Part shown: positions 1 through 64,000 of the stretch, in pieces
Layout: each line of letters begins with the position of its first letter
How positions within the stretch are numbered: the first letter of the stretch is position 1
DNA from: Spirosoma validum
GTDB lineage: Bacteria > Bacteroidota > Bacteroidia > Cytophagales > Spirosomataceae
Direction: 5' to 3'
Assembly (NCBI RefSeq): GCF_014699035.1
Contig: NZ_JACXAA010000015.1
Location: 62,001-126,000 of the forward strand
Length of the DNA stretch: 64,000 nt
Notes under the pieces: model-generated
The model's input: only the letters and a program-made list of their open reading frames with translations
The model's database searches: none
What the model was told of the DNA's origin: nothing
Made by a program: the position numbers and the translations under genes

Positions 1-566
1 TGATCGTGCAGGTAGTCGAACACAAGTTTTTTCTCCAGACAAACTCGCTCTTTATGGAAGACAAACATCGGACTTCTTACCCGGGCATCGTCCTGAATCA
101 CGCTGTGCACAATCGCTCGTAACGTGCGCTCGGCTATCCGCAGCTGATCCTCTCGGCTTAGTTTAGATAACAAAGGTTTAAGATACGAATCGCCCGGTTG
201 TTGAGCAAGTTGATCCATCCAGACCACTACGTCCATGCGTCGATTTTCGTCCCAGCGTTCGATTGCGTCGGGCGCTTGTGCGCGCATCTGTATCTTCCAG
301 CCAGCTGCTTTTATAACATCCCGTAAAACAGAATCGAATGCTGTTGCGAAAAACGCTCGCTCATCGGGTTGCAGTTGACGTAGCACGCTTCCCAGCTCCT
401 GTATAACTACCTGACGTAGCATAGGCGACTGTGATTTGTAGTGAGTCAGATTCTGATCGAGTGTTCGCCCAATAAACTCATTTACCCGTTGACCAAATGC
501 TAATTCGATTGGACGTCTGGCTGCCTCAACAAGCTGATCAATAACCTTTATGTCCATTGTGCCCAT
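1..566 (-). CDS. Unknown soluble protein, third gene of the ECF sigma operon (C-terminus outside window)
   Basis: The minus strand is open from an ATG at 566 (an in-frame ATG at 557 is the alternative) for about 188 codons without a stop, so the C-terminus lies beyond the left edge. The N-terminus reads MGTMDIKVIDQLVEAARRP. I see no signal peptide or membrane segment; the sequence is charged and looks mostly helical. I do not recognise the family. Its start lies inside the end of the anti-sigma-like gene (19-bp overlap), so it is probably translationally coupled and belongs to the same operon as the sigma factor. By position it could be another partner of the sigma/anti-sigma pair, but nothing in the visible sequence shows this. 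Confidence 0.75.
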   Translation of the reverse strand, partial: MGTMDIKVIDQLVEAARRPIELAFGQRVNEFIGRTLDQNLTHYKSQSPMLRQVVIQELGSVLRQLQPDERAFFATAFDSVLRDVIKAAGWKIQMRAQAPDAIERWDENRRMDVVVWMDQLAQQPGDSYLKPLLSKLSREDQLRIAERTLRAIVHSVIQDDARVRSPMFVFHKERVCLEKKLVFDYLHD

Positions 567-1228
567 TTAATTTGCCACCAGAGCTTCCAGCGGTTTACTA
601 AACCAATCCGGTACTCACAATCAATGCAGTGGGCATACTGGTCATAAATACGATTGGCTTTGTCAGGCTGACCACTTTTCAGATAGGCTACCGCCAGATG
701 CCACTGGACTGCTTCCCGAAAATAAGGTCGAATGTCGGTTACGTGTACGATCTGCTCAAAGCTTTTTACGGCTAAGGCGTACTGACCGTCAACCAGGTGC
801 ATCTGGCCTTCAAAAAACTGTTCAAAGATGCGTTTTTGGGCTACGACTACGCTATCATCACTTAGACTGCGTGTTACGCTGAAATCGTTTTCTGAATCCG
901 GGAATGAGACAGGTGTAAAGGATAAGTAGGCGATAAAGAGTACACAAACCGTAGCAAAGCTTACCATTGACCGACGTACTAAGCGGATACGATGCGTTTG
1001 GTATTTAGCTTGATGCTGAAGCTGTTTTATCCGGCCAATGGCCCGCTGTTGTAAGAAAGCTTCGTGCATGATCTCGTGCGTTCGTTTAAGTGACGTTACT
1101 TCCTCCCGAAAATCAGGATCAGCGTTCATCTCAGCCTCAACAGATGTGCGTTCATCTGCTGGCATCTGATCGTTGAGATAGCGCTCAATCCAATCCTGTT
1201 CGTCTAGTTTATCAGCTGGTCTCTTCAT
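548..1228 (-). CDS. Membrane anti-sigma-like protein with periplasmic TPR-type domain
   Basis: A 226-residue protein from the ATG at 1228, chosen because it forms a 4-bp ATGA overlap with the stop of the sigma gene; a longer frame starting at 1264 would run into that gene. The first ~88 residues are acidic and helical (MKRPADKLDEQDWIERYLND...), as in cytoplasmic anti-sigma regions, but show no HxxxCxxC zinc motif. One transmembrane segment lies at about residues 89-106 after RIRLVRRS, so positive-inside puts the C-terminal ~115 residues in the periplasm. That part has TPR-like helices (YALAVKSFEQIV; HLAVAYLKSGQPDKANRIYDQ). Inferred role: holds the adjacent ECF sigma factor at the membrane and senses an envelope signal. 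Regulated proteolysis of the periplasmic part is plausible but unproven. Confidence 0.75.
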   Translation of the reverse strand: MKRPADKLDEQDWIERYLNDQMPADERTSVEAEMNADPDFREEVTSLKRTHEIMHEAFLQQRAIGRIKQLQHQAKYQTHRIRLVRRSMVSFATVCVLFIAYLSFTPVSFPDSENDFSVTRSLSDDSVVVAQKRIFEQFFEGQMHLVDGQYALAVKSFEQIVHVTDIRPYFREAVQWHLAVAYLKSGQPDKANRIYDQYAHCIDCEYRIGLVNRWKLWWQIKWAQWT

Positions 1229-1797
1229 GGTGTTGTCACTAATTTCTTCAATGCCTGTATGCAACGATATTTCCTGGTCTTCGCATTGTCGGCAGTGCCC
1301 AGATTAAAGTCGTCGGCAATTTCCTGCATTGTCTTTTTGTCAAAATAAAAGGCGGTCAGTATATCCTGGCAGGTTTTGCCGAGTTTGCCGAACAGGGCCC
1401 AGGCAGACCGAAGCTCATCTTCATCGATCAACACCTCTTCCGGACTGCGGTCATTCAGCAGTTGATTGCGGCTGTATTTCTCATGGCGCTGATTAACCGC
1501 ATTACGTTTAGTCCACTCCTTAAGCCAGAGATTACTGGCAATGCCGTAGATGTACGTCGTCACTTTAGCGTCGTGATGAACCTGATACTTACTTGTCCAG
1601 ACATTCTGAAGAAAGGCAAGGATCGTTTCCTGGAATAAATCATTGGCGTCGTCTTCGCTTCCCCCTTTTCGGGTAACCAGATTCGTGATATTTCGCTGGC
1701 ACTGTTCATAAAGGTACGTAACGATGTCTTCTGTGATCGCAACCTGCTTACTCTGCAAACCATCAACAATCTGCTGATCAGTAAAGGATTTCTTCAT
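1225..1797 (-). CDS. ECF-type RNA polymerase sigma-70 factor
   Basis: A 190-residue protein of ECF sigma size. Region 2 is recognisable at about residues 45-105 (EDDANDLFQETILAFLQNVW, then YIYGIASNLWLKEW), and region 4 near 130-185 (LGKTCQDILTAFYFDKKTMQEIADDFNLGTADNAKTRKYR), giving -10 and -35 recognition helices. It directs RNA polymerase to a small regulon. It is first in an operon with the membrane anti-sigma-like gene (4-bp overlap) and an unknown third gene. Upstream lies a divergent small lipoprotein gene with a 162-bp shared spacer, which could hold autoregulated promoters. The CHAT protease operon is about 0.7 kb further on. Confidence 0.93.
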   Translation of the reverse strand: MKKSFTDQQIVDGLQSKQVAITEDIVTYLYEQCQRNITNLVTRKGGSEDDANDLFQETILAFLQNVWTSKYQVHHDAKVTTYIYGIASNLWLKEWTKRNAVNQRHEKYSRNQLLNDRSPEEVLIDEDELRSAWALFGKLGKTCQDILTAFYFDKKTMQEIADDFNLGTADNAKTRKYRCIQALKKLVTTP

Positions 1798-1959
1798 GCA
1801 TTTGGGAGGAAGTTATTTGCCTTATATACCACCTGAAGAGGGAGAGGTAACAGCCGAAAAAAAAGTCACTATTTTTTTAAAGAGAACCGCGGGAAATCAA
1901 AAAAACGACGCGTGGAACAGTGAGTTCGGACGAACCGGATTCATTAAACCTCCTATGCT

Positions 1960-2154
1960 ATGCGTTTATCAGTCAAAAACACCCTGATTCTTGGTGCCAT
2001 CGCGTCAACGTTTATGCTGGCCTCCTGCCAATCACAACAGATTGATCCCCAGCCAGCATCTATTCATCAAACTACCTCTGACTCGCTTGTCGTACGTACG
2101 TATGATGACCAACCCCCGAAGACCGGGGGAAATGGCGGAGAAGGTTATAATTAA
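1960..2154 (+). CDS. Small lipoprotein, 64 aa
   Basis: This short gene encodes a hydrophobic leader (SVKNTLILGAIASTFMLASC) with lipobox LASC, placing lipidated Cys at residue 23, followed by about 40 polar residues ending in GGNGGEGYN. I do not recognise a family. That it is a gene is supported by the classic lipobox, by a strong terminator five bases after the stop, and by a decayed second copy about 140 bp downstream that preserves both the lipobox region and the Gly-rich tail. It is transcribed divergently from the ECF sigma factor and convergently toward the CHAT protease gene. A link to either is suggested only by location. Confidence 0.7.
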   Translation: MRLSVKNTLILGAIASTFMLASCQSQQIDPQPASIHQTTSDSLVVRTYDDQPPKTGGNGGEGYN

Positions 2155-2159
2155 TTTGA

Positions 2160-2195
2160 CGCCAGGATTCTTCAAGAATCCTGGCGTGTTTTTAT
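2160..2195 (+). terminator. Rho-independent terminator after the small lipoprotein
   Basis: A perfect 13-bp stem, CGCCAGGATTCTT against AAGAATCCTGGCG with a minimal loop, is followed by TGTTTTTAT. It begins five bases after the lipoprotein stop. Confidence 0.85.
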
Positions 2196-2296
2196 AACTG
2201 CACATAGTGATTTAATTCATAGTTTTATTTGCAGCATTTTACATATGAAAAATTACAATATTTCCCAATCGAATAAGTTCATACATCTTCAACACC

Positions 2297-2481
2297 ATGC
2301 GTTGTCAGAAACACTCTGATTCTTAGTGCTATCGCATCAACATTTACCCTGGCCTCCTGCCAATCACAATAGATTGATACCCCGGTCAGCATCCATTCAT
2401 CAAACTGCCCCCAGCTCGCTCATTGTACGTGCCTACGATGATCAACCTCTCAAGACAGTTGGAGGAGGAGAAGGATATTAA
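2297..2481 (+). pseudogene. Decayed second copy of the small lipoprotein
   Basis: This stretch aligns base for base with the intact lipoprotein gene over its whole length, including the lipobox region (LASCQSQ) and the tail coding for GGGEGY. It is broken: about five bases are lost near the start, which shifts the frame, the CAG codon after CAATCACAA has become TAG, and one base is inserted shortly after. It cannot give the full protein. It looks like an old tandem duplication, and it is followed by its own terminator. Confidence 0.85.
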
Positions 2482-2484
2482 TTG

Positions 2485-2520
2485 ATAAAAGAGGTTTCTA
2501 AAGGAGGCCTCTTTTATTAT
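2485..2520. terminator. Hairpin terminator after the lipoprotein pseudogene
   Basis: Arms ATAAAAGAGG and CCTCTTTTAT enclose a 13-nt loop. The T-rich right arm would terminate plus-strand transcripts, and the A-rich left arm allows it to serve the oppositely directed CHAT gene that ends at 2538. Confidence 0.65.
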
Positions 2521-2537
2521 TCATCCTGGTTGCTCCA

Positions 2538-5360
2538 TTATAGATTACCAGATAAGCGACGCGTTACAAAATAGGTTATCCGCTTACGCTGCCAAAACAC
2601 GCCCATGCTCAATAATAGCATACTAATTACCAATCCACTAACTAATCCTGGTCGGCGGTTAGCGGCCATTACAGGCGACGCGTTGCCAAGCAACGTATAA
2701 TTGGCCCAGTAGTAAGGATGATTGTATTTAAGAAACAGCGACGACTCGAAGAAATCTTGTCGAGCCTGCTGCAAAGCCCGATCTATAGCCATTCCCTGCG
2801 TTAGGTATTCATGAAGCCGGATGGTTAGGAAAGCGGTTGTTTCGTCGTTGGCTTTCCAAAGAGTTGTTACTACGGATGGGCAACCCGCATAAGCAAACGC
2901 CCGCGCTAACGATAGTACTCCCTCACTTTTTATTACCCTGCCCGATCCTGTTTCGCAGGCCCCCAGTACCACTAAGCCTGTAGCCGACAAGGACAAATCG
3001 TAAATTTCATCGGTATACAGTTTATTGTTATCATCCGGATAGAACGCAACATACGAGTTAGATGGGTCAGCGTCGTCTGTTTCGGCATGGGTAGCAAAGT
3101 AGATCACGTTACGATCCATATCGGCTTTCAGGAAATTCGCTAAAGTAGCCTCTGGTCCTAAGAGTACATCTCCTCCAATACTACGTGCTTCAGCCTCACT
3201 TGAAGCCAGCGGCCGAAAATTCGCTTGTCGATTCGTGGTTGATGGCACAGTACCCATTCGGGCAAATGGCGCCACTGTGAGCACAGGTTTATTCGATAAA
3301 TCAGTTCGGGGACGATCAAAAAACAACTGTGCCGAAAACGCGTAGGCAATAGCGTAGTGTCTGGTTAAGTAATCGTGTGCCTGTCGACCCGTTTCCAGTA
3401 CTTCAAACGGTAAAAACGCAAAACTCCAGTCTCGGGCAATAATTAGCCTTGTTTTTCCTTTAAGATACCCCCGAACAGGTCCAATTAATAGGGCGTACAA
3501 ATCTGCAGCGCTACCTGTTCCTTCGTAGCTGGCCAGAAAAGGATCATGGTAAAGTTGGTGCTTGAGTTGAGCCAGTTGTTTTGTAAATCGTACGGAGTCG
3601 ATCGGCTGCTGAATTATCTCAACAGCCTGTTGCGTAACAAGCAGAATAAACAAACTGGTCTCATTTCGTACGTACGAAATGTAAGCGGTTTCGTTGTCGA
3701 TCTGTTGTTGCAATGCCCAACTACTTGAACTGGTCCCACGATAATTGAGCCGATAATAAGCAGGATAATCATGCTTGAACGTATCAAGGAGTTGGTGCCA
3801 TTGCAGTTGAGCAGTCGTTAAAGAAACCGTGGCTGTTGTATCACTGAGACTTTTTCGTCGAGCTTGTTTAATTTGTTTTTTCAGTTGCTGCTCCCGCTCA
3901 AGCAGATGCGTCGGTATGGTTTGTGGCTTAATCGTGCTTAGTCGAAGTGCTTCCCGCAAACTTCCTGCCTGAGCCTGCTCGAACAAGCGAAACAACGTAT
4001 CGCGTAAAGCTCCGCTTCGTCTGCGTTGATAAGCCTCGAAAACAGTGCTAACGGCTTCGGGTACAAGGCTGTGTTGGGCTGCGAAAATAAGCTGCGACTG
4101 TTCAGAGTCGATTCCGTGACGAATGTGCTCCTGAAGATCAACGCAGGCTTGATATGACTTAACAGCAGCGTTTTGATAAACCAAATTAGCTGTAAGCGTA
4201 TGTAACTTTCTCAACACGGCTGCTTTATGCCACATTGACAGCAGTAATGTTGTTTCATCGGATACGTCGTCAGCCCTCGGATTCTGCCATTGACCAGTAC
4301 AACTTTCCGGGTTACGACATATGGCCCGCACTGCTTCCTGATAAGCTTGTAAGGCCTGATTTAATTCATGACGGATTTCAAGAAGTTGGCCTTTCTCCAC
4401 AAAAATCCTAGCCATTAACCGGCCCTGGCTACCAAACGATTTCAGGTGAAGCCGATGGGCTTGGGTAAGGTACCGCTCTGTCTTTTCTAATTGATTGGTT
4501 GCACGATAACAGGCACTCATCATCCACCAAAGATGTATCTGTTCTGATGCATAATCAGTAACGGCCTTTCCTCGACGTAGTGTTGTCAAGAGTTGCTCTG
4601 CTTCAGTAAAATAGGCTAACGACTTAGAATACTGGTGTAATTTGTACAACGTCCATCCAATACCGGATAGATTACCATACATTCGAATATCAACTCCTTT
4701 ATACAGTTTTTTGGCTAATAGTCGATGATGTAATGCTTCATTAAAATCTCCCATTGCGTCATAGGCTTGGGCCAGGTTACTCTCAACATACGTCAGATCA
4801 TCGTCAGTACCGTATTTTGCAGCTATTTCCTGTGCTTTAGTCAAATACGAGAGGCTTCGGGTGTAATTGCCTGTTTTAAGAAACCAGTTTCCCTGGTTGT
4901 TAAAATGAAACAATACGTAAAGCGGAATTTGCCGTTCGATCGTTGGGTGTTGGGTTAGCAAGGCATCGGCTTTGCGGAAGTAGATTTGTGCAGAGTCGTT
5001 CCGATAGAGAGCACCGTAGAACGTACCAAGGCTCGAAAACAGTTTAAACCGAGCGGAGTCGGGAGCAGTCGGAATAGCATGAAGATAGCGCAGACCCAAC
5101 AGACACCGGTTGATGGCGATACGGTTCTGGTTCTTCATGTAGTCCATACTGCTTAGATCGACACAAAGATTGGCTGCTCGTATAGGATCGCTGGTACGTA
5201 CCAGTTGAAAAGCTTTTTCGTAAAAACGTGTGGCCTCTTCGTATTTTTTGTGGACATACAATGTTTCGGCCTTCTGGCGATACGTATCAGCCAATATAAT
5301 CTGCGTCCAGCCTACCTGAGGCAGGAGTAGTAAGAACCAGAAGATGTTTCGACAATTCAC
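2538..5360 (-). CDS. TPR-CHAT protease, exported and membrane-anchored
   Basis: A 940-residue protein. Residues 1-20 are a signal peptide (MNCRNIFWFLLLLPQVGWTQ). Residues ~20-420 hold TPR-like repeats (for example YEEATRFYEKAFQL, GNYTRSLSYLTKAQEIA). A helical linker follows, then a CHAT (caspase-like) domain from about 590 to 880 with catalytic His758 in FATHAE and Cys802 in GACETG. A transmembrane segment at ~906-923 is followed by a basic tail (WQRKRITYFVTRRL), so positive-inside places TPR and CHAT domains in the periplasm. CHAT proteases act on partner proteins after TPR-mediated sensing. The gene follows a matrixin/lectin-like gene by 35 bp and ends 740 bp from the ECF sigma/anti-sigma operon, whose periplasmic domain is an obvious candidate substrate (inference). 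Confidence 0.92.
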   Translation of the reverse strand: MNCRNIFWFLLLLPQVGWTQIILADTYRQKAETLYVHKKYEEATRFYEKAFQLVRTSDPIRAANLCVDLSSMDYMKNQNRIAINRCLLGLRYLHAIPTAPDSARFKLFSSLGTFYGALYRNDSAQIYFRKADALLTQHPTIERQIPLYVLFHFNNQGNWFLKTGNYTRSLSYLTKAQEIAAKYGTDDDLTYVESNLAQAYDAMGDFNEALHHRLLAKKLYKGVDIRMYGNLSGIGWTLYKLHQYSKSLAYFTEAEQLLTTLRRGKAVTDYASEQIHLWWMMSACYRATNQLEKTERYLTQAHRLHLKSFGSQGRLMARIFVEKGQLLEIRHELNQALQAYQEAVRAICRNPESCTGQWQNPRADDVSDETTLLLSMWHKAAVLRKLHTLTANLVYQNAAVKSYQACVDLQEHIRHGIDSEQSQLIFAAQHSLVPEAVSTVFEAYQRRRSGALRDTLFRLFEQAQAGSLREALRLSTIKPQTIPTHLLEREQQLKKQIKQARRKSLSDTTATVSLTTAQLQWHQLLDTFKHDYPAYYRLNYRGTSSSSWALQQQIDNETAYISYVRNETSLFILLVTQQAVEIIQQPIDSVRFTKQLAQLKHQLYHDPFLASYEGTGSAADLYALLIGPVRGYLKGKTRLIIARDWSFAFLPFEVLETGRQAHDYLTRHYAIAYAFSAQLFFDRPRTDLSNKPVLTVAPFARMGTVPSTTNRQANFRPLASSEAEARSIGGDVLLGPEATLANFLKADMDRNVIYFATHAETDDADPSNSYVAFYPDDNNKLYTDEIYDLSLSATGLVVLGACETGSGRVIKSEGVLSLARAFAYAGCPSVVTTLWKANDETTAFLTIRLHEYLTQGMAIDRALQQARQDFFESSLFLKYNHPYYWANYTLLGNASPVMAANRRPGLVSGLVISMLLLSMGVFWQRKRITYFVTRRLSGNL

Positions 5361-5395
5361 GGAGCAGTAAGAGGATGAAAGCGGAATTAGGTTAT

Positions 5396-6385
5396 TTATT
5401 GATAGTCAATCACGACGGTAAATGCACCAGTGTTGTTTTTCTGATCATCATCATTAATGTCAAAAGTTAAATCAACCACTTGTTTATTATCAACTTTAAA
5501 CGTTTGGTTATCTGCCCAATAACGCCAGTCTGCTTCATTGTTGATTTTGTACATAAGAGCAGCGTGAAACATAGCGGATACTTTATTATAACCAGGAAGC
5601 ACCGGAAAAACTGTCGCGCCTTCAGGCCCAACCGTGCCAACGATGTCCCCTACCTTCATCTGCCCATTGGCTTTTATCGAAATCATCCCCGGTTTATAAA
5701 GCTGGATAGTTTTGCTTATTGGTCCACTCACTTTTAATGTAAGGGGCAGATAACTTACGGTCAAGTCGGTGCAAGTTGATTTGTATAAGCTATTTATCGC
5801 CACAGAATCCGCTTTAGAACGGACTACCGGCTGATCCAGAAACTGAAGCGCCATTAACGAGCCCGGCTCTGTTGAGGTAGGCATACCTAAAAACAACCCA
5901 GCATGATAAGCCACTGCTTTGGTAAGCGAATTCTTATCCCAATTGAAGGTATTACTCAGCAATAGGCTATATGTCCCATTACTTTCTTTACGTAGCGTTC
6001 CACCTACTCCAGTCCGTCCATCCATCAAACCAACAGGAGCAACCATATACGGCATTGGGAATTCAGACGGATCAACGAACCGCACCACTAAATGAGCTCG
6101 GTCGGTTGCTTGAAAATCCAGAAAACCGAGATTAGGGCACATCTGCTGCCAGACTGTAAAACCGGTTCGGATAGCCTCTCGCTGGCTATCGTTATTGAGC
6201 TTATCGAAACTATTTAGAACTGTATAGCGAAAATTACACTCTGTTGATGGACGACGGGCTGTCTCATTACGGTCGGCGCTGACGTATACCTGTTTTACTG
6301 CCGCAGGTGGCTCGTCCTGACATTGCGAAAAAAGGGCCCAAATTAGTAGTAAGGCCAGAGTGGAACGAAGTAAGGTGGATAGCAT
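5396..6385 (-). CDS. Exported protein with degenerate matrixin-like and LecA-like lectin regions
   Basis: A 329-residue protein with a hydrophobic leader ending near Cys22 (ALFSQC, an imperfect lipobox). Residues ~50-180 resemble matrixin-type metalloproteases: a FRYTVLNS strand, an AIRTGFTVWQQM helix, AHLVVRFVD, then AYHAGLFLGMPTSTEPGSLM, which matches HExxHxxGxxH...SLM except that only one His (161) remains; it is probably not an active peptidase. Residues ~215-329 resemble the galactose-binding PA-IL (LecA) fold: KPGMISIKANGQM, GPEGATVFPV, FHAALMYKI and NDDDQKNNTGAFTVVI, the last matching the calcium/sugar loop of LecA. It lies 35 bp upstream of the TPR-CHAT gene, likely in one operon. The family calls are by eye. 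Confidence 0.6.
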   Translation of the reverse strand: MLSTLLRSTLALLLIWALFSQCQDEPPAAVKQVYVSADRNETARRPSTECNFRYTVLNSFDKLNNDSQREAIRTGFTVWQQMCPNLGFLDFQATDRAHLVVRFVDPSEFPMPYMVAPVGLMDGRTGVGGTLRKESNGTYSLLLSNTFNWDKNSLTKAVAYHAGLFLGMPTSTEPGSLMALQFLDQPVVRSKADSVAINSLYKSTCTDLTVSYLPLTLKVSGPISKTIQLYKPGMISIKANGQMKVGDIVGTVGPEGATVFPVLPGYNKVSAMFHAALMYKINNEADWRYWADNQTFKVDNKQVVDLTFDINDDDQKNNTGAFTVVIDYQ

Positions 6386-6488
6386 TGCGTATGAAAACTT
6401 AACGATGGAACCGTTACGAAATCAGAAAGCAATATACTCATTACAAACAATTTACTTCATTAGCTATCAAAAAATCAGCATAAGTAAC

Positions 6489-7886
6489 TTAGTGTATACT
6501 TACAGCGACTTCCGATTTAAGCTGATCGAAATTATTCATTCGAGCGATTCGCCGGAAAAAGCGCCATGTCAACAGAACAGCTGCAATTGTTAACCCTGCC
6601 AGTAAACCAATCCACACGCCAATAGCATCCATCTTAAAGGGAAAAGCTAATACGTAGCTCAACGGTAGGGCGACAACCCAGTAAGAAAACAACGTAATGA
6701 GCGTCGGTACGTTGACGTCCGATAAGCCGCGCAAGCCACCCAGGGCAACGACTTGCACGCCGTCAGACAATTGAAAGAAGCCCGCCATAATGACCAGCGA
6801 AGCAGCAATCGTCATAACAGCCGGATTGTCGCGAATGTAGAGCGTAACCAGCCAGTCGTTAGCGGTAAGAAACAAGAGGGCAGCCAAACTCATAAAACTC
6901 ACAGACAACAGGAAGGCGGCTATCCCCGCTTTAAAAATGCCTTCCCGGCTCCCCCGCCCCACAGCCGCGCTCACCCGAATGGCAGCCGCCGACGAGATGC
7001 CCGTTGCCATCATATACGTAACAGAAGCCATATTAATCGCAATCTGATGAGCCGCCAATCGGTCTTCGCCAAGCCAGCCAACAATAACGACAGCCAGGGA
7101 GAACGTAGCAATCTCAAAGAAAAACGTCATGCCGCCAGGAATACCCAACCGCAAAATCGTCCAGATATCGCTCGTCGTTGAGAGGTTCTGAAAGCTTGAC
7201 TGCAGGTATTCCCTGAACCGTTCAGCCCGGTAAATGTAAATCAGGATTGCTGCTGCCATAAATAGCCTGGATATGAGCGTAGACAGCGCCGATCCCATCA
7301 GTCCCAGCTCAGGAAATGGCCCTATGCCTTTAATAAGTACGTAGTTAAAAACAGCATTTATGCCTAAAGCGGAGAGGGTAATCGCCATGGCTACGTGTGG
7401 ATACCGCAGGCCATCGCAGAGTTGACGAGCTGATACGAAAATTAATAACGGCAGAACCGACGCGCTCAAAATCAACATAAAGTTCCGAGCCAGTCGCGCT
7501 ACCTCTGGCGTTTGACCAAATAGTTCAAAATTATAAGCCAGTACTACGGATAGGCCGCCCAGAATAACACTCAACAATATCGCAACACGTAGTCCTGCCC
7601 GAAAGAGCCGGTTCACAGTTGCTACGTCGTTCTGACTACGCGCTTTTGAAATTAAAGCAGCCACGACCGGTAAGGCACCTACACCGATACCCGATAGCAG
7701 AAAAGACAACGAATTAGCCAGCCCAGCCGCTCCTAACGGCACAGCGCCCAGCAAACGCCCGACAAAAAGATTATCCGTAACGCCCATCAGGACAACACCT
7801 AACTGAGCAATAACGATCGGCACACTTAATCGGAGCGTATCAGCAAGTTCGGTACGGTAAGCGCGAAACAGAGTAGTGGAAACCAT
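6489..7886 (-). CDS. MATE family multidrug/cation efflux transporter
   Basis: A 465-residue inner-membrane protein starting at the ATG at 7886 (MVSTTLFRAYRTELADTLRL); a TTG-started extension of 18 residues is less likely. It has the twelve-helix pattern of MATE exporters, two related halves, and typical early motifs (PIVIAQLGVVLMGVTDNLFVGRLL, GAAGLANSLSFL). Members use Na+ or H+ gradients to expel drugs and metabolites. The substrate cannot be read from sequence. It ends about 100 bp before the matrixin/lectin gene start; its upstream side is a 274-bp divergent spacer shared with the putative metallopeptidase, in which I see no clear operator. Confidence 0.93.
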   Translation of the reverse strand: MVSTTLFRAYRTELADTLRLSVPIVIAQLGVVLMGVTDNLFVGRLLGAVPLGAAGLANSLSFLLSGIGVGALPVVAALISKARSQNDVATVNRLFRAGLRVAILLSVILGGLSVVLAYNFELFGQTPEVARLARNFMLILSASVLPLLIFVSARQLCDGLRYPHVAMAITLSALGINAVFNYVLIKGIGPFPELGLMGSALSTLISRLFMAAAILIYIYRAERFREYLQSSFQNLSTTSDIWTILRLGIPGGMTFFFEIATFSLAVVIVGWLGEDRLAAHQIAINMASVTYMMATGISSAAAIRVSAAVGRGSREGIFKAGIAAFLLSVSFMSLAALLFLTANDWLVTLYIRDNPAVMTIAASLVIMAGFFQLSDGVQVVALGGLRGLSDVNVPTLITLFSYWVVALPLSYVLAFPFKMDAIGVWIGLLAGLTIAAVLLTWRFFRRIARMNNFDQLKSEVAVSIH

Positions 7887-8160
7887 GGGGTGAATCGATA
7901 AAAAAGAACATGCAAACAAGTCACACAAAAACAGAAGCAACGAACGTGATAAGGAGTTCCCAGCACTGGCTTGTTAAGGGAACAGATCAAGTATTGAAAA
8001 GCCATACTGATCAGATAATCAAGTAGTTCAGGCAATAGATAGCAGGAAACCACGCAATTTATCAAACACGGAATTCCACGCTAATACACTTGAACAGATT
8101 CGGCAATCTTTAACCCGCTAAAAGTAGCTCGATCTATAACCCTTAACTCAATCACTTCTT

Positions 8161-10857
8161 ATGTTTCAGGAACTGCTTCCCAATGAACAGACATTGATCA
8201 CCCGCAATGACGCGGGCGTCGTACGCGACATCAACCATGCCGAAGCGCCCGTAACGCAACCAGCTGGCTCGGCTCGCGAAGCTGCCGATCTTTACCTGCG
8301 TCAGCAGGCCGACCAACTCATGACCAGTCAAGAATCATTACGCGGATTAGAGAGTTTAACCGCCAGCAGTCCTGAGTCCGAGGCTGGTGGCTACCGATTT
8401 CAGAATGAAAAAGCTCAATTTGACATTACGACCGTAGGCTACCAACAAACATTTTTTGGTTTACCAGTCTGGGGAGCGGGCGTGAGTGTACAAGTCAAAC
8501 ACGAACCGTACCGAGTGTTATCAGCGCAACACACCGGCGACCCCGGCATTGACGTAGACCAGCCCAATGACGGCGCCGTCAGCTACATGCAGAACCTTAC
8601 GGCTGATCAGTTGGCAAAACTGCTCGGTCTACCACCCGAATCACTAGCCCTTAACGGGAAAAAGCTGTGGATCTTCCTGTACGATGCGAAAAAGAGAACA
8701 GAAGATCACCCGCACACCGATAATGAGGGATTCACTCAGGGATTCGCCGAACTGCACCTTACTCTACCAATACCTTCCGTAGCTGACTCTATCAAAAACG
8801 GTCGTTATTACGTTGCTCTTGAAGCCCTGTTCACAACAACTGTCCCTAATTTGGGGCCTGTTAACTGGCGGGCGTTTATAGAGGTCGAAACCGGTTCGGT
8901 GCTTCAACTTCGTGCGCTGATCGACAACGTAAACGGGTTGGTATTCACAACAGACCCGATTACGTTGACAGGTAACCCGGCAAATGGCCCAACAGCCAGT
9001 AACGCTACGTTAAATCCACTGCGCCAGTCGGTACCTCTGCCCTTGAATCCGCCCCTGCCGATTGTGAACATCCAGACGCTGACAGGTCAATTTGTGCGAA
9101 TTTCAGACTTTGAGCTGCCTACCGTATCGGCACCTGTTCAGCCGGCTGGAGTCAACTTCAATTTCAATAGTCGCTCTAACCAATTTGCCGCCGTCAATGC
9201 TTACTACAACTGTGACCGTTTTTTCCGGGTCATGCAAAGCATGGGGTTCAACATTGTAAGCTATTTCAATAATACAACCTTCCCAATCCCGATTGATCAC
9301 CGAGGGCGTTATAGTACAGTAGATGGGGTAGAGGTCAATGCCTATTGTGCTGGTAATGCCTCGGGGAATGGCATCGGACGGTCAGCCTATATGCTCGCTA
9401 ATACGACCGATACAACCAACCCAATCAGCATTGCCGCCGACTGGCGCGTAGTTCTGCACGAATTGGCCGGGCATGGCATTTTATGGGATAATGTTTCCTC
9501 ACCCAACTTTGGCTTTGCACACAGCGCCGGTGATTCAGTAGCCGCTATTCTCAACGACCCCACGAGTCAGGCACCCGACCGGTTCGAGACCTTTCCCTGG
9601 ACGTTTTCATCGCTCCCTGCTACGTCACGACGGCGCCACGATCGCACTCTTGTCGATGGCTGGGGCTGGGGCGGTACCCGCGATGTAGGTGGCTACAGCA
9701 GCGAACAAATACTCTCGACAACGCTCTTCCGTTTCTACCGCTCAATAGGGGGCGATTCAGGCAGCGTTTCCATGCGTGAGTTTGCCGCTCGTTACACCTG
9801 TTATCTGATTTTCCGGGCGGTTAGTACCCTTACCCCCGCCACTAACCCTGGCAACGCCAGCGGTTTCGCATCGGCTCTGATGACCGCCGATCTCGGCGAC
9901 TGGACCACTGCCGGGCATTCGGGTGGTGCCTATGGAAAAGTGATTCGATGGGCGTTTGAGAAGCAAGCCCTGTTTCGGGCTCCCGGCACACCAGCCACAG
10001 CGGTTGGGTCTCCTCCTCCTGTTGACGTTTACATTGAGGATGGCCGGGCAGGTGAGTATAGTTTCCAGCCCGTTCACTGGAATAATACGCGCATCTGGAA
10101 CCGACGTAGTGCCGATGGACTGATGACCCACCAGGAACCCGTAGTTGGCCAGCCCAACTTTGCTTACGTGAAAGTAAAAAATCGGGGCACTCAAGTCGCG
10201 ACGAACGTACGGGTGAAAGCGTTTCACTGCAATCCTGGCACAGGTCTGACCTGGCCAAACGACTGGCAACCCATGACAACCGCTCAGCGTTCGGCCCCAA
10301 ATATCGCGCCGAATAATACGGCAGAAGTGGTAGTCGGCCCGTTTGAATGGACACCGACGCAACTTGGTCATGAGTGCATGCTCATGATTGCGTCCGCCAC
10401 CGGCGATGCCAGTAACATCGATAATTTTACGGCAGGCGACTCAATACCCGAATGGCGCTTAGTACCGAATGACAACAACATTGGCCAACGAAACGTAGCG
10501 CCGGTGGCTGCCCTCCCCGACGGCCTGGTTAAAGCGTTTAAAGGCCGGCGATTTTTGATTCGGAATCCCTTCGATGAAGTTGTCAAGTTAGACGTGCGGG
10601 TTCAGCAGCCAAAATGGCTTACAAAACTTGGCTGGCAATTGGTTTTCCAGAATGAGCAGGAGTTGAGCCGGCTCGACAAGCGCGGCAAGATCGAAGCTGT
10701 AATGGCGATGAAGCCGGGAGAGGAATTTAAGCCAGAAACGGTGCGTTCGCAGCGAGATCGGACCATTACAATTGAAGTATGGGCGAATGGGTTATTAACG
10801 GGAGGTATGACCTACGTGATTGATCCGAAATTAACGGAAAACGAACGTGTCGTATAA
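8161..10857 (+). CDS. Putative zinc metallopeptidase, 898 aa, motif HELAGHG
   Basis: The central region contains VVLHELAGHGILWDNVSSPNFGFAHSAGDS. The His-Glu pair (433-434) and His438 are spaced as HExxxH, one residue longer than the usual HExxH, and the following FAHSAGDS could supply further ligands. The N-terminal ~300 residues resemble a propeptide/FTP-type region (NEKAQFDITTVGYQQTFFGLPVWGAGVSVQ). Residues ~640-760 look like a beta-sandwich of CARDB type (PNFAYVKVKNRGTQVATNVRVKAFHC). The start MFQELLPNEQTLITR shows no signal peptide, which is odd for a protein of this architecture; I found no upstream in-frame start that would add one. It is a single gene with a strong terminator after it. 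Confidence 0.65.
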   Translation: MFQELLPNEQTLITRNDAGVVRDINHAEAPVTQPAGSAREAADLYLRQQADQLMTSQESLRGLESLTASSPESEAGGYRFQNEKAQFDITTVGYQQTFFGLPVWGAGVSVQVKHEPYRVLSAQHTGDPGIDVDQPNDGAVSYMQNLTADQLAKLLGLPPESLALNGKKLWIFLYDAKKRTEDHPHTDNEGFTQGFAELHLTLPIPSVADSIKNGRYYVALEALFTTTVPNLGPVNWRAFIEVETGSVLQLRALIDNVNGLVFTTDPITLTGNPANGPTASNATLNPLRQSVPLPLNPPLPIVNIQTLTGQFVRISDFELPTVSAPVQPAGVNFNFNSRSNQFAAVNAYYNCDRFFRVMQSMGFNIVSYFNNTTFPIPIDHRGRYSTVDGVEVNAYCAGNASGNGIGRSAYMLANTTDTTNPISIAADWRVVLHELAGHGILWDNVSSPNFGFAHSAGDSVAAILNDPTSQAPDRFETFPWTFSSLPATSRRRHDRTLVDGWGWGGTRDVGGYSSEQILSTTLFRFYRSIGGDSGSVSMREFAARYTCYLIFRAVSTLTPATNPGNASGFASALMTADLGDWTTAGHSGGAYGKVIRWAFEKQALFRAPGTPATAVGSPPPVDVYIEDGRAGEYSFQPVHWNNTRIWNRRSADGLMTHQEPVVGQPNFAYVKVKNRGTQVATNVRVKAFHCNPGTGLTWPNDWQPMTTAQRSAPNIAPNNTAEVVVGPFEWTPTQLGHECMLMIASATGDASNIDNFTAGDSIPEWRLVPNDNNIGQRNVAPVAALPDGLVKAFKGRRFLIRNPFDEVVKLDVRVQQPKWLTKLGWQLVFQNEQELSRLDKRGKIEAVMAMKPGEEFKPETVRSQRDRTITIEVWANGLLTGGMTYVIDPKLTENERVV

Positions 10858-10861
10858 TTAA

Positions 10862-10912
10862 ATTTGTTTCCCACTCATCCACAAGAGTCCTGTAGATGAG
10901 TGGGAAACAAAT
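10862..10912 (+). terminator. Terminator hairpin after the metallopeptidase gene
   Basis: A perfect 18-bp stem (ATTTGTTTCCCACTCATC and its complement) with a 15-nt loop starts four bases after the stop codon. A short T run follows. Confidence 0.85.
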
Positions 10913-11081
10913 CATTTTCTATGAACCCTCAGTGGGTTGAAGCCCGTCATGACTCATAATTCGGGATATCAGTTTCGACCTCACTATATCAAAATGCCAT
11001 TTCCTTTGATCATTTATTCATTCAGATTAGTGCCTCACCCAGCGCGATTATTTTTTTATGTTCTCCCTGCTGCTTTCTTCG

Positions 11082-11089
11082 TACTTTTG
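11082..11089 (+). promoter_or_regulatory. Candidate -7 box for the DUF4290 gene
   Basis: TACTTTTG matches the Bacteroidota -7 consensus TAnnTTTG and lies 30 bp upstream of the TTG start. I see no good -33 TTTG at the usual spacing. Confidence 0.45.
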
Positions 11090-11118
11090 TCTTCTTTATC
11101 ACAAATCAGGATAAGCCT

Positions 11119-11925
11119 TTGAAAGAATACGGCAGTAGTATCCAAAAGTTGGTTGACAACATGGTCAACATCGACGATCGGGAAAAACGCACTCGTTATG
11201 CGCATATCCTGATCGAACTGATGCGGCAGATTCACCCAAACATGAAAGACGGTCAGGATTACTACAATAAGTTGTGGGACGATCTGTATATCATGTCGGG
11301 TTTTACGCTGGATGTAGAAAGTCCTTATCCTCCGCCATCGGAAGAAGCACTGGGTAAAAAGCCACAGAGGGTTCCCTATAATACCCATCATCTAAAATTC
11401 AAGCATTTTGGACGTAATGTCGATTTATTGATAGCTAAGGCTACGTCGCTGGAAGATCCTGACGAACGGCGGGCTTTTGTTTCGTATCTGACGCGTCTGA
11501 TGCGTACGTTTTATCAGGCATGGAATAAAGAATCCGTTGAAGATGAGACTATTTACCAGAGTCTTATTGAGTTATCGAACGGTAAACTCCACGACGACAT
11601 TCAGTTGATTCGGGAACAAGGGCTCGTGGATGCAACCCCACGCGAACGTACGGGTGATCAACCCCAGCGGATTGGCGGTAATAATTACCGGAATGATCGC
11701 GAAGGGAACCAACGCTCTGGACCAAATCAGGGACGTTCCAATAATCGGAACGATAATTCGGGTTCACAACGAAACTTCGGTAGCCGGAACCGAAACGACC
11801 GCGATGGCGGACCACAGGGCCGTCCTAACAACCGCAACGACGGATCGCCACGTAACTTTGGCAATCGGGATGGCGGTCAGCGCCCTGGCAACAACCGCAA
11901 TGACGGTCCACGCCGAAGACGCTAA
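11119..11925 (+). CDS. DUF4290 domain protein with Asn/Arg/Gly-rich tail
   Basis: A 268-residue protein. Residues 1-165 match DUF4290, a Bacteroidota-specific family often found just upstream of murA (KEYGSSIQKLVDNMVNIDDREKRTRYAHILIELM; the YNTHHLKFKHFGRN repeat of that theme). The last ~90 residues are a low-complexity tail of N, R, G, Q and D repeats, suggestive of RNA or protein binding. The start is the TTG at 11119, because the conserved N-terminus begins KEYGSSIQ and no ATG lies before it. murA follows 101 bp downstream, the order commonly seen in this phylum. Function is not known. Confidence 0.85.
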   Translation: MKEYGSSIQKLVDNMVNIDDREKRTRYAHILIELMRQIHPNMKDGQDYYNKLWDDLYIMSGFTLDVESPYPPPSEEALGKKPQRVPYNTHHLKFKHFGRNVDLLIAKATSLEDPDERRAFVSYLTRLMRTFYQAWNKESVEDETIYQSLIELSNGKLHDDIQLIREQGLVDATPRERTGDQPQRIGGNNYRNDREGNQRSGPNQGRSNNRNDNSGSQRNFGSRNRNDRDGGPQGRPNNRNDGSPRNFGNRDGGQRPGNNRNDGPRRRR

Positions 11926-11931
11926 TATTTT

Positions 11932-12013
11932 AATTATGAATGATGAGGTATAAATGCTGGATAGGATCAAACTATTTCTCTCGCTTATCATTTATAATTA
12001 ATCATTCATAATT
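11932..12013. repeat. AT-rich inverted repeat between DUF4290 and murA
   Basis: Two 25-bp arms (11932-11956 and 11989-12013) are complementary with three mismatches around a 32-nt centre. There is no T run. It may attenuate or insulate murA transcription. Confidence 0.6.
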
Positions 12014-12026
12014 TATCATTCTTTAA

Positions 12027-13334
12027 ATGGCATCCTTTCAAATTACTGGTGGTCGTAAACTAAAAGGTGAACTGATCCCACAAGGGGCAAAGAACGAAGC
12101 CCTGCAAATTCTTTGCGCCGTATTACTCACAAAAGAACCCGTTACGATTTATAATATTCCGGGAATACGGGATGTCAATCAACTCATTGACCTGCTTGGT
12201 GATTTAGGTGTTTGGGTAACAAAAATTGGTGAAGGCGCGTATCGCTTTCAGGCCAGCGACGTTAATCTGGATTATCTGGAGACTGATACGTATAAACGCA
12301 AAGCCGCTGCCCTTCGTGGGTCGGTTATGCTGTTGGGGCCCATGCTCGCGCGCTTCAAAACGGGGCGTATTCCTCGGCCCGGTGGTGATAAAATTGGTCG
12401 GCGACGACTCGATACGCACTTTCTGGGTTTTGAAAAACTAGGCGCTCAATTCAATTACGATGCTAACGACGGAGGTTATTATCAGGTTGACGCCAGCAAT
12501 CTGCGCGGTACGTACATGCTTCTCGACGAAGCCTCAGTAACAGGTACAGCCAACATATTGATGGCTGCTGTTATGGCCGAAGGGATTACGACTATTTATA
12601 ATGCTGCTTGTGAGCCCTATCTTCAGCAACTCTGTAAGATGCTCAATTCGATGGGCGCCAAGATTTCGGGCGTTGGCTCGAATCTGCTCACAATTGAGGG
12701 TGTGTCCGAACTGAAAGGTACCGAGCACACCATGTTGCCCGATATGATCGAGATTGGTTCGTTCATTGGTATGGCAGCTATGACTCAGTCAGAGATTACG
12801 ATCAAAAACTGTCAGATTCCTGAATTAGGTATTATTCCCGATCAATTCAAACGGTTGGGTATCCAGATGGAATTTAGAGGTGATGACATTTTCGTTCCGG
12901 CGCAGGAGCATTACCAGATCGACAGTTTTTTGGATGGGGGCATGATGACCGTTGCCGACGCACCTTGGCCCGGTTTTACACCCGATCTGCTGAGTATCGT
13001 TCTCGTTACTGCCGTACAGGCGCAGGGAACATTACTTATTCACCAGAAAATGTTCGAAAGTCGGCTGTTCTTTGTCGATAAACTGATCGACATGGGGGCT
13101 CAAATCATTCTCTGCGATCCACACCGCGCTACGGTCGTTGGCTTGAATCGTCAAGTTCCCTTAAAAGGTATTCGCATGTCGTCGCCGGATATTCGGGCGG
13201 GGGTTGCTCTGTTGATTGCAGCGATGTCGGCCAAAGGCACCAGCATTATTGACAGCATAGAACAAATTGACCGGGGTTACCAACACATCGATACGCGTTT
13301 GAACGCTATTGGTGCCGAGATTATCCGGTTGTAA
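12027..13334 (+). CDS. murA: UDP-N-acetylglucosamine 1-carboxyvinyltransferase
   Basis: A 435-residue cytoplasmic enzyme that transfers enolpyruvate from PEP to UDP-GlcNAc, the first committed step of peptidoglycan synthesis. The start MASFQITGGRKLKGELIPQGAKNEAL holds the conserved Lys22-Asn23 pair, and the EPSP-synthase-like fold runs the full length. At the position of the classic catalytic Cys (E. coli Cys115) the loop reads PRPGGDKIGRRRLDTH, so the residue is Asp121. Cys-to-Asp at this site is known from MurA enzymes that are insensitive to fosfomycin. It follows DUF4290 and ends at a strong terminator. Confidence 0.97.
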   Translation: MASFQITGGRKLKGELIPQGAKNEALQILCAVLLTKEPVTIYNIPGIRDVNQLIDLLGDLGVWVTKIGEGAYRFQASDVNLDYLETDTYKRKAAALRGSVMLLGPMLARFKTGRIPRPGGDKIGRRRLDTHFLGFEKLGAQFNYDANDGGYYQVDASNLRGTYMLLDEASVTGTANILMAAVMAEGITTIYNAACEPYLQQLCKMLNSMGAKISGVGSNLLTIEGVSELKGTEHTMLPDMIEIGSFIGMAAMTQSEITIKNCQIPELGIIPDQFKRLGIQMEFRGDDIFVPAQEHYQIDSFLDGGMMTVADAPWPGFTPDLLSIVLVTAVQAQGTLLIHQKMFESRLFFVDKLIDMGAQIILCDPHRATVVGLNRQVPLKGIRMSSPDIRAGVALLIAAMSAKGTSIIDSIEQIDRGYQHIDTRLNAIGAEIIRL

Positions 13335-13350
13335 AAGTTTGATTCTTAAG

Positions 13351-13391
13351 TTTCACAGAAAAAGGGCCATCAAGGCCCTTTTTCTGTGAAA
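13351..13391 (+). terminator. Terminator after murA
   Basis: A perfect 18-bp stem (TTTCACAGAAAAAGGGCC and its complement) with a 5-nt loop begins 16 bp after the murA stop; the right arm carries an internal run of T. Confidence 0.9.
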
Positions 13392-13522
13392 AACCATTAC
13401 GACTGCAGTTGAAAATCTCACAACTCAAATTAATCAATACTAAACCTTCTTTATTCATTTTTGTCTTTAGTACGTAACACGTTTAATTTGACACACGGAA
13501 ACACACTAATAATCAAAATACT

Positions 13523-14167
13523 ATGAAAACGCTACAATCCAATCTATCCATCTGGGCCCTGGCAGCCCTGCTATCAGGTAGTTCATTAATGGCTTGTGCT
13601 CAGGCGACAACAGGCTCAACAGCGGCCGCAACAACGAATGACCCTGCTAAATCAACCCTGCTTACTCCTTTGCAGCAAAGTATTACCAGATTGAAAAAAT
13701 TATCAGCAACAGGCGATCCCGACTTTGATTATGCTTTCCAGGCCAAAGCGCATACGCAGGGTATACAGGATTTGCTGAAAGCCGAAATCCAGAACGGCAA
13801 GGACACCGCCATGGTGAATATGGCAAAATCAACGCTGCCCGCCACAGAAGCTGATCTAGCGATGTTTGACGGCACAATGCGCCAACTCAAACCAACGCGT
13901 CCAAGTCAGGCTTACACGCAGCAACAGAACCGCAACATCGAAGCTATGAGCCTGAAATTACAGCAAACCGGCTCCAGCGATAAGCTGACAAGCAACTTGG
14001 ATAAAAACTTTGCTACGTTGCTACTCGACCAGCGTCAGGATGCAATTGACATGGCCACTACGTATCTACAATACGGTAATAATGCCGCGCTGAAGACTTA
14101 TGCGCAGCAATTAGTCGATAAATCCAAACAGCAAATGGCTACGCTCAAAGCGCAGCAGCCTAAATAA
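13523..14167 (+). CDS. DUF305-like lipoprotein
   Basis: A 214-residue exported protein. The leader ends in LMAC, a lipobox, so it is probably a lipoprotein. Residues ~62-115 (DPDFDYAFQAKAHTQGIQDLLKAEIQNGKD...) follow the DUF305 pattern of ferritin-like helical hairpins, with one His kept. Residues ~150-212 (NFATLLLDQRQDAIDMATTYLQYGNNAALKTYAQQLVDKSKQ) look like a second copy of the same unit without its His residues. DUF305 proteins are periplasmic and some are linked to metal handling, but no function is proven here. A 15-bp inverted repeat separates it from the rhodopsin gene. Confidence 0.75.
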   Translation: MKTLQSNLSIWALAALLSGSSLMACAQATTGSTAAATTNDPAKSTLLTPLQQSITRLKKLSATGDPDFDYAFQAKAHTQGIQDLLKAEIQNGKDTAMVNMAKSTLPATEADLAMFDGTMRQLKPTRPSQAYTQQQNRNIEAMSLKLQQTGSSDKLTSNLDKNFATLLLDQRQDAIDMATTYLQYGNNAALKTYAQQLVDKSKQQMATLKAQQPK

Positions 14168-14184
14168 AACCGAACGTTTTGCCG

Positions 14185-14231
14185 TGAATGCAGTAATGGT
14201 CGTATATTCAAGCTTCCCATTACTGCATTCA
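14185..14231 (+). promoter_or_regulatory. Hairpin ending on the rhodopsin start codon
   Basis: TGAATGCAGTAATGG (14185-14199) pairs perfectly with CCATTACTGCATTCA (14217-14231), with a 17-nt loop. The last paired base is the A of the rhodopsin ATG. It could terminate transcripts of the upstream gene or mask the rhodopsin start in the mRNA. Confidence 0.65.
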
Positions 14232-15049
14232 TGGAAGTAACTGATTCTTTTATGCCAACAGCGGGTGTTGTTGGCCTTCTGCCCATGGTCACGTACTTTT
14301 TCCTGGTCGTGGCCATGTTTGCTTTTATAGGTAATTTCGTTCTCTCGCTGGCAATCCAGCCGTCTATTCGTCCAGAGTTTCGTATTGTTCATTCGGTAAC
14401 GGCGGTTGTTGCGGTTGTGTCAGCAGTATCTTGTTACCTGACACAGACGTATTACCACGATATGTTGCGCGAATTAGCGACCGTTACGGATGCCAACGAT
14501 CGGCAAACGCTCATTCGCGAGTCATACAATGCCATTGGCCAATTCCGCTATATGGATTGGTTTATTACGTCCCCGCTGCTCTTACTGCAAATTATCTTTG
14601 GTCTTAATTTCCAGCGAAATGCAGTCAAGCGACCGTTAATTTATTTGCTGACAGCTACTTTGCTGCTATATTTTGCCAGCTATATCGGCCACCAGCAGCT
14701 ATCCTTCGACAACGAAATTCAGGTTGGCATGAAAGTTATCTGGGGATTGGTTGCGACGATAGCTTATGGATTTAGTCTATTCACGCTACGTCGGTTAGAG
14801 CAGCAGTTCGGTGAACAAACGACGCTTACCCAACAACGTGCCTATCGGCAGATGGCCTATCGGCAGATGATGGTGATCATCGCTACGTGCTGGGGAATTT
14901 ACCTGCTTGGCTATTTCCTGACCGTTACGCCTATTGACTTTAGCTGGATTCACATTGCTTTTACTATCACTGATCTCACCGCTAAGATCAGTATCGGATT
15001 AATTGTTTATTTTACTAGTACAAAGTCAGTGGAAAACGCTGATAGTTAG
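14231..15049 (+). CDS. Microbial (type I) rhodopsin with D-T-Q motif
   Basis: A 272-residue seven-helix retinal protein. Helix G carries the Schiff-base lysine, Lys252 in TDLTAKISIG, with the counter-ion Asp248 four residues before it. Helix C reads RYMDWFITSPLLLLQ: Asp109, Thr113 and Gln120 align with Asp85, Thr89 and Asp96 of bacteriorhodopsin. His76 (TYYHDM) aligns with the His that pairs with the primary Asp in proteorhodopsin and xanthorhodopsin. The usual motif is D-T-E/D for proton pumps, N-D-Q for sodium pumps and N-T-Q for chloride pumps; D-T-Q lacks a carboxyl proton donor. A 15-bp tandem duplication lies in the E-F loop. No retinal-synthesis gene is in the window. Confidence 0.93.
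   Translation: MEVTDSFMPTAGVVGLLPMVTYFFLVVAMFAFIGNFVLSLAIQPSIRPEFRIVHSVTAVVAVVSAVSCYLTQTYYHDMLRELATVTDANDRQTLIRESYNAIGQFRYMDWFITSPLLLLQIIFGLNFQRNAVKRPLIYLLTATLLLYFASYIGHQQLSFDNEIQVGMKVIWGLVATIAYGFSLFTLRRLEQQFGEQTTLTQQRAYRQMAYRQMMVIIATCWGIYLLGYFLTVTPIDFSWIHIAFTITDLTAKISIGLIVYFTSTKSVENADS
14840..14869 (+). repeat. Perfect 15-bp tandem duplication in the rhodopsin gene
   Basis: The unit GCCTATCGGCAGATG occurs twice in a row without mismatch, giving AYRQMAYRQM at residues 204-213 in the cytoplasmic E-F loop. The frame is kept. Confidence 0.97.
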
Positions 15050-15124
15050 TTAACTGTAGTACTTCAAGGCGAGACTGCCTCATTCTTTTCCATTCATCTT
15101 ATAACATTCTTTAAATCTGGCTCT

Positions 15125-16021
15125 ATGCGTATTCGCTACGTATTTGCTTTATTGGTTTTCCTCCTGGCGAAACGAACATCGCTGGGACAAAATGGCATCG
15201 TTGTTTTTCAGTCGGATTTCGGTTTGAAAGACGGGGCCGTATCGGCGATGAAGGGTGTGGCATTAGGTGTCTCGTCTGAACTCAAACTGTTTGATCTCAC
15301 CCATGAAATTCCGGCTTATAACATATGGGAGGCATCTTACCGACTCTACCAGACCGTTCCATACTATCCACCGGGAACAGTATTCGTATCCGTCTGCGAC
15401 CCTGGCGTTGGTACCGAACGGCATTCGATTGTCATGATGACTAATTCCGGCCAATACATTGTTACACCTGATAACGGTACGCTAACGTTAGTGGCTGAAC
15501 ACATGGGTATTCGCGAGGTCCGGCAAATTGACGAAGCCATTAACCGCCGTAAAAACTCCAATGAATCATATACGTTTCACGGGCGTGATGTGTATGCCTA
15601 CACAGCCGCGCGGTTAGCCGCACATACCATTCGTTTTGAGCAGGTTGGACCAAAACTGCCGAACGAGGTGGTTCGATTGCCTTATCAGAAAGCAGACGTT
15701 AAAAATGGAGTTGTTAAGGGAAATATTCCCATACTCGATGTTCAGTACGGTAATGTCTGGAGCAACATTCCTAAATCCATCATTGACCAATTAAGCCTCA
15801 AACCAGGCGACAAAGTACACGTTCAAATCGCTCAGAATGGCAAGTTCGTTTACGACAAATCGGTTCGTTGGGTTCATACGTTTGGCGAAGCACCAGTCGG
15901 CGAGGACGTAGCGTATATCAATAGCCTGCTGAATTTTTCGGTTGCCGTCAATCAAGGAAATTTTTCTGAAAAACATAAAGTTCTCAGCGGCCCGGACTGG
16001 ACAATTATTATCAGCAAATAA
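15125..16021 (+). CDS. Exported S-adenosylmethionine hydrolase (DUF62 / SAM hydroxide adenosyltransferase)
   Basis: A 298-residue protein of the SAM hydroxide adenosyltransferase / fluorinase superfamily, whose common members split SAM with water into adenosine and methionine. Conserved parts: VVFQSDFGLKDGAVSAMKG, the DPGVGTER Asp...Arg pair with the right spacing, TPDNGTL and FHGRDVYAYTAARLA with the catalytic His. The Asp-Arg-His triad marks it as a hydrolase, not a halogenase. Unusually, residues 1-21 (MRIRYVFALLVFLLAKRTSLG) look like a signal peptide, which would put it outside the cytoplasm. It ends 17 bp from the convergent ABC transporter gene, with no room for a separate terminator. 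Confidence 0.9.
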   Translation: MRIRYVFALLVFLLAKRTSLGQNGIVVFQSDFGLKDGAVSAMKGVALGVSSELKLFDLTHEIPAYNIWEASYRLYQTVPYYPPGTVFVSVCDPGVGTERHSIVMMTNSGQYIVTPDNGTLTLVAEHMGIREVRQIDEAINRRKNSNESYTFHGRDVYAYTAARLAAHTIRFEQVGPKLPNEVVRLPYQKADVKNGVVKGNIPILDVQYGNVWSNIPKSIIDQLSLKPGDKVHVQIAQNGKFVYDKSVRWVHTFGEAPVGEDVAYINSLLNFSVAVNQGNFSEKHKVLSGPDWTIIISK

Positions 16022-16038
16022 CTGTTTCTGAACAGATG

Positions 16039-17871
16039 CTAAACACTTTGCATCGTGCTTAATTTCCGGTAGAAGCCTTCATCCAGCGTCAGCAATTCGT
16101 CGTGACGGCCGCGCTCGACGATACGTCCCTGATTGACAACCAGAATCTCGTCGGCATGTTGGATCGTACTGAGCCGGTGGGCAATCACGAGCGTTGTGCG
16201 GTTCGTCATTAAGCGAGTCAGAGCTTCCTGCACCAACTTCTCCGACTCCGTATCGAGCGCGGATGTGGCTTCATCAAGAATCAGAATTGGTGGGTTTTTC
16301 AGTATGGCGCGGGCAATGCTAATTCGTTGACGCTGCCCACCCGACAACTTGCCACCCCGGTCGCCAATAATGGTCTGATAGCCATCGGTCTGAGCCACAA
16401 TAAAGTCATGCGCATTGGCAATCCGGGCGGCTTCCATGACATCGGCCTCTGTAGCGGCACTTCCAAAGGCGATGTTATTGAAGATCGTGTCGTTAAACAG
16501 AATACTTTCCTGGGTTACGATGCCCATCTGCCCTCGTAAAGATGCCATCGTGCCATCGCGCAGATCCACGCCGTCAATCAAAATTTGACCCGCCGTTGGG
16601 TCATAAAAGCGCGGAATCAGATCGGCAATCGTCGATTTACCCCCACCCGATGAACCAACCAGAGCAATGGTTTTTCCCTTCATCAGGTCGAAACTGATGT
16701 TACGCAGAACAGGCGTATCAGCGTTGTAGGCAAACGATACGTTCTGTACCGAGATTTTGTCCTGAAAATCAGGTAGCGTTAGGGCACAGGGTTTATCCTG
16801 AATCAGCGGCTGCGTGTCGATCAGTTCTAAAACACGTTCCCCCGAGGCAAGCCCGCGCTGCGAACCACTAAACGCGTTGGAGATGTCTTTGGCGGGCCGC
16901 GTTACCTGTGAGAAAATAGCAATATAGGCAATGAACTGAGCCGCTGTCAGATCGGATTGTCCGCTAAGTACCAAAGAACCGCCATAGAAAAGAATCCCCG
17001 CAACGACAGCTACGCCCATCACTTCGGAAAACGGTGAGGCCAGTTCTCGCCGGTTGGCCAGCGACCGAATCGCCTGTCGGTACCCTTCGTTTTCCTGCCG
17101 AAATTTATCCAGAATAAAGCCTTCAGCAACAAAGCCTTTTACAACCCGCATGCCGCCAAAAGTTTCGTCCAACAAACTCACGAGACTACTCAATCGCTGC
17201 TGTCCTTCCTGTGCATCGCGCTTCATACGCCGAACCAGGAACGCAATGAATCCGCCTGATATGGGAATGACCAGGATGGCAAACAGGGTCAGTTTCACGG
17301 AAATACTCAACAGAGCAATCACGTAGCCGATCAGCAAAAACACTTCTTTTGATGCCGCAGAAAGCGTATTGGCAATGGAATTTTCGACCTCCTGCACGTC
17401 GGTCGTAATGCGTGAAATCAGGTTTCCTTTCCGTTCATTCGAGAAGAAGCCGAGTTGTAAACTTATCGTTCGACTAAAAACGGTTTCCCTTAATCGAGAC
17501 ACCATTTTTGCCTTGAATGCTTCTAACTGCCTGATGGATAAGTATTTGAAAAGGTTATTTAGCAGTACAGACAAAATGATAACGATACACACGTACTGAA
17601 GAGCGCCTACTTTACCGTGTTCCTGAAAAATCTGGGCGAAGTAATAACTGAATGCCTCGGTTGGCGACGTAATGAATGAAGGTGCGGGCTGGCTCAGAAA
17701 CATCCGCATTCGTTCGGCATTCACATTATTGAACAGAATATCGAGCAGTGGAATCAGCAGCGTAAAATTGAGCACACCAAATACACTCGACGCTAACGAT
17801 GTGGCTACGAACGGCACCAGAAAGCGACTTAATGGTTTGGCAAACGAGAGTAATCGAAGGTACGTTTTCAT
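16039..17871 (-). CDS. ABC exporter, fused membrane and ATPase domains (MsbA type)
   Basis: A 610-residue half-transporter. Residues ~15-320 form a six-helix type 1 exporter domain; residues ~350-605 are the ATPase with Walker A GSSGGGKST, signature LSGGQRQRISIARA, Walker B ILILDEATSALD and the H-loop AHRLST. It works as a homodimer in the inner membrane. The match to MsbA suggests lipid or lipid A export, but drug export is equally possible from sequence. It sits 65 bp downstream of a glycosyltransferase gene on the same strand. A TATCTTTG box ends 8 bp before its ATG, so it may also be transcribed alone with almost no 5' leader. Confidence 0.93.
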   Translation of the reverse strand: MKTYLRLLSFAKPLSRFLVPFVATSLASSVFGVLNFTLLIPLLDILFNNVNAERMRMFLSQPAPSFITSPTEAFSYYFAQIFQEHGKVGALQYVCIVIILSVLLNNLFKYLSIRQLEAFKAKMVSRLRETVFSRTISLQLGFFSNERKGNLISRITTDVQEVENSIANTLSAASKEVFLLIGYVIALLSISVKLTLFAILVIPISGGFIAFLVRRMKRDAQEGQQRLSSLVSLLDETFGGMRVVKGFVAEGFILDKFRQENEGYRQAIRSLANRRELASPFSEVMGVAVVAGILFYGGSLVLSGQSDLTAAQFIAYIAIFSQVTRPAKDISNAFSGSQRGLASGERVLELIDTQPLIQDKPCALTLPDFQDKISVQNVSFAYNADTPVLRNISFDLMKGKTIALVGSSGGGKSTIADLIPRFYDPTAGQILIDGVDLRDGTMASLRGQMGIVTQESILFNDTIFNNIAFGSAATEADVMEAARIANAHDFIVAQTDGYQTIIGDRGGKLSGGQRQRISIARAILKNPPILILDEATSALDTESEKLVQEALTRLMTNRTTLVIAHRLSTIQHADEILVVNQGRIVERGRHDELLTLDEGFYRKLSTMQSV

Positions 17872-17879
17872 GTATACCG

Positions 17880-17887
17880 CAAAGATA
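17880..17887 (-). promoter_or_regulatory. Candidate -7 box for the ABC exporter
   Basis: On the minus strand TATCTTTG fits TAnnTTTG and ends 8 bases before the ATG, implying a nearly leaderless transcript. Confidence 0.5.
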
Positions 17888-17936
17888 CCGTCTGAACCGG
17901 GATTTAGCTGATTACAGGATTGCCAGGATTTTATTT

Positions 17937-19013
17937 CTATATCCCTTTGTCTCCGGCTAGTTCCTGATACAAATCCCAGTATTGCTTTGCTACGTCCGGC
18001 CAGCTAAAACTGGCGGCTCGTTTTTTCATCCGCTCTTCACGTAATGGATTCTGGGCAAAGTCACGCATCCCTTCGTCAATGGTCTGAGCCATGTTCTCCG
18101 GCTCGAAATTATCAAAATAATACGCTTCCTTACCGCCAACTTCGGGTAAGCTGGTTAGCCGGGAGATGAAAACCGGTTTACCAAACGTCATGGCTTCCGC
18201 AACGGGCAAACCAAATCCTTCGGATAAAGACGGGAACAAAAAGGCATCACAATGCGAGTATAACCACAACTTTGTCGGTTCATCAACAGGACCCGGCATT
18301 ACTAGTCGATCAGCAACACCGAGTTTTTGCGCCTGTTCGCGAATGTGTTGCGCGTATGGATGACTGTCCGGTCCGGCCAATATCAATTGGTAGTCAGGGA
18401 AAGCTTCAAGCAAGGGCAGTAGCGTAAGTACATTCTTTTTGGGATGGATAACACCCATAAAAAGAAAAAATGGCGATTGGGCAGATAAGTGAATGACTGC
18501 ATTTGTGGCTTCATCAGGCGTTTCGGCGGGATTGACAGCGACACCATTTGTAATAACCCGTACAGGTTTGTTATCTGGAATATGCAGTTCCTTCTTTACT
18601 ACCGACGCAGTATAGTTAGAAATAGTAGTCAGCGCCGTTGCCTGATCGACGTTACGTTGCAAACGAGCCAGCTTACGTGCTTTTTCACCAGCCGAATAGT
18701 CGGGGCGCTCCAGAAAATTTAGATCGTGAATCGTTAAGATTAGTTTCGATCGTGTTGATCGATAAGCCGAATCCTGATGCAGACAATGCCAGAGATCATA
18801 TTGCCCCGGAATCCATAACTTTCGCATCCATGATGCTTTGATGTACTCAACTTCAGGTCCAAACACACCAACTTTATCTTCGGGCACAAGAAACGTTAGC
18901 GGCCACGTATCAGGCCGCTGACGAACAAGTTCACGACCCAGATGCAAACACACTTGCCCTAAGCCACTGTTAAGATCCCGTAAACGTTCGGCGTCGATGA
19001 AGAGAGAAAGCAT
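17937..19013 (-). CDS. Glycosyltransferase, GT4 type
   Basis: A 358-residue GT-B glycosyltransferase. The C-terminal domain has the GT4 donor-site signature SLSEGFGLPVAEAMTFGKPVFIS with its Glu pair, preceded by HPKKNVLTLLPLLEAFPDYQLILAGPDSHPY. The N-terminal half is the acceptor domain. No signal peptide. It transfers a nucleotide-activated sugar, probably to a surface polysaccharide or lipid-linked glycan; donor and acceptor cannot be told. Upstream of the MsbA-like exporter, it may make the material that is exported (inference). A TAGTTTTG box lies 20 bp upstream of the start. Confidence 0.9.
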   Translation of the reverse strand: MLSLFIDAERLRDLNSGLGQVCLHLGRELVRQRPDTWPLTFLVPEDKVGVFGPEVEYIKASWMRKLWIPGQYDLWHCLHQDSAYRSTRSKLILTIHDLNFLERPDYSAGEKARKLARLQRNVDQATALTTISNYTASVVKKELHIPDNKPVRVITNGVAVNPAETPDEATNAVIHLSAQSPFFLFMGVIHPKKNVLTLLPLLEAFPDYQLILAGPDSHPYAQHIREQAQKLGVADRLVMPGPVDEPTKLWLYSHCDAFLFPSLSEGFGLPVAEAMTFGKPVFISRLTSLPEVGGKEAYYFDNFEPENMAQTIDEGMRDFAQNPLREERMKKRAASFSWPDVAKQYWDLYQELAGDKGI

Positions 19014-19032
19014 TTGTGTCTGTAAATTTTAA

Positions 19033-19040
19033 CAAAACTA
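19033..19040 (-). promoter_or_regulatory. Candidate -7 box for the glycosyltransferase gene
   Basis: TAGTTTTG on the minus strand matches TAnnTTTG and lies 20 bases upstream of the ATG. Confidence 0.45.
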
Positions 19041-19097
19041 ATCCTGTCCATCATTAAAATCATAAAAATCCTGCCGCGCCGACGTTCGGTTGAGACG

Positions 19098-19105
19098 TAT
19101 CTTTG
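19098..19105 (+). promoter_or_regulatory. Candidate -7 box for hemE, leaderless arrangement
   Basis: TATCTTTG ends 4 bases before the hemE ATG. Since transcription in this phylum starts a few bases after this box, the mRNA would begin at or next to the start codon. Confidence 0.5.
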
Positions 19106-19109
19106 CAAT

Positions 19110-20129
19110 ATGACTTTACAGAATGATTTGCTGCTCCGCACCGCGCGGGGTGAATTGACAGAGCGTATACCCGTTTGGATGATGCGTCAGGCCGGACGCG
19201 TACTGCCCGAATACCGAGCGGTTCGGGAGCGGGCCGGCAGTTTCATTACGTTGGCGAAAACGCCTGAACTGGCGGCTGAAGTGACGATTCAACCTGTCGA
19301 TGCCTTCGATGTCGATGCGGCCATTATTTTCTCCGATATTCTGGTCATTCCCGAAGCGATGGGACTACCCTACGAAATGATCGAAAGTCGGGGACCAGTT
19401 TTTCCACAAACGGTTCGTACCATGGCCGACTTAAGCCGCTTACGCGTAGCTGATGCCGAGAGTGATCTGGGATACGTACTGGATGCGATTAAGCTGACGA
19501 AGAAAGAGTTGAATAATCGGGTACCACTTATTGGCTTTGCCGGGGCACCATTCACGATTTTCTGCTACATGACCGAAGGCAAGGGTTCCAAAACGTTTTC
19601 AGTGGCGAAGAAGCTGTTGTATACCGACCCGGATTTTGCGCACGCGCTGCTTCAGCAAATCACCGACAGTACGATTGCTTATTTACAGGCGCAAATCCGG
19701 TCGGGTGTTGATCTGGTACAGTTGTTCGATTCCTGGGCAGGAATTCTGTCGCCGGAGCAATACCGAACCTTTTCGCTTCCTTACATCAAGCAGATTTGCG
19801 ATCTGATTACGGGTGTCCCCATGACGGTTTTTGCCAAAGGCGCCTTTTTCGCCCGGCAGGAAATTGGTCAACTGAGCTGTGACGTAGTGGGTTTAGACTG
19901 GAACATGGACCCGCATGAGTCGCGGGAGTTAATCCCGGATCGCGTATTACAAGGGAATCTAGACCCCTGCGTTCTATACGCTGATTTTGCTCAGATCCGA
20001 GCGGAAGTGAAGCGGATGATCGATGCCTTTGGTCATCAGCATTATATCGCCAACCTCGGTCACGGCATTTATCCGGATACCGATCCCGACAAAGCCCGAT
20101 GCTTTGTCGATGCCGTAAAGGCGATGTAA
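19110..20129 (+). CDS. hemE: Uroporphyrinogen decarboxylase
   Basis: A 339-residue cytoplasmic enzyme that removes the four acetate carboxyls of uroporphyrinogen III to give coproporphyrinogen III in haem synthesis. Both family signatures are clear: [20 protein letters not shown] near the start, and [20 protein letters not shown] near residue 148. The acidic site IIFSDILV is present and length is typical. Start at the ATG at 19110. It is divergent from the glycosyltransferase (96-bp spacer) and convergent with the heptose kinase gene; the 94-bp gap on that side is almost wholly filled by a REP-like hairpin. Confidence 0.98.
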
Positions 20130-20221
20130 GGTAGCGTGGGCTTCAGCCCGCGTAGCCGTAGGCTAAGTTGTGGTGCTTCATTTTTTAGCCTACGGCTACG
20201 CGAGCTGAAGCCCACGCTACC
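20130..20221. repeat. REP-like long hairpin, copy 1
   Basis: Two 37-bp arms are complementary with a single mismatch around an 18-nt loop. Arms start GGTAGCGTGGGCTTCAGC and end CGTAGCCGTAGGCTAA. It begins at the base after the hemE stop and ends two bases before the kinase stop. A related, more divergent copy lies at 32209-32302. It probably also serves as a two-way terminator. Confidence 0.85.
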
Positions 20222-20223
20222 TT

Positions 20224-21234
20224 TCACAAATTCTCTTTCGCTTCGGCTTTTAGCTGCGCTTTGTCAATCGGCACTACGCCGACCGATTCACAGACTAAGC
20301 CACCGCCCAGATTCGATAAGCCTGCGATGATACTTGGTGGCTGACGTAGCGCTACGCAACAGGCAGCAATGCTAATCACTGTATCGCCTGCTCCCGATAC
20401 GTCGGCAATTTTACGGATGTGCGCCGGAAGCTGGGTTTTCTCCCCGTTAAAGTCGATAAAGACACCTCGTTCCGAAAGAGTAATCAAAGCCCCTTTCAGA
20501 TTCAGCTGCGTTTTTAATTGATCGACGGCGCCCTGAAAATCAGTAGGATTATCAACATCGAATTCCAGTTTTAAACCCTCGCGCAGTTCCTTAAGATTCG
20601 GCTTGAACAGTGTGGTATTCTGATAGCTTAAAAAATTGCGCTTCTTCGGATCAACTACGGTTGGAATGCCCTGTTCATTGGCAAAATCCGTAATTTCAGC
20701 AATAGCTTCTTTACTCAGCACCCCTTTGTCATAATCTTCGAAAATAACGACGTGGCAGGTCGGAATCAATTCTTTGGCTTTAGCTATTAATTGCGTCCGT
20801 TCGTCGGTGGTGATGTATTTATCGGTCTCCGTATCCACCCGTACAACTTGCTGAGAACTGGCAATAATTCGTTCTTTAATGGTCGTGATCCGGTCTTTGC
20901 TACGTATCAACCCATCGCAGTTTAAGCCCCGACTACATAGTTCCTGTTCGAGCTGATCACCTGGTGCATCAGCACCGATGACTGAACAAATAATGGCTTC
21001 AGCGCCTAATGCCTGTACGTTCAGCAATACGTTTCCGGCTCCACCCAGACGAAATTCACGCCGGTCGAACCGCACGATGGGTACCGGCGCTTCGGGCGAA
21101 ATCCGCTCGACGTGGCCCCAGACGTAGGAATCGAGCATGACGTCGCCAATGATCAAAACGCGGAGTTTATCGAATTGATCGAATAATTCATCAAGAGACA
21201 TGTCTAAGACCATCAGGTCGCGGACCGAATTCAT
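20224..21234 (-). CDS. rfaE1: D-glycero-beta-D-manno-heptose-7-phosphate kinase (PfkB family)
   Basis: A 336-residue PfkB-type sugar kinase. The substrate-side signature RLGGAGNVLLNVQALGA and the ATP-site signature DVSGAGDTVISIAACCVAL with catalytic Asp are both present, and VWGHVERISPEAPVPIVRFDRRE is characteristic of the RfaE/HldE kinase domain. It phosphorylates heptose-7-phosphate at C1 in ADP-heptose synthesis for lipopolysaccharide. Only the kinase domain is present; the nucleotidyltransferase half of HldE is absent, as is usual in this phylum, where it is a separate gene. The first residues (MNSVRDLMVLDMSLDELF) offer three possible starts. Confidence 0.92.
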   Translation of the reverse strand: MNSVRDLMVLDMSLDELFDQFDKLRVLIIGDVMLDSYVWGHVERISPEAPVPIVRFDRREFRLGGAGNVLLNVQALGAEAIICSVIGADAPGDQLEQELCSRGLNCDGLIRSKDRITTIKERIIASSQQVVRVDTETDKYITTDERTQLIAKAKELIPTCHVVIFEDYDKGVLSKEAIAEITDFANEQGIPTVVDPKKRNFLSYQNTTLFKPNLKELREGLKLEFDVDNPTDFQGAVDQLKTQLNLKGALITLSERGVFIDFNGEKTQLPAHIRKIADVSGAGDTVISIAACCVALRQPPSIIAGLSNLGGGLVCESVGVVPIDKAQLKAEAKENL

Positions 21235-21336
21235 AGGCGCAGAATAAGCTTATTGAAGCTACAAAGGAACGAAAAGTGAGGTCTATTTCCGAAATTGAGC
21301 CGATACGTTCGATCAAACGGAGGCTTCTTCAGCGAA

Positions 21337-21735
21337 TTAGGGTTTAGGAATATATTTCCAGCCACAATAAAGCTGGTTTGCACATTCGGTTAACGTAACA
21401 AGCGTATCGGCCCGAAATTCGTACTGGTAAACGGTTTCCTGGTTATTTTCATTCGTAAAATGAAACTGCTGCTCGTTCAGAACCTGGTAGCGAATTGTGG
21501 CATTAGTAATGTCGTGTGGGTCGTGAAATGTACCGTCTTCGCGAAAAGAAACAGCAGGAAACGTGTTATCAAGGTTCCAGCCTGGCTTTAGGTTTCCATA
21601 CACTTTTGTCGGTGCTATGAAAAAGGCAACCGGCTGCCAGTTACCCACAAAGCGATTGCTCGTTTCTTTCTCAACTGATTTCCCATTGCAACCGATTAAA
21701 CCAATTAGTATGAGGGTGATAAGCGTAAATCTCAT
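21337..21735 (-). CDS. Small lipoprotein, lipocalin-like
   Basis: A 132-residue protein with a leader ending in LIGC, a lipobox with Cys16. The mature part has the pattern VGNWQPVAFF...VSFREDGTFHD...YQFEFRADTLVTL that recalls lipocalin-like (DUF4488/DUF5004-type) Bacteroidota lipoproteins: a short beta-barrel with an opening GNW motif. Function unknown. It is the last gene on this strand before a 101-bp gap to the heptose kinase. Confidence in the coding call is good; the fold is a guess. Confidence 0.75.
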   Translation of the reverse strand: MRFTLITLILIGLIGCNGKSVEKETSNRFVGNWQPVAFFIAPTKVYGNLKPGWNLDNTFPAVSFREDGTFHDPHDITNATIRYQVLNEQQFHFTNENNQETVYQYEFRADTLVTLTECANQLYCGWKYIPKP

Positions 21736-21822
21736 GGCAGTAAGGCGTTTATCCTTAAAACGTAGCGCTACGCGATATAGTTGAAAAAGTGACTAACCTG
21801 ATTGATCTGGTACTTACAACAA

Positions 21823-23400
21823 TTACCAGCCACTCAACATACGTAGCAACAGGTCAGGTTTCAGAAATAAGCCCACTATCGGCACAGTGAGGCCAAGAGC
21901 CAGATAAACGGCAGATCTTGGCAAAGTAGCAGCCTCTCTCGGTTCGGAATCTACAGCAACCGGGCGAAAGAAAAGGAGAAAGGGAATTTTCAGATAATAC
22001 ACCAGCGAAATCAGTGCGTTCAATAGTCCCAGTCCAAACAGGGCTAGTAACCAGGGATTGCCGGTTTGCTGATAAGCGTCGTAAAGCGCAGAAAACGACA
22101 GAAGTTTAGCCGTAAAACCAACCGTTGGTGGAAGACCTGTCAGTGCAATCATCACCACGATAAGCGCTACTGACAGTAACGGCTGTTTGGGTCCTAATCC
22201 TGCGAAATGGCTGATCGTTAGGTCGGTGCCATTACTACGTGCCAGTAAATCAATGAGGAAAAACGCAGCCAGCGAGATGAATACGTACGTACCCGCGTAA
22301 AACAACACGGCCTCGAAACCAGCATTATTCAAAGCGACAACCCCAACTAGTAGAAACCCTGCATGGGCGATCGTCGAATAAGCCAGTAGCCGCTTGGCAT
22401 CAGTTTGACGTAGCGCCGACAGATTACCGATCAAAATACCCGCCAACGCCAGTACAGCCAGGGGTGTCTGGAGAACCGATGCGGATACGTTGCCCAGAGA
22501 CGATTCCAGCGGGAGAGCCGTTACGATTCGCATAAGCACCAACACACCTGCCGCTTTCGGCGCAACCGAAAAAAACGCAGCAACGGGCACCGGTGCCGCT
22601 TCGTATGCATCGGGCGTCCAGACGTGAAACGGTACCCCCGCAAGTTTGAACAATAGTCCCGCCAATGTCAGTAACATGGACACCGCTACAACGGCCGAAT
22701 CCTGCCCGGCAAGTTGGGTTCCAAATGATTCGGCTGTCAGATCGAGCGTACCGGTCATGCCATACAGCAGCGACATTCCGTAGAGCATGATAGCCGAACT
22801 GACGGCGCCAAACAGTAAGTATTTGATCCCCCCTTCCGACGCTTTCCGGTCAGCCGTAAGTGCCGTTAACAGGTAGGAGCAGATGGATACTAACTCGATA
22901 CTCAGATAAATGCCAAGCATGTTCACTGAGATCGTCATCAGAAACAACCCCAGCGTCATGGCAATCAGTAATGAATACCACTCGAGCGGTAAAGTCGACC
23001 GATTCAACGGATTTGACGTAGCGTTTTCCTCATGGGTAAACAGTTCGTATAGCAGGACAAAAACCGCGCTCAGCGCAATGACTACCTGCATAAAAACAGC
23101 CTGATTATCCACAAACAACAAGTGCATAAACAGGAATCCCCGTGTCGATGATAACACCGCCCACATAGCCGCTACAAGGATCACAACCCCACTCAACCCA
23201 GCCAGAACCTGACGAGTTCGTAACCGATTGCTACGTAGCATCACTAATTCAACCAGCAGCAGTACGCAAAAGGACAACGACAGCCAGGCCTCTGGTCCAA
23301 AACCGCTGAGGCTGGCAAGAATATCGTTTAATTGATCGGAAAGAGACAAGATAACGTAGTGGTTAGTCAGCCATTGACAGAAGTTAGTCTTTAGTTGCAA
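21823..23400 (-). CDS. nuoN: NADH-quinone oxidoreductase subunit N
   Basis: A ~525-residue polytopic membrane protein, one of the three antiporter-like subunits of respiratory complex I. Typical stretches are LGIYLSIELVSICSYLLTAL, GGIKYLLFGAVSSAIMLYGMSLLYGMTGTLDL and LTGLPPTVGFTAKLLSF. The frame starts at a TTG at 23400; a second TTG at 23349 (giving a start at SLSDQLND) fits the family better, as the extra 17 residues are polar and not conserved to my knowledge. Unusually, no other nuo gene is adjacent: the gene upstream is terC-like and the one downstream a lipoprotein. Confidence 0.93.
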   Translation of the reverse strand: MQLKTNFCQWLTNHYVILSLSDQLNDILASLSGFGPEAWLSLSFCVLLLVELVMLRSNRLRTRQVLAGLSGVVILVAAMWAVLSSTRGFLFMHLLFVDNQAVFMQVVIALSAVFVLLYELFTHEENATSNPLNRSTLPLEWYSLLIAMTLGLFLMTISVNMLGIYLSIELVSICSYLLTALTADRKASEGGIKYLLFGAVSSAIMLYGMSLLYGMTGTLDLTAESFGTQLAGQDSAVVAVSMLLTLAGLLFKLAGVPFHVWTPDAYEAAPVPVAAFFSVAPKAAGVLVLMRIVTALPLESSLGNVSASVLQTPLAVLALAGILIGNLSALRQTDAKRLLAYSTIAHAGFLLVGVVALNNAGFEAVLFYAGTYVFISLAAFFLIDLLARSNGTDLTISHFAGLGPKQPLLSVALIVVMIALTGLPPTVGFTAKLLSFSALYDAYQQTGNPWLLALFGLGLLNALISLVYYLKIPFLLFFRPVAVDSEPREAATLPRSAVYLALGLTVPIVGLFLKPDLLLRMLSGW

Positions 23401-23459
23401 GGTGAATAAACATAAAATCTGCTACAACTAAAGGCTAACCGCTGCCCAATGACGACTTA

Positions 23460-24272
23460 TTAGATCATTCCATCCTGATTGGGGTGGCCTTCGTATTTAT
23501 GTAGCTTCACCGGTTTCTGCTGCTTCCGTAAACGAATGTTAAGGAATTCAACCAGTAACGAGAAGGCAATGGCAAAGTACAGATACCCTTTCGGAACGGC
23601 ACCGACTTCCTGATCGAAAATTACGACTTCAGATAAGTGTGCACCTTCGGCTACCAGCATAAAGCCAATCATAATCAGGAATGCCAGACCCAGCATCTGA
23701 ATGGTAGGGTGTTCATTGACAAACCGACCTACCGGACCAGCAAAGAACATCATAATCAAAATCGATAAAACCACGGCAATCATCATGATTGTCACGTTCT
23801 GAGTCAGCCCAATAGCCGTTAGAATAGAGTCGATCGAGAAAACGATATTGGTAATGGCTATCTGGGTCACGACGCTCGAAATGGTCGTTTTTCCTTTCGT
23901 ACTACCTTCTGTCTCCTCATGATCACTGCCTTCCAGTTTATGGTGAATTTCGGACGTTGCTTTGTAGAGTAGAAACAGCCCACCACCAAACAGAATTAAG
24001 CTCTGCCCCGTAAAAGCAGCCTTGAACCAGCCCGCATCCAGATGCGTAAACGGCTTACTGAGCGATATGACAAACGAAATCCCCATCAGCAGAGCCAGCC
24101 GAAACGCCATGGCCAGTACTAATCCAATATTTCGCGCTTTGGGCTGATCGGCTGGAGAAAGTTTATTGGCCGCAATAGAAATAAAAATGATATTGTCGAT
24201 ACCCAGAACAATTTCCAGGAATGTCAGGGTCAACAGACTGATAATTGACTCAGCCGTAAATAGGTCGCTCAT
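23460..24272 (-). CDS. TerC family integral membrane protein
   Basis: A 270-residue protein from the ATG at 24272 (MSDLFTAESIISLLTLTFLEIVLGIDNIIFISI); the longer frame adds 18 non-conserved residues. It has TerC hallmarks: the LEIVLGIDNIIFISI helix with its Asp-Asn pair, repeated as NIVFSIDSILTAIGL, and about seven helices. Members are linked to tellurite resistance and, more generally, to metal (Mn2+) efflux and loading of exported proteins. The two Asp-containing half-repeats are the likely metal path. It lies 59 bp upstream of nuoN and may be cotranscribed with it. Confidence 0.93.
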   Translation of the reverse strand: MSDLFTAESIISLLTLTFLEIVLGIDNIIFISIAANKLSPADQPKARNIGLVLAMAFRLALLMGISFVISLSKPFTHLDAGWFKAAFTGQSLILFGGGLFLLYKATSEIHHKLEGSDHEETEGSTKGKTTISSVVTQIAITNIVFSIDSILTAIGLTQNVTIMMIAVVLSILIMMFFAGPVGRFVNEHPTIQMLGLAFLIMIGFMLVAEGAHLSEVVIFDQEVGAVPKGYLYFAIAFSLLVEFLNIRLRKQQKPVKLHKYEGHPNQDGMI

Positions 24273-24678
24273 AATTGACGGGAAGATTGGCCCAAAAATA
24301 CCGGCTACGAACCGTGTCTGCAACAACTCATTAAAGAAAGAACACTAAGCCTGACAAAAGGCTGGTACGTTACATAACTGGTAAATTACGCTCCGGGCGA
24401 TAAATTGGCAACAATCGGAGCCTGAATTGCGTATATCAAAAGAGTTATCGATGGATTTGCGCTGATAATTTCACAAATACAGGATGTTCCTAGACATTTA
24501 GTAGCTTTAACAGGAACCAGTAACATATTTCCTGTTAGACTCGTTATAAATATGAACATTGATTACAAGCTGTATTTCAGGCACAAATCGTAATAAAAGA
24601 GTATCTGGATTAACAAAATAGCCCCAGCCCAGTGTGGCTCTCAGATAGTTAATCTGATCAATAGAAAACTCACGTATT
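24273..24678. other. Divergent intergenic region terC / tamB with a 9-bp inverted repeat
   Basis: This 406-bp spacer is AT-richer than its surroundings and must hold promoters for both genes. I see one perfect dyad, TAACAGGAA (24508-24516) and TTCCTGTTA (24529-24537), with a 12-nt centre. It has no T run, so an operator or mRNA hairpin is likelier than a terminator. No convincing small gene or TAnnTTTG box was found. Confidence 0.5.
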
Positions 24679-27600
24679 GTGGCGAAAATTTTTGTACGTA
24701 TTTTACTTGGTATACTTGCCCTCGTCCTATTACTGGTCGGGTTTGTGGTGTTGGTTGCCACTACGCCCTGGGGACAGCAGTTTGTAACGAAGCAGGTTAA
24801 TTCATACTTAGCGCAAAAACTTCAGTCGCCCTTCCGCATTGGACGAATCGGCTATTCCATTCCCGACTGGATTGAGCTGGAGGATGTTTATTTTAAAACG
24901 CCCAAAGGTGATACATTGATCGACGGTGGCCGCATGCGTGTTGATCTCGACATGTGGGGGTTGCTCAACAACCGGATTGCCTTAAATCAGATTGAGTTCG
25001 AGCACATTAAACTCAATATTAATCGAACCCTACCCGACACGACGTTTAATTTCCAGTACATTCTTGATGCCTTCGATACGGGATCGGAGCCGGAGCCGTC
25101 GGATACGGTGTCGACACCGATGGCCATTAATTTGAATAAAATTGGGCTGAAAGATGTTCGGATCAAATACCTCGACGACGTAACGGGCGCTGACGTCAAT
25201 GCTTATGTCGCGGACATGAAGGCCAACTTCAGTGATACGGACGTCGATAAATCGAAGTATCATCTATCGGACGTAGCCGTCAACGGCTTAAACGTTTATA
25301 CACGATTGTACGAGGGTTTACCATCCCCACCCAGTCCACCTGGCGCGCCGGGCGATACGCTCGATCTGGCTCTGGGGAAATGGCAGGTTACGAACGCTAA
25401 ATGGGATGTGCGTGTCGAAACCTCCGATTTTAAAACGAAAGGGAGTGCTGAACGACTGGCCATGGAGTCGGATTATATCTACCTGGAAGGTGAGAAAATC
25501 GGCATAAAGTCGCTCGATCTCACAAACGCCGATATTGCCGCTATCCTGACGAAACCAACCAAAAAATCCTCTTCAACGCAGCCAGTGTCCACTACGTCTT
25601 CGGGCGCACCAGGATGGCAGGCAAAACTTACGAACGTCCGTTTTGCCAACAACCACGTTCGGTACGACGACGAAACGGCTCCCCGGCAAAAGACAGGACT
25701 TGACTACGGTCACCTCGATCTGAACAATTTGGGAATCAATGGACGGTTTCTGGTCTATCAGGATTTAGGCAGTCGCGGGCAACGGATCAGCGGGCAGCTA
25801 CGTAACGGACGCTTTCGTGCAACGAGTGGTCGGGCTGCGGACAGCTTTGTGCTACAGCAACTCGACGGAAACGTTCTCTATACCGATACGACCACTACGT
25901 TAACGAATCTGTATATTCAGACGCCTACAACACTCCTTCGCGATCAGCTAGTGCTACGTTATGATTCGCTGGGTCAGTTAAGCAATCCGCGTTTTGCCAA
26001 ACGTGTGGGCGTTCGCGTGAACTTAAAGCAGAGCCGTCTGTCTGTCAATGACGTGTTACAACTGGCTCCGTTCCTGGCTGATACGCCCCCCTTCGCCGGT
26101 AACCGCGGTGGCGTGTTTCGAGCAAATGCGCAGGCGACGGGTACGCTGGCTTCGCTAAATCTGCCCCGCGTGGAATTTGAGATGCTTGGTGGCACAAAAC
26201 TTCTGGCTAGCGGACGCCTGACGAACGTAACGGACCCTGATCATCTGGGCGTAGACATGACCATACAGGAAGCCACAACAACGCTGGCTGATATTAATAA
26301 ATTGGCTCCTAAAGGCTCCATTCCCTCGTCTATTGCTTTACCACCTGGTTTAAAATTAACCGGCAAGATTAACGGTCAGTTAAATGATCTGATTTTAGAT
26401 GCCAAACTGAATACAGCCTGGGGAACAGCTGGTTTTGATGGTCGACTGGCAGGATTCGTGGCGGGTAAAAACCAGACCTATAAAGGTACGCTTAACCTGA
26501 ACGACTTCGATGCGGGTAAGTGGCTCAAACAAACGGGTACGGTTGGAAAAGTGACGGGCCGGGCCACTGTTGATGGGCGCGGTATCGACGTAAAGACACT
26601 CACCACCAACTTCGACCTGGCTATCCAGTCGGCTGAGTTGCAGGGATACACGTATCAGAACCTCACGGCTGATGGACGACTAACGAATGGCAATCTGACG
26701 CTCACAGGCGCCTTAAAAGACCCGAATGCGAATCTGGCATTAGACATAAAATCAAACCTGAATCCTGAGTTTCCGAGCGTCGTTGGCGAGACAGTCATTA
26801 ATGAGCTGAACTTACAAAAGCTCAAACTCTATAACGATCCACTGTCGCTGAAAGGACGTATCCTTCTGAATATGACCTCTACCAATCCAGCAAAGCCTGT
26901 CGGTACGATTTCAGCCAGTGATGCAGTCATTACGTTGCAGGGGAAAGATTATCCTGTCGATTCGCTATATGCTCGTTTATCGGCCGATGGTAATACAAAA
27001 GACGTAGTAGCTCAACTGCCCGGTGCGAGAATGAACCTGAATGGTCAATTTGAGTACGCTCAGCTTTACGACATCATAGCTGGTGAGATAAGTCAGTACA
27101 TTGCTTTACCCGATCTGACCTACAAACGGATTCCCCCTCCGCATGCCTTCACGCTGAATCTGAAAGCCTATCAAAATCCGCTGATACGTGCTTTTGTTCC
27201 AGATCTTACCCGGATGGACACCGTTCGGTTCAACGCTTATTTAGACAATACCCGGGACACAACCCTTTCCGCTACGTTACGTACTGGCGAGATCGTATAC
27301 GATACGACAACCATACAGGGTGCTAGCCTGGCAATACGGGGAGCGAATAACCAACTGAAGGTAAACGGGCGAGTCGATGGTGTGTTATATGATGGCATAA
27401 AGATCCGGCAAACTGATCTGACAGGTACGGCAGCGAATAATCGGTTCCGGTTTGCGATGGTCAATAAAGACTCCATCAATCAGGATTTACACGGACTGGC
27501 CGGCACGCTCAGCATTGTCGATTCCAGTTATCGATTCCAGTTTGCGCCTAATGGTTTACTGACGAATTACCAACGCTGGCAAACCGATACTACAGGCTTT

Positions 27601-29760
27601 GCCCAATACGGAAAAAGCGGTATCCTGGTCAATAGACTACATCTCGAACAGGGCAATCAATTTCTTGAAATCAGCAATACGGAGCCGTATGGAAATGCTC
27701 CCATTCGCGTTACCGCTCATGCCCTTCAAATAGAAAACCTGGCCCGGCTGGCCAATCAGGATACGACACTGGCCAGTGGTCAGCTCAACGGCACAGTCAT
27801 TGTACGTGATTATATGAGCAGCGATAGTAAGCTGGCTTTTACGGGGTCTATTTACGTCGATAGTCTGAACGTGATGAGTCAGCCTATCGGGAACGTAACG
27901 GCCAGGCTACGCAATACATCTGATGGACGTATTGATGTAAATACGGTTCTGGCTGGACCTAACAATGACGCCAGTATAACCGGCTTTTATAACCCTGACG
28001 ACGCCAAACAGGCGCTCGATCTGGCTATTAAGTTAACCCGACTGGATGCCCGAACCATTGAAGCATTCAGCTTCGGTGAACTTCGGGAAGCTAAAGGTAA
28101 ACTTACCGGCGCATTCAATGTTAGCGGAGCTGTTGATAACCCCAAACTGGATGGCAGCGTAGCGTTCGACTCCGTGGCGTTTAACATCAAACAACTCAAC
28201 GCTACGTATCACATTGATCAGGAAAAGCTCGCGTTTTCGGGCCAGACGATTACGCTGGATAATTTCCAACTCCGCGATACACAGGGTCGAACCCTCCGGA
28301 CTGACGGAACCGTTGTGCTCAAAAATCTGCCTGATGCCGCTTATGATTTGCGCGTGCGAGCCGATCATTTCCAGGTCCTGAACGCAGCCCGGAAAGATAA
28401 TGACTACGCCTACGGACAGGCAGCTGTCACAACCGATTTACGAATCAAAGGAGCCGGTTCCAATGCATCCATAACGGGTAAAGTCCGGCTGGAAGATGGT
28501 AGTAAGATTTCGCTTGTCCTGCCCGATCAATCCACTGACATTGAAGAAGCGAATAAGATCGTTACGTTCATTGATCATAATGATTCGCTGGCTATAGCGA
28601 AATACATATCCCGCCCGAAGCAGGATAGTCTTCGCACGACACCCAAGCTGGCTTTCGATCAACTGAGTAACTCAAACATTTCGCTTGATCTGGAAGCCGA
28701 CGAAAAATCGGAGTTGACCATTGTCGTAGACGAACTAAATGGTGATTACCTTCGGGCGCGGGGAAATGCCCGACTTAATGTGGGTATCAATGCATCTGGG
28801 CAAATTGCGGTATTAGGACGCTATGAAGTAACGGAAGGCGAATATTCCCTAACGTATCAGGTGCTGAAGCGTCAGTTCCAGATCCAGAAAGGCGGATACA
28901 TCAATTTCTCGGGTGATCCACTTCGAGCCGACATCAACATCACGGCGATTTACCAGGTGTTAACCTCACCGGCTGACCTCATCGGTAATGAGTTGACAAC
29001 CGGCAGTGCGAATGATGCTAATCGCCGATTACCGTTCAACGTAGCACTAACCATCAGCAACAATTTAGCCGCTCCCAAACTGGATTTTGATATTCGACTG
29101 CCGGAGGTGGAAAATGCCAATAGTGCGGCTGCATCGAGTGAATTTGGCACTCTCGTTGAGAACAAACTGAAAAGCTTACGTCAGGATCAGTCACAGGTGA
29201 ACAAACAGGTTTTTGCCCTATTGATTCTCAACCGGTTCCTACCCGAAAACACATCTGATTTCTTCTCTGGTAATTCTGGCGGAGGATTGAACGCACAGGC
29301 CGAAAACGTTGCCCGGAGCAGTGTAAGCAAATTGATATCGGATCAGTTGGGGCGTCTGGCCTCGAACGTACTGAAAGGTTTTGACGTCAATTTTAACTTA
29401 CAGTCTGAGAACGGTATTGCTACTAGCGGTGGAGGGATGGGCGCGCGAACGGATCTGAATGTGGGCTTATCCAAGAGTTTCCTGAATGGGCGTTTGAGTG
29501 TATCCGTAGGTAAAAACTTTGTTCTGGAAAATACAACCGGATTAGCGAATCCCAACCAGGTGTTCGACAACGTATCGCTGAACTATAATGTCTCGCGCGA
29601 TGGGCGTTACGTATTGCGGGCATACCGACGCAATGACTATCAGGCCGTGCTGGATGGATACATTATTGAAACGGGGGTCGGTTTCGTTATTACGCTCGAC
29701 TACAATACGCTTTCCGACATTCTGCGTCGCACACCCAGCCCCACGCCCACGCCGAATTAA
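24679..29760 (+). CDS. tamB: TamB-like translocation and assembly module protein (DUF490)
   Basis: A 1693-residue envelope protein from a GTG start. Residues ~5-29 are a single N-terminal transmembrane anchor (VRILLGILALVLLLVGFVVLVATT); the rest is a very long series of short beta strands, as in the AsmA/TamB/VPS13-like lipid-transfer groove, spanning the periplasm. The last ~300 residues match the DUF490 C-terminal domain (GYINFSGDPLRADINITAIYQV; FALLILNRFLPE; SVGKNFVLENTTG). It works with the partner encoded 6 bp downstream, a TamA-type outer-membrane barrel, in outer-membrane protein or phospholipid delivery. The pairing and tight spacing make an operon nearly certain. Confidence 0.93.
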   Translation: MAKIFVRILLGILALVLLLVGFVVLVATTPWGQQFVTKQVNSYLAQKLQSPFRIGRIGYSIPDWIELEDVYFKTPKGDTLIDGGRMRVDLDMWGLLNNRIALNQIEFEHIKLNINRTLPDTTFNFQYILDAFDTGSEPEPSDTVSTPMAINLNKIGLKDVRIKYLDDVTGADVNAYVADMKANFSDTDVDKSKYHLSDVAVNGLNVYTRLYEGLPSPPSPPGAPGDTLDLALGKWQVTNAKWDVRVETSDFKTKGSAERLAMESDYIYLEGEKIGIKSLDLTNADIAAILTKPTKKSSSTQPVSTTSSGAPGWQAKLTNVRFANNHVRYDDETAPRQKTGLDYGHLDLNNLGINGRFLVYQDLGSRGQRISGQLRNGRFRATSGRAADSFVLQQLDGNVLYTDTTTTLTNLYIQTPTTLLRDQLVLRYDSLGQLSNPRFAKRVGVRVNLKQSRLSVNDVLQLAPFLADTPPFAGNRGGVFRANAQATGTLASLNLPRVEFEMLGGTKLLASGRLTNVTDPDHLGVDMTIQEATTTLADINKLAPKGSIPSSIALPPGLKLTGKINGQLNDLILDAKLNTAWGTAGFDGRLAGFVAGKNQTYKGTLNLNDFDAGKWLKQTGTVGKVTGRATVDGRGIDVKTLTTNFDLAIQSAELQGYTYQNLTADGRLTNGNLTLTGALKDPNANLALDIKSNLNPEFPSVVGETVINELNLQKLKLYNDPLSLKGRILLNMTSTNPAKPVGTISASDAVITLQGKDYPVDSLYARLSADGNTKDVVAQLPGARMNLNGQFEYAQLYDIIAGEISQYIALPDLTYKRIPPPHAFTLNLKAYQNPLIRAFVPDLTRMDTVRFNAYLDNTRDTTLSATLRTGEIVYDTTTIQGASLAIRGANNQLKVNGRVDGVLYDGIKIRQTDLTGTAANNRFRFAMVNKDSINQDLHGLAGTLSIVDSSYRFQFAPNGLLTNYQRWQTDTTGFAQYGKSGILVNRLHLEQGNQFLEISNTEPYGNAPIRVTAHALQIENLARLANQDTTLASGQLNGTVIVRDYMSSDSKLAFTGSIYVDSLNVMSQPIGNVTARLRNTSDGRIDVNTVLAGPNNDASITGFYNPDDAKQALDLAIKLTRLDARTIEAFSFGELREAKGKLTGAFNVSGAVDNPKLDGSVAFDSVAFNIKQLNATYHIDQEKLAFSGQTITLDNFQLRDTQGRTLRTDGTVVLKNLPDAAYDLRVRADHFQVLNAARKDNDYAYGQAAVTTDLRIKGAGSNASITGKVRLEDGSKISLVLPDQSTDIEEANKIVTFIDHNDSLAIAKYISRPKQDSLRTTPKLAFDQLSNSNISLDLEADEKSELTIVVDELNGDYLRARGNARLNVGINASGQIAVLGRYEVTEGEYSLTYQVLKRQFQIQKGGYINFSGDPLRADINITAIYQVLTSPADLIGNELTTGSANDANRRLPFNVALTISNNLAAPKLDFDIRLPEVENANSAAASSEFGTLVENKLKSLRQDQSQVNKQVFALLILNRFLPENTSDFFSGNSGGGLNAQAENVARSSVSKLISDQLGRLASNVLKGFDVNFNLQSENGIATSGGGMGARTDLNVGLSKSFLNGRLSVSVGKNFVLENTTGLANPNQVFDNVSLNYNVSRDGRYVLRAYRRNDYQAVLDGYIIETGVGFVITLDYNTLSDILRRTPSPTPTPN

Positions 29761-29766
29761 TTCGTT

Positions 29767-32205
29767 ATGAGGAATTTATCAAAAATACTAGTTGATTATA
29801 GTACACGTTTTTTTGTGCTTATCGTGGAAAGCGCAAAAAAGCATACCCTTTTATTCCCCCGCCCTCTCCCCTATGCCCTCTGCCTGGTAACCGCCTGTTT
29901 GCTTAACGCCTGTAATATAGCCAAGCATTTACCGGCAAATGAACGGCTGTACATGGGAACCGACATTACGATTAAAGCCGACTCAACCGTTCCAAAAGAT
30001 GAACAGTCGGGTCTTAAGGAGAAATTAACCGATCTGGCCCGTCCACGCCCAAACAAGCAACTATTTGGCTACCCTTATAAAGTTGGCTTTTATTACCTCC
30101 TCGGCGAACCTCGTAAGAATGGCCTCCGGGCATGGTTTCGGAAGAAATTCGGTGAAGAGCCTGTTTTAGCCAGCGCTAAAGCAATCTCGTCCAACATTCC
30201 GGTCTGGCAGGCATCTCTACAGAACGAAGGTTATTTTGGGTCTACGGCTACCGGCTCGTTAAAAGAAGAGGGCTACAAAGCACGAGGTGTTTATGAGGTC
30301 AATGTGAAACAGCGCTTCCACGTCGATTCCGTTGGCTACGTTGTCGACTCCACGCCCGTTCGGAAAGCGCTTAAGTTATCCGCAAGGCGACCGGTTATAA
30401 AAAAGGGCGATCCGTATCGACTGGATAACATTAAGCTGGAACGGGAGCGTATTAGCCAGATCATCAAGCAGCGGGGTTTTTATTACTTCCTGCCCGATTA
30501 TTTAGGTGTCCTGGCCGATAATGACTCCGTTGCCCATACAACGGCGCTCTATTTTTACATCAAGCCCGACATACCTGACGCGGCCGGCGTTCCCTATTCG
30601 ATACGAAACGTATTCATCTATCCGAATTACAACCTCTCGACCGCCCAGCAGGATACCAATCAGCGTCAGGCTATCCAGTCTGAAGAGCGTTTTATAATCG
30701 CTGATTCGACTAAGATGTTTAATCCCAAGTTGTTCCGCGATATTGTTACGGTACTGCCGGGCACGCGATACAATAGCCGGATGCAGGATTTAACCCTCTC
30801 ACGCTTTATCAACGTGGGCGCTTTCAAGTTTGTCCGTAACCGGTTTGAGCCAGCCCAGCAGGGAGACTCTGCCGTGTTGGATGTTCATTATTACCTGACC
30901 CCGTATCCCGAAAAGTCAATCCGAATAGAGCCCGATTTTACCTCACGGTCCAACAACTTTAATGGTACGCAGATTACTGTAAGCTGGCGCAACCGGAACG
31001 CCCTTCGGCGAGCCGAACTGCTCACGATTAATGCGAATGCAGGGATTGAATTTCAGATAGGGGCGGGCGATCAGGGCGTAACAAACTACCGTTTTGGATT
31101 AGAGGGAATTTTAAGTTTTCCCCGTTTAGTAAGCCCCTTTCGATTTCAGTATGATCAGCGGCAGGCATTGCCTAAAACGAACGTAACGCTGGGCTATCAG
31201 ACCATTATCCGGGGAGATTTATACCGTATTAATTCCTTTCAGACGACGTTTGGCTACGCCTGGCGGCAGAACCAACAGGTTGAGCATGTCTTTCAGCCAT
31301 TCAGTGCTAACTACGTTTATGTTCCCAGCAGTAGCATTGGCGATCGCGTATACGACATTCTGTTTGATCCAGAAATATCAGCCATTATTAAGCAGCAATA
31401 TCAAAACACGGTCTATAACTCGAATCAGCTTATTCTGAGTTCACTGTATAGCTTTAATTATAATTCGTCACCGCGCTCCAATTCTCCTAACACATTCCGA
31501 CTAACAGCTAATGCTGAAGCGGCAGGCAATTTGGCGAGTCTTTTCTTTCATCAGCCTGCAGAGGGTGACCCCAGAAAAGGAATTTTTGGTGTACCGTATG
31601 CACAGTACCTACGTTTTGATGCCGATGCCCGATACTACCGGAAACTATCCCAAAATATAACCTGGGCTAACCGACTTTTTGCTGGATTTGGCATTCCTTT
31701 CGGAAATTACAAAGGCTATCAGCTTCCCTTTACAAAGCAATATTTCGTAGGTGGGAGCAACAGCATTCGGGCATTCCGGCCCCGCGCTATTGGGCCCGGT
31801 TTATTCACACGCGATACGATTCGAAATCTACCTGCTTTTCAGGATGGCGGAGGAGATATTAAACTGGAAGCGAATACGGAGATTCGGGCCAAATTCACAA
31901 AGTACCTGGAGGGCGCCGTATTTGTTGATGCCGGTAACGTCTGGACGTATTATAATCTGGAAAGTTTCGATGGGGATGTAGAGAATTTCTCGCCTAACTT
32001 TTACAAGCAAATTGCTGTTGGCGCGGGTGTAGGTCTTCGTATCGACCTATCGTATTTCCTCGTTCGTTTCGATCTGGCAACACCATTACGTAAGCCTTAC
32101 CAAACGGAAGGCAGCGAATGGGTGATTAATCAGATCAATTTCCGAAGTAGCGACTGGCGAAAGCAAAACCTAATCTTCAACATTGCTATTGGCTATCCGT
32201 TTTGA
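29767..32205 (+). CDS. tamL: TamL-type BamA/TamA family outer-membrane lipoprotein
   Basis: An 812-residue Omp85-family protein. POTRA-like domains lie at about residues 120-400 (YEVNVKQRFHVDSVGYVVDSTP; YSIRNVFIYPNY) and a 16-strand D15/BamA barrel fills ~440-812 (KQYFVGGSNSIRAFRPRAIGPG, the strand-16 end VIFNIAIGYPF). A lipobox LLNAC at Cys49 marks it as a lipoprotein, the feature of Bacteroidota TamL rather than TamA. It starts 6 bp after tamB. Oddly, residues 30-40 (FPRPLPYALCL) of the leader are encoded by a C-rich sequence that also occurs in intergenic hairpins at 43 and 45 kb. Confidence 0.92.
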   Translation: MRNLSKILVDYSTRFFVLIVESAKKHTLLFPRPLPYALCLVTACLLNACNIAKHLPANERLYMGTDITIKADSTVPKDEQSGLKEKLTDLARPRPNKQLFGYPYKVGFYYLLGEPRKNGLRAWFRKKFGEEPVLASAKAISSNIPVWQASLQNEGYFGSTATGSLKEEGYKARGVYEVNVKQRFHVDSVGYVVDSTPVRKALKLSARRPVIKKGDPYRLDNIKLERERISQIIKQRGFYYFLPDYLGVLADNDSVAHTTALYFYIKPDIPDAAGVPYSIRNVFIYPNYNLSTAQQDTNQRQAIQSEERFIIADSTKMFNPKLFRDIVTVLPGTRYNSRMQDLTLSRFINVGAFKFVRNRFEPAQQGDSAVLDVHYYLTPYPEKSIRIEPDFTSRSNNFNGTQITVSWRNRNALRRAELLTINANAGIEFQIGAGDQGVTNYRFGLEGILSFPRLVSPFRFQYDQRQALPKTNVTLGYQTIIRGDLYRINSFQTTFGYAWRQNQQVEHVFQPFSANYVYVPSSSIGDRVYDILFDPEISAIIKQQYQNTVYNSNQLILSSLYSFNYNSSPRSNSPNTFRLTANAEAAGNLASLFFHQPAEGDPRKGIFGVPYAQYLRFDADARYYRKLSQNITWANRLFAGFGIPFGNYKGYQLPFTKQYFVGGSNSIRAFRPRAIGPGLFTRDTIRNLPAFQDGGGDIKLEANTEIRAKFTKYLEGAVFVDAGNVWTYYNLESFDGDVENFSPNFYKQIAVGAGVGLRIDLSYFLVRFDLATPLRKPYQTEGSEWVINQINFRSSDWRKQNLIFNIAIGYPF
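29856..29884 (+). repeat. C-rich repeat arm inside the tamL signal-peptide coding region
   Basis: The stretch contains CCCCTATGCCCTCTGCC, nearly the same as arms of the intergenic hairpins at 43327-43397 (CCCCTATGCCCTCTACC) and 45209-45282 (CCCCCATGCCCTCTGCC). Here only one arm is present and it is read as protein. Confidence 0.7.
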
Positions 32206-32208
32206 TAC

Positions 32209-32302
32209 GTAGTATGGATGGCTACGTCCGTGCAGCCGTCAGGCTAAGATGTAGCTATTATGTTTAGCCTAACGGCTATGCGGATGTGGACGTCCACGCT
32301 AC
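32209..32302. repeat. REP-like long hairpin, copy 2
   Basis: Arms of about 39 bp pair with several mismatches around a short loop. They share the ends GTAGCGTGG and AGCCGTTAGGCTAA with the hairpin at 20130-20221. It fills the gap between tamL and the convergent esterase gene and covers the esterase stop codon. Confidence 0.75.
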
Positions 32303-33015
32303 AACACGGGCTGAAGCACTTTCCACACTGTATTGGCTACAATTTTATGACCAGCCGGTGTCGGATGAATACCGTCTGGCTGGTTTAGTTTGGCAATTCC
32401 ACCAACGTCTTCGAGCAGGAACGGAATCAAAATTGTCTTATTCTTGTCGGCCAGTTCTTTAAATAACCCCCGAAACTCTTTCGTATACGTAGTGCCCATG
32501 TTGGGCGGAATCTGCATACCCGCCAGTACGATCGTTGCCTCCGGGCTTTTACGCCGAACCGTATCGATAATGGCCTGCAAATTTTGCCGGGTTGCCGTCA
32601 GCGGGAGGCCCCGCAAACCATCGTTACCACCTAATTCGAGCACGAACACCGCTACGGGCTGACGCATGACCCAACTGATCCGGCTTTTTCCACCCGCCGT
32701 CGTTTCACCACTTAATCCCGCATTGACAACCTGATAATTTAGTCCAGCCGAGTCAATTTTCTGACCGACCAATGCCGGAAAAGCCTGCGATGGTTCGACA
32801 CCATAACCGGCAGTTAGACTGTTGCCATAGAAAAGGACAATCTGCTTTTTATTCGAATTATCGGGCTTTGCTTCAGTAGATGCGGTAGCAGAGGACGTAG
32901 TATCTGATTTTGAAGCAGTTTTCGTGTCAGATGAACCACATCCCCAGACCGTTAGGAGCAGCATTAGACCACTTATCACAGAATACGGCGTTTTCTTACC
33001 TGGGAAGAACTTCAT
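32299..33015 (-). CDS. SGNH/GDSL esterase lipoprotein (arylesterase, TesA-like)
   Basis: A 238-residue lipoprotein (lipobox VWGC, Cys26) with a Ser/Thr/Ala-rich linker to about residue 55. The hydrolase has all SGNH blocks: FYGNSLTAGYG with Ser66 (GNSL instead of GDSL), the Gly in NAGLSGETT, GGND, and the DGIHPTPAGH Asp-His pair. It is expected to hydrolyse acyl esters or act as lysophospholipase in the periplasm. It is divergent from a YbbA/YbbP-like ABC pair (139-bp spacer), the same arrangement as tesA-ybbAP in E. coli, which supports a TesA-like role. Confidence 0.9.
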   Translation of the reverse strand: MKFFPGKKTPYSVISGLMLLLTVWGCGSSDTKTASKSDTTSSATASTEAKPDNSNKKQIVLFYGNSLTAGYGVEPSQAFPALVGQKIDSAGLNYQVVNAGLSGETTAGGKSRISWVMRQPVAVFVLELGGNDGLRGLPLTATRQNLQAIIDTVRRKSPEATIVLAGMQIPPNMGTTYTKEFRGLFKELADKNKTILIPFLLEDVGGIAKLNQPDGIHPTPAGHKIVANTVWKVLQPVL

Positions 33016-33154
33016 TGTTTATGCAAGAGTTAATTAATGAACACTGAGCCATCGTGACAACGTGACAACAAACCGCAGAGAAACGTACTGAAAACCTCTG
33101 TGTCATCCATGCCTCTGTGGTGAATAAAAGTAGCGTCAACCCTTTTTTGTTCCA

Positions 33155-33871
33155 ATGAGTATTCTGCGCGTCGAAAATCTGACAAAAACCTATACAAGTG
33201 GTGGACGGGAGCTGACCGTTCTACACGGTGTTGACTTCACCCTCGAACCAGGTGATACGTTCGCCATTGTCGGACCGTCGGGCAGCGGCAAAACCACGCT
33301 GTTGGGCCTGTGCGCCGGATTAGATCGGGCTTCATCCGGAAGTGTGTATCTGAACGATATTCGACTGGATACCCTCAATGAAGACCAGCGGGCGGCTTTG
33401 CGAAATCAATACGTCGGTTTTATTTTCCAGAACTTTCAACTGTTACCGACGCTGACGGCACTTGAGAACGTAATGGTTCCACTCGAACTTCGGGGCGAAA
33501 AAGGTGCCGCAAAAACGGCTCAATCGCTTCTGGAACGCGTCGGTTTAGGGCAGCGTGGGCATCACTATCCGACTCAGTTATCGGGGGGTGAGCAGCAGCG
33601 AGTTTCACTGGCACGGGCTTTCGCCAACCGTCCCAAGCTCCTCTTTGCCGATGAACCCACTGGAAATCTGGACGCGGATACCAGCGCTACCGTCGTCGAT
33701 TTGTTGTTTGAACTCAACCGAGAGGCCGGTACAACCCTCGTTCTCGTTACACACGATCTCGAATTAGCCGCTCGCACCCAACGAGTCATACGTATCAAAG
33801 GGGGAACGGTGGTAGACCAATTCGTGAATGACCGGGCTGGCGTTCCAGCGACTGAGCGCCTAGGCGAATAG
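33155..33871 (+). CDS. ABC transporter ATPase, YbbA/LolD type
   Basis: A 238-residue MacB/LolD-class ATPase. Walker A GPSGSGKTT, Q-loop FIFQNFQLLPTLTALENVMVPLEL, signature LSGGEQQRVSLARA, Walker B LLFADEPTGNLD and H-loop VTHD are all present. It powers the large FtsX-type permease encoded 48 bp downstream. Such transporters often do mechanical work on envelope lipids or proteins rather than transmembrane transport. The tesA-like esterase on the other side makes this the ybbA member of a tesA-ybbA-ybbP cluster. Confidence 0.94.
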   Translation: MSILRVENLTKTYTSGGRELTVLHGVDFTLEPGDTFAIVGPSGSGKTTLLGLCAGLDRASSGSVYLNDIRLDTLNEDQRAALRNQYVGFIFQNFQLLPTLTALENVMVPLELRGEKGAAKTAQSLLERVGLGQRGHHYPTQLSGGEQQRVSLARAFANRPKLLFADEPTGNLDADTSATVVDLLFELNREAGTTLVLVTHDLELAARTQRVIRIKGGTVVDQFVNDRAGVPATERLGE

Positions 33872-33919
33872 TAGCGTGTACTGGTCAACCCGTCAATCAC
33901 TCTATCATTCAAAATTAAT

Positions 33920-36439
33920 ATGACCTGGCTTTTCAAAATGGCGTGGCGCGACAGTCGCCGGAGTCGGCAGCGGTTGCTGTTATTTATGTCCGCTATTGTG
34001 CTGGGGATTGCGGCTCTGGTCGCGATTAATTCCTTTGGCGATAACCTGGCCCGGAGCATCGATGAGCAGGCGCGCGAACTCCTAGGCGCCGATCTGACCC
34101 TCTCCTGGAATCGCCCCCCTTCCCGATCTATGCAGCAGCTGACGAAAACCATCGGCCAGGACCGGGCGTATGAAGTTTCGTTTGCGTCACTCGTCTCGAT
34201 TCCGAAAACGGGAGGAGTCCGGCTGGCGCAGGTAAAAGGTTTGCAGGGTAATTTTCCGTATTATGGTACGTGGGAGGTGCAACCGGTATCGGCCATTCAG
34301 TCGTTCCGGCAGGCTAGGGAGCGTGTAGCCCTGGTCGATGATGCTTTACTGGTTCAATTGGGTGCTCAACCCGGCGATTCGGTGAGGGTTGGTAATTTGT
34401 CGTTCCTGATTACCGGTCGAGTTATGAAAACACCTGGGCAAGCTGCCGTAGCTGCTACCGTAGCTCCGACCGTTTTTGTTCCCAACCAATTTCTGACAAA
34501 CACGGGGCTGTTGCAGCGGGGAAGTCGGGTAAACTACAAATATTACTATCAATTTGCAGCTAGTACCGATATTGAAAAGTACGTTAAGACCATCTCGGCA
34601 CGGCTAGACAAAGAAGGCATTAGCTACGACACGGTAGCTGGTCGCAAACGCCAGACCGGCCGCTCGTTTGCTGATTTAACCAAGTACATGAGCCTGGTCG
34701 CTTTCGTAGCGTTACTACTGGGTTGTGTAGGAGTTGCCAGCGCCGTACAGCTTTACGTAAAAGAAAAGGTATCATCGGTAGCTATTCTCCGAACACTCGG
34801 TGCCAGCGGTCGACAGGCGTTTCTGATCTACCTGATCCAGACGGCTCTAATGGGCTTGATTGGTGCGACCGTTGGCGCTTTGGTTGGGTCAGCTGTGCAA
34901 TTGATTCTGCCGCGCGTTTTCGGCAACTTCCTGCCGGTTACAGTGGATACGGCTTTATCGGCTCCCGCTATTCTGAGCGGTATTGGAACGGGGTTGTTAA
35001 TCTCGATTTTATTCTCGCTGTTGTCACTATTAACGATTCGAAACGTATCGCCGTTACGTGCCATTCGCTCATCCTACGAAGATGATCTCTCCGGACGTGA
35101 TCCATTACGTTGGCTGGTTTATCTGCTGGTGATTGGCTTCATCATTGGCTTTGCTTACCTGCAAACCCAAAATTTCATGTTAGCGCTTGGCTTTACGGGC
35201 GGCTTAGTCATTGCATTCGGTATTCTGACGGGTCTCGGCTTGGGGCTGATTTGGCTGGTTCGTCGTTTCTTTCCTGCTTCGTGGAGTTACGTCTGGCGAC
35301 AGAGTTTAGCCAATCTGTACCGACCCAACAACCAGACACTCATTCTCGTTACGTCGATTGGTCTCGGTGCTTTCTTAATTGCTACGTTATATCTGACGCA
35401 GGGTCTTCTGCTTGGTCGCGTTGAGCTATCAGGCAGTGGCAGCCAGCCGAATATGGTGTTGTTCGATATTCAGAATGAGCAAATTGCCGGAGTTCGATCA
35501 CTGGTGAAAGCGAAAAAACTGCCCATTTTACAAGAGGTGCCTGTCGTAACGATGCGACTGTCTGACGTTAATGGAAAATCGACGGGCATAAGTCGCAAAG
35601 ACACTACGTTTAAAACGCCGAACTGGGCCTTCACACGTGAGTACCGCGTTACGTATCGGGATTCGCTGATTTCGTCGGAGAAACTGGTTACCGGGAAGAA
35701 CGCCTATCAGGCTAACGGCGCTGTGCATATTTCCATGGAGAAAGGCTTCTTTGACCGGATGCATCTCAAACTCGGCGATACGCTTGACTTCAACGTACAG
35801 GGCGCTCCGATTCAGACAATTGTAAGCGGTACGCGCGAAGTCGACTGGAACCGAGTACAAACCAACTTTTTAGTTGTATTTCCATCGGGCGTACTGGAAC
35901 AGGCTCCGCAGTTTCACGTACTGATGACGAAGGTGCCCAACAACCAGGTTTCAGCTCAATTGCAGCGTGCGTTAGTGAGTCGTTTCCCGAACGTATCGGC
36001 CATCGACCTGGGTCTGATTCTGAAAACGATCGACGAAATTCTCGATCAGATCTCATTCGTCATTCAGTTTATGGCCTTGTTCAGTATTCTAACGGGATTG
36101 CTGGTGCTGGCCAGTTCAGTTGTAATCAGTAAATATCAGCGTCTTCGCGAAAGTGTTCTATTGCGAACGCTTGGGGCGAGCCGGGCTCAGATTTTACGGA
36201 TCACGGCGCTGGAATATGGGCTTCTGGGTTTGCTGGCCTCTCTATCGGGTATTTTATTATCTGTGATCGGAACGTGGGCGCTGGCGCAGTTTGTCTTCGA
36301 GGTAGCTTACCGGCCCAATGCAGTGCCGTTGGTTGTCGTAACGACCGTAGTAACAAGCTTGACCATTCTGATCGGACTTTTCAACAGCCGGGAAGTGCTG
36401 GTCCGTCCACCCTTAGACGTACTACGCTCTGAGGCATAA
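33920..36439 (+). CDS. ABC transporter permease, YbbP-like (two FtsX domains)
   Basis: An 839-residue inner-membrane protein. An N-terminal helix (LLLFMSAIVLGIAALVAINSFGDNLARSID) leads into a periplasmic domain, then a first FtsX block (~250-400; SVAILRTLGASGRQAFLIYLIQ), extra helices (~400-500) and a second periplasmic domain and FtsX block at the C-terminus (ESVLLRTLGASRAQILRITALEYG). The RTLGA coupling motif occurs in both blocks and should dock on the ATPase upstream. Length and ten-helix pattern fit YbbP. The pair is thought to act in lipid or lipoprotein handling in E. coli, but its substrate is not settled. Confidence 0.92.
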   Translation: MTWLFKMAWRDSRRSRQRLLLFMSAIVLGIAALVAINSFGDNLARSIDEQARELLGADLTLSWNRPPSRSMQQLTKTIGQDRAYEVSFASLVSIPKTGGVRLAQVKGLQGNFPYYGTWEVQPVSAIQSFRQARERVALVDDALLVQLGAQPGDSVRVGNLSFLITGRVMKTPGQAAVAATVAPTVFVPNQFLTNTGLLQRGSRVNYKYYYQFAASTDIEKYVKTISARLDKEGISYDTVAGRKRQTGRSFADLTKYMSLVAFVALLLGCVGVASAVQLYVKEKVSSVAILRTLGASGRQAFLIYLIQTALMGLIGATVGALVGSAVQLILPRVFGNFLPVTVDTALSAPAILSGIGTGLLISILFSLLSLLTIRNVSPLRAIRSSYEDDLSGRDPLRWLVYLLVIGFIIGFAYLQTQNFMLALGFTGGLVIAFGILTGLGLGLIWLVRRFFPASWSYVWRQSLANLYRPNNQTLILVTSIGLGAFLIATLYLTQGLLLGRVELSGSGSQPNMVLFDIQNEQIAGVRSLVKAKKLPILQEVPVVTMRLSDVNGKSTGISRKDTTFKTPNWAFTREYRVTYRDSLISSEKLVTGKNAYQANGAVHISMEKGFFDRMHLKLGDTLDFNVQGAPIQTIVSGTREVDWNRVQTNFLVVFPSGVLEQAPQFHVLMTKVPNNQVSAQLQRALVSRFPNVSAIDLGLILKTIDEILDQISFVIQFMALFSILTGLLVLASSVVISKYQRLRESVLLRTLGASRAQILRITALEYGLLGLLASLSGILLSVIGTWALAQFVFEVAYRPNAVPLVVVTTVVTSLTILIGLFNSREVLVRPPLDVLRSEA

Positions 36440-36709
36440 TGGCGTTTTTGTTACGTAGTTTGCCGTTATGTGAATCTCTCGCCAAAAGAGAAAATACGGT
36501 TTGAGAAAAACCGTAAATACTACGACCGGGGCTTATTGATAAATCTATTTCAATCGGTGCGAATGCAAGACCGACAGGTACCGGAACGACTGATACCCGT
36601 AGGAGCAACGGGCTTTCCCGGGTGAACACGCGTTTCTGATGCTCGAGTTCTACGATACTACCGTCTTTACGTAGGCTAATTCATTGGTAGAAATAATGCG
36701 CTCGACTGA
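36440..36709. other. Gap with a possible 51-codon gene remnant
   Basis: On the plus strand a GTG at 36470 opens a short frame to a TGA at 36623-36625, reading VNLSPKEKIRFEKNRKYYDR... and ending LIPVGATGFPG. It looks more protein-like than chance but I recognise no family, and it has neither a clear promoter nor a terminator. It may be a remnant of a longer gene. Nothing else is visible. Confidence 0.25.
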
Positions 36710-38680
36710 TCATCGGTTAATAACGATTCTATGTGAGCTGATTAGCCCATCTTTTTGCGTAACCCGAACCACATATACCCCCGCCGGAAATGACTGGACG
36801 TTGATCCCAGTTGGAGACCCATTATCGGCTTCATAAACAGAGACACCCTGCAAAGAGAGAATATTCACCTTTTCGATATTACCCTGTATCTGCAACGTAG
36901 TGGAAACAGGGTTAGGAAAAATGCTGACGATGGAAAAATTAACAGGAAAATCCAGATGAACATATCGAACAGAACTGTAAAAAATCCCACTATTTTTATC
37001 AGCTACTTTTAGCCGATAGTATACAGTATTTGCTTCTACGTTTGTATCAGTAAATGAGTAGTTACAGGTAATCGAGTCATTCGCTAAAATAGAGATCGGT
37101 GTGATGGTATGCCAGTTCAAACTATCCGAACTAGCTTCTACAGCAAACGAAGAAATAGCCGAACAATTAGCGCGCCAGTTTAAGACAACATCTGTTCCTG
37201 ATACTGCCGCGTTGAAACTATAAATAATTGGCTGATTACCGGCGAAATTTTCAAAATACGTATCCAGAAACGTTACCCGTTCCTGTAGCCAATTTTTAGC
37301 ATAATTAAGTTCTTCCGGGCCGTATGACAGGTAATCTCCGTTCCATAGTTTATTTTCCCGCTCATACACGCCATTGGTCATTAAAAATGTATAATTAGTT
37401 GTAATAGCTGCTGATAAACTATCTATTGAAAGAAGCGTAGGTCATAATGAAAACCAACGTTTGGCAAGCTGCGATTTAAAACTTTCGTTAGTTGATAGTA
37501 AACGATTAAATAGATTATTCGAGAGAATATCATTCGTCATGTTTCGCTGATCACCATTCCAGTAATACCCCCATGCACCATCCAGATCCCAGGGAGCAAT
37601 AAAATAGGGCGCCGTTTCATTATAACGAGCCAGAAACAGATTTTTACCCTGGTTATCTTCGGCCCGTAGAAGGTTCAAAAAGATAAAATAATCCACAAAA
37701 TTATCTTCCCTGATTTTTGCAGAAACCTGCTGACTGAACGTACTATCGGATGCGTTTACAATAAAGTCAGTAAAGTTGTGGAGAGCTGACCAGTTTGTCT
37801 GACTGGAATCAGGATAGTCTAGTTCCCAGCCTCCCCACAAGGCCGTCGGTTTAGCCGGTAGATTTGGAACACCTGCAAACAAAGTACCAGCATCCCATGA
37901 GGTGCCTTTGTAGAGTTCACCACCCGTTCCGGCGGTGGTTTGTTTCTTTAGTTTTAACTCCTTACGATCCATGTTTTCCGCAAAAAGATAAACACCCTGA
38001 TAGGCCTTATTTACGAAAATTTCTACATATCGGGTACGTATTGTTGCGTGTGCATCAGGCTCCAGATCCGCGTAATAAAGTTTATGCATCTTCAGCCATA
38101 GTTCGTGCGATACTTTGTTATTAAGACGAAGTTTTTCATTATACATCGCCAAAAGTAGCCAGGTATGATCGCTACGCATTCCCAACAGAGATTCGTCTTT
38201 AGTAGACCTACCCGTACTATCCGTCCAAAGTTGAATATGGTATGATTTTTTAGGAAATGTACTTGAATACGAGCCTCTCGTTTTAATGCCGATCGATGAA
38301 CTGAAGAGTGTTCCTACCGTATCATGGATGGTTATCGATCCACTTGTTTCTTGATCGCTTAAAGGATTTATTGCGTTTATAGTTATGATCGGTAGATGGG
38401 TAAAATAAAGTTGATACGTCGTGTCATTTCTTGTAACAGCGTATGCTTTTCCGACCTGAATGTTAGTAATTGGATTTGGCAAGGTGTATGTTTCTCCGAT
38501 AGAAATCGACGTAGTGCCCACCGGTATTTTATCGGGAATTGCATTACAGAGAATAAGACGAAGATTTTTATCGATCTGATAGTGGCCATCATCAATCGTC
38601 AACTGCGCAGTAGCAATGCTACTTTTAAAAATAATGCCAATCAACAGCACTAGTTTGAATACATGAAACAACATTTTCAT
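36710..38680 (-). pseudogene. CotH-kinase-family T9SS-secreted protein interrupted by one in-frame stop
   Basis: From the ATG at 38680 (MKMLFHVFKLVLLIGIIFKSSIATAQ, a signal peptide) the frame encodes a CotH domain: GIKTRGSYSSTFPKKSYHIQL, SLLGMRSDHTWLLLAMYNEKLRLNNK, VEIFVNKAYQGVYLFAENMDR and YFIAPWDLDGAWG. After KRWFSL a TGA at 37442-37444 stops it; the same frame then continues (PTLLSIDSLSAAITTNYTF...) through an FN3-like region to a type IX secretion C-terminal domain (SIFPNPVSTTLQIQG ... GVYVVRV...HRIVINR). A CGA-to-TGA change would explain it. Without the tail the shortened 412-residue product would not be sorted by T9SS. A sequencing error is the alternative. Confidence 0.85.
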
Positions 38681-39036
38681 GATTGGGAGCGGTGAACGTG
38701 TAGAGTTATTTCTGTTGCTTTCGTTACGAATTAACCTGGTGGCGAGCAGGCAAACCACAGCCTGAAAGTTGTGGACAGCTACCCGATTGAGACCACGCCT
38801 ACTCGTTGAAAAATAACATGTATTTTCAGGAGCGAAATACGGCTTTCACTATGTCACTGTTGCATTAATTTCTTTTAATTAATTACCTTTTAATTGAAGC
38901 TTAGCCAGGCGCTGGTTTGTCAACGAGTCGTCACTCAGCAAGCGGTAACGAACTAGTCATTGGTAGAATTTGACGGCTGAATACGTATATTGATTCCGTA
39001 AAACAGACATCAACACTACATTTTCCTCTACAACCG
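38681..39036. other. Divergent intergenic region, CotH gene / bestrophin
   Basis: This 356-bp stretch has an AT-rich core near 38870-38900 (TTAATTTCTTTTAATTAATT) but I find no gene, no long inverted repeat and no clear TAnnTTTG box in it. It presumably holds the promoters of both flanking genes. Confidence 0.5.
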
Positions 39037-39963
39037 GTGATTATCTACGAAGCAAAAGATTGGTGGGGCGCTCTCAAACATTTTCATACGAGCTTTAGTA
39101 TTCGGGTACTTTTACGACGCGTAGGCTTTGTCAGCCTCTACGGCATCCTGCTCACACTATTTGACCAGCATGTCATTGACGTTCATCTGCCTTTCGACGG
39201 TACGCTGTTCTCCCTGTTAGGTATTACGTTAAGTTTACTGCTTGTTTTCCGTACCAATACGGCTTATGATCGGTTCTGGGAAGGGCGCCGACAATGGGGC
39301 TCTTTAGTCAACTACAGTCGTAATCTGGCGGTTCTGATGGACTCATTGCTTCCCGACGAGGCTACCACCAACCGCATTTATTTCGCCCGAATGCTTTCCA
39401 ACTTTGCGCTGGCGCTCAAAGGGCATTTGCGTACTGGTGTTGATTTTGCTGAGCTGGAAGATCCCGGCGATGGCGAGCTTGAGACCTTACCGCAATACAC
39501 GCATGTTCCCAGCCGGATTGCCGCATTGTTGTTACGTCGAATGCAGGAATTACGTCAGGATCGGCTCATCAACGATACCGATCTGATTAGTTTTCGGCTC
39601 TATCATCAGAATTTACTCGACATAACCGGCGCTTGTGAACGTATCAAAAAAACACCGATTCCGTTTTCGTATAGCTTCTTTATCAAGCTATTCATTACGT
39701 TATATGTGCTGTTGATCCCCTTCGTGCTCGTTCAAACGTACGGGTACTTTGCCATAGTTGCTATTACGTTAGCAGCTTATGCGCTGATCGGCATTGAAAT
39801 GATTGGCGACGAAATTGAAGAACCGTTCGGTTTGGATTGCAACGACTTGCCGCTAAACCAGATTGCCCAAACCATCCGCCGAAACATGCACGAAATTCTG
39901 GGCGTACCCCCTTCCGTAACGGTCGCTCTTAAGCAGGAAACTGACTATATAAAAGTGAATTAG
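39037..39963 (+). CDS. Bestrophin-family anion channel
   Basis: A 308-residue membrane protein (UPF0187/bestrophin). The start (GTG at 39037) gives MIIYEAKDWWGALKHFHTSFSIRVLLRRVG; then paired helices, the FRTNTAYDRFWEGRRQWGSLVNYSRNLA block typical of bacterial bestrophins, and the late motif IGIEMIGDEIEEPFGLDCNDLPL. Homologues form pentameric chloride-selective or, in some bacteria, cation-selective channels in the inner membrane. Stand-alone gene; the downstream 337-bp gap contains several inverted repeats. Confidence 0.94.
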   Translation: MIIYEAKDWWGALKHFHTSFSIRVLLRRVGFVSLYGILLTLFDQHVIDVHLPFDGTLFSLLGITLSLLLVFRTNTAYDRFWEGRRQWGSLVNYSRNLAVLMDSLLPDEATTNRIYFARMLSNFALALKGHLRTGVDFAELEDPGDGELETLPQYTHVPSRIAALLLRRMQELRQDRLINDTDLISFRLYHQNLLDITGACERIKKTPIPFSYSFFIKLFITLYVLLIPFVLVQTYGYFAIVAITLAAYALIGIEMIGDEIEEPFGLDCNDLPLNQIAQTIRRNMHEILGVPPSVTVALKQETDYIKVN

Positions 39964-40015
39964 CAGAGGGCGTGGGGATTCTAGCGTGCTGTCAGGTGCT
40001 CACACCTGACCTGTT

Positions 40016-40122
40016 AGGTTTCTCAAAACCGAACGACACAAGGTTTCAACGGTAGTGATATTTCGCATCCCTACAGACGTTCGGTTTTGAGAAACCTCAC
40101 GCGTCGGTTATAAGTAACCGAC
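40016..40122. repeat. Nested inverted repeats in the bestrophin / padR gap
   Basis: The gap 39964-40300 holds no gene. A perfect 20-bp pair, 40016-40035 with 40078-40097 (AGGTTTCTCAAAACCGAACG and its complement), is followed by a second hairpin GTCGGTTA-taag-TAACCGAC at 40103-40122. Just before them lies TCAGGTG-ctca-CACCTGA (39992-40009). A G-rich stretch at 39963-39977 (GCAGAGGGCGTGGGG) resembles one arm of the C-rich repeats at 43 and 45 kb. The rest of the gap carries the padR promoter region. Confidence 0.7.
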
Positions 40123-40248
40123 ATCACATCCAGATCTTTTGTCCCTCTGCTCCCTGTCCACTTCGGGACGAATACTGTCCGCTTATGGACATCTTCGCTA
40201 TCTGAATCCATCGTAAATAGGGTTTTACGCTCGTCTACGGTGGATTTT

Positions 40249-40256
40249 TATTTTTG
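40249..40256 (+). promoter_or_regulatory. Candidate -7 box for the padR operon
   Basis: TATTTTTG fits TAnnTTTG and lies 44 bp upstream of the padR ATG. A PadR protein commonly represses its own promoter, so this is the region to look for its operator. Confidence 0.4.
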
Positions 40257-40300
40257 GCAGTTGATTTGTACGATAAAATAGAGACTAATGAGTTAAGGGT

Positions 40301-40639
40301 ATGCGTCGAACGTATTTAGGTGAGTTTGAAGAGATCGTTTTGCTGATGGTAGCCATCCTGAACGGGGAAGCCTACGGCGTTACGGTATCGCAGGAAATTG
40401 AGCAGCATACAGGTCGTTTGGTCACGTTCGGGACCGTGCACAATACGCTTATCCGCCTGGAAGAAAAGGGCTTTGTTACATCCGATCTGGGTGGAGCAAC
40501 GGCCGAACGGGGCGGCCGCCGGAAACGATTGTTCTCCGTTACGGCGCTCGGTAGTCGGGCCTTACAGGACATTCAGCAGGTACGCAGTCAGCTTTGGCAA
40601 CTGATGCCGCCAAACGCTCTAAAAGTTAGTGGCATATGA
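40301..40639 (+). CDS. PadR family transcriptional regulator
   Basis: A 112-residue winged-helix protein with PadR order: EEIVLLMVAILNGEAYGVTVSQEIEQHTG, VTFGTVHNTLIRLEEKGFVTSDLG, and the wing GGRRKRLFSVTALGSRALQ. It has the short C-terminus of the subgroup 2 members that precede MacB-type permease genes in Bacteroidota. Its stop overlaps the permease start by 4 bp (ATGA), so the two are translationally coupled and it most likely controls the permease in response to a small effector. Confidence 0.93.
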   Translation: MRRTYLGEFEEIVLLMVAILNGEAYGVTVSQEIEQHTGRLVTFGTVHNTLIRLEEKGFVTSDLGGATAERGGRRKRLFSVTALGSRALQDIQQVRSQLWQLMPPNALKVSGI

Positions 40640-43326
40640 ATCCAGCAAAACAGAACAATCCCAACCATGCGGATAAGCAGCCCCCTCGTTGGGCTGAACG
40701 ACTGCTGGCCTGGCTGCATCCTGCCGAAACGCTCGAAGAAGTGCAGGGCGATCTGGACGAGCTATATACGTACTGGTACAAACGAGCCGGCGAACCGCAG
40801 GCCAGTCTTCGGTACGTCCTGAATGTGGTATCCGTGTTGCCACCGTTCGTGCTACATCGTCAATCTCAAAAAAATCAATACCCACAACCCTCATCATTCC
40901 ATCCATCTATGCTACGTAATTATCTAAAAATCGCTATCCGCACGCTTTGGCGTAGTAAAGGTTATGCGGCTATCAATGTGGTTGGCCTTTCGGTGGCTTT
41001 CTGCGTTTGTACGTTTCTGTTTCTGATGGTTTACCGTCAGCTTACGTTTGATTCCTTTCATCAGGACGGCGACCGTATTTTTCAGGTTTATCGATTCCTG
41101 AACGAACCGGAAAAAGCTGATCGATCAGGTAGCATGCCCATGCCGCTCACGCCCGCCTTGAAAGCAGACTATCCGGAGATAGCAGCCGCTACGAGACTTT
41201 TAACGGGTGGCAGTCTGATTGAATACAAGGGCAAGTATGTCGATAAAAATATTAGCTATACGGATGCTGATTTTCTGCAAGTTTTTTCGTTTCCGATGCT
41301 CAAAGGAAATCGGACTATGGCGCTTCGTGACTTAAGCAACCTGGTTATCAGCGAGAGCACGGCCAAAGCCGTTTTTGGAAACGAAGACCCTATTGGAAAA
41401 GCATTGCTATTGGGGAACGAAGGAAGTCAAAAACAATACATTGTTTCTGGCGTAGTAGCCGATGCGCCCGATAATTCGTCTGTTCGCTACGACGTAATAG
41501 CCCGAATTGAGAATACCCCGACGTATCGGAACTCTAGAGATCAGTGGGATGCTTTCTCCCATAACGTTTATGTGAAAGTAGCGCCCAACGTCGATCAGGC
41601 GACGCTTGAAAACAGGCTAAAGCCATTCGCCCAAACGTATTTGTCGGGCGATCTGGAGAAACTGAAGAAACAGGGAGCCAAGCCCGACGAACGGGGTGAT
41701 TTAGTGGCCATACGTTTGCAGAAACTCGCGAATGTTCATTTTGATCGGGACATATCCGGTTCAGGCGCTCCCATCGCCGTTGTGTATGCCTTGTTGGGGA
41801 TTGCCTTCTTTATTCTGCTGATTGCCTGCATTAACTTCATCAACCTGAGTATTGCCCGCTCGTTTACCCGCGCCCGCGAAGTGGGTGTACGGAAGTCGCT
41901 GGGCGCATTGAAAAAGCAGTTGTTTGTACAGATTTGGAGTGAATCCGCGCTGATCTGTCTGGTTGGCTTCCTGATCGGTTCGTTGATGGCCTACTTGTTG
42001 ATTCCGGTCTTTAACGCGCAATTCAACGCAAAAATCAGTCTGGCTTCGCTGCTTCGACCGGGTGTTATTGGTGGTATACTGGCTATGTTTTTACTCGTTA
42101 CATTGGCAGCGGGCGGTTACCCTTCCTGGCAGATGGCAAAGTTCAACGCGGTGGACGTGTTGAAAGGAAAAATCACCATGAAACGACCAGGCTTTCTACG
42201 TAACTCGCTAATTGTTACGCAGTTTACCATATCCTGTCTGTTAACCTGTTGTACCATTTTTGCCCTTCAGCAAGTTGGTTACCTACGTAGCAGACCGCTG
42301 GGCTTCGAGAAAGAGCAAGTCATCAGTATTCCCGTCGGGAATAAATACAGCGGTCGACAGTTAATCCAACGCTTGCGCAACAAACTCACAAATGACCCCA
42401 CCGTACTAGGTATTTCGGGCAGCGGTGTTAATCTGGGACGCGGGAAAGATGGTAGTACGTCACGGTCTATGCTTGGGTTTACGTACAAAGAAAAGGAAAT
42501 CTCAACCGACTGGTTGCTGGTTGATTACGACTACCTCAAAACGCTCAACATCCAGCTTCTGGCGGGCCGTGAATTCAATCCCGCTTACCCTGCCGACTCG
42601 CTGGATCGGGTAATCATCACGGAAAGTATGGCCAGACAGATTGGTGAAAAGAACCCGGTTGGTAAATTTTTCCAGACTGATACGGCAGGTACGAAGTATC
42701 AGATCATCGGCTTGATTCCCGATTATCATCTGTATTCGTTGCAGCAGGAGAAAAAACCAATCACCATGCACCTGTCACATTCCGAGCCTATTAGCTATAT
42801 TTTTGTTCGGGTTACTCCGCAAAGTCTGAATACGTCGATGGGAAAACTGAGGGGTATATGGGGCGAAATAGCGCCGGGTGCTGAATTTACCGGTTCGTTT
42901 CTGGACGAAAATATCGATGCGTGGTATCGGAATGAAGATTCGATGGCACAGGTTTTCAGCTTTGCTTCGGGTATTGCGATTCTGCTGTCCTGTCTGGGTT
43001 TGTTTGCGGTAGCATTGATGGCTATCGAACAACGTACCAAAGAGATCGGTGTTCGGAAAGTGCTGGGAGCCAGTATTCCCGGCATTGTTCTCCTGCTCTC
43101 CCGCGACTTCGTTAAACTGGTACTCATCGCGCTGGCGATTGCTACACCCTTGACTTGGTTTCTGATGAATCAATGGCTGGCGGAATATCCGTACCGGATC
43201 GATATAAGCATCTGGGTTTTCGTACTGGTCGGTGGCGCTGCCGTCCTGATTGCCTTGGCAACAGTAAGTTTCCACAGCATTAAAGCCGCGCTGGTGAATC
43301 CCGTAAAATCGTTACGTAGTGAGTAA
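40636..43326 (+). CDS. MacB-type ABC transporter permease with N-terminal prefix domain
   Basis: An 896-residue protein. Residues ~1-85 are a soluble permease-prefix region (PPRWAERLLAWLHPAETLEEVQGDLDELYTYWYKRAG). Then come two MacB-like periplasmic domains and FtsX blocks: TM at ~95-125 (AINVVGLSVAFCVCTFLFLMVY), FtsX ~375-500 (FTRAREVGVRKSLGALKKQLFVQI) and a second at ~770-890 (IEQRTKEIGVRKVLGASIPGIVLLLS). No ATPase gene is adjacent, so it must recruit one from elsewhere or act without. Coupled to padR upstream. Such PadR-permease pairs are common and multiplied in this group; substrates are unknown. Confidence 0.93.
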   Translation: MNPAKQNNPNHADKQPPRWAERLLAWLHPAETLEEVQGDLDELYTYWYKRAGEPQASLRYVLNVVSVLPPFVLHRQSQKNQYPQPSSFHPSMLRNYLKIAIRTLWRSKGYAAINVVGLSVAFCVCTFLFLMVYRQLTFDSFHQDGDRIFQVYRFLNEPEKADRSGSMPMPLTPALKADYPEIAAATRLLTGGSLIEYKGKYVDKNISYTDADFLQVFSFPMLKGNRTMALRDLSNLVISESTAKAVFGNEDPIGKALLLGNEGSQKQYIVSGVVADAPDNSSVRYDVIARIENTPTYRNSRDQWDAFSHNVYVKVAPNVDQATLENRLKPFAQTYLSGDLEKLKKQGAKPDERGDLVAIRLQKLANVHFDRDISGSGAPIAVVYALLGIAFFILLIACINFINLSIARSFTRAREVGVRKSLGALKKQLFVQIWSESALICLVGFLIGSLMAYLLIPVFNAQFNAKISLASLLRPGVIGGILAMFLLVTLAAGGYPSWQMAKFNAVDVLKGKITMKRPGFLRNSLIVTQFTISCLLTCCTIFALQQVGYLRSRPLGFEKEQVISIPVGNKYSGRQLIQRLRNKLTNDPTVLGISGSGVNLGRGKDGSTSRSMLGFTYKEKEISTDWLLVDYDYLKTLNIQLLAGREFNPAYPADSLDRVIITESMARQIGEKNPVGKFFQTDTAGTKYQIIGLIPDYHLYSLQQEKKPITMHLSHSEPISYIFVRVTPQSLNTSMGKLRGIWGEIAPGAEFTGSFLDENIDAWYRNEDSMAQVFSFASGIAILLSCLGLFAVALMAIEQRTKEIGVRKVLGASIPGIVLLLSRDFVKLVLIALAIATPLTWFLMNQWLAEYPYRIDISIWVFVLVGGAAVLIALATVSFHSIKAALVNPVKSLRSE

Positions 43327-43397
43327 TAGAGGGCATAGGGGTTGGGGCCTAGGATAAAACGGGCTTCATTCCTATGCCCTTACCCCTATGCCCTCTA
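43327..43397. repeat. C/G-rich inverted repeat after the permease gene
   Basis: Arms AGAGGGCATAGGGG and CCCCTATGCCCTCT with imperfect inner extensions form a long hairpin starting at the base after the stop codon. It shares its arm sequence with the element at 45209-45282 and with the tamL leader region. Confidence 0.8.
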
Positions 43398-43409
43398 CCA
43401 AAAATTTCC

Positions 43410-43428
43410 TACATTTGATTTTCGCAAA
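43410..43428 (+). promoter_or_regulatory. araC-type gene promoter box overlapped by operator
   Basis: TACATTTG (43410-43417) fits the -7 consensus TAnnTTTG, 22 bp before the ATG. It overlaps TTTGATTTTCGCAAA (43414-43428), which matches 14 of 15 bases of a site upstream of the SDR gene. Binding here would block the promoter, so autorepression by the regulator is likely. Confidence 0.65.
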
Positions 43429-43439
43429 TCAGAGCAGGT

Positions 43440-44348
43440 ATGGAAACGACGACGCTGGAAGGGTTTTATAAAGAAATTGCTACGCTCATTCCTGAAGATC
43501 TCAACAAAGAGATTGGGCACTTCAACGTATTTAACATAGAAGAGGTCCACGCAAAAATCAAAAAGAATCCTCGCCTGATGCCGTACAATCGGCGGGCTTA
43601 TTATAAAATCAGCCTGATTCGCGGACGTAGCAAAGCTGAATACGCTGATAAGGTGATTGACATTGAGACGAGTGCGCTGCTGTTTGCTACGCCCAAAATT
43701 CCATATCACTGGATTCCGCAGGAAGAAGGTCTGTCGGGTTACTTCTGCATTTTTACGGCTGATTTTCTAATTCAGAATAAAAGTGGCGTCGTGTTAGACG
43801 ACTTACCCATCTTTAAACCAGGCGGTTACCCTGTCTTTCTACTGACCGACGAGAACGTCGAAGAGTTAATGTATATCTTTCGAAAGATGGCTAAAGAGAT
43901 CGCTTCAGACTACGTGTACAAGTACGATTTGCTACGTAACTACGTCCTCGAACTTATTCATTACGGTCAGAAATTACAACCGGCTACGGCTTTATACCCA
44001 ACGCATACAGCCTCGGCACGGGTCTCTTCACTATTTGTTGAACTGCTGGAACGGCAATTTCCTATTGAGTCTCCACACCAGAAACTTTCACTACGTACCG
44101 CTAAAGATTTTGCGGATCGGCTGTCCGTACACGTCAATCATCTGAATAAAGTCCTGAAAGAGAATACGGGCAAAACCACGACCGAATTAATCGGCAGCCG
44201 AATTATCCAAGAAGCCAAGATTCTGTTGAAACAAACAGACTGGAATATTTCTGAAATCGCTTACACGCTCGGCTTTGAAGAAGTGGCACACTTTTCCAAT
44301 TTCTTCAAAAAACAGACGTCACTCGCTCCCGTAGCTTTCCGTGCGTAA
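43440..44348 (+). CDS. AraC family transcriptional regulator
   Basis: A 302-residue regulator. The N-terminal ~170 residues form a cupin-like effector domain (PYNRRAYYKISLIRGRSKAEYADKVIDIETSALLFATPKIPYHW). The C-terminal ~100 residues carry the two AraC helix-turn-helix units (FADRLSVHVNHLNKVLKENTGKTTTELI; ISEIAYTLGFEEVAHFSNFFKKQTSLAPVAFR). It is followed 97 bp downstream by an SDR oxidoreductase gene, and the two upstream regions share a nearly identical 15-bp site, so it most likely controls itself and the SDR gene. The effector is probably the substrate of that enzyme (inference). Confidence 0.95.
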   Translation: METTTLEGFYKEIATLIPEDLNKEIGHFNVFNIEEVHAKIKKNPRLMPYNRRAYYKISLIRGRSKAEYADKVIDIETSALLFATPKIPYHWIPQEEGLSGYFCIFTADFLIQNKSGVVLDDLPIFKPGGYPVFLLTDENVEELMYIFRKMAKEIASDYVYKYDLLRNYVLELIHYGQKLQPATALYPTHTASARVSSLFVELLERQFPIESPHQKLSLRTAKDFADRLSVHVNHLNKVLKENTGKTTTELIGSRIIQEAKILLKQTDWNISEIAYTLGFEEVAHFSNFFKKQTSLAPVAFRA

Positions 44349-44354
44349 CATAGT

Positions 44355-44422
44355 AAGTTTGAATTTCGCAAACTTCGGATTGATGTTTGCAACCAGCTAG
44401 TCGTGCTGCTGATCTACCTTTG
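44355..44422 (+). promoter_or_regulatory. SDR gene promoter with AraC operator
   Basis: AAGTTTG (44355-44361) and CAAACTT (44369-44375) form a dyad around TTTGAATTTCGCAAA (44358-44372), the near-copy of the site in the regulator's own promoter. A third half-site GTTTGC lies at 44385. The -7 box TACCTTTG is at 44415-44422. The dyad sits upstream of the promoter, an activating position. Confidence 0.6.
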
Positions 44423-44445
44423 TCTCATCAAAATCAACCAGAAAG

Positions 44446-45207
44446 ATGAGCAATAGTAAAATCGCATTAGTTACCGGCGGTAGCCGTGGACTAGGCAAAA
44501 ACATGGCACTTAGCCTCGCAAAAAAAGGAATCGACGTCATTCTGACGTATAACAGCAAACAGGATGAAGCCGAAGCGGTAGTTGCCGAAATTGAACAGGC
44601 TGGACAGAAAGCGGCTACGCTTCAACTGAACACCAGCGATGTGAAAGGATTTGATGCGTTTTTCGCCCAGCTAAAAACCGTCCTGCAGGAAAGCTTTGAA
44701 GCCGATCATTTTGATTTTTTGATCAACAATGCTGGAACCGCCCTCTACGCTCCCTTTGCCGAAACGACCGAAGAGCAGCTAGACACCATCGTGAACATTC
44801 ATTACAAAGGCGTCTTTTTCCTCACCCAGAAAGCCTTGCCTTTCCTGAATGACGGTGGCCGTATCATCAATATATCGTCAGGACTTGCCCGCATGACCTA
44901 TCCGGGCTCATCGACCTATGGCTCAATGAAAGGAGCGATAGAGGTACTTTCGCGCTATATGGCGCTGGAATTGGGACCACGACGCATTGCCGTAAACGTA
45001 GTGGCGCCCGGAGCGATAGAAACCGATTTTGGCGGAGGCCGTGTACGGGACAACCAAGAAATCAATGCGCACATTGCCAGCCTCACCGCCCTGGGTCGCG
45101 TCGGTCTGCCCGACGATATCGGTGGCGTTGTGGCGTTCCTGTGTAGCGACGAAGCCCGCTGGATCAACGCCCAACGTATTGAAGTATCGGGCGGACAGGG
45201 GTTGTAA
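44446..45207 (+). CDS. SDR family NAD(P)-dependent oxidoreductase
   Basis: A 253-residue short-chain dehydrogenase/reductase of the classical type: TGGSRGLGKN nucleotide site, NNAG, catalytic Ser in INISSG and the YGSMK Tyr-Lys pair, and the C-terminal GGQGL. An Arg right after the first Gly-rich turn (GGSRG) favours NADPH. The substrate is unknown. It is probably induced through the AraC regulator encoded just upstream, an arrangement often seen for xenobiotic aldehyde/ketone or quinone reductases in this phylum. Confidence 0.94.
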   Translation: MSNSKIALVTGGSRGLGKNMALSLAKKGIDVILTYNSKQDEAEAVVAEIEQAGQKAATLQLNTSDVKGFDAFFAQLKTVLQESFEADHFDFLINNAGTALYAPFAETTEEQLDTIVNIHYKGVFFLTQKALPFLNDGGRIINISSGLARMTYPGSSTYGSMKGAIEVLSRYMALELGPRRIAVNVVAPGAIETDFGGGRVRDNQEINAHIASLTALGRVGLPDDIGGVVAFLCSDEARWINAQRIEVSGGQGL

Positions 45208-45208
45208 G

Positions 45209-45282
45209 GCGCAGGGCATGGGGGGAAGAGCAGAGGGGAAGGGTTTAGCAACCCCTCTGCCCTTCCCCCATGCCCTCTGCCC
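45209..45282. repeat. C/G-rich inverted repeat after the SDR gene
   Basis: Arms of about 33 bp (right arm AACCCCTCTGCCCTTCCCCC then ATGCCCTCTGCCC) pair with few mismatches around a 4-nt loop. It begins at the base after the SDR stop and ends in the stop codon of the convergent gene. It belongs with the element at 43327-43397. Confidence 0.8.
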
Positions 45283-45701
45283 TACAGCCTATTTAAACTC
45301 ATCATTCCGGCCAGAAATTGAAGGCAGCCATCTTTGATGCGGGTAAATTCACTAACGAGCGACGTAGCGTGACGCTCAATCGTTGCCGACAGTCCGAAGC
45401 GTGTATCAGCGCACGACGATTTCTTTTCAGCCACTAAACAATCAGCTCCTTCGCAGATCAGGTCGCGGTGCAGCCGGTCGAGTTTAGTTTGCAGTTGATT
45501 CAGATCTCGATAGTAATCGACCGCATCGTGACGAAGGCTACGACAGTTGTAGTGATTCATTACGTCAAGCAATAGCGCCCGAAGCTGGCGAATCTCTTCT
45601 TCCTGCTGGCGAATGATTTTCTGCCAGTGCTGATGCTCCTGATGACAGGCCACTGTCGTTATGGGCTGACCAGATGAGTCGATTGACGGTGTACAGTTCA
45701 T
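45282..45701 (-). CDS. Hypothetical Cys-containing coiled-coil protein
   Basis: A 139-residue protein with no signal peptide. Residues ~20-95 are a helical, coiled-coil-like region (HWQKIIRQQEEEIRQLRALLLDVMNHY; YYRDLNQLQTKLDRLHRDLICEG). Five Cys residues are spread along it. I do not recognise the family. It lies 12 bp downstream of the thioredoxin-like gene and probably shares its transcript, so the two may act together; both are next to the divergent histidine kinase / Crp-type regulator pair. Confidence 0.65.
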   Translation of the reverse strand: MNCTPSIDSSGQPITTVACHQEHQHWQKIIRQQEEEIRQLRALLLDVMNHYNCRSLRHDAVDYYRDLNQLQTKLDRLHRDLICEGADCLVAEKKSSCADTRFGLSATIERHATSLVSEFTRIKDGCLQFLAGMMSLNRL

Positions 45702-45713
45702 ATAAATTGACGA

Positions 45714-46040
45714 TTAACGAGTTTTCGGGGAAGTTTTGAGCATCTGGCTGTCCAGTTGATGAAACAGTTGAGGATTATCGACAGGGCCAGCATATCGCCA
45801 TAATTCCTGCCCACGCAGCAGCAATACAAACGCAGGTAAGGCCGTAATGCCAAAGCTACGTACCACTTCAGGATGGGTCGTTTCGCTGACGCGTATAATC
45901 TGCAAACTTGGGTTCAGCACCGATTGAGCCTTATCCAGAAGTTGTTCTACTTCGCTACGTTGAGTCGGCGTAGCAGCCGTAAATACCAATAAAACAGGCG
46001 CTTGAAGAGCCGATGTCATCAACGAAGAGTAAGGTATCAT
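45714..46040 (-). CDS. Thioredoxin-fold protein lacking the CxxC
   Basis: A 108-residue protein of thioredoxin size: a first strand PVLLVFTAA, a helix RSEVEQLLDKAQS, a second strand LQIIRVSE, then VRSFGITALPAFVLLLRGQELWRYAGP, which is the thioredoxin cis-Pro segment and C-terminal hairpin. Where CxxC should stand the sequence reads ATPTQR, so it has no redox-active cysteines. It may bind a partner or chaperone rather than reduce disulphides. First gene of a two-gene unit; divergent from the histidine kinase. Confidence 0.75.
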   Translation of the reverse strand: MIPYSSLMTSALQAPVLLVFTAATPTQRSEVEQLLDKAQSVLNPSLQIIRVSETTHPEVVRSFGITALPAFVLLLRGQELWRYAGPVDNPQLFHQLDSQMLKTSPKTR

Positions 46041-46093
46041 GCCAATAATCCGGTTAATGAGTCAAAATTGCCTTATTTTTTCTGGGCGAATCG

Positions 46094-46105
46094 TGAGGTA
46101 GATCA
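46094..46105. promoter_or_regulatory. Possible Crp/Fnr-type half-site pair
   Basis: TGAGGTAGATCA has the TGA-N6-TCA form seen in many Crp/Fnr-family operators and lies in the spacer between the thioredoxin-like gene and the kinase / receiver-Crp operon. Such a pattern occurs by chance about once per 4 kb, so this is weak. Confidence 0.25.
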
Positions 46106-46174
46106 AGCAGGAAGCTGATTTTTGTCAACCGCATTCGGCTTGCAGTCCTTTACTTTGCAGAAAGTTTGACGACA

Positions 46175-47392
46175 ATGTTCGACGATTCGTTTGAGGCCGT
46201 TTTTACGCACGCTACCATTGGTATTATCGTCTCCGATGAACAGGGGCGTATTGTCTCCTCGAACCGACACGCCCGATCTCTGTTTGGCTACAGCGAGGCC
46301 GAAATGCACACCATTTCCATCGACGCGCTTGTCCCTGATTCCGTAGCCGGTCGTCATGCACAGTTACGCGCGTCTTTCAACGCAAATCCGTCGGTACGAG
46401 CAATGGGGCATGGGCGTGATCTGTTCGCCAAACGAAAGGATGGCTCGGTATTTCCAGCCGAAATCAGTCTGAGTTATTTCTACCGGAATAATGCACTCCT
46501 GGCGGTCGGCTACGTCATTGACATTACGGCAAAAAAACAAGCCGAACAAACGTTGCTCGAACAGAATAGCCGTATTGAGCAACTCAACGCTGAACTGGAA
46601 CAGAAAGTCATCGACCGCACCCATGCGCTCATGGCGACGCTGCACCAGCTCGAACAGTCGAAAGATGAGCTGGCCAAAGCTTTAGCCGCTGAGCGTGAGC
46701 TGGGTGAACTCAAATCGCGTTTTGTATCGATGGCTTCGCACGAGTTCCGAACGCCTTTGAGCGCCATTCTTACGTCAGCCTCGTTGATTGAAAAATACCC
46801 GAGCACGGATCAGCAGGAAAAGCGGCTCCGACACATTCATCGGATCAAATCGTCAGTCAATCATCTCAATACTATCCTGGAAGAATTTCTGTCGGTCGGA
46901 CGGCTCGAAGAAGGACGTATCGAAGCGACCTGGTCATGGATTAGCCTGCCAGGTCTGATTGACGAAGTAGGACTGGATTTGCACGATATGCTAAAAGACG
47001 GGCAAGCCATTCAGACCCAGTTCGATTGTACAAAGCCGGTAATGACTGACCCGTCATTGATGCGAAAAATACTAGTCAATCTGCTGTCCAATGCCATCAA
47101 ATACTCCAGCGAGAACCAGACTATATACGTAACGGCCATTTGCCATGAAGCGGATCTTCAACTAACCGTTCGCGACGAAGGAATTGGTATTTCGACGGAC
47201 GATCAGAAGCACCTGTTTGAACGTTTTTTTCGGGCAAAAAATGCGACCAATTTCGCGGGTACGGGTCTGGGCCTGCATATTGTTGCCAAATACCTCGAAC
47301 TGTTGGGCGGCACCATTGACTTGACCAGCCAGCTAGGCGAAGGCACCACCGTAACGCTTACATTTCCTTATGAAGACCATTCTGCTCATTGA
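46175..47392 (+). CDS. Soluble PAS-domain sensor histidine kinase
   Basis: A 405-residue kinase from the ATG at 46175. PAS domain ~2-120 (FEAVFTHATIGIIVSDEQGRIVSSNRHARSLFGYSEAEM...DITAKKQAEQ), a coiled-coil linker ~125-180, HisKA with phospho-His189 (FVSMASHEFRTPLSAI), and HATPase blocks NLLSNAIKYSS, DEGIGIS and GTGLGLHIVAKYLE. No transmembrane segment, so it senses a cytoplasmic cue. Its end overlaps the response-regulator start by 23 bp, a clear cognate pair. Confidence 0.95.
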   Translation: MFDDSFEAVFTHATIGIIVSDEQGRIVSSNRHARSLFGYSEAEMHTISIDALVPDSVAGRHAQLRASFNANPSVRAMGHGRDLFAKRKDGSVFPAEISLSYFYRNNALLAVGYVIDITAKKQAEQTLLEQNSRIEQLNAELEQKVIDRTHALMATLHQLEQSKDELAKALAAERELGELKSRFVSMASHEFRTPLSAILTSASLIEKYPSTDQQEKRLRHIHRIKSSVNHLNTILEEFLSVGRLEEGRIEATWSWISLPGLIDEVGLDLHDMLKDGQAIQTQFDCTKPVMTDPSLMRKILVNLLSNAIKYSSENQTIYVTAICHEADLQLTVRDEGIGISTDDQKHLFERFFRAKNATNFAGTGLGLHIVAKYLELLGGTIDLTSQLGEGTTVTLTFPYEDHSAH

Positions 47393-48428
47393 AGACAACG
47401 CTGATATTCGGGAGAATACGGCCGAAATTCTGGAACTTGCCGGATACAGCGTAACGACTGCCGAAAACGGTAAAATCGGCGTTGAACTGGCTTTAGCCGA
47501 CCGGCCCGACCTGATTATCTGCGATATTATGATGCCGGTTCTGGACGGTTATGGTGTCCTGCATATCGTCAACAAAAATCCCGAGCTTAACGGTATTCCG
47601 TTCATTTTCCTGACTGCCAAATCCGAACGGATTGATTTTCGAAAAGGCATGGAACTCGGTGCCGATGATTACCTCACCAAACCCTTCGACGACACCGAAT
47701 TACTCAGCGCCGTTGAAGGCCGACTCAATCGCTTCAGCAAGCTCTGGGCCGAAGATTACAATCTCAAACAAGAAGGTCTTACCCAATTCTTGGACGATGC
47801 CCGTTCAGTTGGCGGTTTGCACAGTTTATCGGTTGATCGCAAGACGCACTACGTTCCTAAAAAGCAGTTTATCTATACTGAAGGCGACGAACCCACACGA
47901 CTGTATTTTCTGAAAAGCGGACGTATCAAAACCACTCGTACCAACAACGACGGCAAAGAACTGGTAACCGGTCTCTATGGCCCCGGTGAATTCTTCGGTG
48001 ACCTGGCGCTGCTTGAAGAAACCAACTACACCGACTCAGCCCTGACACTCGATGATTCTGAACTAGTGTACATTCCGAAAGAGGATTTCCGACAACTGCT
48101 GACGTCTCAACCCGAAGTGGGCCGGCAGTTTGTTCGGTTGCTGGCGGGGCGTGTCAGTGACAAAGAGAACCAATTGCTGGGTATGGCCTACAGTTCACTA
48201 CGTCGGCGCGTAGCGGATGCGCTGTTACGCCTTCAAGAGCCCTTATCAAGTGGTGAACCCGCTCCGCCGATCCAGCTTTCGCGCGATGACTTAGCCGCTG
48301 TTATTGGTACCGCTACCGAATCACTGATCCGAACCTTGAGCGAATTCAAGCACGATAATCTTATCGAAATTACCGGAGCGGGTATCCGCGTATTACAGCC
48401 GGATAAGCTACGTCGGGCGAATTGGTAA
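47370..48428 (+). CDS. Response regulator with Crp/Fnr-type output
   Basis: A 352-residue protein joining an N-terminal receiver domain (phospho-acceptor Asp52 in LIICDIMMPVLDGYG, Lys104 in LTKPFDD) to a cyclic-nucleotide-binding fold (~145-265; YVPKKQFIYTEGDEPTRLYFLKSGRIKTT, GPGEFFGDLALLEETNYTDSA) and a Crp helix-turn-helix at the end (LSRDDLAAVIGTATESLIRTLSEFKHDNLIEI). The cNMP pocket lacks the clear RxS phosphate-binding motif, so nucleotide may not bind; phosphorylation probably takes its place. Cotranscribed with the PAS kinase that overlaps it. A long hairpin follows. Confidence 0.94.
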   Translation: MKTILLIEDNADIRENTAEILELAGYSVTTAENGKIGVELALADRPDLIICDIMMPVLDGYGVLHIVNKNPELNGIPFIFLTAKSERIDFRKGMELGADDYLTKPFDDTELLSAVEGRLNRFSKLWAEDYNLKQEGLTQFLDDARSVGGLHSLSVDRKTHYVPKKQFIYTEGDEPTRLYFLKSGRIKTTRTNNDGKELVTGLYGPGEFFGDLALLEETNYTDSALTLDDSELVYIPKEDFRQLLTSQPEVGRQFVRLLAGRVSDKENQLLGMAYSSLRRRVADALLRLQEPLSSGEPAPPIQLSRDDLAAVIGTATESLIRTLSEFKHDNLIEITGAGIRVLQPDKLRRANW

Positions 48429-48447
48429 ACTTCCTCGTTATAAATGT

Positions 48448-48507
48448 ATAAATCTCTTTCGGATGGCTTTTTCGTAAAAAAGAGAGAGCCGTTCGAAAGA
48501 GATTTAT
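48448..48507. terminator. Bidirectional hairpin between the regulator and DUF885 genes
   Basis: Arms of 21 bp (48448-48468 and 48487-48507, ATAAATCTCTTTCG...) pair with two mismatches; the loop holds a T run and an A run. It sits between convergent stops and can serve both genes. Confidence 0.75.
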
Positions 48508-48518
48508 GTGAAATGTAG

Positions 48519-50300
48519 TTACTTCTGTTTTTCCGCCCAGGCGTCCATTTTCCGCTCTAATACGTCCAGCGGCATGCAGCCGTCTTTTAGAAATTCATCG
48601 TGGAAAGCGGCCAGACTGAACTTGTCGCCCAATTGCTGTTCATATTTCGAACGTAGCTCACGGATCTTTAATGCGCCAATTTTGTAGGACAACGCCTGAC
48701 CGGGAATGGCCATGTATCGTTCGATTTCAGCTACGGCGCCCTGTTCTGCGATTGGCTCATTATCCATCATGTACTTGATAGCCTGTTCGCGGGTCATGTG
48801 CTGGGTATGAATGCCGGTATCCACCACGAGCCGAATGGCCCGGTGCATTTCGTCGCCGAGGGCACCCATATACTGATACGGATCGGTGTATAAACCTAAT
48901 TCTTTGCCAAGCGATTCGCAGTAGAGGGCCCATCCTTCGCCATACGCGCCGTACCAGGCAAACCGCCGGAATTTAGGCAGACTTGTGTTTTCCTGTTGCA
49001 GCGAAATCTGATAGTGGTGTCCGGGAATCGCTTCATGCAAAAACAACGACTCCATGCCCGACGTAATATTGAACTTGGTAGCATCGGGGATTGGTACGTA
49101 GAAAATCCCTGGTCGGCTCCCATCGGCTGATGCCTGATTGTATTCTGCACTGGCCGAAGCTTCCCGGAATTTTTCGGTCTGCCGCACCTCAAATTTTGAC
49201 TTAGGCGTAGTAGTGAAATATTTTTTCAGATTTGGCTCAATTTTAGCCAGAATACTATTGAAGGCGTCCAATACGTCCTTCGGTTTTTTGTAGGGGTAAA
49301 ACTTTTTATCGGTTTTGAGGTGCGTAAAAAATTCATTCAGGGTCCCTTTAAAACCAACCTGCGTTTTCACTTTTTCCATCTCGCCCCGAATCCGGGCCAC
49401 TTCTTTCAAACCAATCTGATGAATTTGCTCGGGCGTATCATTGGTCGTGGTCCAGGTTCTGACCAGATATGTATATAATTCCGACCCCTGCGGAATGGCG
49501 TCAATTCCCGATGTAGTGCGGGCTTTGGGCAAGTATTCATCTTTCAGAAACGTACCTAACTTCCGATACGTTGGTACAATCTGTTCCGTAATGGCTTTTT
49601 TGTAGGCGGTGGTCAGACGCTCTTTATCCGCTGCGCTGAATGTAGCGGGCAGTTTGTTGATGGGTCCATAAAACAAGCTTTTGGTCGGATCGCTGACGAC
49701 CAGATCCGTCATTTGCGGAATCATCTTTACGACTAAACTCTTTGGCAAAACTCGCCCGGTTGCGACTCCCTGTCGAAACGTACCAATAGCCGTATCGCCC
49801 CAAACGGCAAAAGCGGAAACGCGCTTCAACCAATCATCGTAATCCTTTACCGTCTTAAAGGGTTGCGCGCTTTCCCCACTACCCAACTGACCGAATCCCA
49901 GCGTGTTACCGGTGAACTGATTAAACGGCATCTCTTCCTGATGAAAAGGATACTGCTCCAGTTGAAGCTCCATTTCCCGTTTCAGAATATCGTAGGAGAT
50001 CTTGTCTTCATCAGATAACTTCTCCCGATCAAAGCCTTTCAGTTTATCCAGGGTGTTCGAATAAAACGTTTTTGTCTCATTTAGAAACGCCTGGGATATA
50101 TCATTAGGCAGTTGATCGTTATAGCGGTTATCCCCCTGTTGGGTAGCTTCAAGGGGAAACAATTTCAACCGCTGTTCATAATAATCGTCTACTACCGTAG
50201 CGAAGTCCGAGTTGGCCGTAGACGTTGTCTGTTCGCTCTTATTCGATTGGCAACCAAGAAATGCAGCCATAGCTAGAATAAACAAAATACTTTTTTTCAT
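48519..50300 (-). CDS. DUF885 family lipoprotein (putative metal-dependent hydrolase)
   Basis: A 593-residue protein with a lipoprotein leader (MKKSILFILAMAAFLGC, Cys17). DUF885 features run throughout: FDREKLSDEDKISYDILKREME in the N-terminal half, FHQEEMPFNQFTG, and the hallmark ESLFLHEAIPGHHYQISLQ with HExxxHH, a likely metal site. The family is broadly spread and thought to be peptidase-like because of this motif, without firm biochemistry. Exported, probably facing the periplasm. Stand-alone; a methyltransferase gene lies 30 bp upstream on the same strand. Confidence 0.9.
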   Translation of the reverse strand: MKKSILFILAMAAFLGCQSNKSEQTTSTANSDFATVVDDYYEQRLKLFPLEATQQGDNRYNDQLPNDISQAFLNETKTFYSNTLDKLKGFDREKLSDEDKISYDILKREMELQLEQYPFHQEEMPFNQFTGNTLGFGQLGSGESAQPFKTVKDYDDWLKRVSAFAVWGDTAIGTFRQGVATGRVLPKSLVVKMIPQMTDLVVSDPTKSLFYGPINKLPATFSAADKERLTTAYKKAITEQIVPTYRKLGTFLKDEYLPKARTTSGIDAIPQGSELYTYLVRTWTTTNDTPEQIHQIGLKEVARIRGEMEKVKTQVGFKGTLNEFFTHLKTDKKFYPYKKPKDVLDAFNSILAKIEPNLKKYFTTTPKSKFEVRQTEKFREASASAEYNQASADGSRPGIFYVPIPDATKFNITSGMESLFLHEAIPGHHYQISLQQENTSLPKFRRFAWYGAYGEGWALYCESLGKELGLYTDPYQYMGALGDEMHRAIRLVVDTGIHTQHMTREQAIKYMMDNEPIAEQGAVAEIERYMAIPGQALSYKIGALKIRELRSKYEQQLGDKFSLAAFHDEFLKDGCMPLDVLERKMDAWAEKQK

Positions 50301-50330
50301 GGGTGTAGGAATGTGTTTTGAGAGCGTAAG

Positions 50331-51146
50331 TTACAATTTAATAGACTGTTGTGCTTCTACAGCCAGCAGATACACCGTCATTGACTCGCCTACCCCAGCA
50401 ATCCAGGCATCATACTCCGAGATCGCCTGAAGCCGCTGTTCTTCGGTGATACAACCCGCTTTAACCAACTGAGGTCCGCGCAACTCGGCTACTTCTGCCC
50501 ACAAGCGACTGGCAACCACAAAGTCAGGATCATTTTTCTTTGCCACTTCATGCTGGGCCTCCACCAATACATTCTGAAAACTAATCTCCAGCATCAGATC
50601 TTTCAGATGGTCTGCAATGGCGTTATTGAATCCAGCCTCCTGCCGCCATTTCAGAAAAGCGTTGTAAAATAATTGCATGGCGTTCGGTGTTTCAGGCATC
50701 CACGTAAGCTTTTCGTGATTGAAGTCGAGAATTGCTAAATAGCCTCCCGGTTTAACCAACCGCTTCAGGTTGACAAGCGCTTCTTTGGGCTGGGCCAGCC
50801 ATTGTAATGTTCGGGCACAGGTTACTACGTCGAATCGTTCGTATGTATCAAACGTATAGACGTCTCCTTGCTCGAAAGTAAGCCCCGGTTGATTGCCTGC
50901 ATTCTGCCGAGCTTGCTCAATCAGATTTTCATTAGGATCAACACCCAATACGTAGCCAGTTGGACCAACTTTTTCGGCGATGCTACGGGTAATGGCACCT
51001 GAGCCGCATCCCATATCGAGCACACGAATACCAGGCTTCAGGTATTTCAGCAAATTACGATTCGCATTCTCGACTGTTCGCCGTTCCAAAACCGGATTAT
51101 GGACGGTGGGCATTTTTGCCCGTTCATTGGCTATTTGATCAGACAT
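50331..51146 (-). CDS. SAM-dependent methyltransferase
   Basis: A 271-residue class I methyltransferase: motif I VLDMGCGSGAITRSIAEKVG, the acidic loop VLGVDPNENLIEQA, motif II region FEQGDVYTFDTYERFDVVTCARTLQWLAQP and LVKPGGYLAILDFNHE. It resembles UbiE/Coq5-like small-molecule methyltransferases, but the substrate is not evident. It lies upstream of the DUF885 gene by 30 bp (same strand) and downstream of a solA-like gene across a hairpin. No signal peptide. Confidence 0.92.
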   Translation of the reverse strand: MSDQIANERAKMPTVHNPVLERRTVENANRNLLKYLKPGIRVLDMGCGSGAITRSIAEKVGPTGYVLGVDPNENLIEQARQNAGNQPGLTFEQGDVYTFDTYERFDVVTCARTLQWLAQPKEALVNLKRLVKPGGYLAILDFNHEKLTWMPETPNAMQLFYNAFLKWRQEAGFNNAIADHLKDLMLEISFQNVLVEAQHEVAKKNDPDFVVASRLWAEVAELRGPQLVKAGCITEEQRLQAISEYDAWIAGVGESMTVYLLAVEAQQSIKL

Positions 51147-51156
51147 AAGCTACTGG

Positions 51157-51223
51157 TAGCCTGGACGGCCACGTCCGGGCATAAAGAAATGTTTATTCCA
51201 CCCGGACGTGGCCGTCCAGGTTA
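51157..51223. repeat. Long hairpin between solA-like and methyltransferase genes
   Basis: Arms TAGCCTGGACGGCCACGTCC (plus GGG) and the complement pair over 23 bp with one mismatch around a 21-nt loop. It takes in the stop codon of the solA-like gene. Its GGACG/GACGTCC themes recall the REP-like copies at 20 and 32 kb, but the match is short. Confidence 0.75.
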
Positions 51224-52369
51224 CAGCAATTGAAACGGGCGAATATCAAAATTCGTCTGACCATGTAACGCTAGTTCTGCTAAAATTTGCCCGACTGCAG
51301 CTGAATGTTTGAAGCCATGTCCTGAGCAGGCTGAAGCGAGTAATACGTTGGAATAGACCGGGTGCTGGTCAATAATAAAATCACCATTGGGCGTCATGGT
51401 GTACAGACACACGGCTGATTTAATGCATGTAGGACCAATACCGACAAAGTTCGGAGCAACGTATTGCTCATACATTTGCTTTATTTCGGTTTGGCTAACC
51501 TCGCGCGTTACGTCATCTGGCGTGGTTGAATGCACGTACTGTTCCGTCGCCATCTTGATACCTCCTCCTGCTCCACCGATAGCCGGGAAACCATATACAT
51601 CCCGGTCACTCAGAATATACACCGGCATATGACCGGGTGTGTATGGTTCGTAATCGTCCTGAATATCGAACCAGTACTGAACCTGCCGGTACACCTTGAG
51701 CAAATCACGATACGGCGTATTACGCAGCGATTCCGTAAGCCAGGAACCCGTCGTTAAAATCAGTTTTCGGGTTCGATACATAGCCTGATCCGTTTGCACC
51801 CGAATGTATTCGCCAACAGTTTCGAACGATAGCATTCGCTCGTTGATACGTAGTGCTGCGCCGTTTTGCCGGGCCTGCGCCAATTGTACTGAAACGCATT
51901 TCTCCGGCTGAAGAAATCCGGCCATTTCTTCAAAATACCCAACGTCGCTATCCAGAAACCGGAACTGCGGAAATCGCTGCCGAAGGGTCGCTACGTCGAG
52001 AAGTTGATGCGCGATGCCAAACTGTTCCGCTGCCTGAATAGTGGTTGTTAGCCAGCCTGGCTTGTTGTGCGTCTGCATCGTCGAGTGTTCTTTGCCAACA
52101 AAAAGGCCTCCCGTAACGGTAAATAACTGCTCACCACTACGTTGTTCGAGCTCCTGCCAGATTTCGTAGGAACGTAGTGCCAGCGGCACAAAATACGCTC
52201 CTTCACCAATGGCCTGCCGGGTAATACGGCTATCACTATGCGTTGACCCCAATGTATGCGGAGGATCAAACTGATCAATACCCAAAACGTTGGACGTCTG
52301 ATTTGAAAGCTGATACAGTGTAGCACTCCCTACGGCACCCAATCCAACTACAATAGCGTCAAAAATCAT
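51221..52369 (-). CDS. solA: N-methyl-L-tryptophan oxidase-like flavoprotein
   Basis: A 382-residue flavoenzyme of the monomeric sarcosine oxidase / SolA family. FAD site DAIVVGLGAVGSATLYQLS at the N-terminus, then FDPPHTLGSTHSDSRITRQAIGEG, the family's flavin-binding turn, and near the C-terminus AVCLYTMTPNGDFIIDQHP, where the Cys is the residue that holds FAD covalently. It oxidises an N-methyl amino acid to the free amino acid, formaldehyde and H2O2. The exact substrate (N-methyltryptophan, sarcosine or other) is by similarity only. Confidence 0.85.
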   Translation of the reverse strand: MIFDAIVVGLGAVGSATLYQLSNQTSNVLGIDQFDPPHTLGSTHSDSRITRQAIGEGAYFVPLALRSYEIWQELEQRSGEQLFTVTGGLFVGKEHSTMQTHNKPGWLTTTIQAAEQFGIAHQLLDVATLRQRFPQFRFLDSDVGYFEEMAGFLQPEKCVSVQLAQARQNGAALRINERMLSFETVGEYIRVQTDQAMYRTRKLILTTGSWLTESLRNTPYRDLLKVYRQVQYWFDIQDDYEPYTPGHMPVYILSDRDVYGFPAIGGAGGGIKMATEQYVHSTTPDDVTREVSQTEIKQMYEQYVAPNFVGIGPTCIKSAVCLYTMTPNGDFIIDQHPVYSNVLLASACSGHGFKHSAAVGQILAELALHGQTNFDIRPFQLL

Positions 52370-52412
52370 GCGGGATATTTTGGTTGCTGATTACCATCTC
52401 AACTGGTCTCTA

Positions 52413-52420
52413 CAAATATA
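52413..52420 (-). promoter_or_regulatory. Candidate -7 box for the solA-like gene
   Basis: TATATTTG on the minus strand fits TAnnTTTG, 43 bp upstream of the start. A perfect 51-bp palindrome begins one base beyond it, so -33 contacts would fall inside the palindrome. Confidence 0.4.
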
Positions 52421-52421
52421 G

Positions 52422-52472
52422 AACAAGGCGAGGGTTATCGATTTACGGTAAATCGATAACCCTCGCCTTGTT
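52422..52472. repeat. Perfect 51-bp palindrome
   Basis: Arms of 25 bp (AACAAGGCGAGGGTTATCGA then TTTAC) are exactly complementary around a single base. It lies in the spacer between divergent genes, so it is not an ordinary end-of-gene terminator. Confidence 0.9.
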
Positions 52473-52615
52473 ATTTCAACTGAACATTTTAACGAAGCAA
52501 TAGGAGTATTTACGAAATGAAACGGTCTTTCTTGGAAGACATTCGTCAGGAAAAACCTCAACGGGCGCTCCTTTCAACTCTAATCCGGAACCAGCCATCC
52601 GAACCCTAAACTTGC

Positions 52616-53995
52616 ATGCATACGTTCAACATTAACCGTCGCCGTTTTCTGCAGAGCTCTTCAGCCGCTCTCGCTTTCTCCACCTTCGGAGAACGAGGTT
52701 TAGACCTTATTAACCCGCCTGAAACGCTCCGCGTAGGGCTAATCGGTACGGGCTGGTATGGTAAGAGCGATTTGTTTCGACTGATTCAGGTGGCTCCCGT
52801 CGAGGTAGTAGCCTTATGTGACGTTGACAAGAACATGCTGGCTGATGCGGCCAAGCTCGTCAGTCAACGGCAGAAATCGGGGAAGACGCCTAAGCTGTAT
52901 GGCGATTATCAAAAAATGCTTGCAGAGAATAAGATGGATATCGTACTGATCGGTACACCCGACCACTGGCACGCGCTTCAGATGATCGATGCCGTGAAGG
53001 CAGGGTCCCACGTGTACGTCCAGAAACCCATCAGTGTCGACGTCATGGAAGGCGAAGCAATGGTAGCGGCTGCCCGGAAATACAATAAAGTGGTTCAGGT
53101 CGGAACCCAGCGCAAAAGTACTCCGCACCTGATTGATGCCAAGAAAAACATCGTCGATGCGGGTCTGCTTGGCAAAGTATCGCACGTAGAAATGTGCTGC
53201 TACTTCCACATGCGCAACAATGGCAACCCACCCGTACAGGCCATTCCTGATTTTCTAGATTATAACATGTGGACCGGACCAGCGCCGTTACGTCCTTACG
53301 ATGGGCTTCCACACGTGCGCTGGTGGCGTACGTTCATGGAATATGGCAACGGAATCACGGGCGATATGTGCGTCCATATGTTCGATACGGTACGCTGGAT
53401 GTTGAAACTAGGCTGGCCAAAACGAATCAGTTCGGAAGGCGGTATTTATGTTCAGAAGGATGGCAAGTCCAATATATCCGACACACAATCGGCTGTTTTT
53501 GAATACGATGGGCTAAACTGCGTCTGGCAACACCGCACCTGGGGTACGCCTAACAACCCGGATTATCCATGGTCCTTTACGTTGTATGGCGATAAGGGTA
53601 CGTTGTGGGGCAGCACGATGGCCTACGATTTTGTTCCGGAAGGAAAAGATGGGCAGAAGATCCACAAAGACGTAGTGTACGAGAAAGAAAAGTACCCTGA
53701 AGATCTTACCGAACCGACCAATCCGAAAATTGAGTTGAATGCCGCCCCGGCCACTCGTCTGCACATGCTTAATTTCCTGGATGCCATCGACAAAGGAAGC
53801 CGTCCGGTTGCCGACATTGAAGAAGGACATATTTCTACAGCGAGTTGCATTCTGGCCAATTTATCCATGAAAACGGGGCGACCGATTGTGTACGATCCTC
53901 AGAAACGGGAAATCGTGGGCGATCGGGAAACGAATAAACTTCTGGCGCGTGCTTACCGCGATCCCTACAAGCACCCCGATCCGAATAAAGTGTAG
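52616..53995 (+). CDS. Gfo/Idh/MocA family oxidoreductase with Tat-type signal
   Basis: A 459-residue protein. The start NINRRRFLQSSSAALAFSTFG is a twin-arginine signal. A Rossmann domain follows (RVGLIGTGWYGKSDLFRLIQ; VALCDVDKNML) with the EKP-like motif here VQKPISVDVMEGEAM, then the GFO/IDH C-terminal sheet (GVQVGTQRKS; NYWTGPAPLRPYDG type segments). Such exported enzymes in Bacteroidota act on sugars or sugar derivatives, with the cofactor bound before Tat export. A GH16 glucanase gene follows 107 bp downstream on the same strand, so a role in glycan use is plausible. Confidence 0.92.
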   Translation: MHTFNINRRRFLQSSSAALAFSTFGERGLDLINPPETLRVGLIGTGWYGKSDLFRLIQVAPVEVVALCDVDKNMLADAAKLVSQRQKSGKTPKLYGDYQKMLAENKMDIVLIGTPDHWHALQMIDAVKAGSHVYVQKPISVDVMEGEAMVAAARKYNKVVQVGTQRKSTPHLIDAKKNIVDAGLLGKVSHVEMCCYFHMRNNGNPPVQAIPDFLDYNMWTGPAPLRPYDGLPHVRWWRTFMEYGNGITGDMCVHMFDTVRWMLKLGWPKRISSEGGIYVQKDGKSNISDTQSAVFEYDGLNCVWQHRTWGTPNNPDYPWSFTLYGDKGTLWGSTMAYDFVPEGKDGQKIHKDVVYEKEKYPEDLTEPTNPKIELNAAPATRLHMLNFLDAIDKGSRPVADIEEGHISTASCILANLSMKTGRPIVYDPQKREIVGDRETNKLLARAYRDPYKHPDPNKV

Positions 53996-54017
53996 AATGG
54001 CGAATCAGATTTGCCAC

Positions 54018-54092
54018 GTTTGACCCCGCTGGGATCAGATATTTATAGTAGATAATTGTCTCTATAAACATCTGACCCCAGCGGGGTCAAAC
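54018..54092. repeat. Hairpin between the Gfo/Idh and GH16 genes
   Basis: Arms GTTTGACCCCGCTGGG... and its complement pair over 31 bp with three mismatches around a 13-nt loop. The right arm ends 10 bp before the GH16 start. Both genes point the same way, so the element could cut or attenuate readthrough. Confidence 0.8.
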
Positions 54093-54102
54093 ACTATATT
54101 AC

Positions 54103-54990
54103 ATGTCCATTCCTTTCTCAGCCCTATTCATGAACGTACTGATTTTTCTGCCACTTTTATACCTGCTGGTGCCTGCTGAAGATGGAAGAAAACTGATTAA
54201 CACAACATCTCGTCGCCCCAAAGTCGATACAACCTGGAAACTGGTCTGGGCGGATGAATTCAACACGGACGGAGCACCCGATCCCAAAAACTGGAAGTTT
54301 GAACAGGGATTTGTCCGTAACCACGAACACCAGTGGTATCAGCCCGACAATGCCCGTTGCGAAAAGGGCCTGCTCATCATCGAAGGTCGTCGTGAGCATC
54401 GACCTAATCCAAGGTATCAGGCCAATAGTTCCGATTGGAAAACAAGCCGTCCATCTATCGACTATACGGCATCCAGCCTCCACACAAATGGTCTGCACAG
54501 TTGGCAGTACGGGCGGTTTGACATGAGAGGGCGTATCGACATTAGCCCCGGCTTATGGCCTGCCTTCTGGACGCTGGGCGTTTCGGGAGAGTGGCCGTCG
54601 AACGGCGAAATCGATATTATGGAATACTACCGAAATATGCTTCTGGCCAATGTCGCCTGGGCAACGGATAAACGGTACACAGCAAAATGGCGTAGCACAA
54701 AAAAGCTAATCACCTCCTTTACAGACTCTGACTGGGCAAAGAAATTTCATGTCTGGCGTATGGATTGGGATGAAAAAGCTATCCGACTTTACGTTGACGA
54801 TCAATTGCTCAATGAGGTCTTGCTCGCGGAGACAGTCAATCAGGATGGAACAGGTCGTAACCCATTCACTCAACCGCATTACCTGCTGCTCAATCTGGCA
54901 ATTGGGGGCGATAACGGTGGAGATCCATCAGCCACTACGTTCCCGAATCGATTTGAAGTTGACTATGTACGGGTTTATCAGAAGCCTTAA
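54103..54990 (+). CDS. Glycoside hydrolase family 16 (beta-glucanase)
   Basis: A 295-residue exported enzyme. The N-terminus MSIPFSALFMNVLIFLPLLYLLVPAE is a signal sequence. The GH16 jelly roll shows WKLVWADEFNTDG, YTASSLHTNGLHSWQYGRFDMRGRIDISPGLWPAFWTLG and the active site GEIDIMEY with Glu169 (nucleophile) and Glu174 (acid/base). The C-terminal ends with PHYLLLNLAIGGDNGG...FEVDYVRVYQKP. Probably cuts beta-1,3 or mixed-linkage glucans. Its last codons are part of a perfect 99-bp palindrome shared with the convergent neighbour. Confidence 0.95.
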   Translation: MSIPFSALFMNVLIFLPLLYLLVPAEDGRKLINTTSRRPKVDTTWKLVWADEFNTDGAPDPKNWKFEQGFVRNHEHQWYQPDNARCEKGLLIIEGRREHRPNPRYQANSSDWKTSRPSIDYTASSLHTNGLHSWQYGRFDMRGRIDISPGLWPAFWTLGVSGEWPSNGEIDIMEYYRNMLLANVAWATDKRYTAKWRSTKKLITSFTDSDWAKKFHVWRMDWDEKAIRLYVDDQLLNEVLLAETVNQDGTGRNPFTQPHYLLLNLAIGGDNGGDPSATTFPNRFEVDYVRVYQKP

Positions 54991-55080
54991 GAGACAATGT
55001 GGTGTGATGTGGTGATGTGGTGTCAGGTTCTGAACCTGACACCACATCACCACATCACACCACATTGTCTCTTAAGGCTT
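54982..55080. repeat. Perfect 99-bp palindrome spanning two convergent stop codons
   Basis: Two 49-bp arms are exactly complementary around one central base. The outer 9 bases (AAGCCTTAA) code for the Lys/Pro-stop ends of both flanking genes; the inner part has GTGGTGATGTGGTG-type repeats and a centre CAGGTTC-T-GAACCTG. I found no mismatch. Confidence 0.92.
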
Positions 55081-56043
55081 TAGCAGAATTTTCCCCCAGC
55101 GTCCGGGCCGGTCAGCATGTTCGACGGCTTCGGCGATTTGGTCGAGTGGATACGAAGCGTCAATTGGCAACTGAATTTTCCCTGAGGCCAACAGGTTAAC
55201 TACATTTTTCGCTACGTCCTGCCGGATCTGGCTATCCACCCGACGCATCCAGTCCGTTAGCCAGAATCCTTTGATGGTCAATTCCCGAAAGATCATCAGT
55301 CCTGCGTTAACGCTAGGGTCATCCAAACTCAGAACGCCGTAAATGATCATGGTGCCACCCCGACCCAGGCATTTGAGCGCGTCAGAGGCCGTTTGTCCGC
55401 CAACGGCATCAAGTACGCAGGTAACGCCCGCCCCGTCCGTAATCTGTTTGACACGAGCAGGCAGGTTTTCCGTTTCTACGTTAATGACTTCCGTTAGACC
55501 CAATGCTTTTAATTCGTCGTTGAGATCATTCCGTCGGACAGTGCCGATGGTTCTGATTCCACGCATCTGGCAAAACTGAATCACCAGCTTACCGAACGCC
55601 GACCCGGCTGCCGTAAGCATTAGCCAGCCCCCTTCGGGTACGCCCGAATCCTGCACCATCGCATACGCCGTAAACGGATTGACAAATAATTGAGCCGCTA
55701 CGTCGTCCGGTATCGAATCGGGGATTGGGATGAGGCTTCGCTGGTGTGCAATCGCGTACTCCGACCACGTACCAACGGCCGTAAAACTCGCCCGCGTCCC
55801 AGTCTGCATCTGAACCCCTTCACCTAAGGCATCGACAATACCAACACCTTCAAAACCCGCGCCTGATGGCAGAGTCGGGCGAATCCCGTACAGATTCTGA
55901 ACGAACATCAGATCCGATGGATTAATTGGGCTGGCAATAACCTTGATACGAACCTCATTCGGTCCAGGTTCAGGTAGGGGCGCGTCAGTCAGGCGAAGGA
56001 TGTCAGCAGGCTTGCCAGTCTGTTCAAAAAGAATCGTTTTCAT
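55072..56043 (-). CDS. Zinc-free quinone oxidoreductase / MDR family dehydrogenase
   Basis: A 323-residue enzyme from the ATG at 56043 (MKTILFEQTGKPADILRL). N-terminal GroES-like fold (EVRIKVIASPINPSDLMFVQ), then a Rossmann domain with GSAFGKLVIQFCQMRGIRTIGTVRR in place of the usual AxGxxG. The MDR zinc-binding residues are absent, which puts it with quinone/enoyl reductases, NADPH-dependent. It resembles 2-enoyl thioester reductases (MECR type) and QOR; which is not clear. Its last codons lie in the 99-bp palindrome. Confidence 0.88.
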   Translation of the reverse strand: MKTILFEQTGKPADILRLTDAPLPEPGPNEVRIKVIASPINPSDLMFVQNLYGIRPTLPSGAGFEGVGIVDALGEGVQMQTGTRASFTAVGTWSEYAIAHQRSLIPIPDSIPDDVAAQLFVNPFTAYAMVQDSGVPEGGWLMLTAAGSAFGKLVIQFCQMRGIRTIGTVRRNDLNDELKALGLTEVINVETENLPARVKQITDGAGVTCVLDAVGGQTASDALKCLGRGGTMIIYGVLSLDDPSVNAGLMIFRELTIKGFWLTDWMRRVDSQIRQDVAKNVVNLLASGKIQLPIDASYPLDQIAEAVEHADRPGRWGKILLKP

Positions 56044-56248
56044 CAGGCTAATAGGCAAAAGAATGGGGTAACGAAACAGTGAATTCTTTGCTATAGTTTA
56101 GAATAGGATTAAAAATATGATTTAATTTGCACAAATTATTCCTAAACCATGAAGCAGTGGTTAGCCGTTTGTTACCAGTCGATAGGTAAATCCGTTGCGA
56201 TACTTACTTATTGACGAACAACAATCGACTAACCACTTTTTATTTTTC

Positions 56249-56974
56249 ATGCATACTTCTCCCTTTCTTGGTGAATTAATTGGCACGATGGTGCTTATTC
56301 TGTTAGGTAATGGCGTTGTTGCGAATGTAGTTCTTAAGCAAACCAAGGGAGAATCATCGGGCTGGATCGTCATTACGGCCGGATGGGCGTTTGCCGTGAC
56401 CATGGGGGTTTTCGTATCTAAAGCTTTCGGCAGTCTCGATGCCCACTTGAATCCGGCTGTTACGGTCGCGTTCGCCGTTGCTACAAACGATTTCAGCCAT
56501 ATTGCCCCTTATATCACCGCTCAAATGATCGGCGCTTTTCTGGGTGCTACGTTAGTTTGGCTACACTACCTCCCCCATTGGGCAGCCACCCCCGACCCGT
56601 TCGATAAACTAGCCTGTTTCTCCACGGGTCCGGCTATTCGCAGCAAGGGGGCTAACTTCCTCAGTGAAGCCCTGGCAACGCTGGTACTCATTCTGGGGCT
56701 GGCGGGTATTTCTTCTAAAAATCTGGGCGAGTTGGCCATCGGCGTTGGGCCTTACCTGGTTGGTATTCTGGTCTGGAGCATTGGGCTTTCGCTTGGTGGT
56801 ACTACGGGTTATGCCATGAGTCCCGCCCGTGATTTCAGCCCACGTCTGGCCCATGCTCTGTTACCGATTCCCAACAAAGGTTCTTCCGATTGGAGTTATG
56901 CCTGGATCCCAATCGTAGCCCCATTAGTCGGAGCCGCCATTGGCGGATTCCTGATTCGGTGGTATGCGTTATAA
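56249..56974 (+). CDS. glpF: Aquaglyceroporin, glycerol facilitator type
   Basis: A 241-residue MIP-family channel from the ATG at 56249 (MHTSPFLGELIGTMVLILLGNGVVANV); an earlier in-frame start adds 18 polar residues. The first pore loop has NPA (68-70); the second reads SPARD (189-193), with Ser for the first Asn. The Asp after Arg is the usual mark of glycerol facilitators as opposed to water channels. glpK follows 24 bp downstream, so this is the glycerol uptake operon. Confidence 0.93.
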   Translation: MHTSPFLGELIGTMVLILLGNGVVANVVLKQTKGESSGWIVITAGWAFAVTMGVFVSKAFGSLDAHLNPAVTVAFAVATNDFSHIAPYITAQMIGAFLGATLVWLHYLPHWAATPDPFDKLACFSTGPAIRSKGANFLSEALATLVLILGLAGISSKNLGELAIGVGPYLVGILVWSIGLSLGGTTGYAMSPARDFSPRLAHALLPIPNKGSSDWSYAWIPIVAPLVGAAIGGFLIRWYAL

Positions 56975-56998
56975 TTCTTATTCTCTCCAAAAAACTCT

Positions 56999-58498
56999 AT
57001 GCCTCAGTACGTAGCCGCCATTGACCAGGGAACCACCAGCACACGTTGCATTGTCTTCGATCGGCAGGGTCAGATTGTTTCACTGGCTCAGAAAGAGCAT
57101 AAACAGATTTACCCACAGCCAGGCTGGGTTGAACATGATCCAGAGGAAATCTGGCGGAATACGCTCGAAGTCATTGCCCTGGCCCGGATAAAAAGTAAGC
57201 TGCTGGTTCAGGATATTGTGGCCGTTGGCATTACAAACCAACGGGAAACTACCGTTGTCTGGAATCGACGGACGGGTAAACCGTATTACAACGCCATCGT
57301 CTGGCAAGATATGCGTACAGCCGATCTGGTCACTGAATTCTCAAAAGAGAAAGGTCAGGATCGTTTCCGTCCCCAAACCGGTCTGCCACTAGCTACGTAT
57401 TTCAGTGGCCTGAAACTGAAATGGCTGCTGGACAACGTAGCGGGACTTCGCGAAGACGCCGAACGAGGTGACGCGCTTTTCGGAAACATGGATACGTTTG
57501 TGGTCTGGAACCTAACCGGAGGCACGGCGGGTGGTCTACACCTCACGGACGTAACGAACGCGAGTCGAACTCAACTGATGAATCTTCACACGCTGAGCTG
57601 GGATGATCAGTTGCTTACTGATTTCACCGTTCCTCGGGCCATGCTCCCTGAGATTCGGCCAAGCAGTGAAGTATACGGTACCGTTTCGTCAGAAGTTTTA
57701 CCCGGCGTTCCAATAGCGGGTATCCTGGGCGATCAGCAGGCCGCTCTGGTCGGGCAAACCTGTTATGAACCGGGGCAAGCCAAAAATACATACGGCACGG
57801 GTTGTTTTCTGCTCATGAATACCGGCACAGAGCTACGAAATTCGACGTACGGCTTATTGACGACCGTAGCGTATCAATTTCAGAATCAACCGGTTCATTA
57901 CGCACTCGAAGGCAGCGTAGCGATTACGGGTGCTTTGGTACAGTGGTTGCGCGACAATCTGGGGATTATCAAAAAGAGTACAGACATCGAAACCCTCGCC
58001 CGCTCGGTCGAAGATAATGGTGGCACTTACTTTGTGCCTGCTTTTTCGGGCCTGTATGCCCCTCACTGGAAAGCCGATGCGCGGGGCGTTATTGCGGGTC
58101 TGACTCGTTTCGTGACCAAAGGCCATCTGGCGCGGGCAGTTCTGGAAGCAACCGCTTATCAAACAGTCGACGTAGTGCGGGCTATGGAAAAGGATGCGGG
58201 CGTATCGCTCAAATCGCTACGTGTCGATGGGGGAATGGTAGTCAATTCGTTGCTGATGCAGTTTCAGGCGGACATGCTGAACAGTCCTGTCGTATGCCCA
58301 CGCATGACCGAAACGACCGCTCTTGGTGCCGCCTATGCCGCCGGTTTAGCCGTCGGCTACTGGAAGAATCTGGACGACCTGCATCAGAATTGGGGCATTG
58401 CCAGAACCTACGAACCCGACATGGACGATACGCAACGGAAACGACTTATGCGCGGGTGGCAAAAAGCGATTGAACGGTCTTTCGGCTGGGAAGAGTAG
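56999..58498 (+). CDS. glpK: Glycerol kinase
   Basis: A 499-residue FGGY kinase that phosphorylates glycerol to sn-glycerol 3-phosphate using ATP. Start [24 protein letters not shown]; then [30 protein letters not shown], the FGGY signature-like [12 protein letters not shown] and the C-terminal [21 protein letters not shown]. Full length for the family. Trapping in the cytoplasm pairs it with the upstream facilitator. The gene ends 16 bp before the convergent MscS-type gene. Confidence 0.98.
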
Positions 58499-58513
58499 AT
58501 AGCTGGGAAGACG

Positions 58514-59626
58514 TTATATTTCCTGCTTCGGTTTCAGTTCTTCAGCTAACATTAACCGTGTTTGTGGCAGACTTTGTGGGTACTCATCGCGGATAAAGGC
58601 AATGAGGTTTTCGCGCATATGGCAGCGTAAGTCAAACGCAGAAGGGGCATCGGGGGCGGAGACCAGTACACGCACCTGAATGCAGGTGGGCGTTGTGTCG
58701 GTTACCTGTACAGCAAAACTTTCACCCGTCCAGAGCGGATCGTTTTCGGCAAACTCCCGTGCTTTTGCCCGGATTTTGTCAACGGGAATGTTATAGTCCA
58801 GGTATAAAAAGACAGAGCCGATGATCGAAGCATCAGAGCGAGTCCAGTTTTCGAACGGTGTCTCAACGAAATAGGTAATCGGCAAAATCAGTCGACGCCG
58901 ATCCCACAGACGGACAATAACACTAGTCAGATTAATTTCTTCGATACGCCCCCACTCTTTCTCAACAACTACGGCGTCGTCCAGTCGAATTTGCTGATTG
59001 AAGGCAATCTGAATACCCGCCAGTAAATTAGCCAGCGTTTTCTGAGCTGCGAAGCCAATCACGACGGAAACGACCCCAGCCGAGGTCAGTACACTCAGCC
59101 CTACTTTTCGACTTCCCTGAAACGAGATGAGCAGCAACGAGGCCCCAAGAACGATAACCATAATCGCTATCGTCCGGCGAAAGAACCGTACCTGCGTCAC
59201 AAATTTCCGTTGCGACAGATTGGCATCTTTCGTGGTATCATATTGCTGAATCAGTCGCAGCTCGGCAACCTTCAATAACTGGATAATTAACCAGGTAGAG
59301 GTAATCAAAAACAGAATTTCAGCTGATTTTTCGGCAACAGGATGCCTACGCAGAAATCGTGCCGACTGAATATTCGTTGCCAGTAGAAATAATGATGACG
59401 GTACGAACACCCAAAATGCCCAACGAACATAGGTTTGAAGCAGGGTTATGGTCTGGAAGGGTCGGCGACGCGCAATAAATCGAATGATTTGTGTAATGAC
59501 GAAATCAATTGCCAGACCCAGCACGAAAGCAATTATAAGCAATATCCAGCCCGATAAATCACGGTTGGGTTCATAGCCAAACCAGCGAATGGCTGCCCGT
59601 ATCCACGTATCTAGTTGTTGCTGCAT
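58514..59626 (-). CDS. MscS-type mechanosensitive channel family protein
   Basis: A 370-residue inner-membrane protein with four or five N-terminal helices, then the MscS pore helix and beta domain: SAGVVSVVIGFAAQKTLANLLAGIQIAFNQQIRLDDAVVVEKEWGRIEEINLTSVIVRLWDRRRLILPITYFVETPFENW. The FAAQKTLANLLAG pore helix and the DxVxVxxxxGxVExI pattern are the family hallmarks. Opens on membrane tension to relieve osmotic stress. A TATTTTTG box ends only 4 bp before the ATG. Confidence 0.95.
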   Translation of the reverse strand: MQQQLDTWIRAAIRWFGYEPNRDLSGWILLIIAFVLGLAIDFVITQIIRFIARRRPFQTITLLQTYVRWAFWVFVPSSLFLLATNIQSARFLRRHPVAEKSAEILFLITSTWLIIQLLKVAELRLIQQYDTTKDANLSQRKFVTQVRFFRRTIAIMVIVLGASLLLISFQGSRKVGLSVLTSAGVVSVVIGFAAQKTLANLLAGIQIAFNQQIRLDDAVVVEKEWGRIEEINLTSVIVRLWDRRRLILPITYFVETPFENWTRSDASIIGSVFLYLDYNIPVDKIRAKAREFAENDPLWTGESFAVQVTDTTPTCIQVRVLVSAPDAPSAFDLRCHMRENLIAFIRDEYPQSLPQTRLMLAEELKPKQEI

Positions 59627-59630
59627 GGCG

Positions 59631-59638
59631 CAAAAATA
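59631..59638 (-). promoter_or_regulatory. Candidate -7 box for the MscS gene, leaderless arrangement
   Basis: TATTTTTG on the minus strand fits TAnnTTTG and ends 4 bases before the ATG, as at hemE. Confidence 0.5.
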
Positions 59639-59694
59639 AGACCTATACGGTTGTAAAACCTTATAGGCCTCGTCCGTCCTCTCTTAAATCTCTC

Positions 59695-61167
59695 CTAAGC
59701 CAGCAGCGGCTTCACAACCTTACCATGAACATCAGTCAGTCGATAACGCCGGCCCTGGCTTTTGAAAGTTAGTTTTTCGTGGTCAATGCCCAGCAGATGC
59801 AGGATTGTCGCCTGAAAATCGTGGACGTGAACCGGTTCTTTCACTACGTTGTAGCCAAAATCGTCGGTTTCCCCATACACTACGCCTTTCTTAACCCCTG
59901 CACCTGCCATCCAGACCGTGAACGCTCGCGGGTGGTGGTCTCGACCGTAATTGTCTTTGGCGAGCTTCCCTTGTGAGTAGCTTCCACGCCCAAACTCACC
60001 ACCCCAGATTACCAACGTATCATCGAGCAAACCACGCTGTTTTAGATCCTGGATCAGGGCCGCCGAGGGCTGGTCTACACTTTTTACCTGAATCTTGATG
60101 TCGTTCGGCAGATTGCTGTGCTGGTCCCAGCCCTGGTGATAGAGTTGCACAAACTTCACATCTTTTTCGACCAGTTTTCGCGCCAGCAAGCAGTTGGCCG
60201 CAAACGTGCCAGGCTTACGGCTCTCTGGTCCGTACATATCGAAAATATAGTCGGGTTCTTTCGAAATATCCAGCGTTTCCGGAACGGACGTTTGCATGCG
60301 GTACGCCATTTCGTACTGGGCCATCCGGTTATTGATTTCCGGGTCCAGTACGTGCTTGAACTGTTCCTGATGGAGTTTACCCAAATAATCGAGCATCCGC
60401 CGACGGCTGGTTTTGTCAACACCCGGCGGATTGTTCAGGTAATACACCGGATCTGGCCCCGACCGAAACACAACGCCCTGATGGACCGATGGCAGAAAGC
60501 CATTACTCCAGAGTTTGGCATACAAGGGCTGATCACCATCACGACCTTTGGATAACAACACGACAAACGACGGAAGATTCTGGTTGTCAGACCCTAATCC
60601 GTAACTAATCCAGGAGCCAAACGATGGACGACCCGCCTGTTGGCTTCCTGTCTGGAAGAACGTAACGGCGGGGTCGTGGTTGATGGCTTCCGTATGCAGG
60701 GATCGAACAAACGTCAGGTCGTTGGCGATACTGGCCGTGTGTGGCAACAATTCACTAATCCACATCCGGCTGGGACCGTATTGTGCGAATTTGTATTTGG
60801 ATGCAGCCAACGGAAAATGGCTCTGACCGGCGCTCATACCCGTTAAGCGCTGACCGTTACGTACCGACGCGGGTAAATCCTGCCCCCACATGGCCTCAAG
60901 TTTCGGCTTATAATCGAATAGTTCCAGTTGCGAAGGTGCCCCGCTCTGAAACAGATAAATAATGCGTTTTACTTTCGGCGGAAAGTGTGGCTTACCAACC
61001 GGCGGGTTTTCTCCCGGCGCATTCATGCTGGACGCAGGTGTTCCCGCAAACAAATTCGTGGGATTTAGCAACGACGCCAGCGCTATGGTACCTAAACCTG
61101 CACTGGCCTGACCCAGAAAATTCCGGCGGCTAAGCTGGTCATGTATTTGATCCTGAATATCAGCCAT
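59695..61167 (-). CDS. DUF1501 domain protein (Tat-exported, sulfatase-like fold)
   Basis: A 490-residue protein from the ATG at 61167 (MADIQDQIHDQLSRRNFLGQASAGLGTIALASLL, a twin-arginine signal). The longer frame upstream is unlikely to be used since it would overlap the preceding gene. DUF1501 features: SGAPSQLELFDYKPKLEAMWGQ, LPHTASIANDLTFVRSLHTEAINHDPAVTFFQTG and CLLARKLVEKDVKFVQLYHQGWDQHSN, WGGEFGR near the end. The family belongs to the alkaline-phosphatase-like superfamily and is abundant in Planctomycetes, normally beside a DUF1549/DUF1553 gene, as it nearly is here. Function unknown; exported. Confidence 0.93.
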   Translation of the reverse strand: MADIQDQIHDQLSRRNFLGQASAGLGTIALASLLNPTNLFAGTPASSMNAPGENPPVGKPHFPPKVKRIIYLFQSGAPSQLELFDYKPKLEAMWGQDLPASVRNGQRLTGMSAGQSHFPLAASKYKFAQYGPSRMWISELLPHTASIANDLTFVRSLHTEAINHDPAVTFFQTGSQQAGRPSFGSWISYGLGSDNQNLPSFVVLLSKGRDGDQPLYAKLWSNGFLPSVHQGVVFRSGPDPVYYLNNPPGVDKTSRRRMLDYLGKLHQEQFKHVLDPEINNRMAQYEMAYRMQTSVPETLDISKEPDYIFDMYGPESRKPGTFAANCLLARKLVEKDVKFVQLYHQGWDQHSNLPNDIKIQVKSVDQPSAALIQDLKQRGLLDDTLVIWGGEFGRGSYSQGKLAKDNYGRDHHPRAFTVWMAGAGVKKGVVYGETDDFGYNVVKEPVHVHDFQATILHLLGIDHEKLTFKSQGRRYRLTDVHGKVVKPLLA

Positions 61168-61174
61168 AACTCGT

Positions 61175-62590
61175 TCAATTCTGTTGTTTGTTGGTTTCGA
61201 ACCAATTGATGATTTGAGGATATAAATCGGCAACCGTTGTTCCGGTATGTCTGTGTTGATAAAGAGGCACCAGAAACTGATTGAATTCAGCAAACTTTTT
61301 GAATCCCCGGTAATTAACCATCATCGTCTCGATACGTTTGAGCAACGCTGGCAGTTCGTTTTTAGGGGCAAAATCAACGTAGCGTAAACTGACCAATCCC
61401 CAATTCATATACTCGTTAAAACAGGCATACGTATTGTCATAATTTTTAGCCGGTTTTCGCTCGTCGATCCAGGCATCCCGTTTAGCCAGAGCAGACGTTA
61501 ACGCTTTTCTATACTGAGCTTTGTCGGCCTCTGGATTAATAAACGCATGATTTAATTCGGTAAAAACAATATTACCATTTCTTACCTGAACTGCCTTCGC
61601 TGAGAAATCAGCGTCGGATTTGTTAGGAAACGGAAAATTTACATGCGCCTGTGCTTCGCGAAAACCGTTATTTTCAAACCAGTTGGCCGATTGATTTCCA
61701 CTAACCAATGGCGAAAAGATAATTTTGAAGGAGTCGTAGTGCGTACCTGGAAAGTTTACGTTCAACCACGTTTGCATGCTTGCTACGTCTAAGGAATCTT
61801 GATACGCTCTGATCAATTGATTGTAGTAAGGCTGGTGTTTTCTATAGAAATCCATGAACTTAGTTTTGGCAGCAAATCGCTGTAATGGCAAAACATAAGG
61901 CCTAAGCGAATTTTCCTTTCCCCACGCAACCCGGTCATAAACCGAACTCTGTTGAATAATCCCTTTTCGGTCAAGTGAAAATGCATAAGCATCCATTTTC
62001 AACGGAAAGTACTGACTTTCGTTTTTTGTGAGAATGGAATCCATAACCGTCACAATTGGCTCATTTTTATAGGCCGAAAAATGCGCTATTACGTCCTTGT
62101 AATAAGGGGTATTCTTTTCTATCAAATCATCGTTCTGTTGTGCTGCTTTCGTCAGGGCGAAAACGGTATTAATTAATTCATACGTCTCCGGAATCTCGAC
62201 AAACGTTTTTCCCGTATGCGCTTTATTATAAGACGTAGTGAATAGAGCAGGTTCCACGTAGCGCAGTCCACGAATCTGCGTATACGCGCTATCGCCAGCG
62301 GGCGTCAGGACAATGAAATCCACTACGTCGTTTGCTTTGATTTCACGAACAACAGAGTCTTTCTCTGCAATAAACGCCACCCGTACCGGCTTCGATTTAA
62401 TGGAAACATCGAATCTATCGGGCTTGACACTGGGATCAATAGTCCATCTATTTGGATAATAATCTGTATCAATGCGTATGGATAAAGACTTTCCACCCGC
62501 TCTCAAGACCGACAACTTATTCTGAGAAAAAGCCGCATTGGACCAAAGTACACTTACTGTCAGCAAGACAATTAACAAACTAAATCGCAT
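61175..62590 (-). CDS. DUF4932-like exported protein between DUF1501 and DUF1553 genes
   Basis: A 471-residue protein with a signal peptide (MRFSLLIVLLTVSVLWSNAAFSQ). Likely DUF4932: residues ~180-400 show KMDAYAFSLDRKGI, FFENNGFREAQAH-type segments and the motif VFTELNHAFINPEADK, which recalls a metal site (TExxH) though not the classic HExxH. The family assignment is by recollection and moderate. Intergenic distances are 2 bp on the upstream side and 7 bp on the downstream side, so it is firmly inside the DUF1553-DUF1501 operon and probably acts with those proteins. Confidence 0.7.
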   Translation of the reverse strand: MRFSLLIVLLTVSVLWSNAAFSQNKLSVLRAGGKSLSIRIDTDYYPNRWTIDPSVKPDRFDVSIKSKPVRVAFIAEKDSVVREIKANDVVDFIVLTPAGDSAYTQIRGLRYVEPALFTTSYNKAHTGKTFVEIPETYELINTVFALTKAAQQNDDLIEKNTPYYKDVIAHFSAYKNEPIVTVMDSILTKNESQYFPLKMDAYAFSLDRKGIIQQSSVYDRVAWGKENSLRPYVLPLQRFAAKTKFMDFYRKHQPYYNQLIRAYQDSLDVASMQTWLNVNFPGTHYDSFKIIFSPLVSGNQSANWFENNGFREAQAHVNFPFPNKSDADFSAKAVQVRNGNIVFTELNHAFINPEADKAQYRKALTSALAKRDAWIDERKPAKNYDNTYACFNEYMNWGLVSLRYVDFAPKNELPALLKRIETMMVNYRGFKKFAEFNQFLVPLYQHRHTGTTVADLYPQIINWFETNKQQN

Positions 62591-62592
62591 AC

Positions 62593-64000
62593 TTATCGCT
62601 TTATAATCGCTTCGTCAAAATTCATTATCGTACTCGTCACTACAGTCCAGGCCGCTAATTCAGCCGAGTTCAGCGTTTTATCGACTGGGTACTCTCCTAC
62701 CGACAGCAATTCTGAAGCTCGTTTCGGATTCTTTTTAAAATCCGCCAGTTCTTCGTCGTAAAGCTGTTTCATCAACGAAAGCTCCTGCGGGCGAGCCGGT
62801 CGGCTAATCACCGCTTTGAAGAATTCATTGATTAATTCCCCTTCATCCTTTCTCCCCTTTCCTCCTTCTTTTTGCGCCAATACACGGGCCGCTTCAACAA
62901 ACTGTGGATCGTTGAGCGTAACGAGTGCCTGTAAAGGTGTACTGGTTTTCTGTCGTTTAACAATGCACGTATGCCGTTCGGCAGCATCGAAATTGAGCAT
63001 CATTGGCGCGGGCGACGACCGTTTCCAGATCGTGTACATCGACCGACGATACAAACTATCGCCCTTGCTCTGCACGTATTTTACGGCGTTACGTGTTGCC
63101 AGGGCTTCCCAAATACCAGCGGGTTGATACGGTAGCACACTTGGTCCACCGATACGCTGAGTAAGCAGCCCACTCGCTGCCAAGGCATTATCGCGCACTT
63201 GCTCCGCCGACATCCGATAACTTGGCCCGCGCGTCAGGAATATATTGTCAGGATCAGCCTCCCGCGCTTTTTCCGGCACATTAGATGACTGACGATACGT
63301 AGCAGACATAACAATCAGCTTATGCATCGCCTTCGCATTCCATCCTGTTTCTCTGAATTTAACCGCCAGATAATCCAACAATTCGGGATGAGTGGGCAAA
63401 GCGCCCTGATTACCAAAATCATCGCTGTTTTTGGCAATTCCCTGACCGAAATACTGCTGCCAGAATCGGTTTACCATCACCCGGCTAAACAGCGGGTTTT
63501 CAGGCATCACCAGCCATTTGGCTAAGCCTAACCGATTTTTAGGAAAATTATCCGGCATAGGCGTCATGCTGTGCAGGACGGCCGGTTTTACTAGCTCACC
63601 CGGCGCGTCGTAAGCCCCCCGTTTCAGCAAATGCGAGACGCGGGGATATTTCTGCTCATTCATCACCATGACCTGATCAGAGTTGGTGTACAGCATCAGT
63701 TCCTCACCACGCAGTTTCATGGCTTCGGTAAAGTTTTTCCGATAAACCGAATCCTGGGTCGTTACGTAATAGCTGTATAATCCCGCCCGTTGCACCGGAG
63801 TACGTTTGGCCGTTGGCGTTTGCAGGGCAAGCGCAAGGGCATCGGGGCCACCTGCCAAGTGAGTCATTTCAAGGGGCGTCAGACAACGATTGTAGATACG
63901 GAGTTCATCGACGGCGATATCCTTGTAAAAATAATCGTGCATCCGACCGATGTAAAATGGATGCTGCACCCAGTGCGTTTTGTTTTTTCCCCAAACAATG
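62593..64000 (-). CDS. DUF1553 (PSD1-type) protein, N-terminus outside window
   Basis: The frame is open to the right edge, so the N-terminal part, normally a cytochrome-c-like PSD1 region and DUF1549, is missing. Visible residues start with a LamG-like concanavalin strand (HPFYIGRMHDYFYKDIAVDELRIYNRCLT), then a linker and DUF1553: LFSRVMVNRFWQQYFGQGIAKNSDDFGNQGALPTHPELLDYLA, SSPAPMMLNFDAAERHTCIVKRQKTSTPLQALVTLNDPQFVEAARV. The family pairs with DUF1501 and is thought to act in the envelope on complex carbohydrates. First visible gene of a three-gene operon. Confidence 0.92.
   Translation of the reverse strand, partial: IVWGKNKTHWVQHPFYIGRMHDYFYKDIAVDELRIYNRCLTPLEMTHLAGGPDALALALQTPTAKRTPVQRAGLYSYYVTTQDSVYRKNFTEAMKLRGEELMLYTNSDQVMVMNEQKYPRVSHLLKRGAYDAPGELVKPAVLHSMTPMPDNFPKNRLGLAKWLVMPENPLFSRVMVNRFWQQYFGQGIAKNSDDFGNQGALPTHPELLDYLAVKFRETGWNAKAMHKLIVMSATYRQSSNVPEKAREADPDNIFLTRGPSYRMSAEQVRDNALAASGLLTQRIGGPSVLPYQPAGIWEALATRNAVKYVQSKGDSLYRRSMYTIWKRSSPAPMMLNFDAAERHTCIVKRQKTSTPLQALVTLNDPQFVEAARVLAQKEGGKGRKDEGELINEFFKAVISRPARPQELSLMKQLYDEELADFKKNPKRASELLSVGEYPVDKTLNSAELAAWTVVTSTIMNFDEAIIKR

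Follow-up and report, generated by a model that had tools for sequence, protein, structure and literature searches.

A candidate CRISPR-free CHAT protease relay to an ECF sigma factor in the envelope of Spirosoma validum, with covariation between anti-sigma linker and protease pocket

In Spirosoma validum an exported TPR-CHAT protease is encoded close to an operon for an ECF sigma factor and its anti-sigma factor, and we consider it probable, with good confidence, that these parts form a CRISPR-free, envelope-facing protease relay in which the CHAT acts as the site-1 protease of the anti-sigma. Somewhat less firmly, though still as the favoured reading, we propose that the relay belongs to a family spread across the phylum Bacteroidota, in which membrane-anchored periplasmic CHATs would be the site-1 proteases of ECF anti-sigma factors and would follow a P1/S1 specificity code. 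The parts, their topology signals, their linkage, the catalytic dyad and the covariation between protease and anti-sigma were computed from the window (the whole stretch of 64,000 nucleotides that was analysed) and from related loci. The features are collected in Table 1.

Table 1. Coordinates of the features in the window, in order of position
Feature	Coordinates	Strand	Evidence
Third gene, 5' part, continuing past the window; probable divergent sigma-like protein	3..566	(-)	profile matches
One-helix anti-sigma factor with periplasmic TPR domain	548..1228	(-)	ATG start; structure model
Anti-sigma periplasmic TPR domain, residues 137-238	551..856	(-)	model helices 137-237; TPR matches below cut-off
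Anti-sigma R132 codon, proposed P1	869..871	(-)	low-confidence periplasmic linker
Anti-sigma transmembrane helix core, residues 100-116	917..967	(-)	hydropathy 2.21; model helix 50-116
ECF sigma factor, 190 aa	1225..1797	(-)	Sigma70_r2 37.4 bits (cut-off 24); TIGR02937 59.6 bits (cut-off 42.9)
Exported TPR-CHAT protease, 940 aa	2538..5360	(-)	PF12770 182.7 bits (cut-off 24), E 1.4e-53, residues 617-893; model
CHAT C-terminal membrane anchor, about residues 907-925, then basic tail	2586..2642	(-)	sequence; model helix 904-939
CHAT D839 codon, second candidate S1 acid, LWxxxD motif	2844..2846	(-)	covariation rank
CHAT catalytic Cys802 codon	2955..2957	(-)	invariant in alignments
CHAT catalytic His758 codon	3087..3089	(-)	invariant in alignments
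CHAT E724 codon, proposed S1-pocket acid for P1 Arg	3189..3191	(-)	covariation with R132; helix 721-728
Exported matrixin-like protein, upstream of CHAT	5396..6385	(-)	PF00413 29.8 bits (cut-off 24)

The most likely start of the anti-sigma gene is the ATG at 1228, in a 4-nt ATGA overlap with the sigma stop; in one alignment a Met is aligned there in 39/39 homologues. An alternative TTG start at 1264 is also open and gives a 238-aa reading that is 12 residues longer; residue numbers here follow that reading, and R132 is R120 when counted from the ATG. The basic side of the transmembrane helix is N-terminal, and the protein is accordingly predicted to be a single-helix anti-sigma with its basic side in and its C-terminal domain outside. 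Its structure model (pLDDT 86, pTM 0.55) places the linker at low confidence, and a PDB search with this model gave no match at E <=0.001, the weak matches being mostly to TPR proteins. The third gene encodes 383 aa, its continuation having been read in locus L006, and its sequence looks, on weak evidence, like that of a divergent second sigma factor: Sigma70_r4 scored 19.5 bits, under the 24.1 cut-off, and the genes at the same position in loci L131 and L132 match a sigma profile at about 1e-10, while a Pfam search of the L131 gene found no sigma domain. The third-gene query was matched in 4 of the 62 examined loci (L006 and L107-L109). A fourth overlapping gene, beyond the window, codes for another anti-sigma-like protein with one helix, whose profile match (E 2e-7) covers only the N-terminal part.

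The CHAT protein was modelled with pLDDT 90 and pTM 0.85. The residues His758 and Cys802 were invariant in 52/52 CHATs of the first alignment and were kept in all 126 CHATs with both columns filled, among 130 aligned; with this dyad and a PF12770 score over the curated cut-off, the protein belongs to the CHAT peptidase family. When the CHAT and anti-sigma profiles were used for sequence searches, TPR proteins dominated the matches. The fold search placed Craspase/Csx29, DdvA and separase chains among its top matches, where PDB 8rot and 8rw5 are presumably Myxococcus DdvA, matched by name and titles only. The initial annotation had described an exported, C-terminally anchored TPR-CHAT with an intact dyad beside an ECF sigma factor and a one-helix anti-sigma with a periplasmic TPR region; the former is confirmed by PF12770, the alignments and the model, and the latter by domain search, hydropathy and the model. 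It gave neither a cut site nor a sigma-like reading of the third gene. A gap of 740 bp separates the CHAT gene from the sigma gene, and both have the same orientation. The matrixin-like protein has a degenerate zinc motif (YHAGLFLGM) and is possibly an accessory or sensor partner of the CHAT; its gene adjoins CHAT in some relatives too.

For the analysis of linkage, loci were picked by the anti-sigma alone, and one match, G033:C84, with a 110-aa frame, was left out. Within the same taxonomic family a CHAT lay within 6 kb of the anti-sigma ORF in 45/48 cases, and no more than 300 bp away for 33 of the 48 ORFs, with the two genes convergent in 34, divergent in 7 and on the same strand in 4. At class level a CHAT was linked in 23/40 further loci with strong anti-sigma matches, and phylum-wide it lay within 6 kb in 47/60, these loci being the strongest, near full-length matches and not a random sample. 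A CHAT was present in 25/26 genomes with a strong anti-sigma match, versus 6/20 examined genomes without one. The lack of such linkage had been named beforehand as a refutation, and the relay passed this test in the family, across three orientations, and in the phylum-wide set of strong matches. A chance association, or a shared mobile island, can claim that gene order is rearranged and that flanking genes differ between loci; against it stand the family count, set beside an expected chance linkage of about 1% (estimated from 6 CHAT matches in 8.2 Mb), and a PADLOC scan of six proteins, which gave no matches. We give this explanation next to no weight, and chance or hitchhiking as the origin of the association was rejected on the linkage counts.

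Linkage on its own would also be expected if the CHAT had no contact with the anti-sigma and were a mere target of the sigma factor or a neighbouring effector; control of nearby genes is common among ECF sigma factors. Such co-regulation leaves unexplained why a residue of the CHAT pocket tracks a residue of the anti-sigma linker, in two sets of pairs and on the tree, and we regard it as very improbable. The linker residue is R132, whose column was first chosen by eye from the family alignment, before any CHAT comparison. Removal of pairs at least 80% identical reduced 130 linked pairs to 118, and R132 is near-invariant in these (Arg in 99/118); it lies a median of 22 residues past the transmembrane helix, and its column has the highest conservation (0.81) in an otherwise variable periplasmic linker. 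CHAT residue 724 was acidic in 92/96 pairs with Arg at 132 and in 0/19 without (mostly Met). These 115 scorable pairs, obtained after L226, L228 and L115 were dropped for a gap at 724 (L115 has I in one alignment and a gap in another), comprise 92 Arg/acid, 4 Arg/non-acid, 0 non-Arg/acid and 19 non-Arg/non-acid. The four with Arg and a non-acid have Q (L111), L (L124), R (L263) and, in L192, a residue that looks misaligned and was scored nonetheless. In the scoring, TQRYR of the Larkinella type (Q then R) counted as Arg; the R132 column is gapped in most Met-type linkers (Ser in L007), which were scored as non-Arg, an earlier alignment having Met there in those present; and L267, one of the non-Arg pairs, lacks a clear P1 residue.

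E724 ranked top of 425 CHAT columns and R132 top of 194 anti-sigma columns, making them reciprocal best, and once average-product correction was applied only one of the 82,450 column pairs scored higher. None of 20,000 simulations of changes on the CHAT tree was as strong as the observed covariation. In the strictest phylogenetic test, which is underpowered, about 4/5 supported independent pairs agreed and 0 opposed (sign test p 0.125). The R132-E724 rule was written down before the loci of a second set were obtained, and in this set of 47 further pairs, 45 of them scorable, the counts in the same order were 37, 1, 0 and 7 (p 1.8e-7), with one exception to the rule; several of the non-Arg pairs are related to those of the first set, making this a fresh sample that is not fully independent. 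The closest natural test is S. endophyticum (L131), which sits among R/E relatives and combines the linker SITH with K at 724. Residue D839 covaried with P1 at about rank 126 of 439 in the first analysis, third of 425 with more pairs and tied first in the second set; it is N or S in three R-type family loci (L109, L112 and L114), and D839 alone was rejected as the specificity residue on account of its first-set rank. The Arg motif was also considered as a mark of CHAT-adjacent anti-sigmas only, and this was rejected, since most anti-sigmas with no CHAT within 6 kb carry Arg too (23/33, not dereplicated); on these a CHAT would have to act in trans.

In the CHAT model E724 lies inside helix 721-728, which comes first among the helices listed beyond strand 694-697, and PMC4626109 describes the acid that anchors P1 in gingipain and separase at the corresponding place of the fold. 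From this fold position, rather than from superposed coordinates, we propose that E724 is the S1 acid that would bind a P1 Arg. Because E724 covaries with R132 and occupies the place of the separase and gingipain acid, the most likely role of the CHAT is to cleave the anti-sigma after R132, which would start intramembrane proteolysis. The initial annotation had proposed that the CHAT may cleave the anti-sigma on its periplasmic side, and the covariation of linker Arg and pocket acid gives that proposal independent support at the level of sequence. The same covariation would be produced if the linker were a pseudosubstrate, with R132 in the CHAT active site holding the protease off as securin does with separase; the CHAT would then have other substrates, and the anti-sigma would couple control of the protease to control of sigma. 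This we consider unlikely, since the site looks cleavable, with Gly or Ser directly after the Arg in 74/99, since R132 lies in a linker that is modelled at low confidence and is probably flexible, just the region in which a site-1 protease would have to cut, and since an M50 site-2 protease sits in a paralogous operon. That operon, in the same genome, also has genes for sigma, anti-sigma and CHAT, and its M50 protease carries HEFGH; this protease is one of three M50 matches in the genome, and M50 presence is a weak test because such proteases match in 14/14 control genomes.

For the CHAT as site-1 protease, we infer the cut, the direction of its effect, the signal and the regulon as follows. 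At rest, as the architecture suggests, the anti-sigma would keep the ECF sigma at the inner membrane. The TPR-CHAT is predicted to be exported and held by its C-terminal helix in the same membrane, with the catalytic domain just outside it. A signal may be read by the TPR superhelix of the CHAT or by an exported partner protein, upon which the CHAT would cut after R132, in the short linker between the membrane helix and the TPR domain, with R132 fitting an acidic S1 pocket of E724 and probably D839. By the RseA/DegS/RseP paradigm, an M50 site-2 protease would then cleave the remaining stub, whose degradation would free sigma. The P1 residue (Arg here; elsewhere Met, Lys, His or Gln) appears to have switched several times together with the pocket.

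If this is true, protease and substrate could be matched from sequence, as the P1 residue, be it Arg, Met, Lys, His or Gln, changes together with the S1 pocket; separase-like proteases would be outside-in transcription switches in free-living bacteria without CRISPR, and the CRISPR version would represent one branch of a broader CHAT-to-sigma theme. The mechanism can be tested directly through the predicted cut site, the pocket residues and the natural variants. Our literature search, which reached few subscription papers, found in the accessible text no account of an anti-sigma being cleaved by a CHAT protease in the periplasm, DdvA being the nearest.

The Csx29 system is cytoplasmic. A TPR-CHAT protease with a His/Cys dyad is common to the type III-E system and the Spirosoma locus. 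The type III-E system comprises the TPR-CHAT Csx29, Csx30 and the CASP sigma, and Csx29 is RNA-activated (PMC10028731), whereas the Spirosoma relay would be CRISPR-free. The curated profiles for Csx29 (NF041237, 18.4 bits against a cut-off of 300) and for the III-E sigma (NF041236, 26.1 against 100) stayed below threshold; the RAMP family PF03787 had 0 matches in the genome, with 4/14 control genomes matched, and no repeat array was seen in positions 1-20000 of the window, which hold one family of three imperfect repeats, or in L006, which holds none. A CRISPR connection for this genome was rejected on the missing PF03787 match and nearby array. Csx30 is cut within loop residues 427-429, where no residue was essential, though deletion of M427 blocked the cut (PMC10028731); in the Spirosoma-type anti-sigma, in contrast, one linker residue is conserved. 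The P1-recognition residue of separase is replaced by K670 in the Csx29-type CHAT (PMC9729208), whereas the candidate pocket residues in Spirosoma are acidic.

DdvA is a transmembrane anti-sigma with a TPR-CHAT region, its signal being unknown in that source (PMC4374960), and this region keeps the catalytic dyad motifs. DdvA fuses anti-sigma and CHAT, whereas they are separate genes in the Spirosoma window and the loci tabulated, and a cleavable linker is proposed for the Spirosoma anti-sigma, unlike the fused DdvA. Separase (human and Chaetomium; PMC12609080, PMC4626109) is eukaryotic and intracellular, with cohesin as its substrate, whereas the Spirosoma CHAT is bacterial and exported. RseP is part of the RseA/DegS/RseP cascade. 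That cascade of regulated intramembrane proteolysis (RseA and DegS, PMC10028731; RIP, PMC8999054) and our proposal share a one-helix anti-sigma, a periplasmic first cut and an M50 second cut; the first protease in Spirosoma would be a membrane-fixed clan CD cysteine protease, whereas the DegS type is a PDZ serine protease. ECF54 likewise has CHAT, together with subtilase, genes near an ECF sigma, but is described without an anti-sigma in a model from Geodermatophilus (PMC8999054), whereas the Spirosoma anti-sigma gene overlaps the sigma gene. In CalpL/CalpT/CalpS an ECF sigma is likewise released when a dedicated protease cleaves an anti-sigma; CalpL is a SAVED-Lon protease activated by CRISPR cyclic oligoadenylate (PMC11417357), whereas the Spirosoma protease is a CHAT.

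In the 8.2-Mb genome of Spirosoma validum, the genes for an ECF sigma factor and a one-helix anti-sigma lie next to those for a TPR-CHAT protein and a matrixin-like exported protein. The CHAT protein has a signal-like hydrophobic stretch at its N-terminus and, at its C-terminus, a membrane helix followed by a basic tail; the anti-sigma has a single helix at residues 100–116, flanked N-terminally by basic residues. Because of these features, the CHAT catalytic domain and the anti-sigma TPR domain are both predicted to be periplasmic, outside the inner membrane. Full-length CHATs encoded within 6 kb of an anti-sigma ORF (hereafter, linked) were scored by a crude hydropathy rule: a C-terminal helix was found in 35/44 in the same family and 21/22 in the class, with a net basic tail after it in 34 of 35 and 21 of 21, respectively, and an N-terminal hydrophobic stretch passed in 28/44 and 16/22. 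The gap between the CHAT and sigma genes is a possible regulatory region.

Features of the source locus and of related loci
Feature	Coordinates	Strand	Detail
Matrixin-like exported protein	6385-5396	-	window
TPR-CHAT protein	5360-2538	-	window; 940 aa
CHAT-sigma gap	1798-2537		window; 740 bp, no ORF of at least 80 aa
ECF sigma factor	1797-1225	-	window
One-helix anti-sigma	best start ATG at 1228	-	window; ATGA common with sigma stop
Third gene	runs out of window	-	383 aa in full
Direct repeats	11728-11906		window; three, imperfect, 29 nt, spacings 87 and 63 bases
Third and fourth genes	15738-17566		L006, home locus extended past window base 1
Paralogous operon	6637-14121		L007, contig C38 of the same genome; M50 site-2 protease, ECF sigma, anti-sigma, subtilase, CHAT, in that order
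Anti-sigma locus	9187-10434		L110, Emticicia; CHAT not nearby
Second CHAT-query match	10717-14364		L121, Larkinella
Second CHAT-query match	10088-13396		L122, Larkinella

A search of 121 genomes of the same family gave an anti-sigma match in 42 and a CHAT match in 80. In loci taken from all listed anti-sigma matches except one, a CHAT domain lies within 6 kb of 45 of the 48 anti-sigma ORFs, and within 300 bp of 33, in convergent (34), divergent (7) or same-strand (4) order; the ORFs with no CHAT within 6 kb are those of L081, L113 and L110. Adjacency by chance is estimated at about 1% per anti-sigma, because the source genome has 6 CHAT and 57 sigma region-2 matches. At class level the anti-sigma profile matched in 189/295 genomes, often over part of the profile, and 23 of 40 loci from the strongest anti-sigma matches were linked; phylum-wide, there were matches in 159/395 genomes, and 47 of 60 further loci were linked. 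A CHAT match was present in 25/26 genomes with a strong anti-sigma match versus 6/20 without one.

L110 retains an intact anti-sigma beside a sigma gene split into two frames, and is likely a decaying copy. In a genome of the same genus (L184) the anti-sigma type is present with LMKD, not Arg, at the linker site, and the genome has no CHAT match. In the two Larkinella loci a second, longer CHAT-query match adjoins the linked CHAT.

The linker between the anti-sigma helix and its TPR domain is variable and of low model confidence, with one near-constant residue, R132 (238-aa TTG reading; R120 from the ATG), at a median of 22 residues past the helix; this residue marks a candidate cut site. Arg occupies this position in 41/48 sequences of the first alignment and in 99/118 non-redundant linked pairs, 74 of these 99 having Gly or Ser next. 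Conservation of the column is 0.81, the next highest listed in columns 117–140 being Gly134 at 0.50. A second anti-sigma type has Met in this place, and most anti-sigmas lacking a CHAT in the neighbourhood carry the Arg motif too.

CHAT columns were ranked, from sequence and not from structure, by how well they track the presence or absence of Arg at the linker site. In a first set of 71 pairs, the candidate S1-pocket acid E724 was the top column (0.659 versus 0.486 for the next). This R132–E724 rule was recorded before 60 new loci were obtained, which yielded 47 non-redundant pairs, 45 with a residue at 724: 37 Arg/acid, 1 Arg/non-acid, 0 non-Arg/acid and 7 non-Arg/non-acid (Fisher p 1.8e-7), several of the non-Arg pairs being nearest to non-Arg pairs of the first set. 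Among all column/class splits, 3059 in the first set and 2884 in the second, the one on an acid at 724 scored highest both times; by plain mutual information, E724 and D839 tied for top in the second set. Across all 118 pairs, E724 ranked first of 425 CHAT columns, followed by A756, D839 and E760 (756 and 760 lie on either side of the catalytic His), R132 was first of 194 anti-sigma columns for an acid at 724, and with average-product correction the pair ranked second among 82,450.

Relatedness was checked on a CHAT tree built without active-site columns, on which the linker site requires at fewest 8 changes and position 724 requires 10; in 20,000 simulations that placed the changes on the tree, none reached the observed association. 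A strict independent-pairs test gave about 4 in agreement and 0 opposed (p 0.125), its 5 supported pairs being too small a number for a decisive result. Spirosoma endophyticum (L131) gives the clearest single example: it has ITH and K724, and its nearest relatives have VTR and E724. Other non-Arg pairs join Met with Y724 (L076), Gln with N724 (L104), and Lys with M724 (L266) or V724 (L283), and a few pairs combine Arg with a non-acid pocket residue. The paralogous operon has LPLTM, of the Met type, at the linker site and a non-acidic A724 and N839 pocket; its M50 protease has an intact HEFGH motif, and among loci searched for this gene it occurs in L007 and L101 only. Across these sequences, the CHAT pocket and the linker site change together.

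The simplest reading of these patterns is that CHAT would act as the site-1 protease of the anti-sigma. A rival reading, in which the linker sits uncut in CHAT as a pseudosubstrate, predicts identical R132–E724 covariation. For cleavage by CHAT, the signal may be set by a variable exported partner encoded upstream, since the same-strand genes found no more than 200 bp upstream of 72/121 usable linked CHAT genes (L069–L283) often have a signal-like N-terminus (57/72) and, where clustered, form several clusters. At the window locus this partner may be the matrixin-like protein, which is probably not an active protease because its zinc motif is degenerate and reads YHAGLFLGM. Similarly degenerate zinc motifs also occur in L100 and L115.

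There is weak evidence that the third gene encodes a divergent sigma factor: its Sigma70_r4 match is 19.5 bits, under the cut-off, and genes in its place in L131 and L132 match a sigma profile at ~1e-10, with no sigma domain found by Pfam in the L131 gene. For the fourth gene, outside the window, the match to the anti-sigma profile is confined to the N-terminal part (E 2e-7). Together these two genes resemble an additional, divergent sigma/anti-sigma pair, in one overlapping operon with the first pair. Of the 62 loci examined, 4 matched the third-gene query (L006, L107–L109) and 8 the fourth-gene query (these and L009, L095, L105 and L114); L107 and L108 are from Fibrisoma and L109, like them matched by both queries, from Runella.

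A direct functional tie of anti-sigma and CHAT is supported by the known protein DdvA, which joins an anti-sigma and a TPR-CHAT in one chain.
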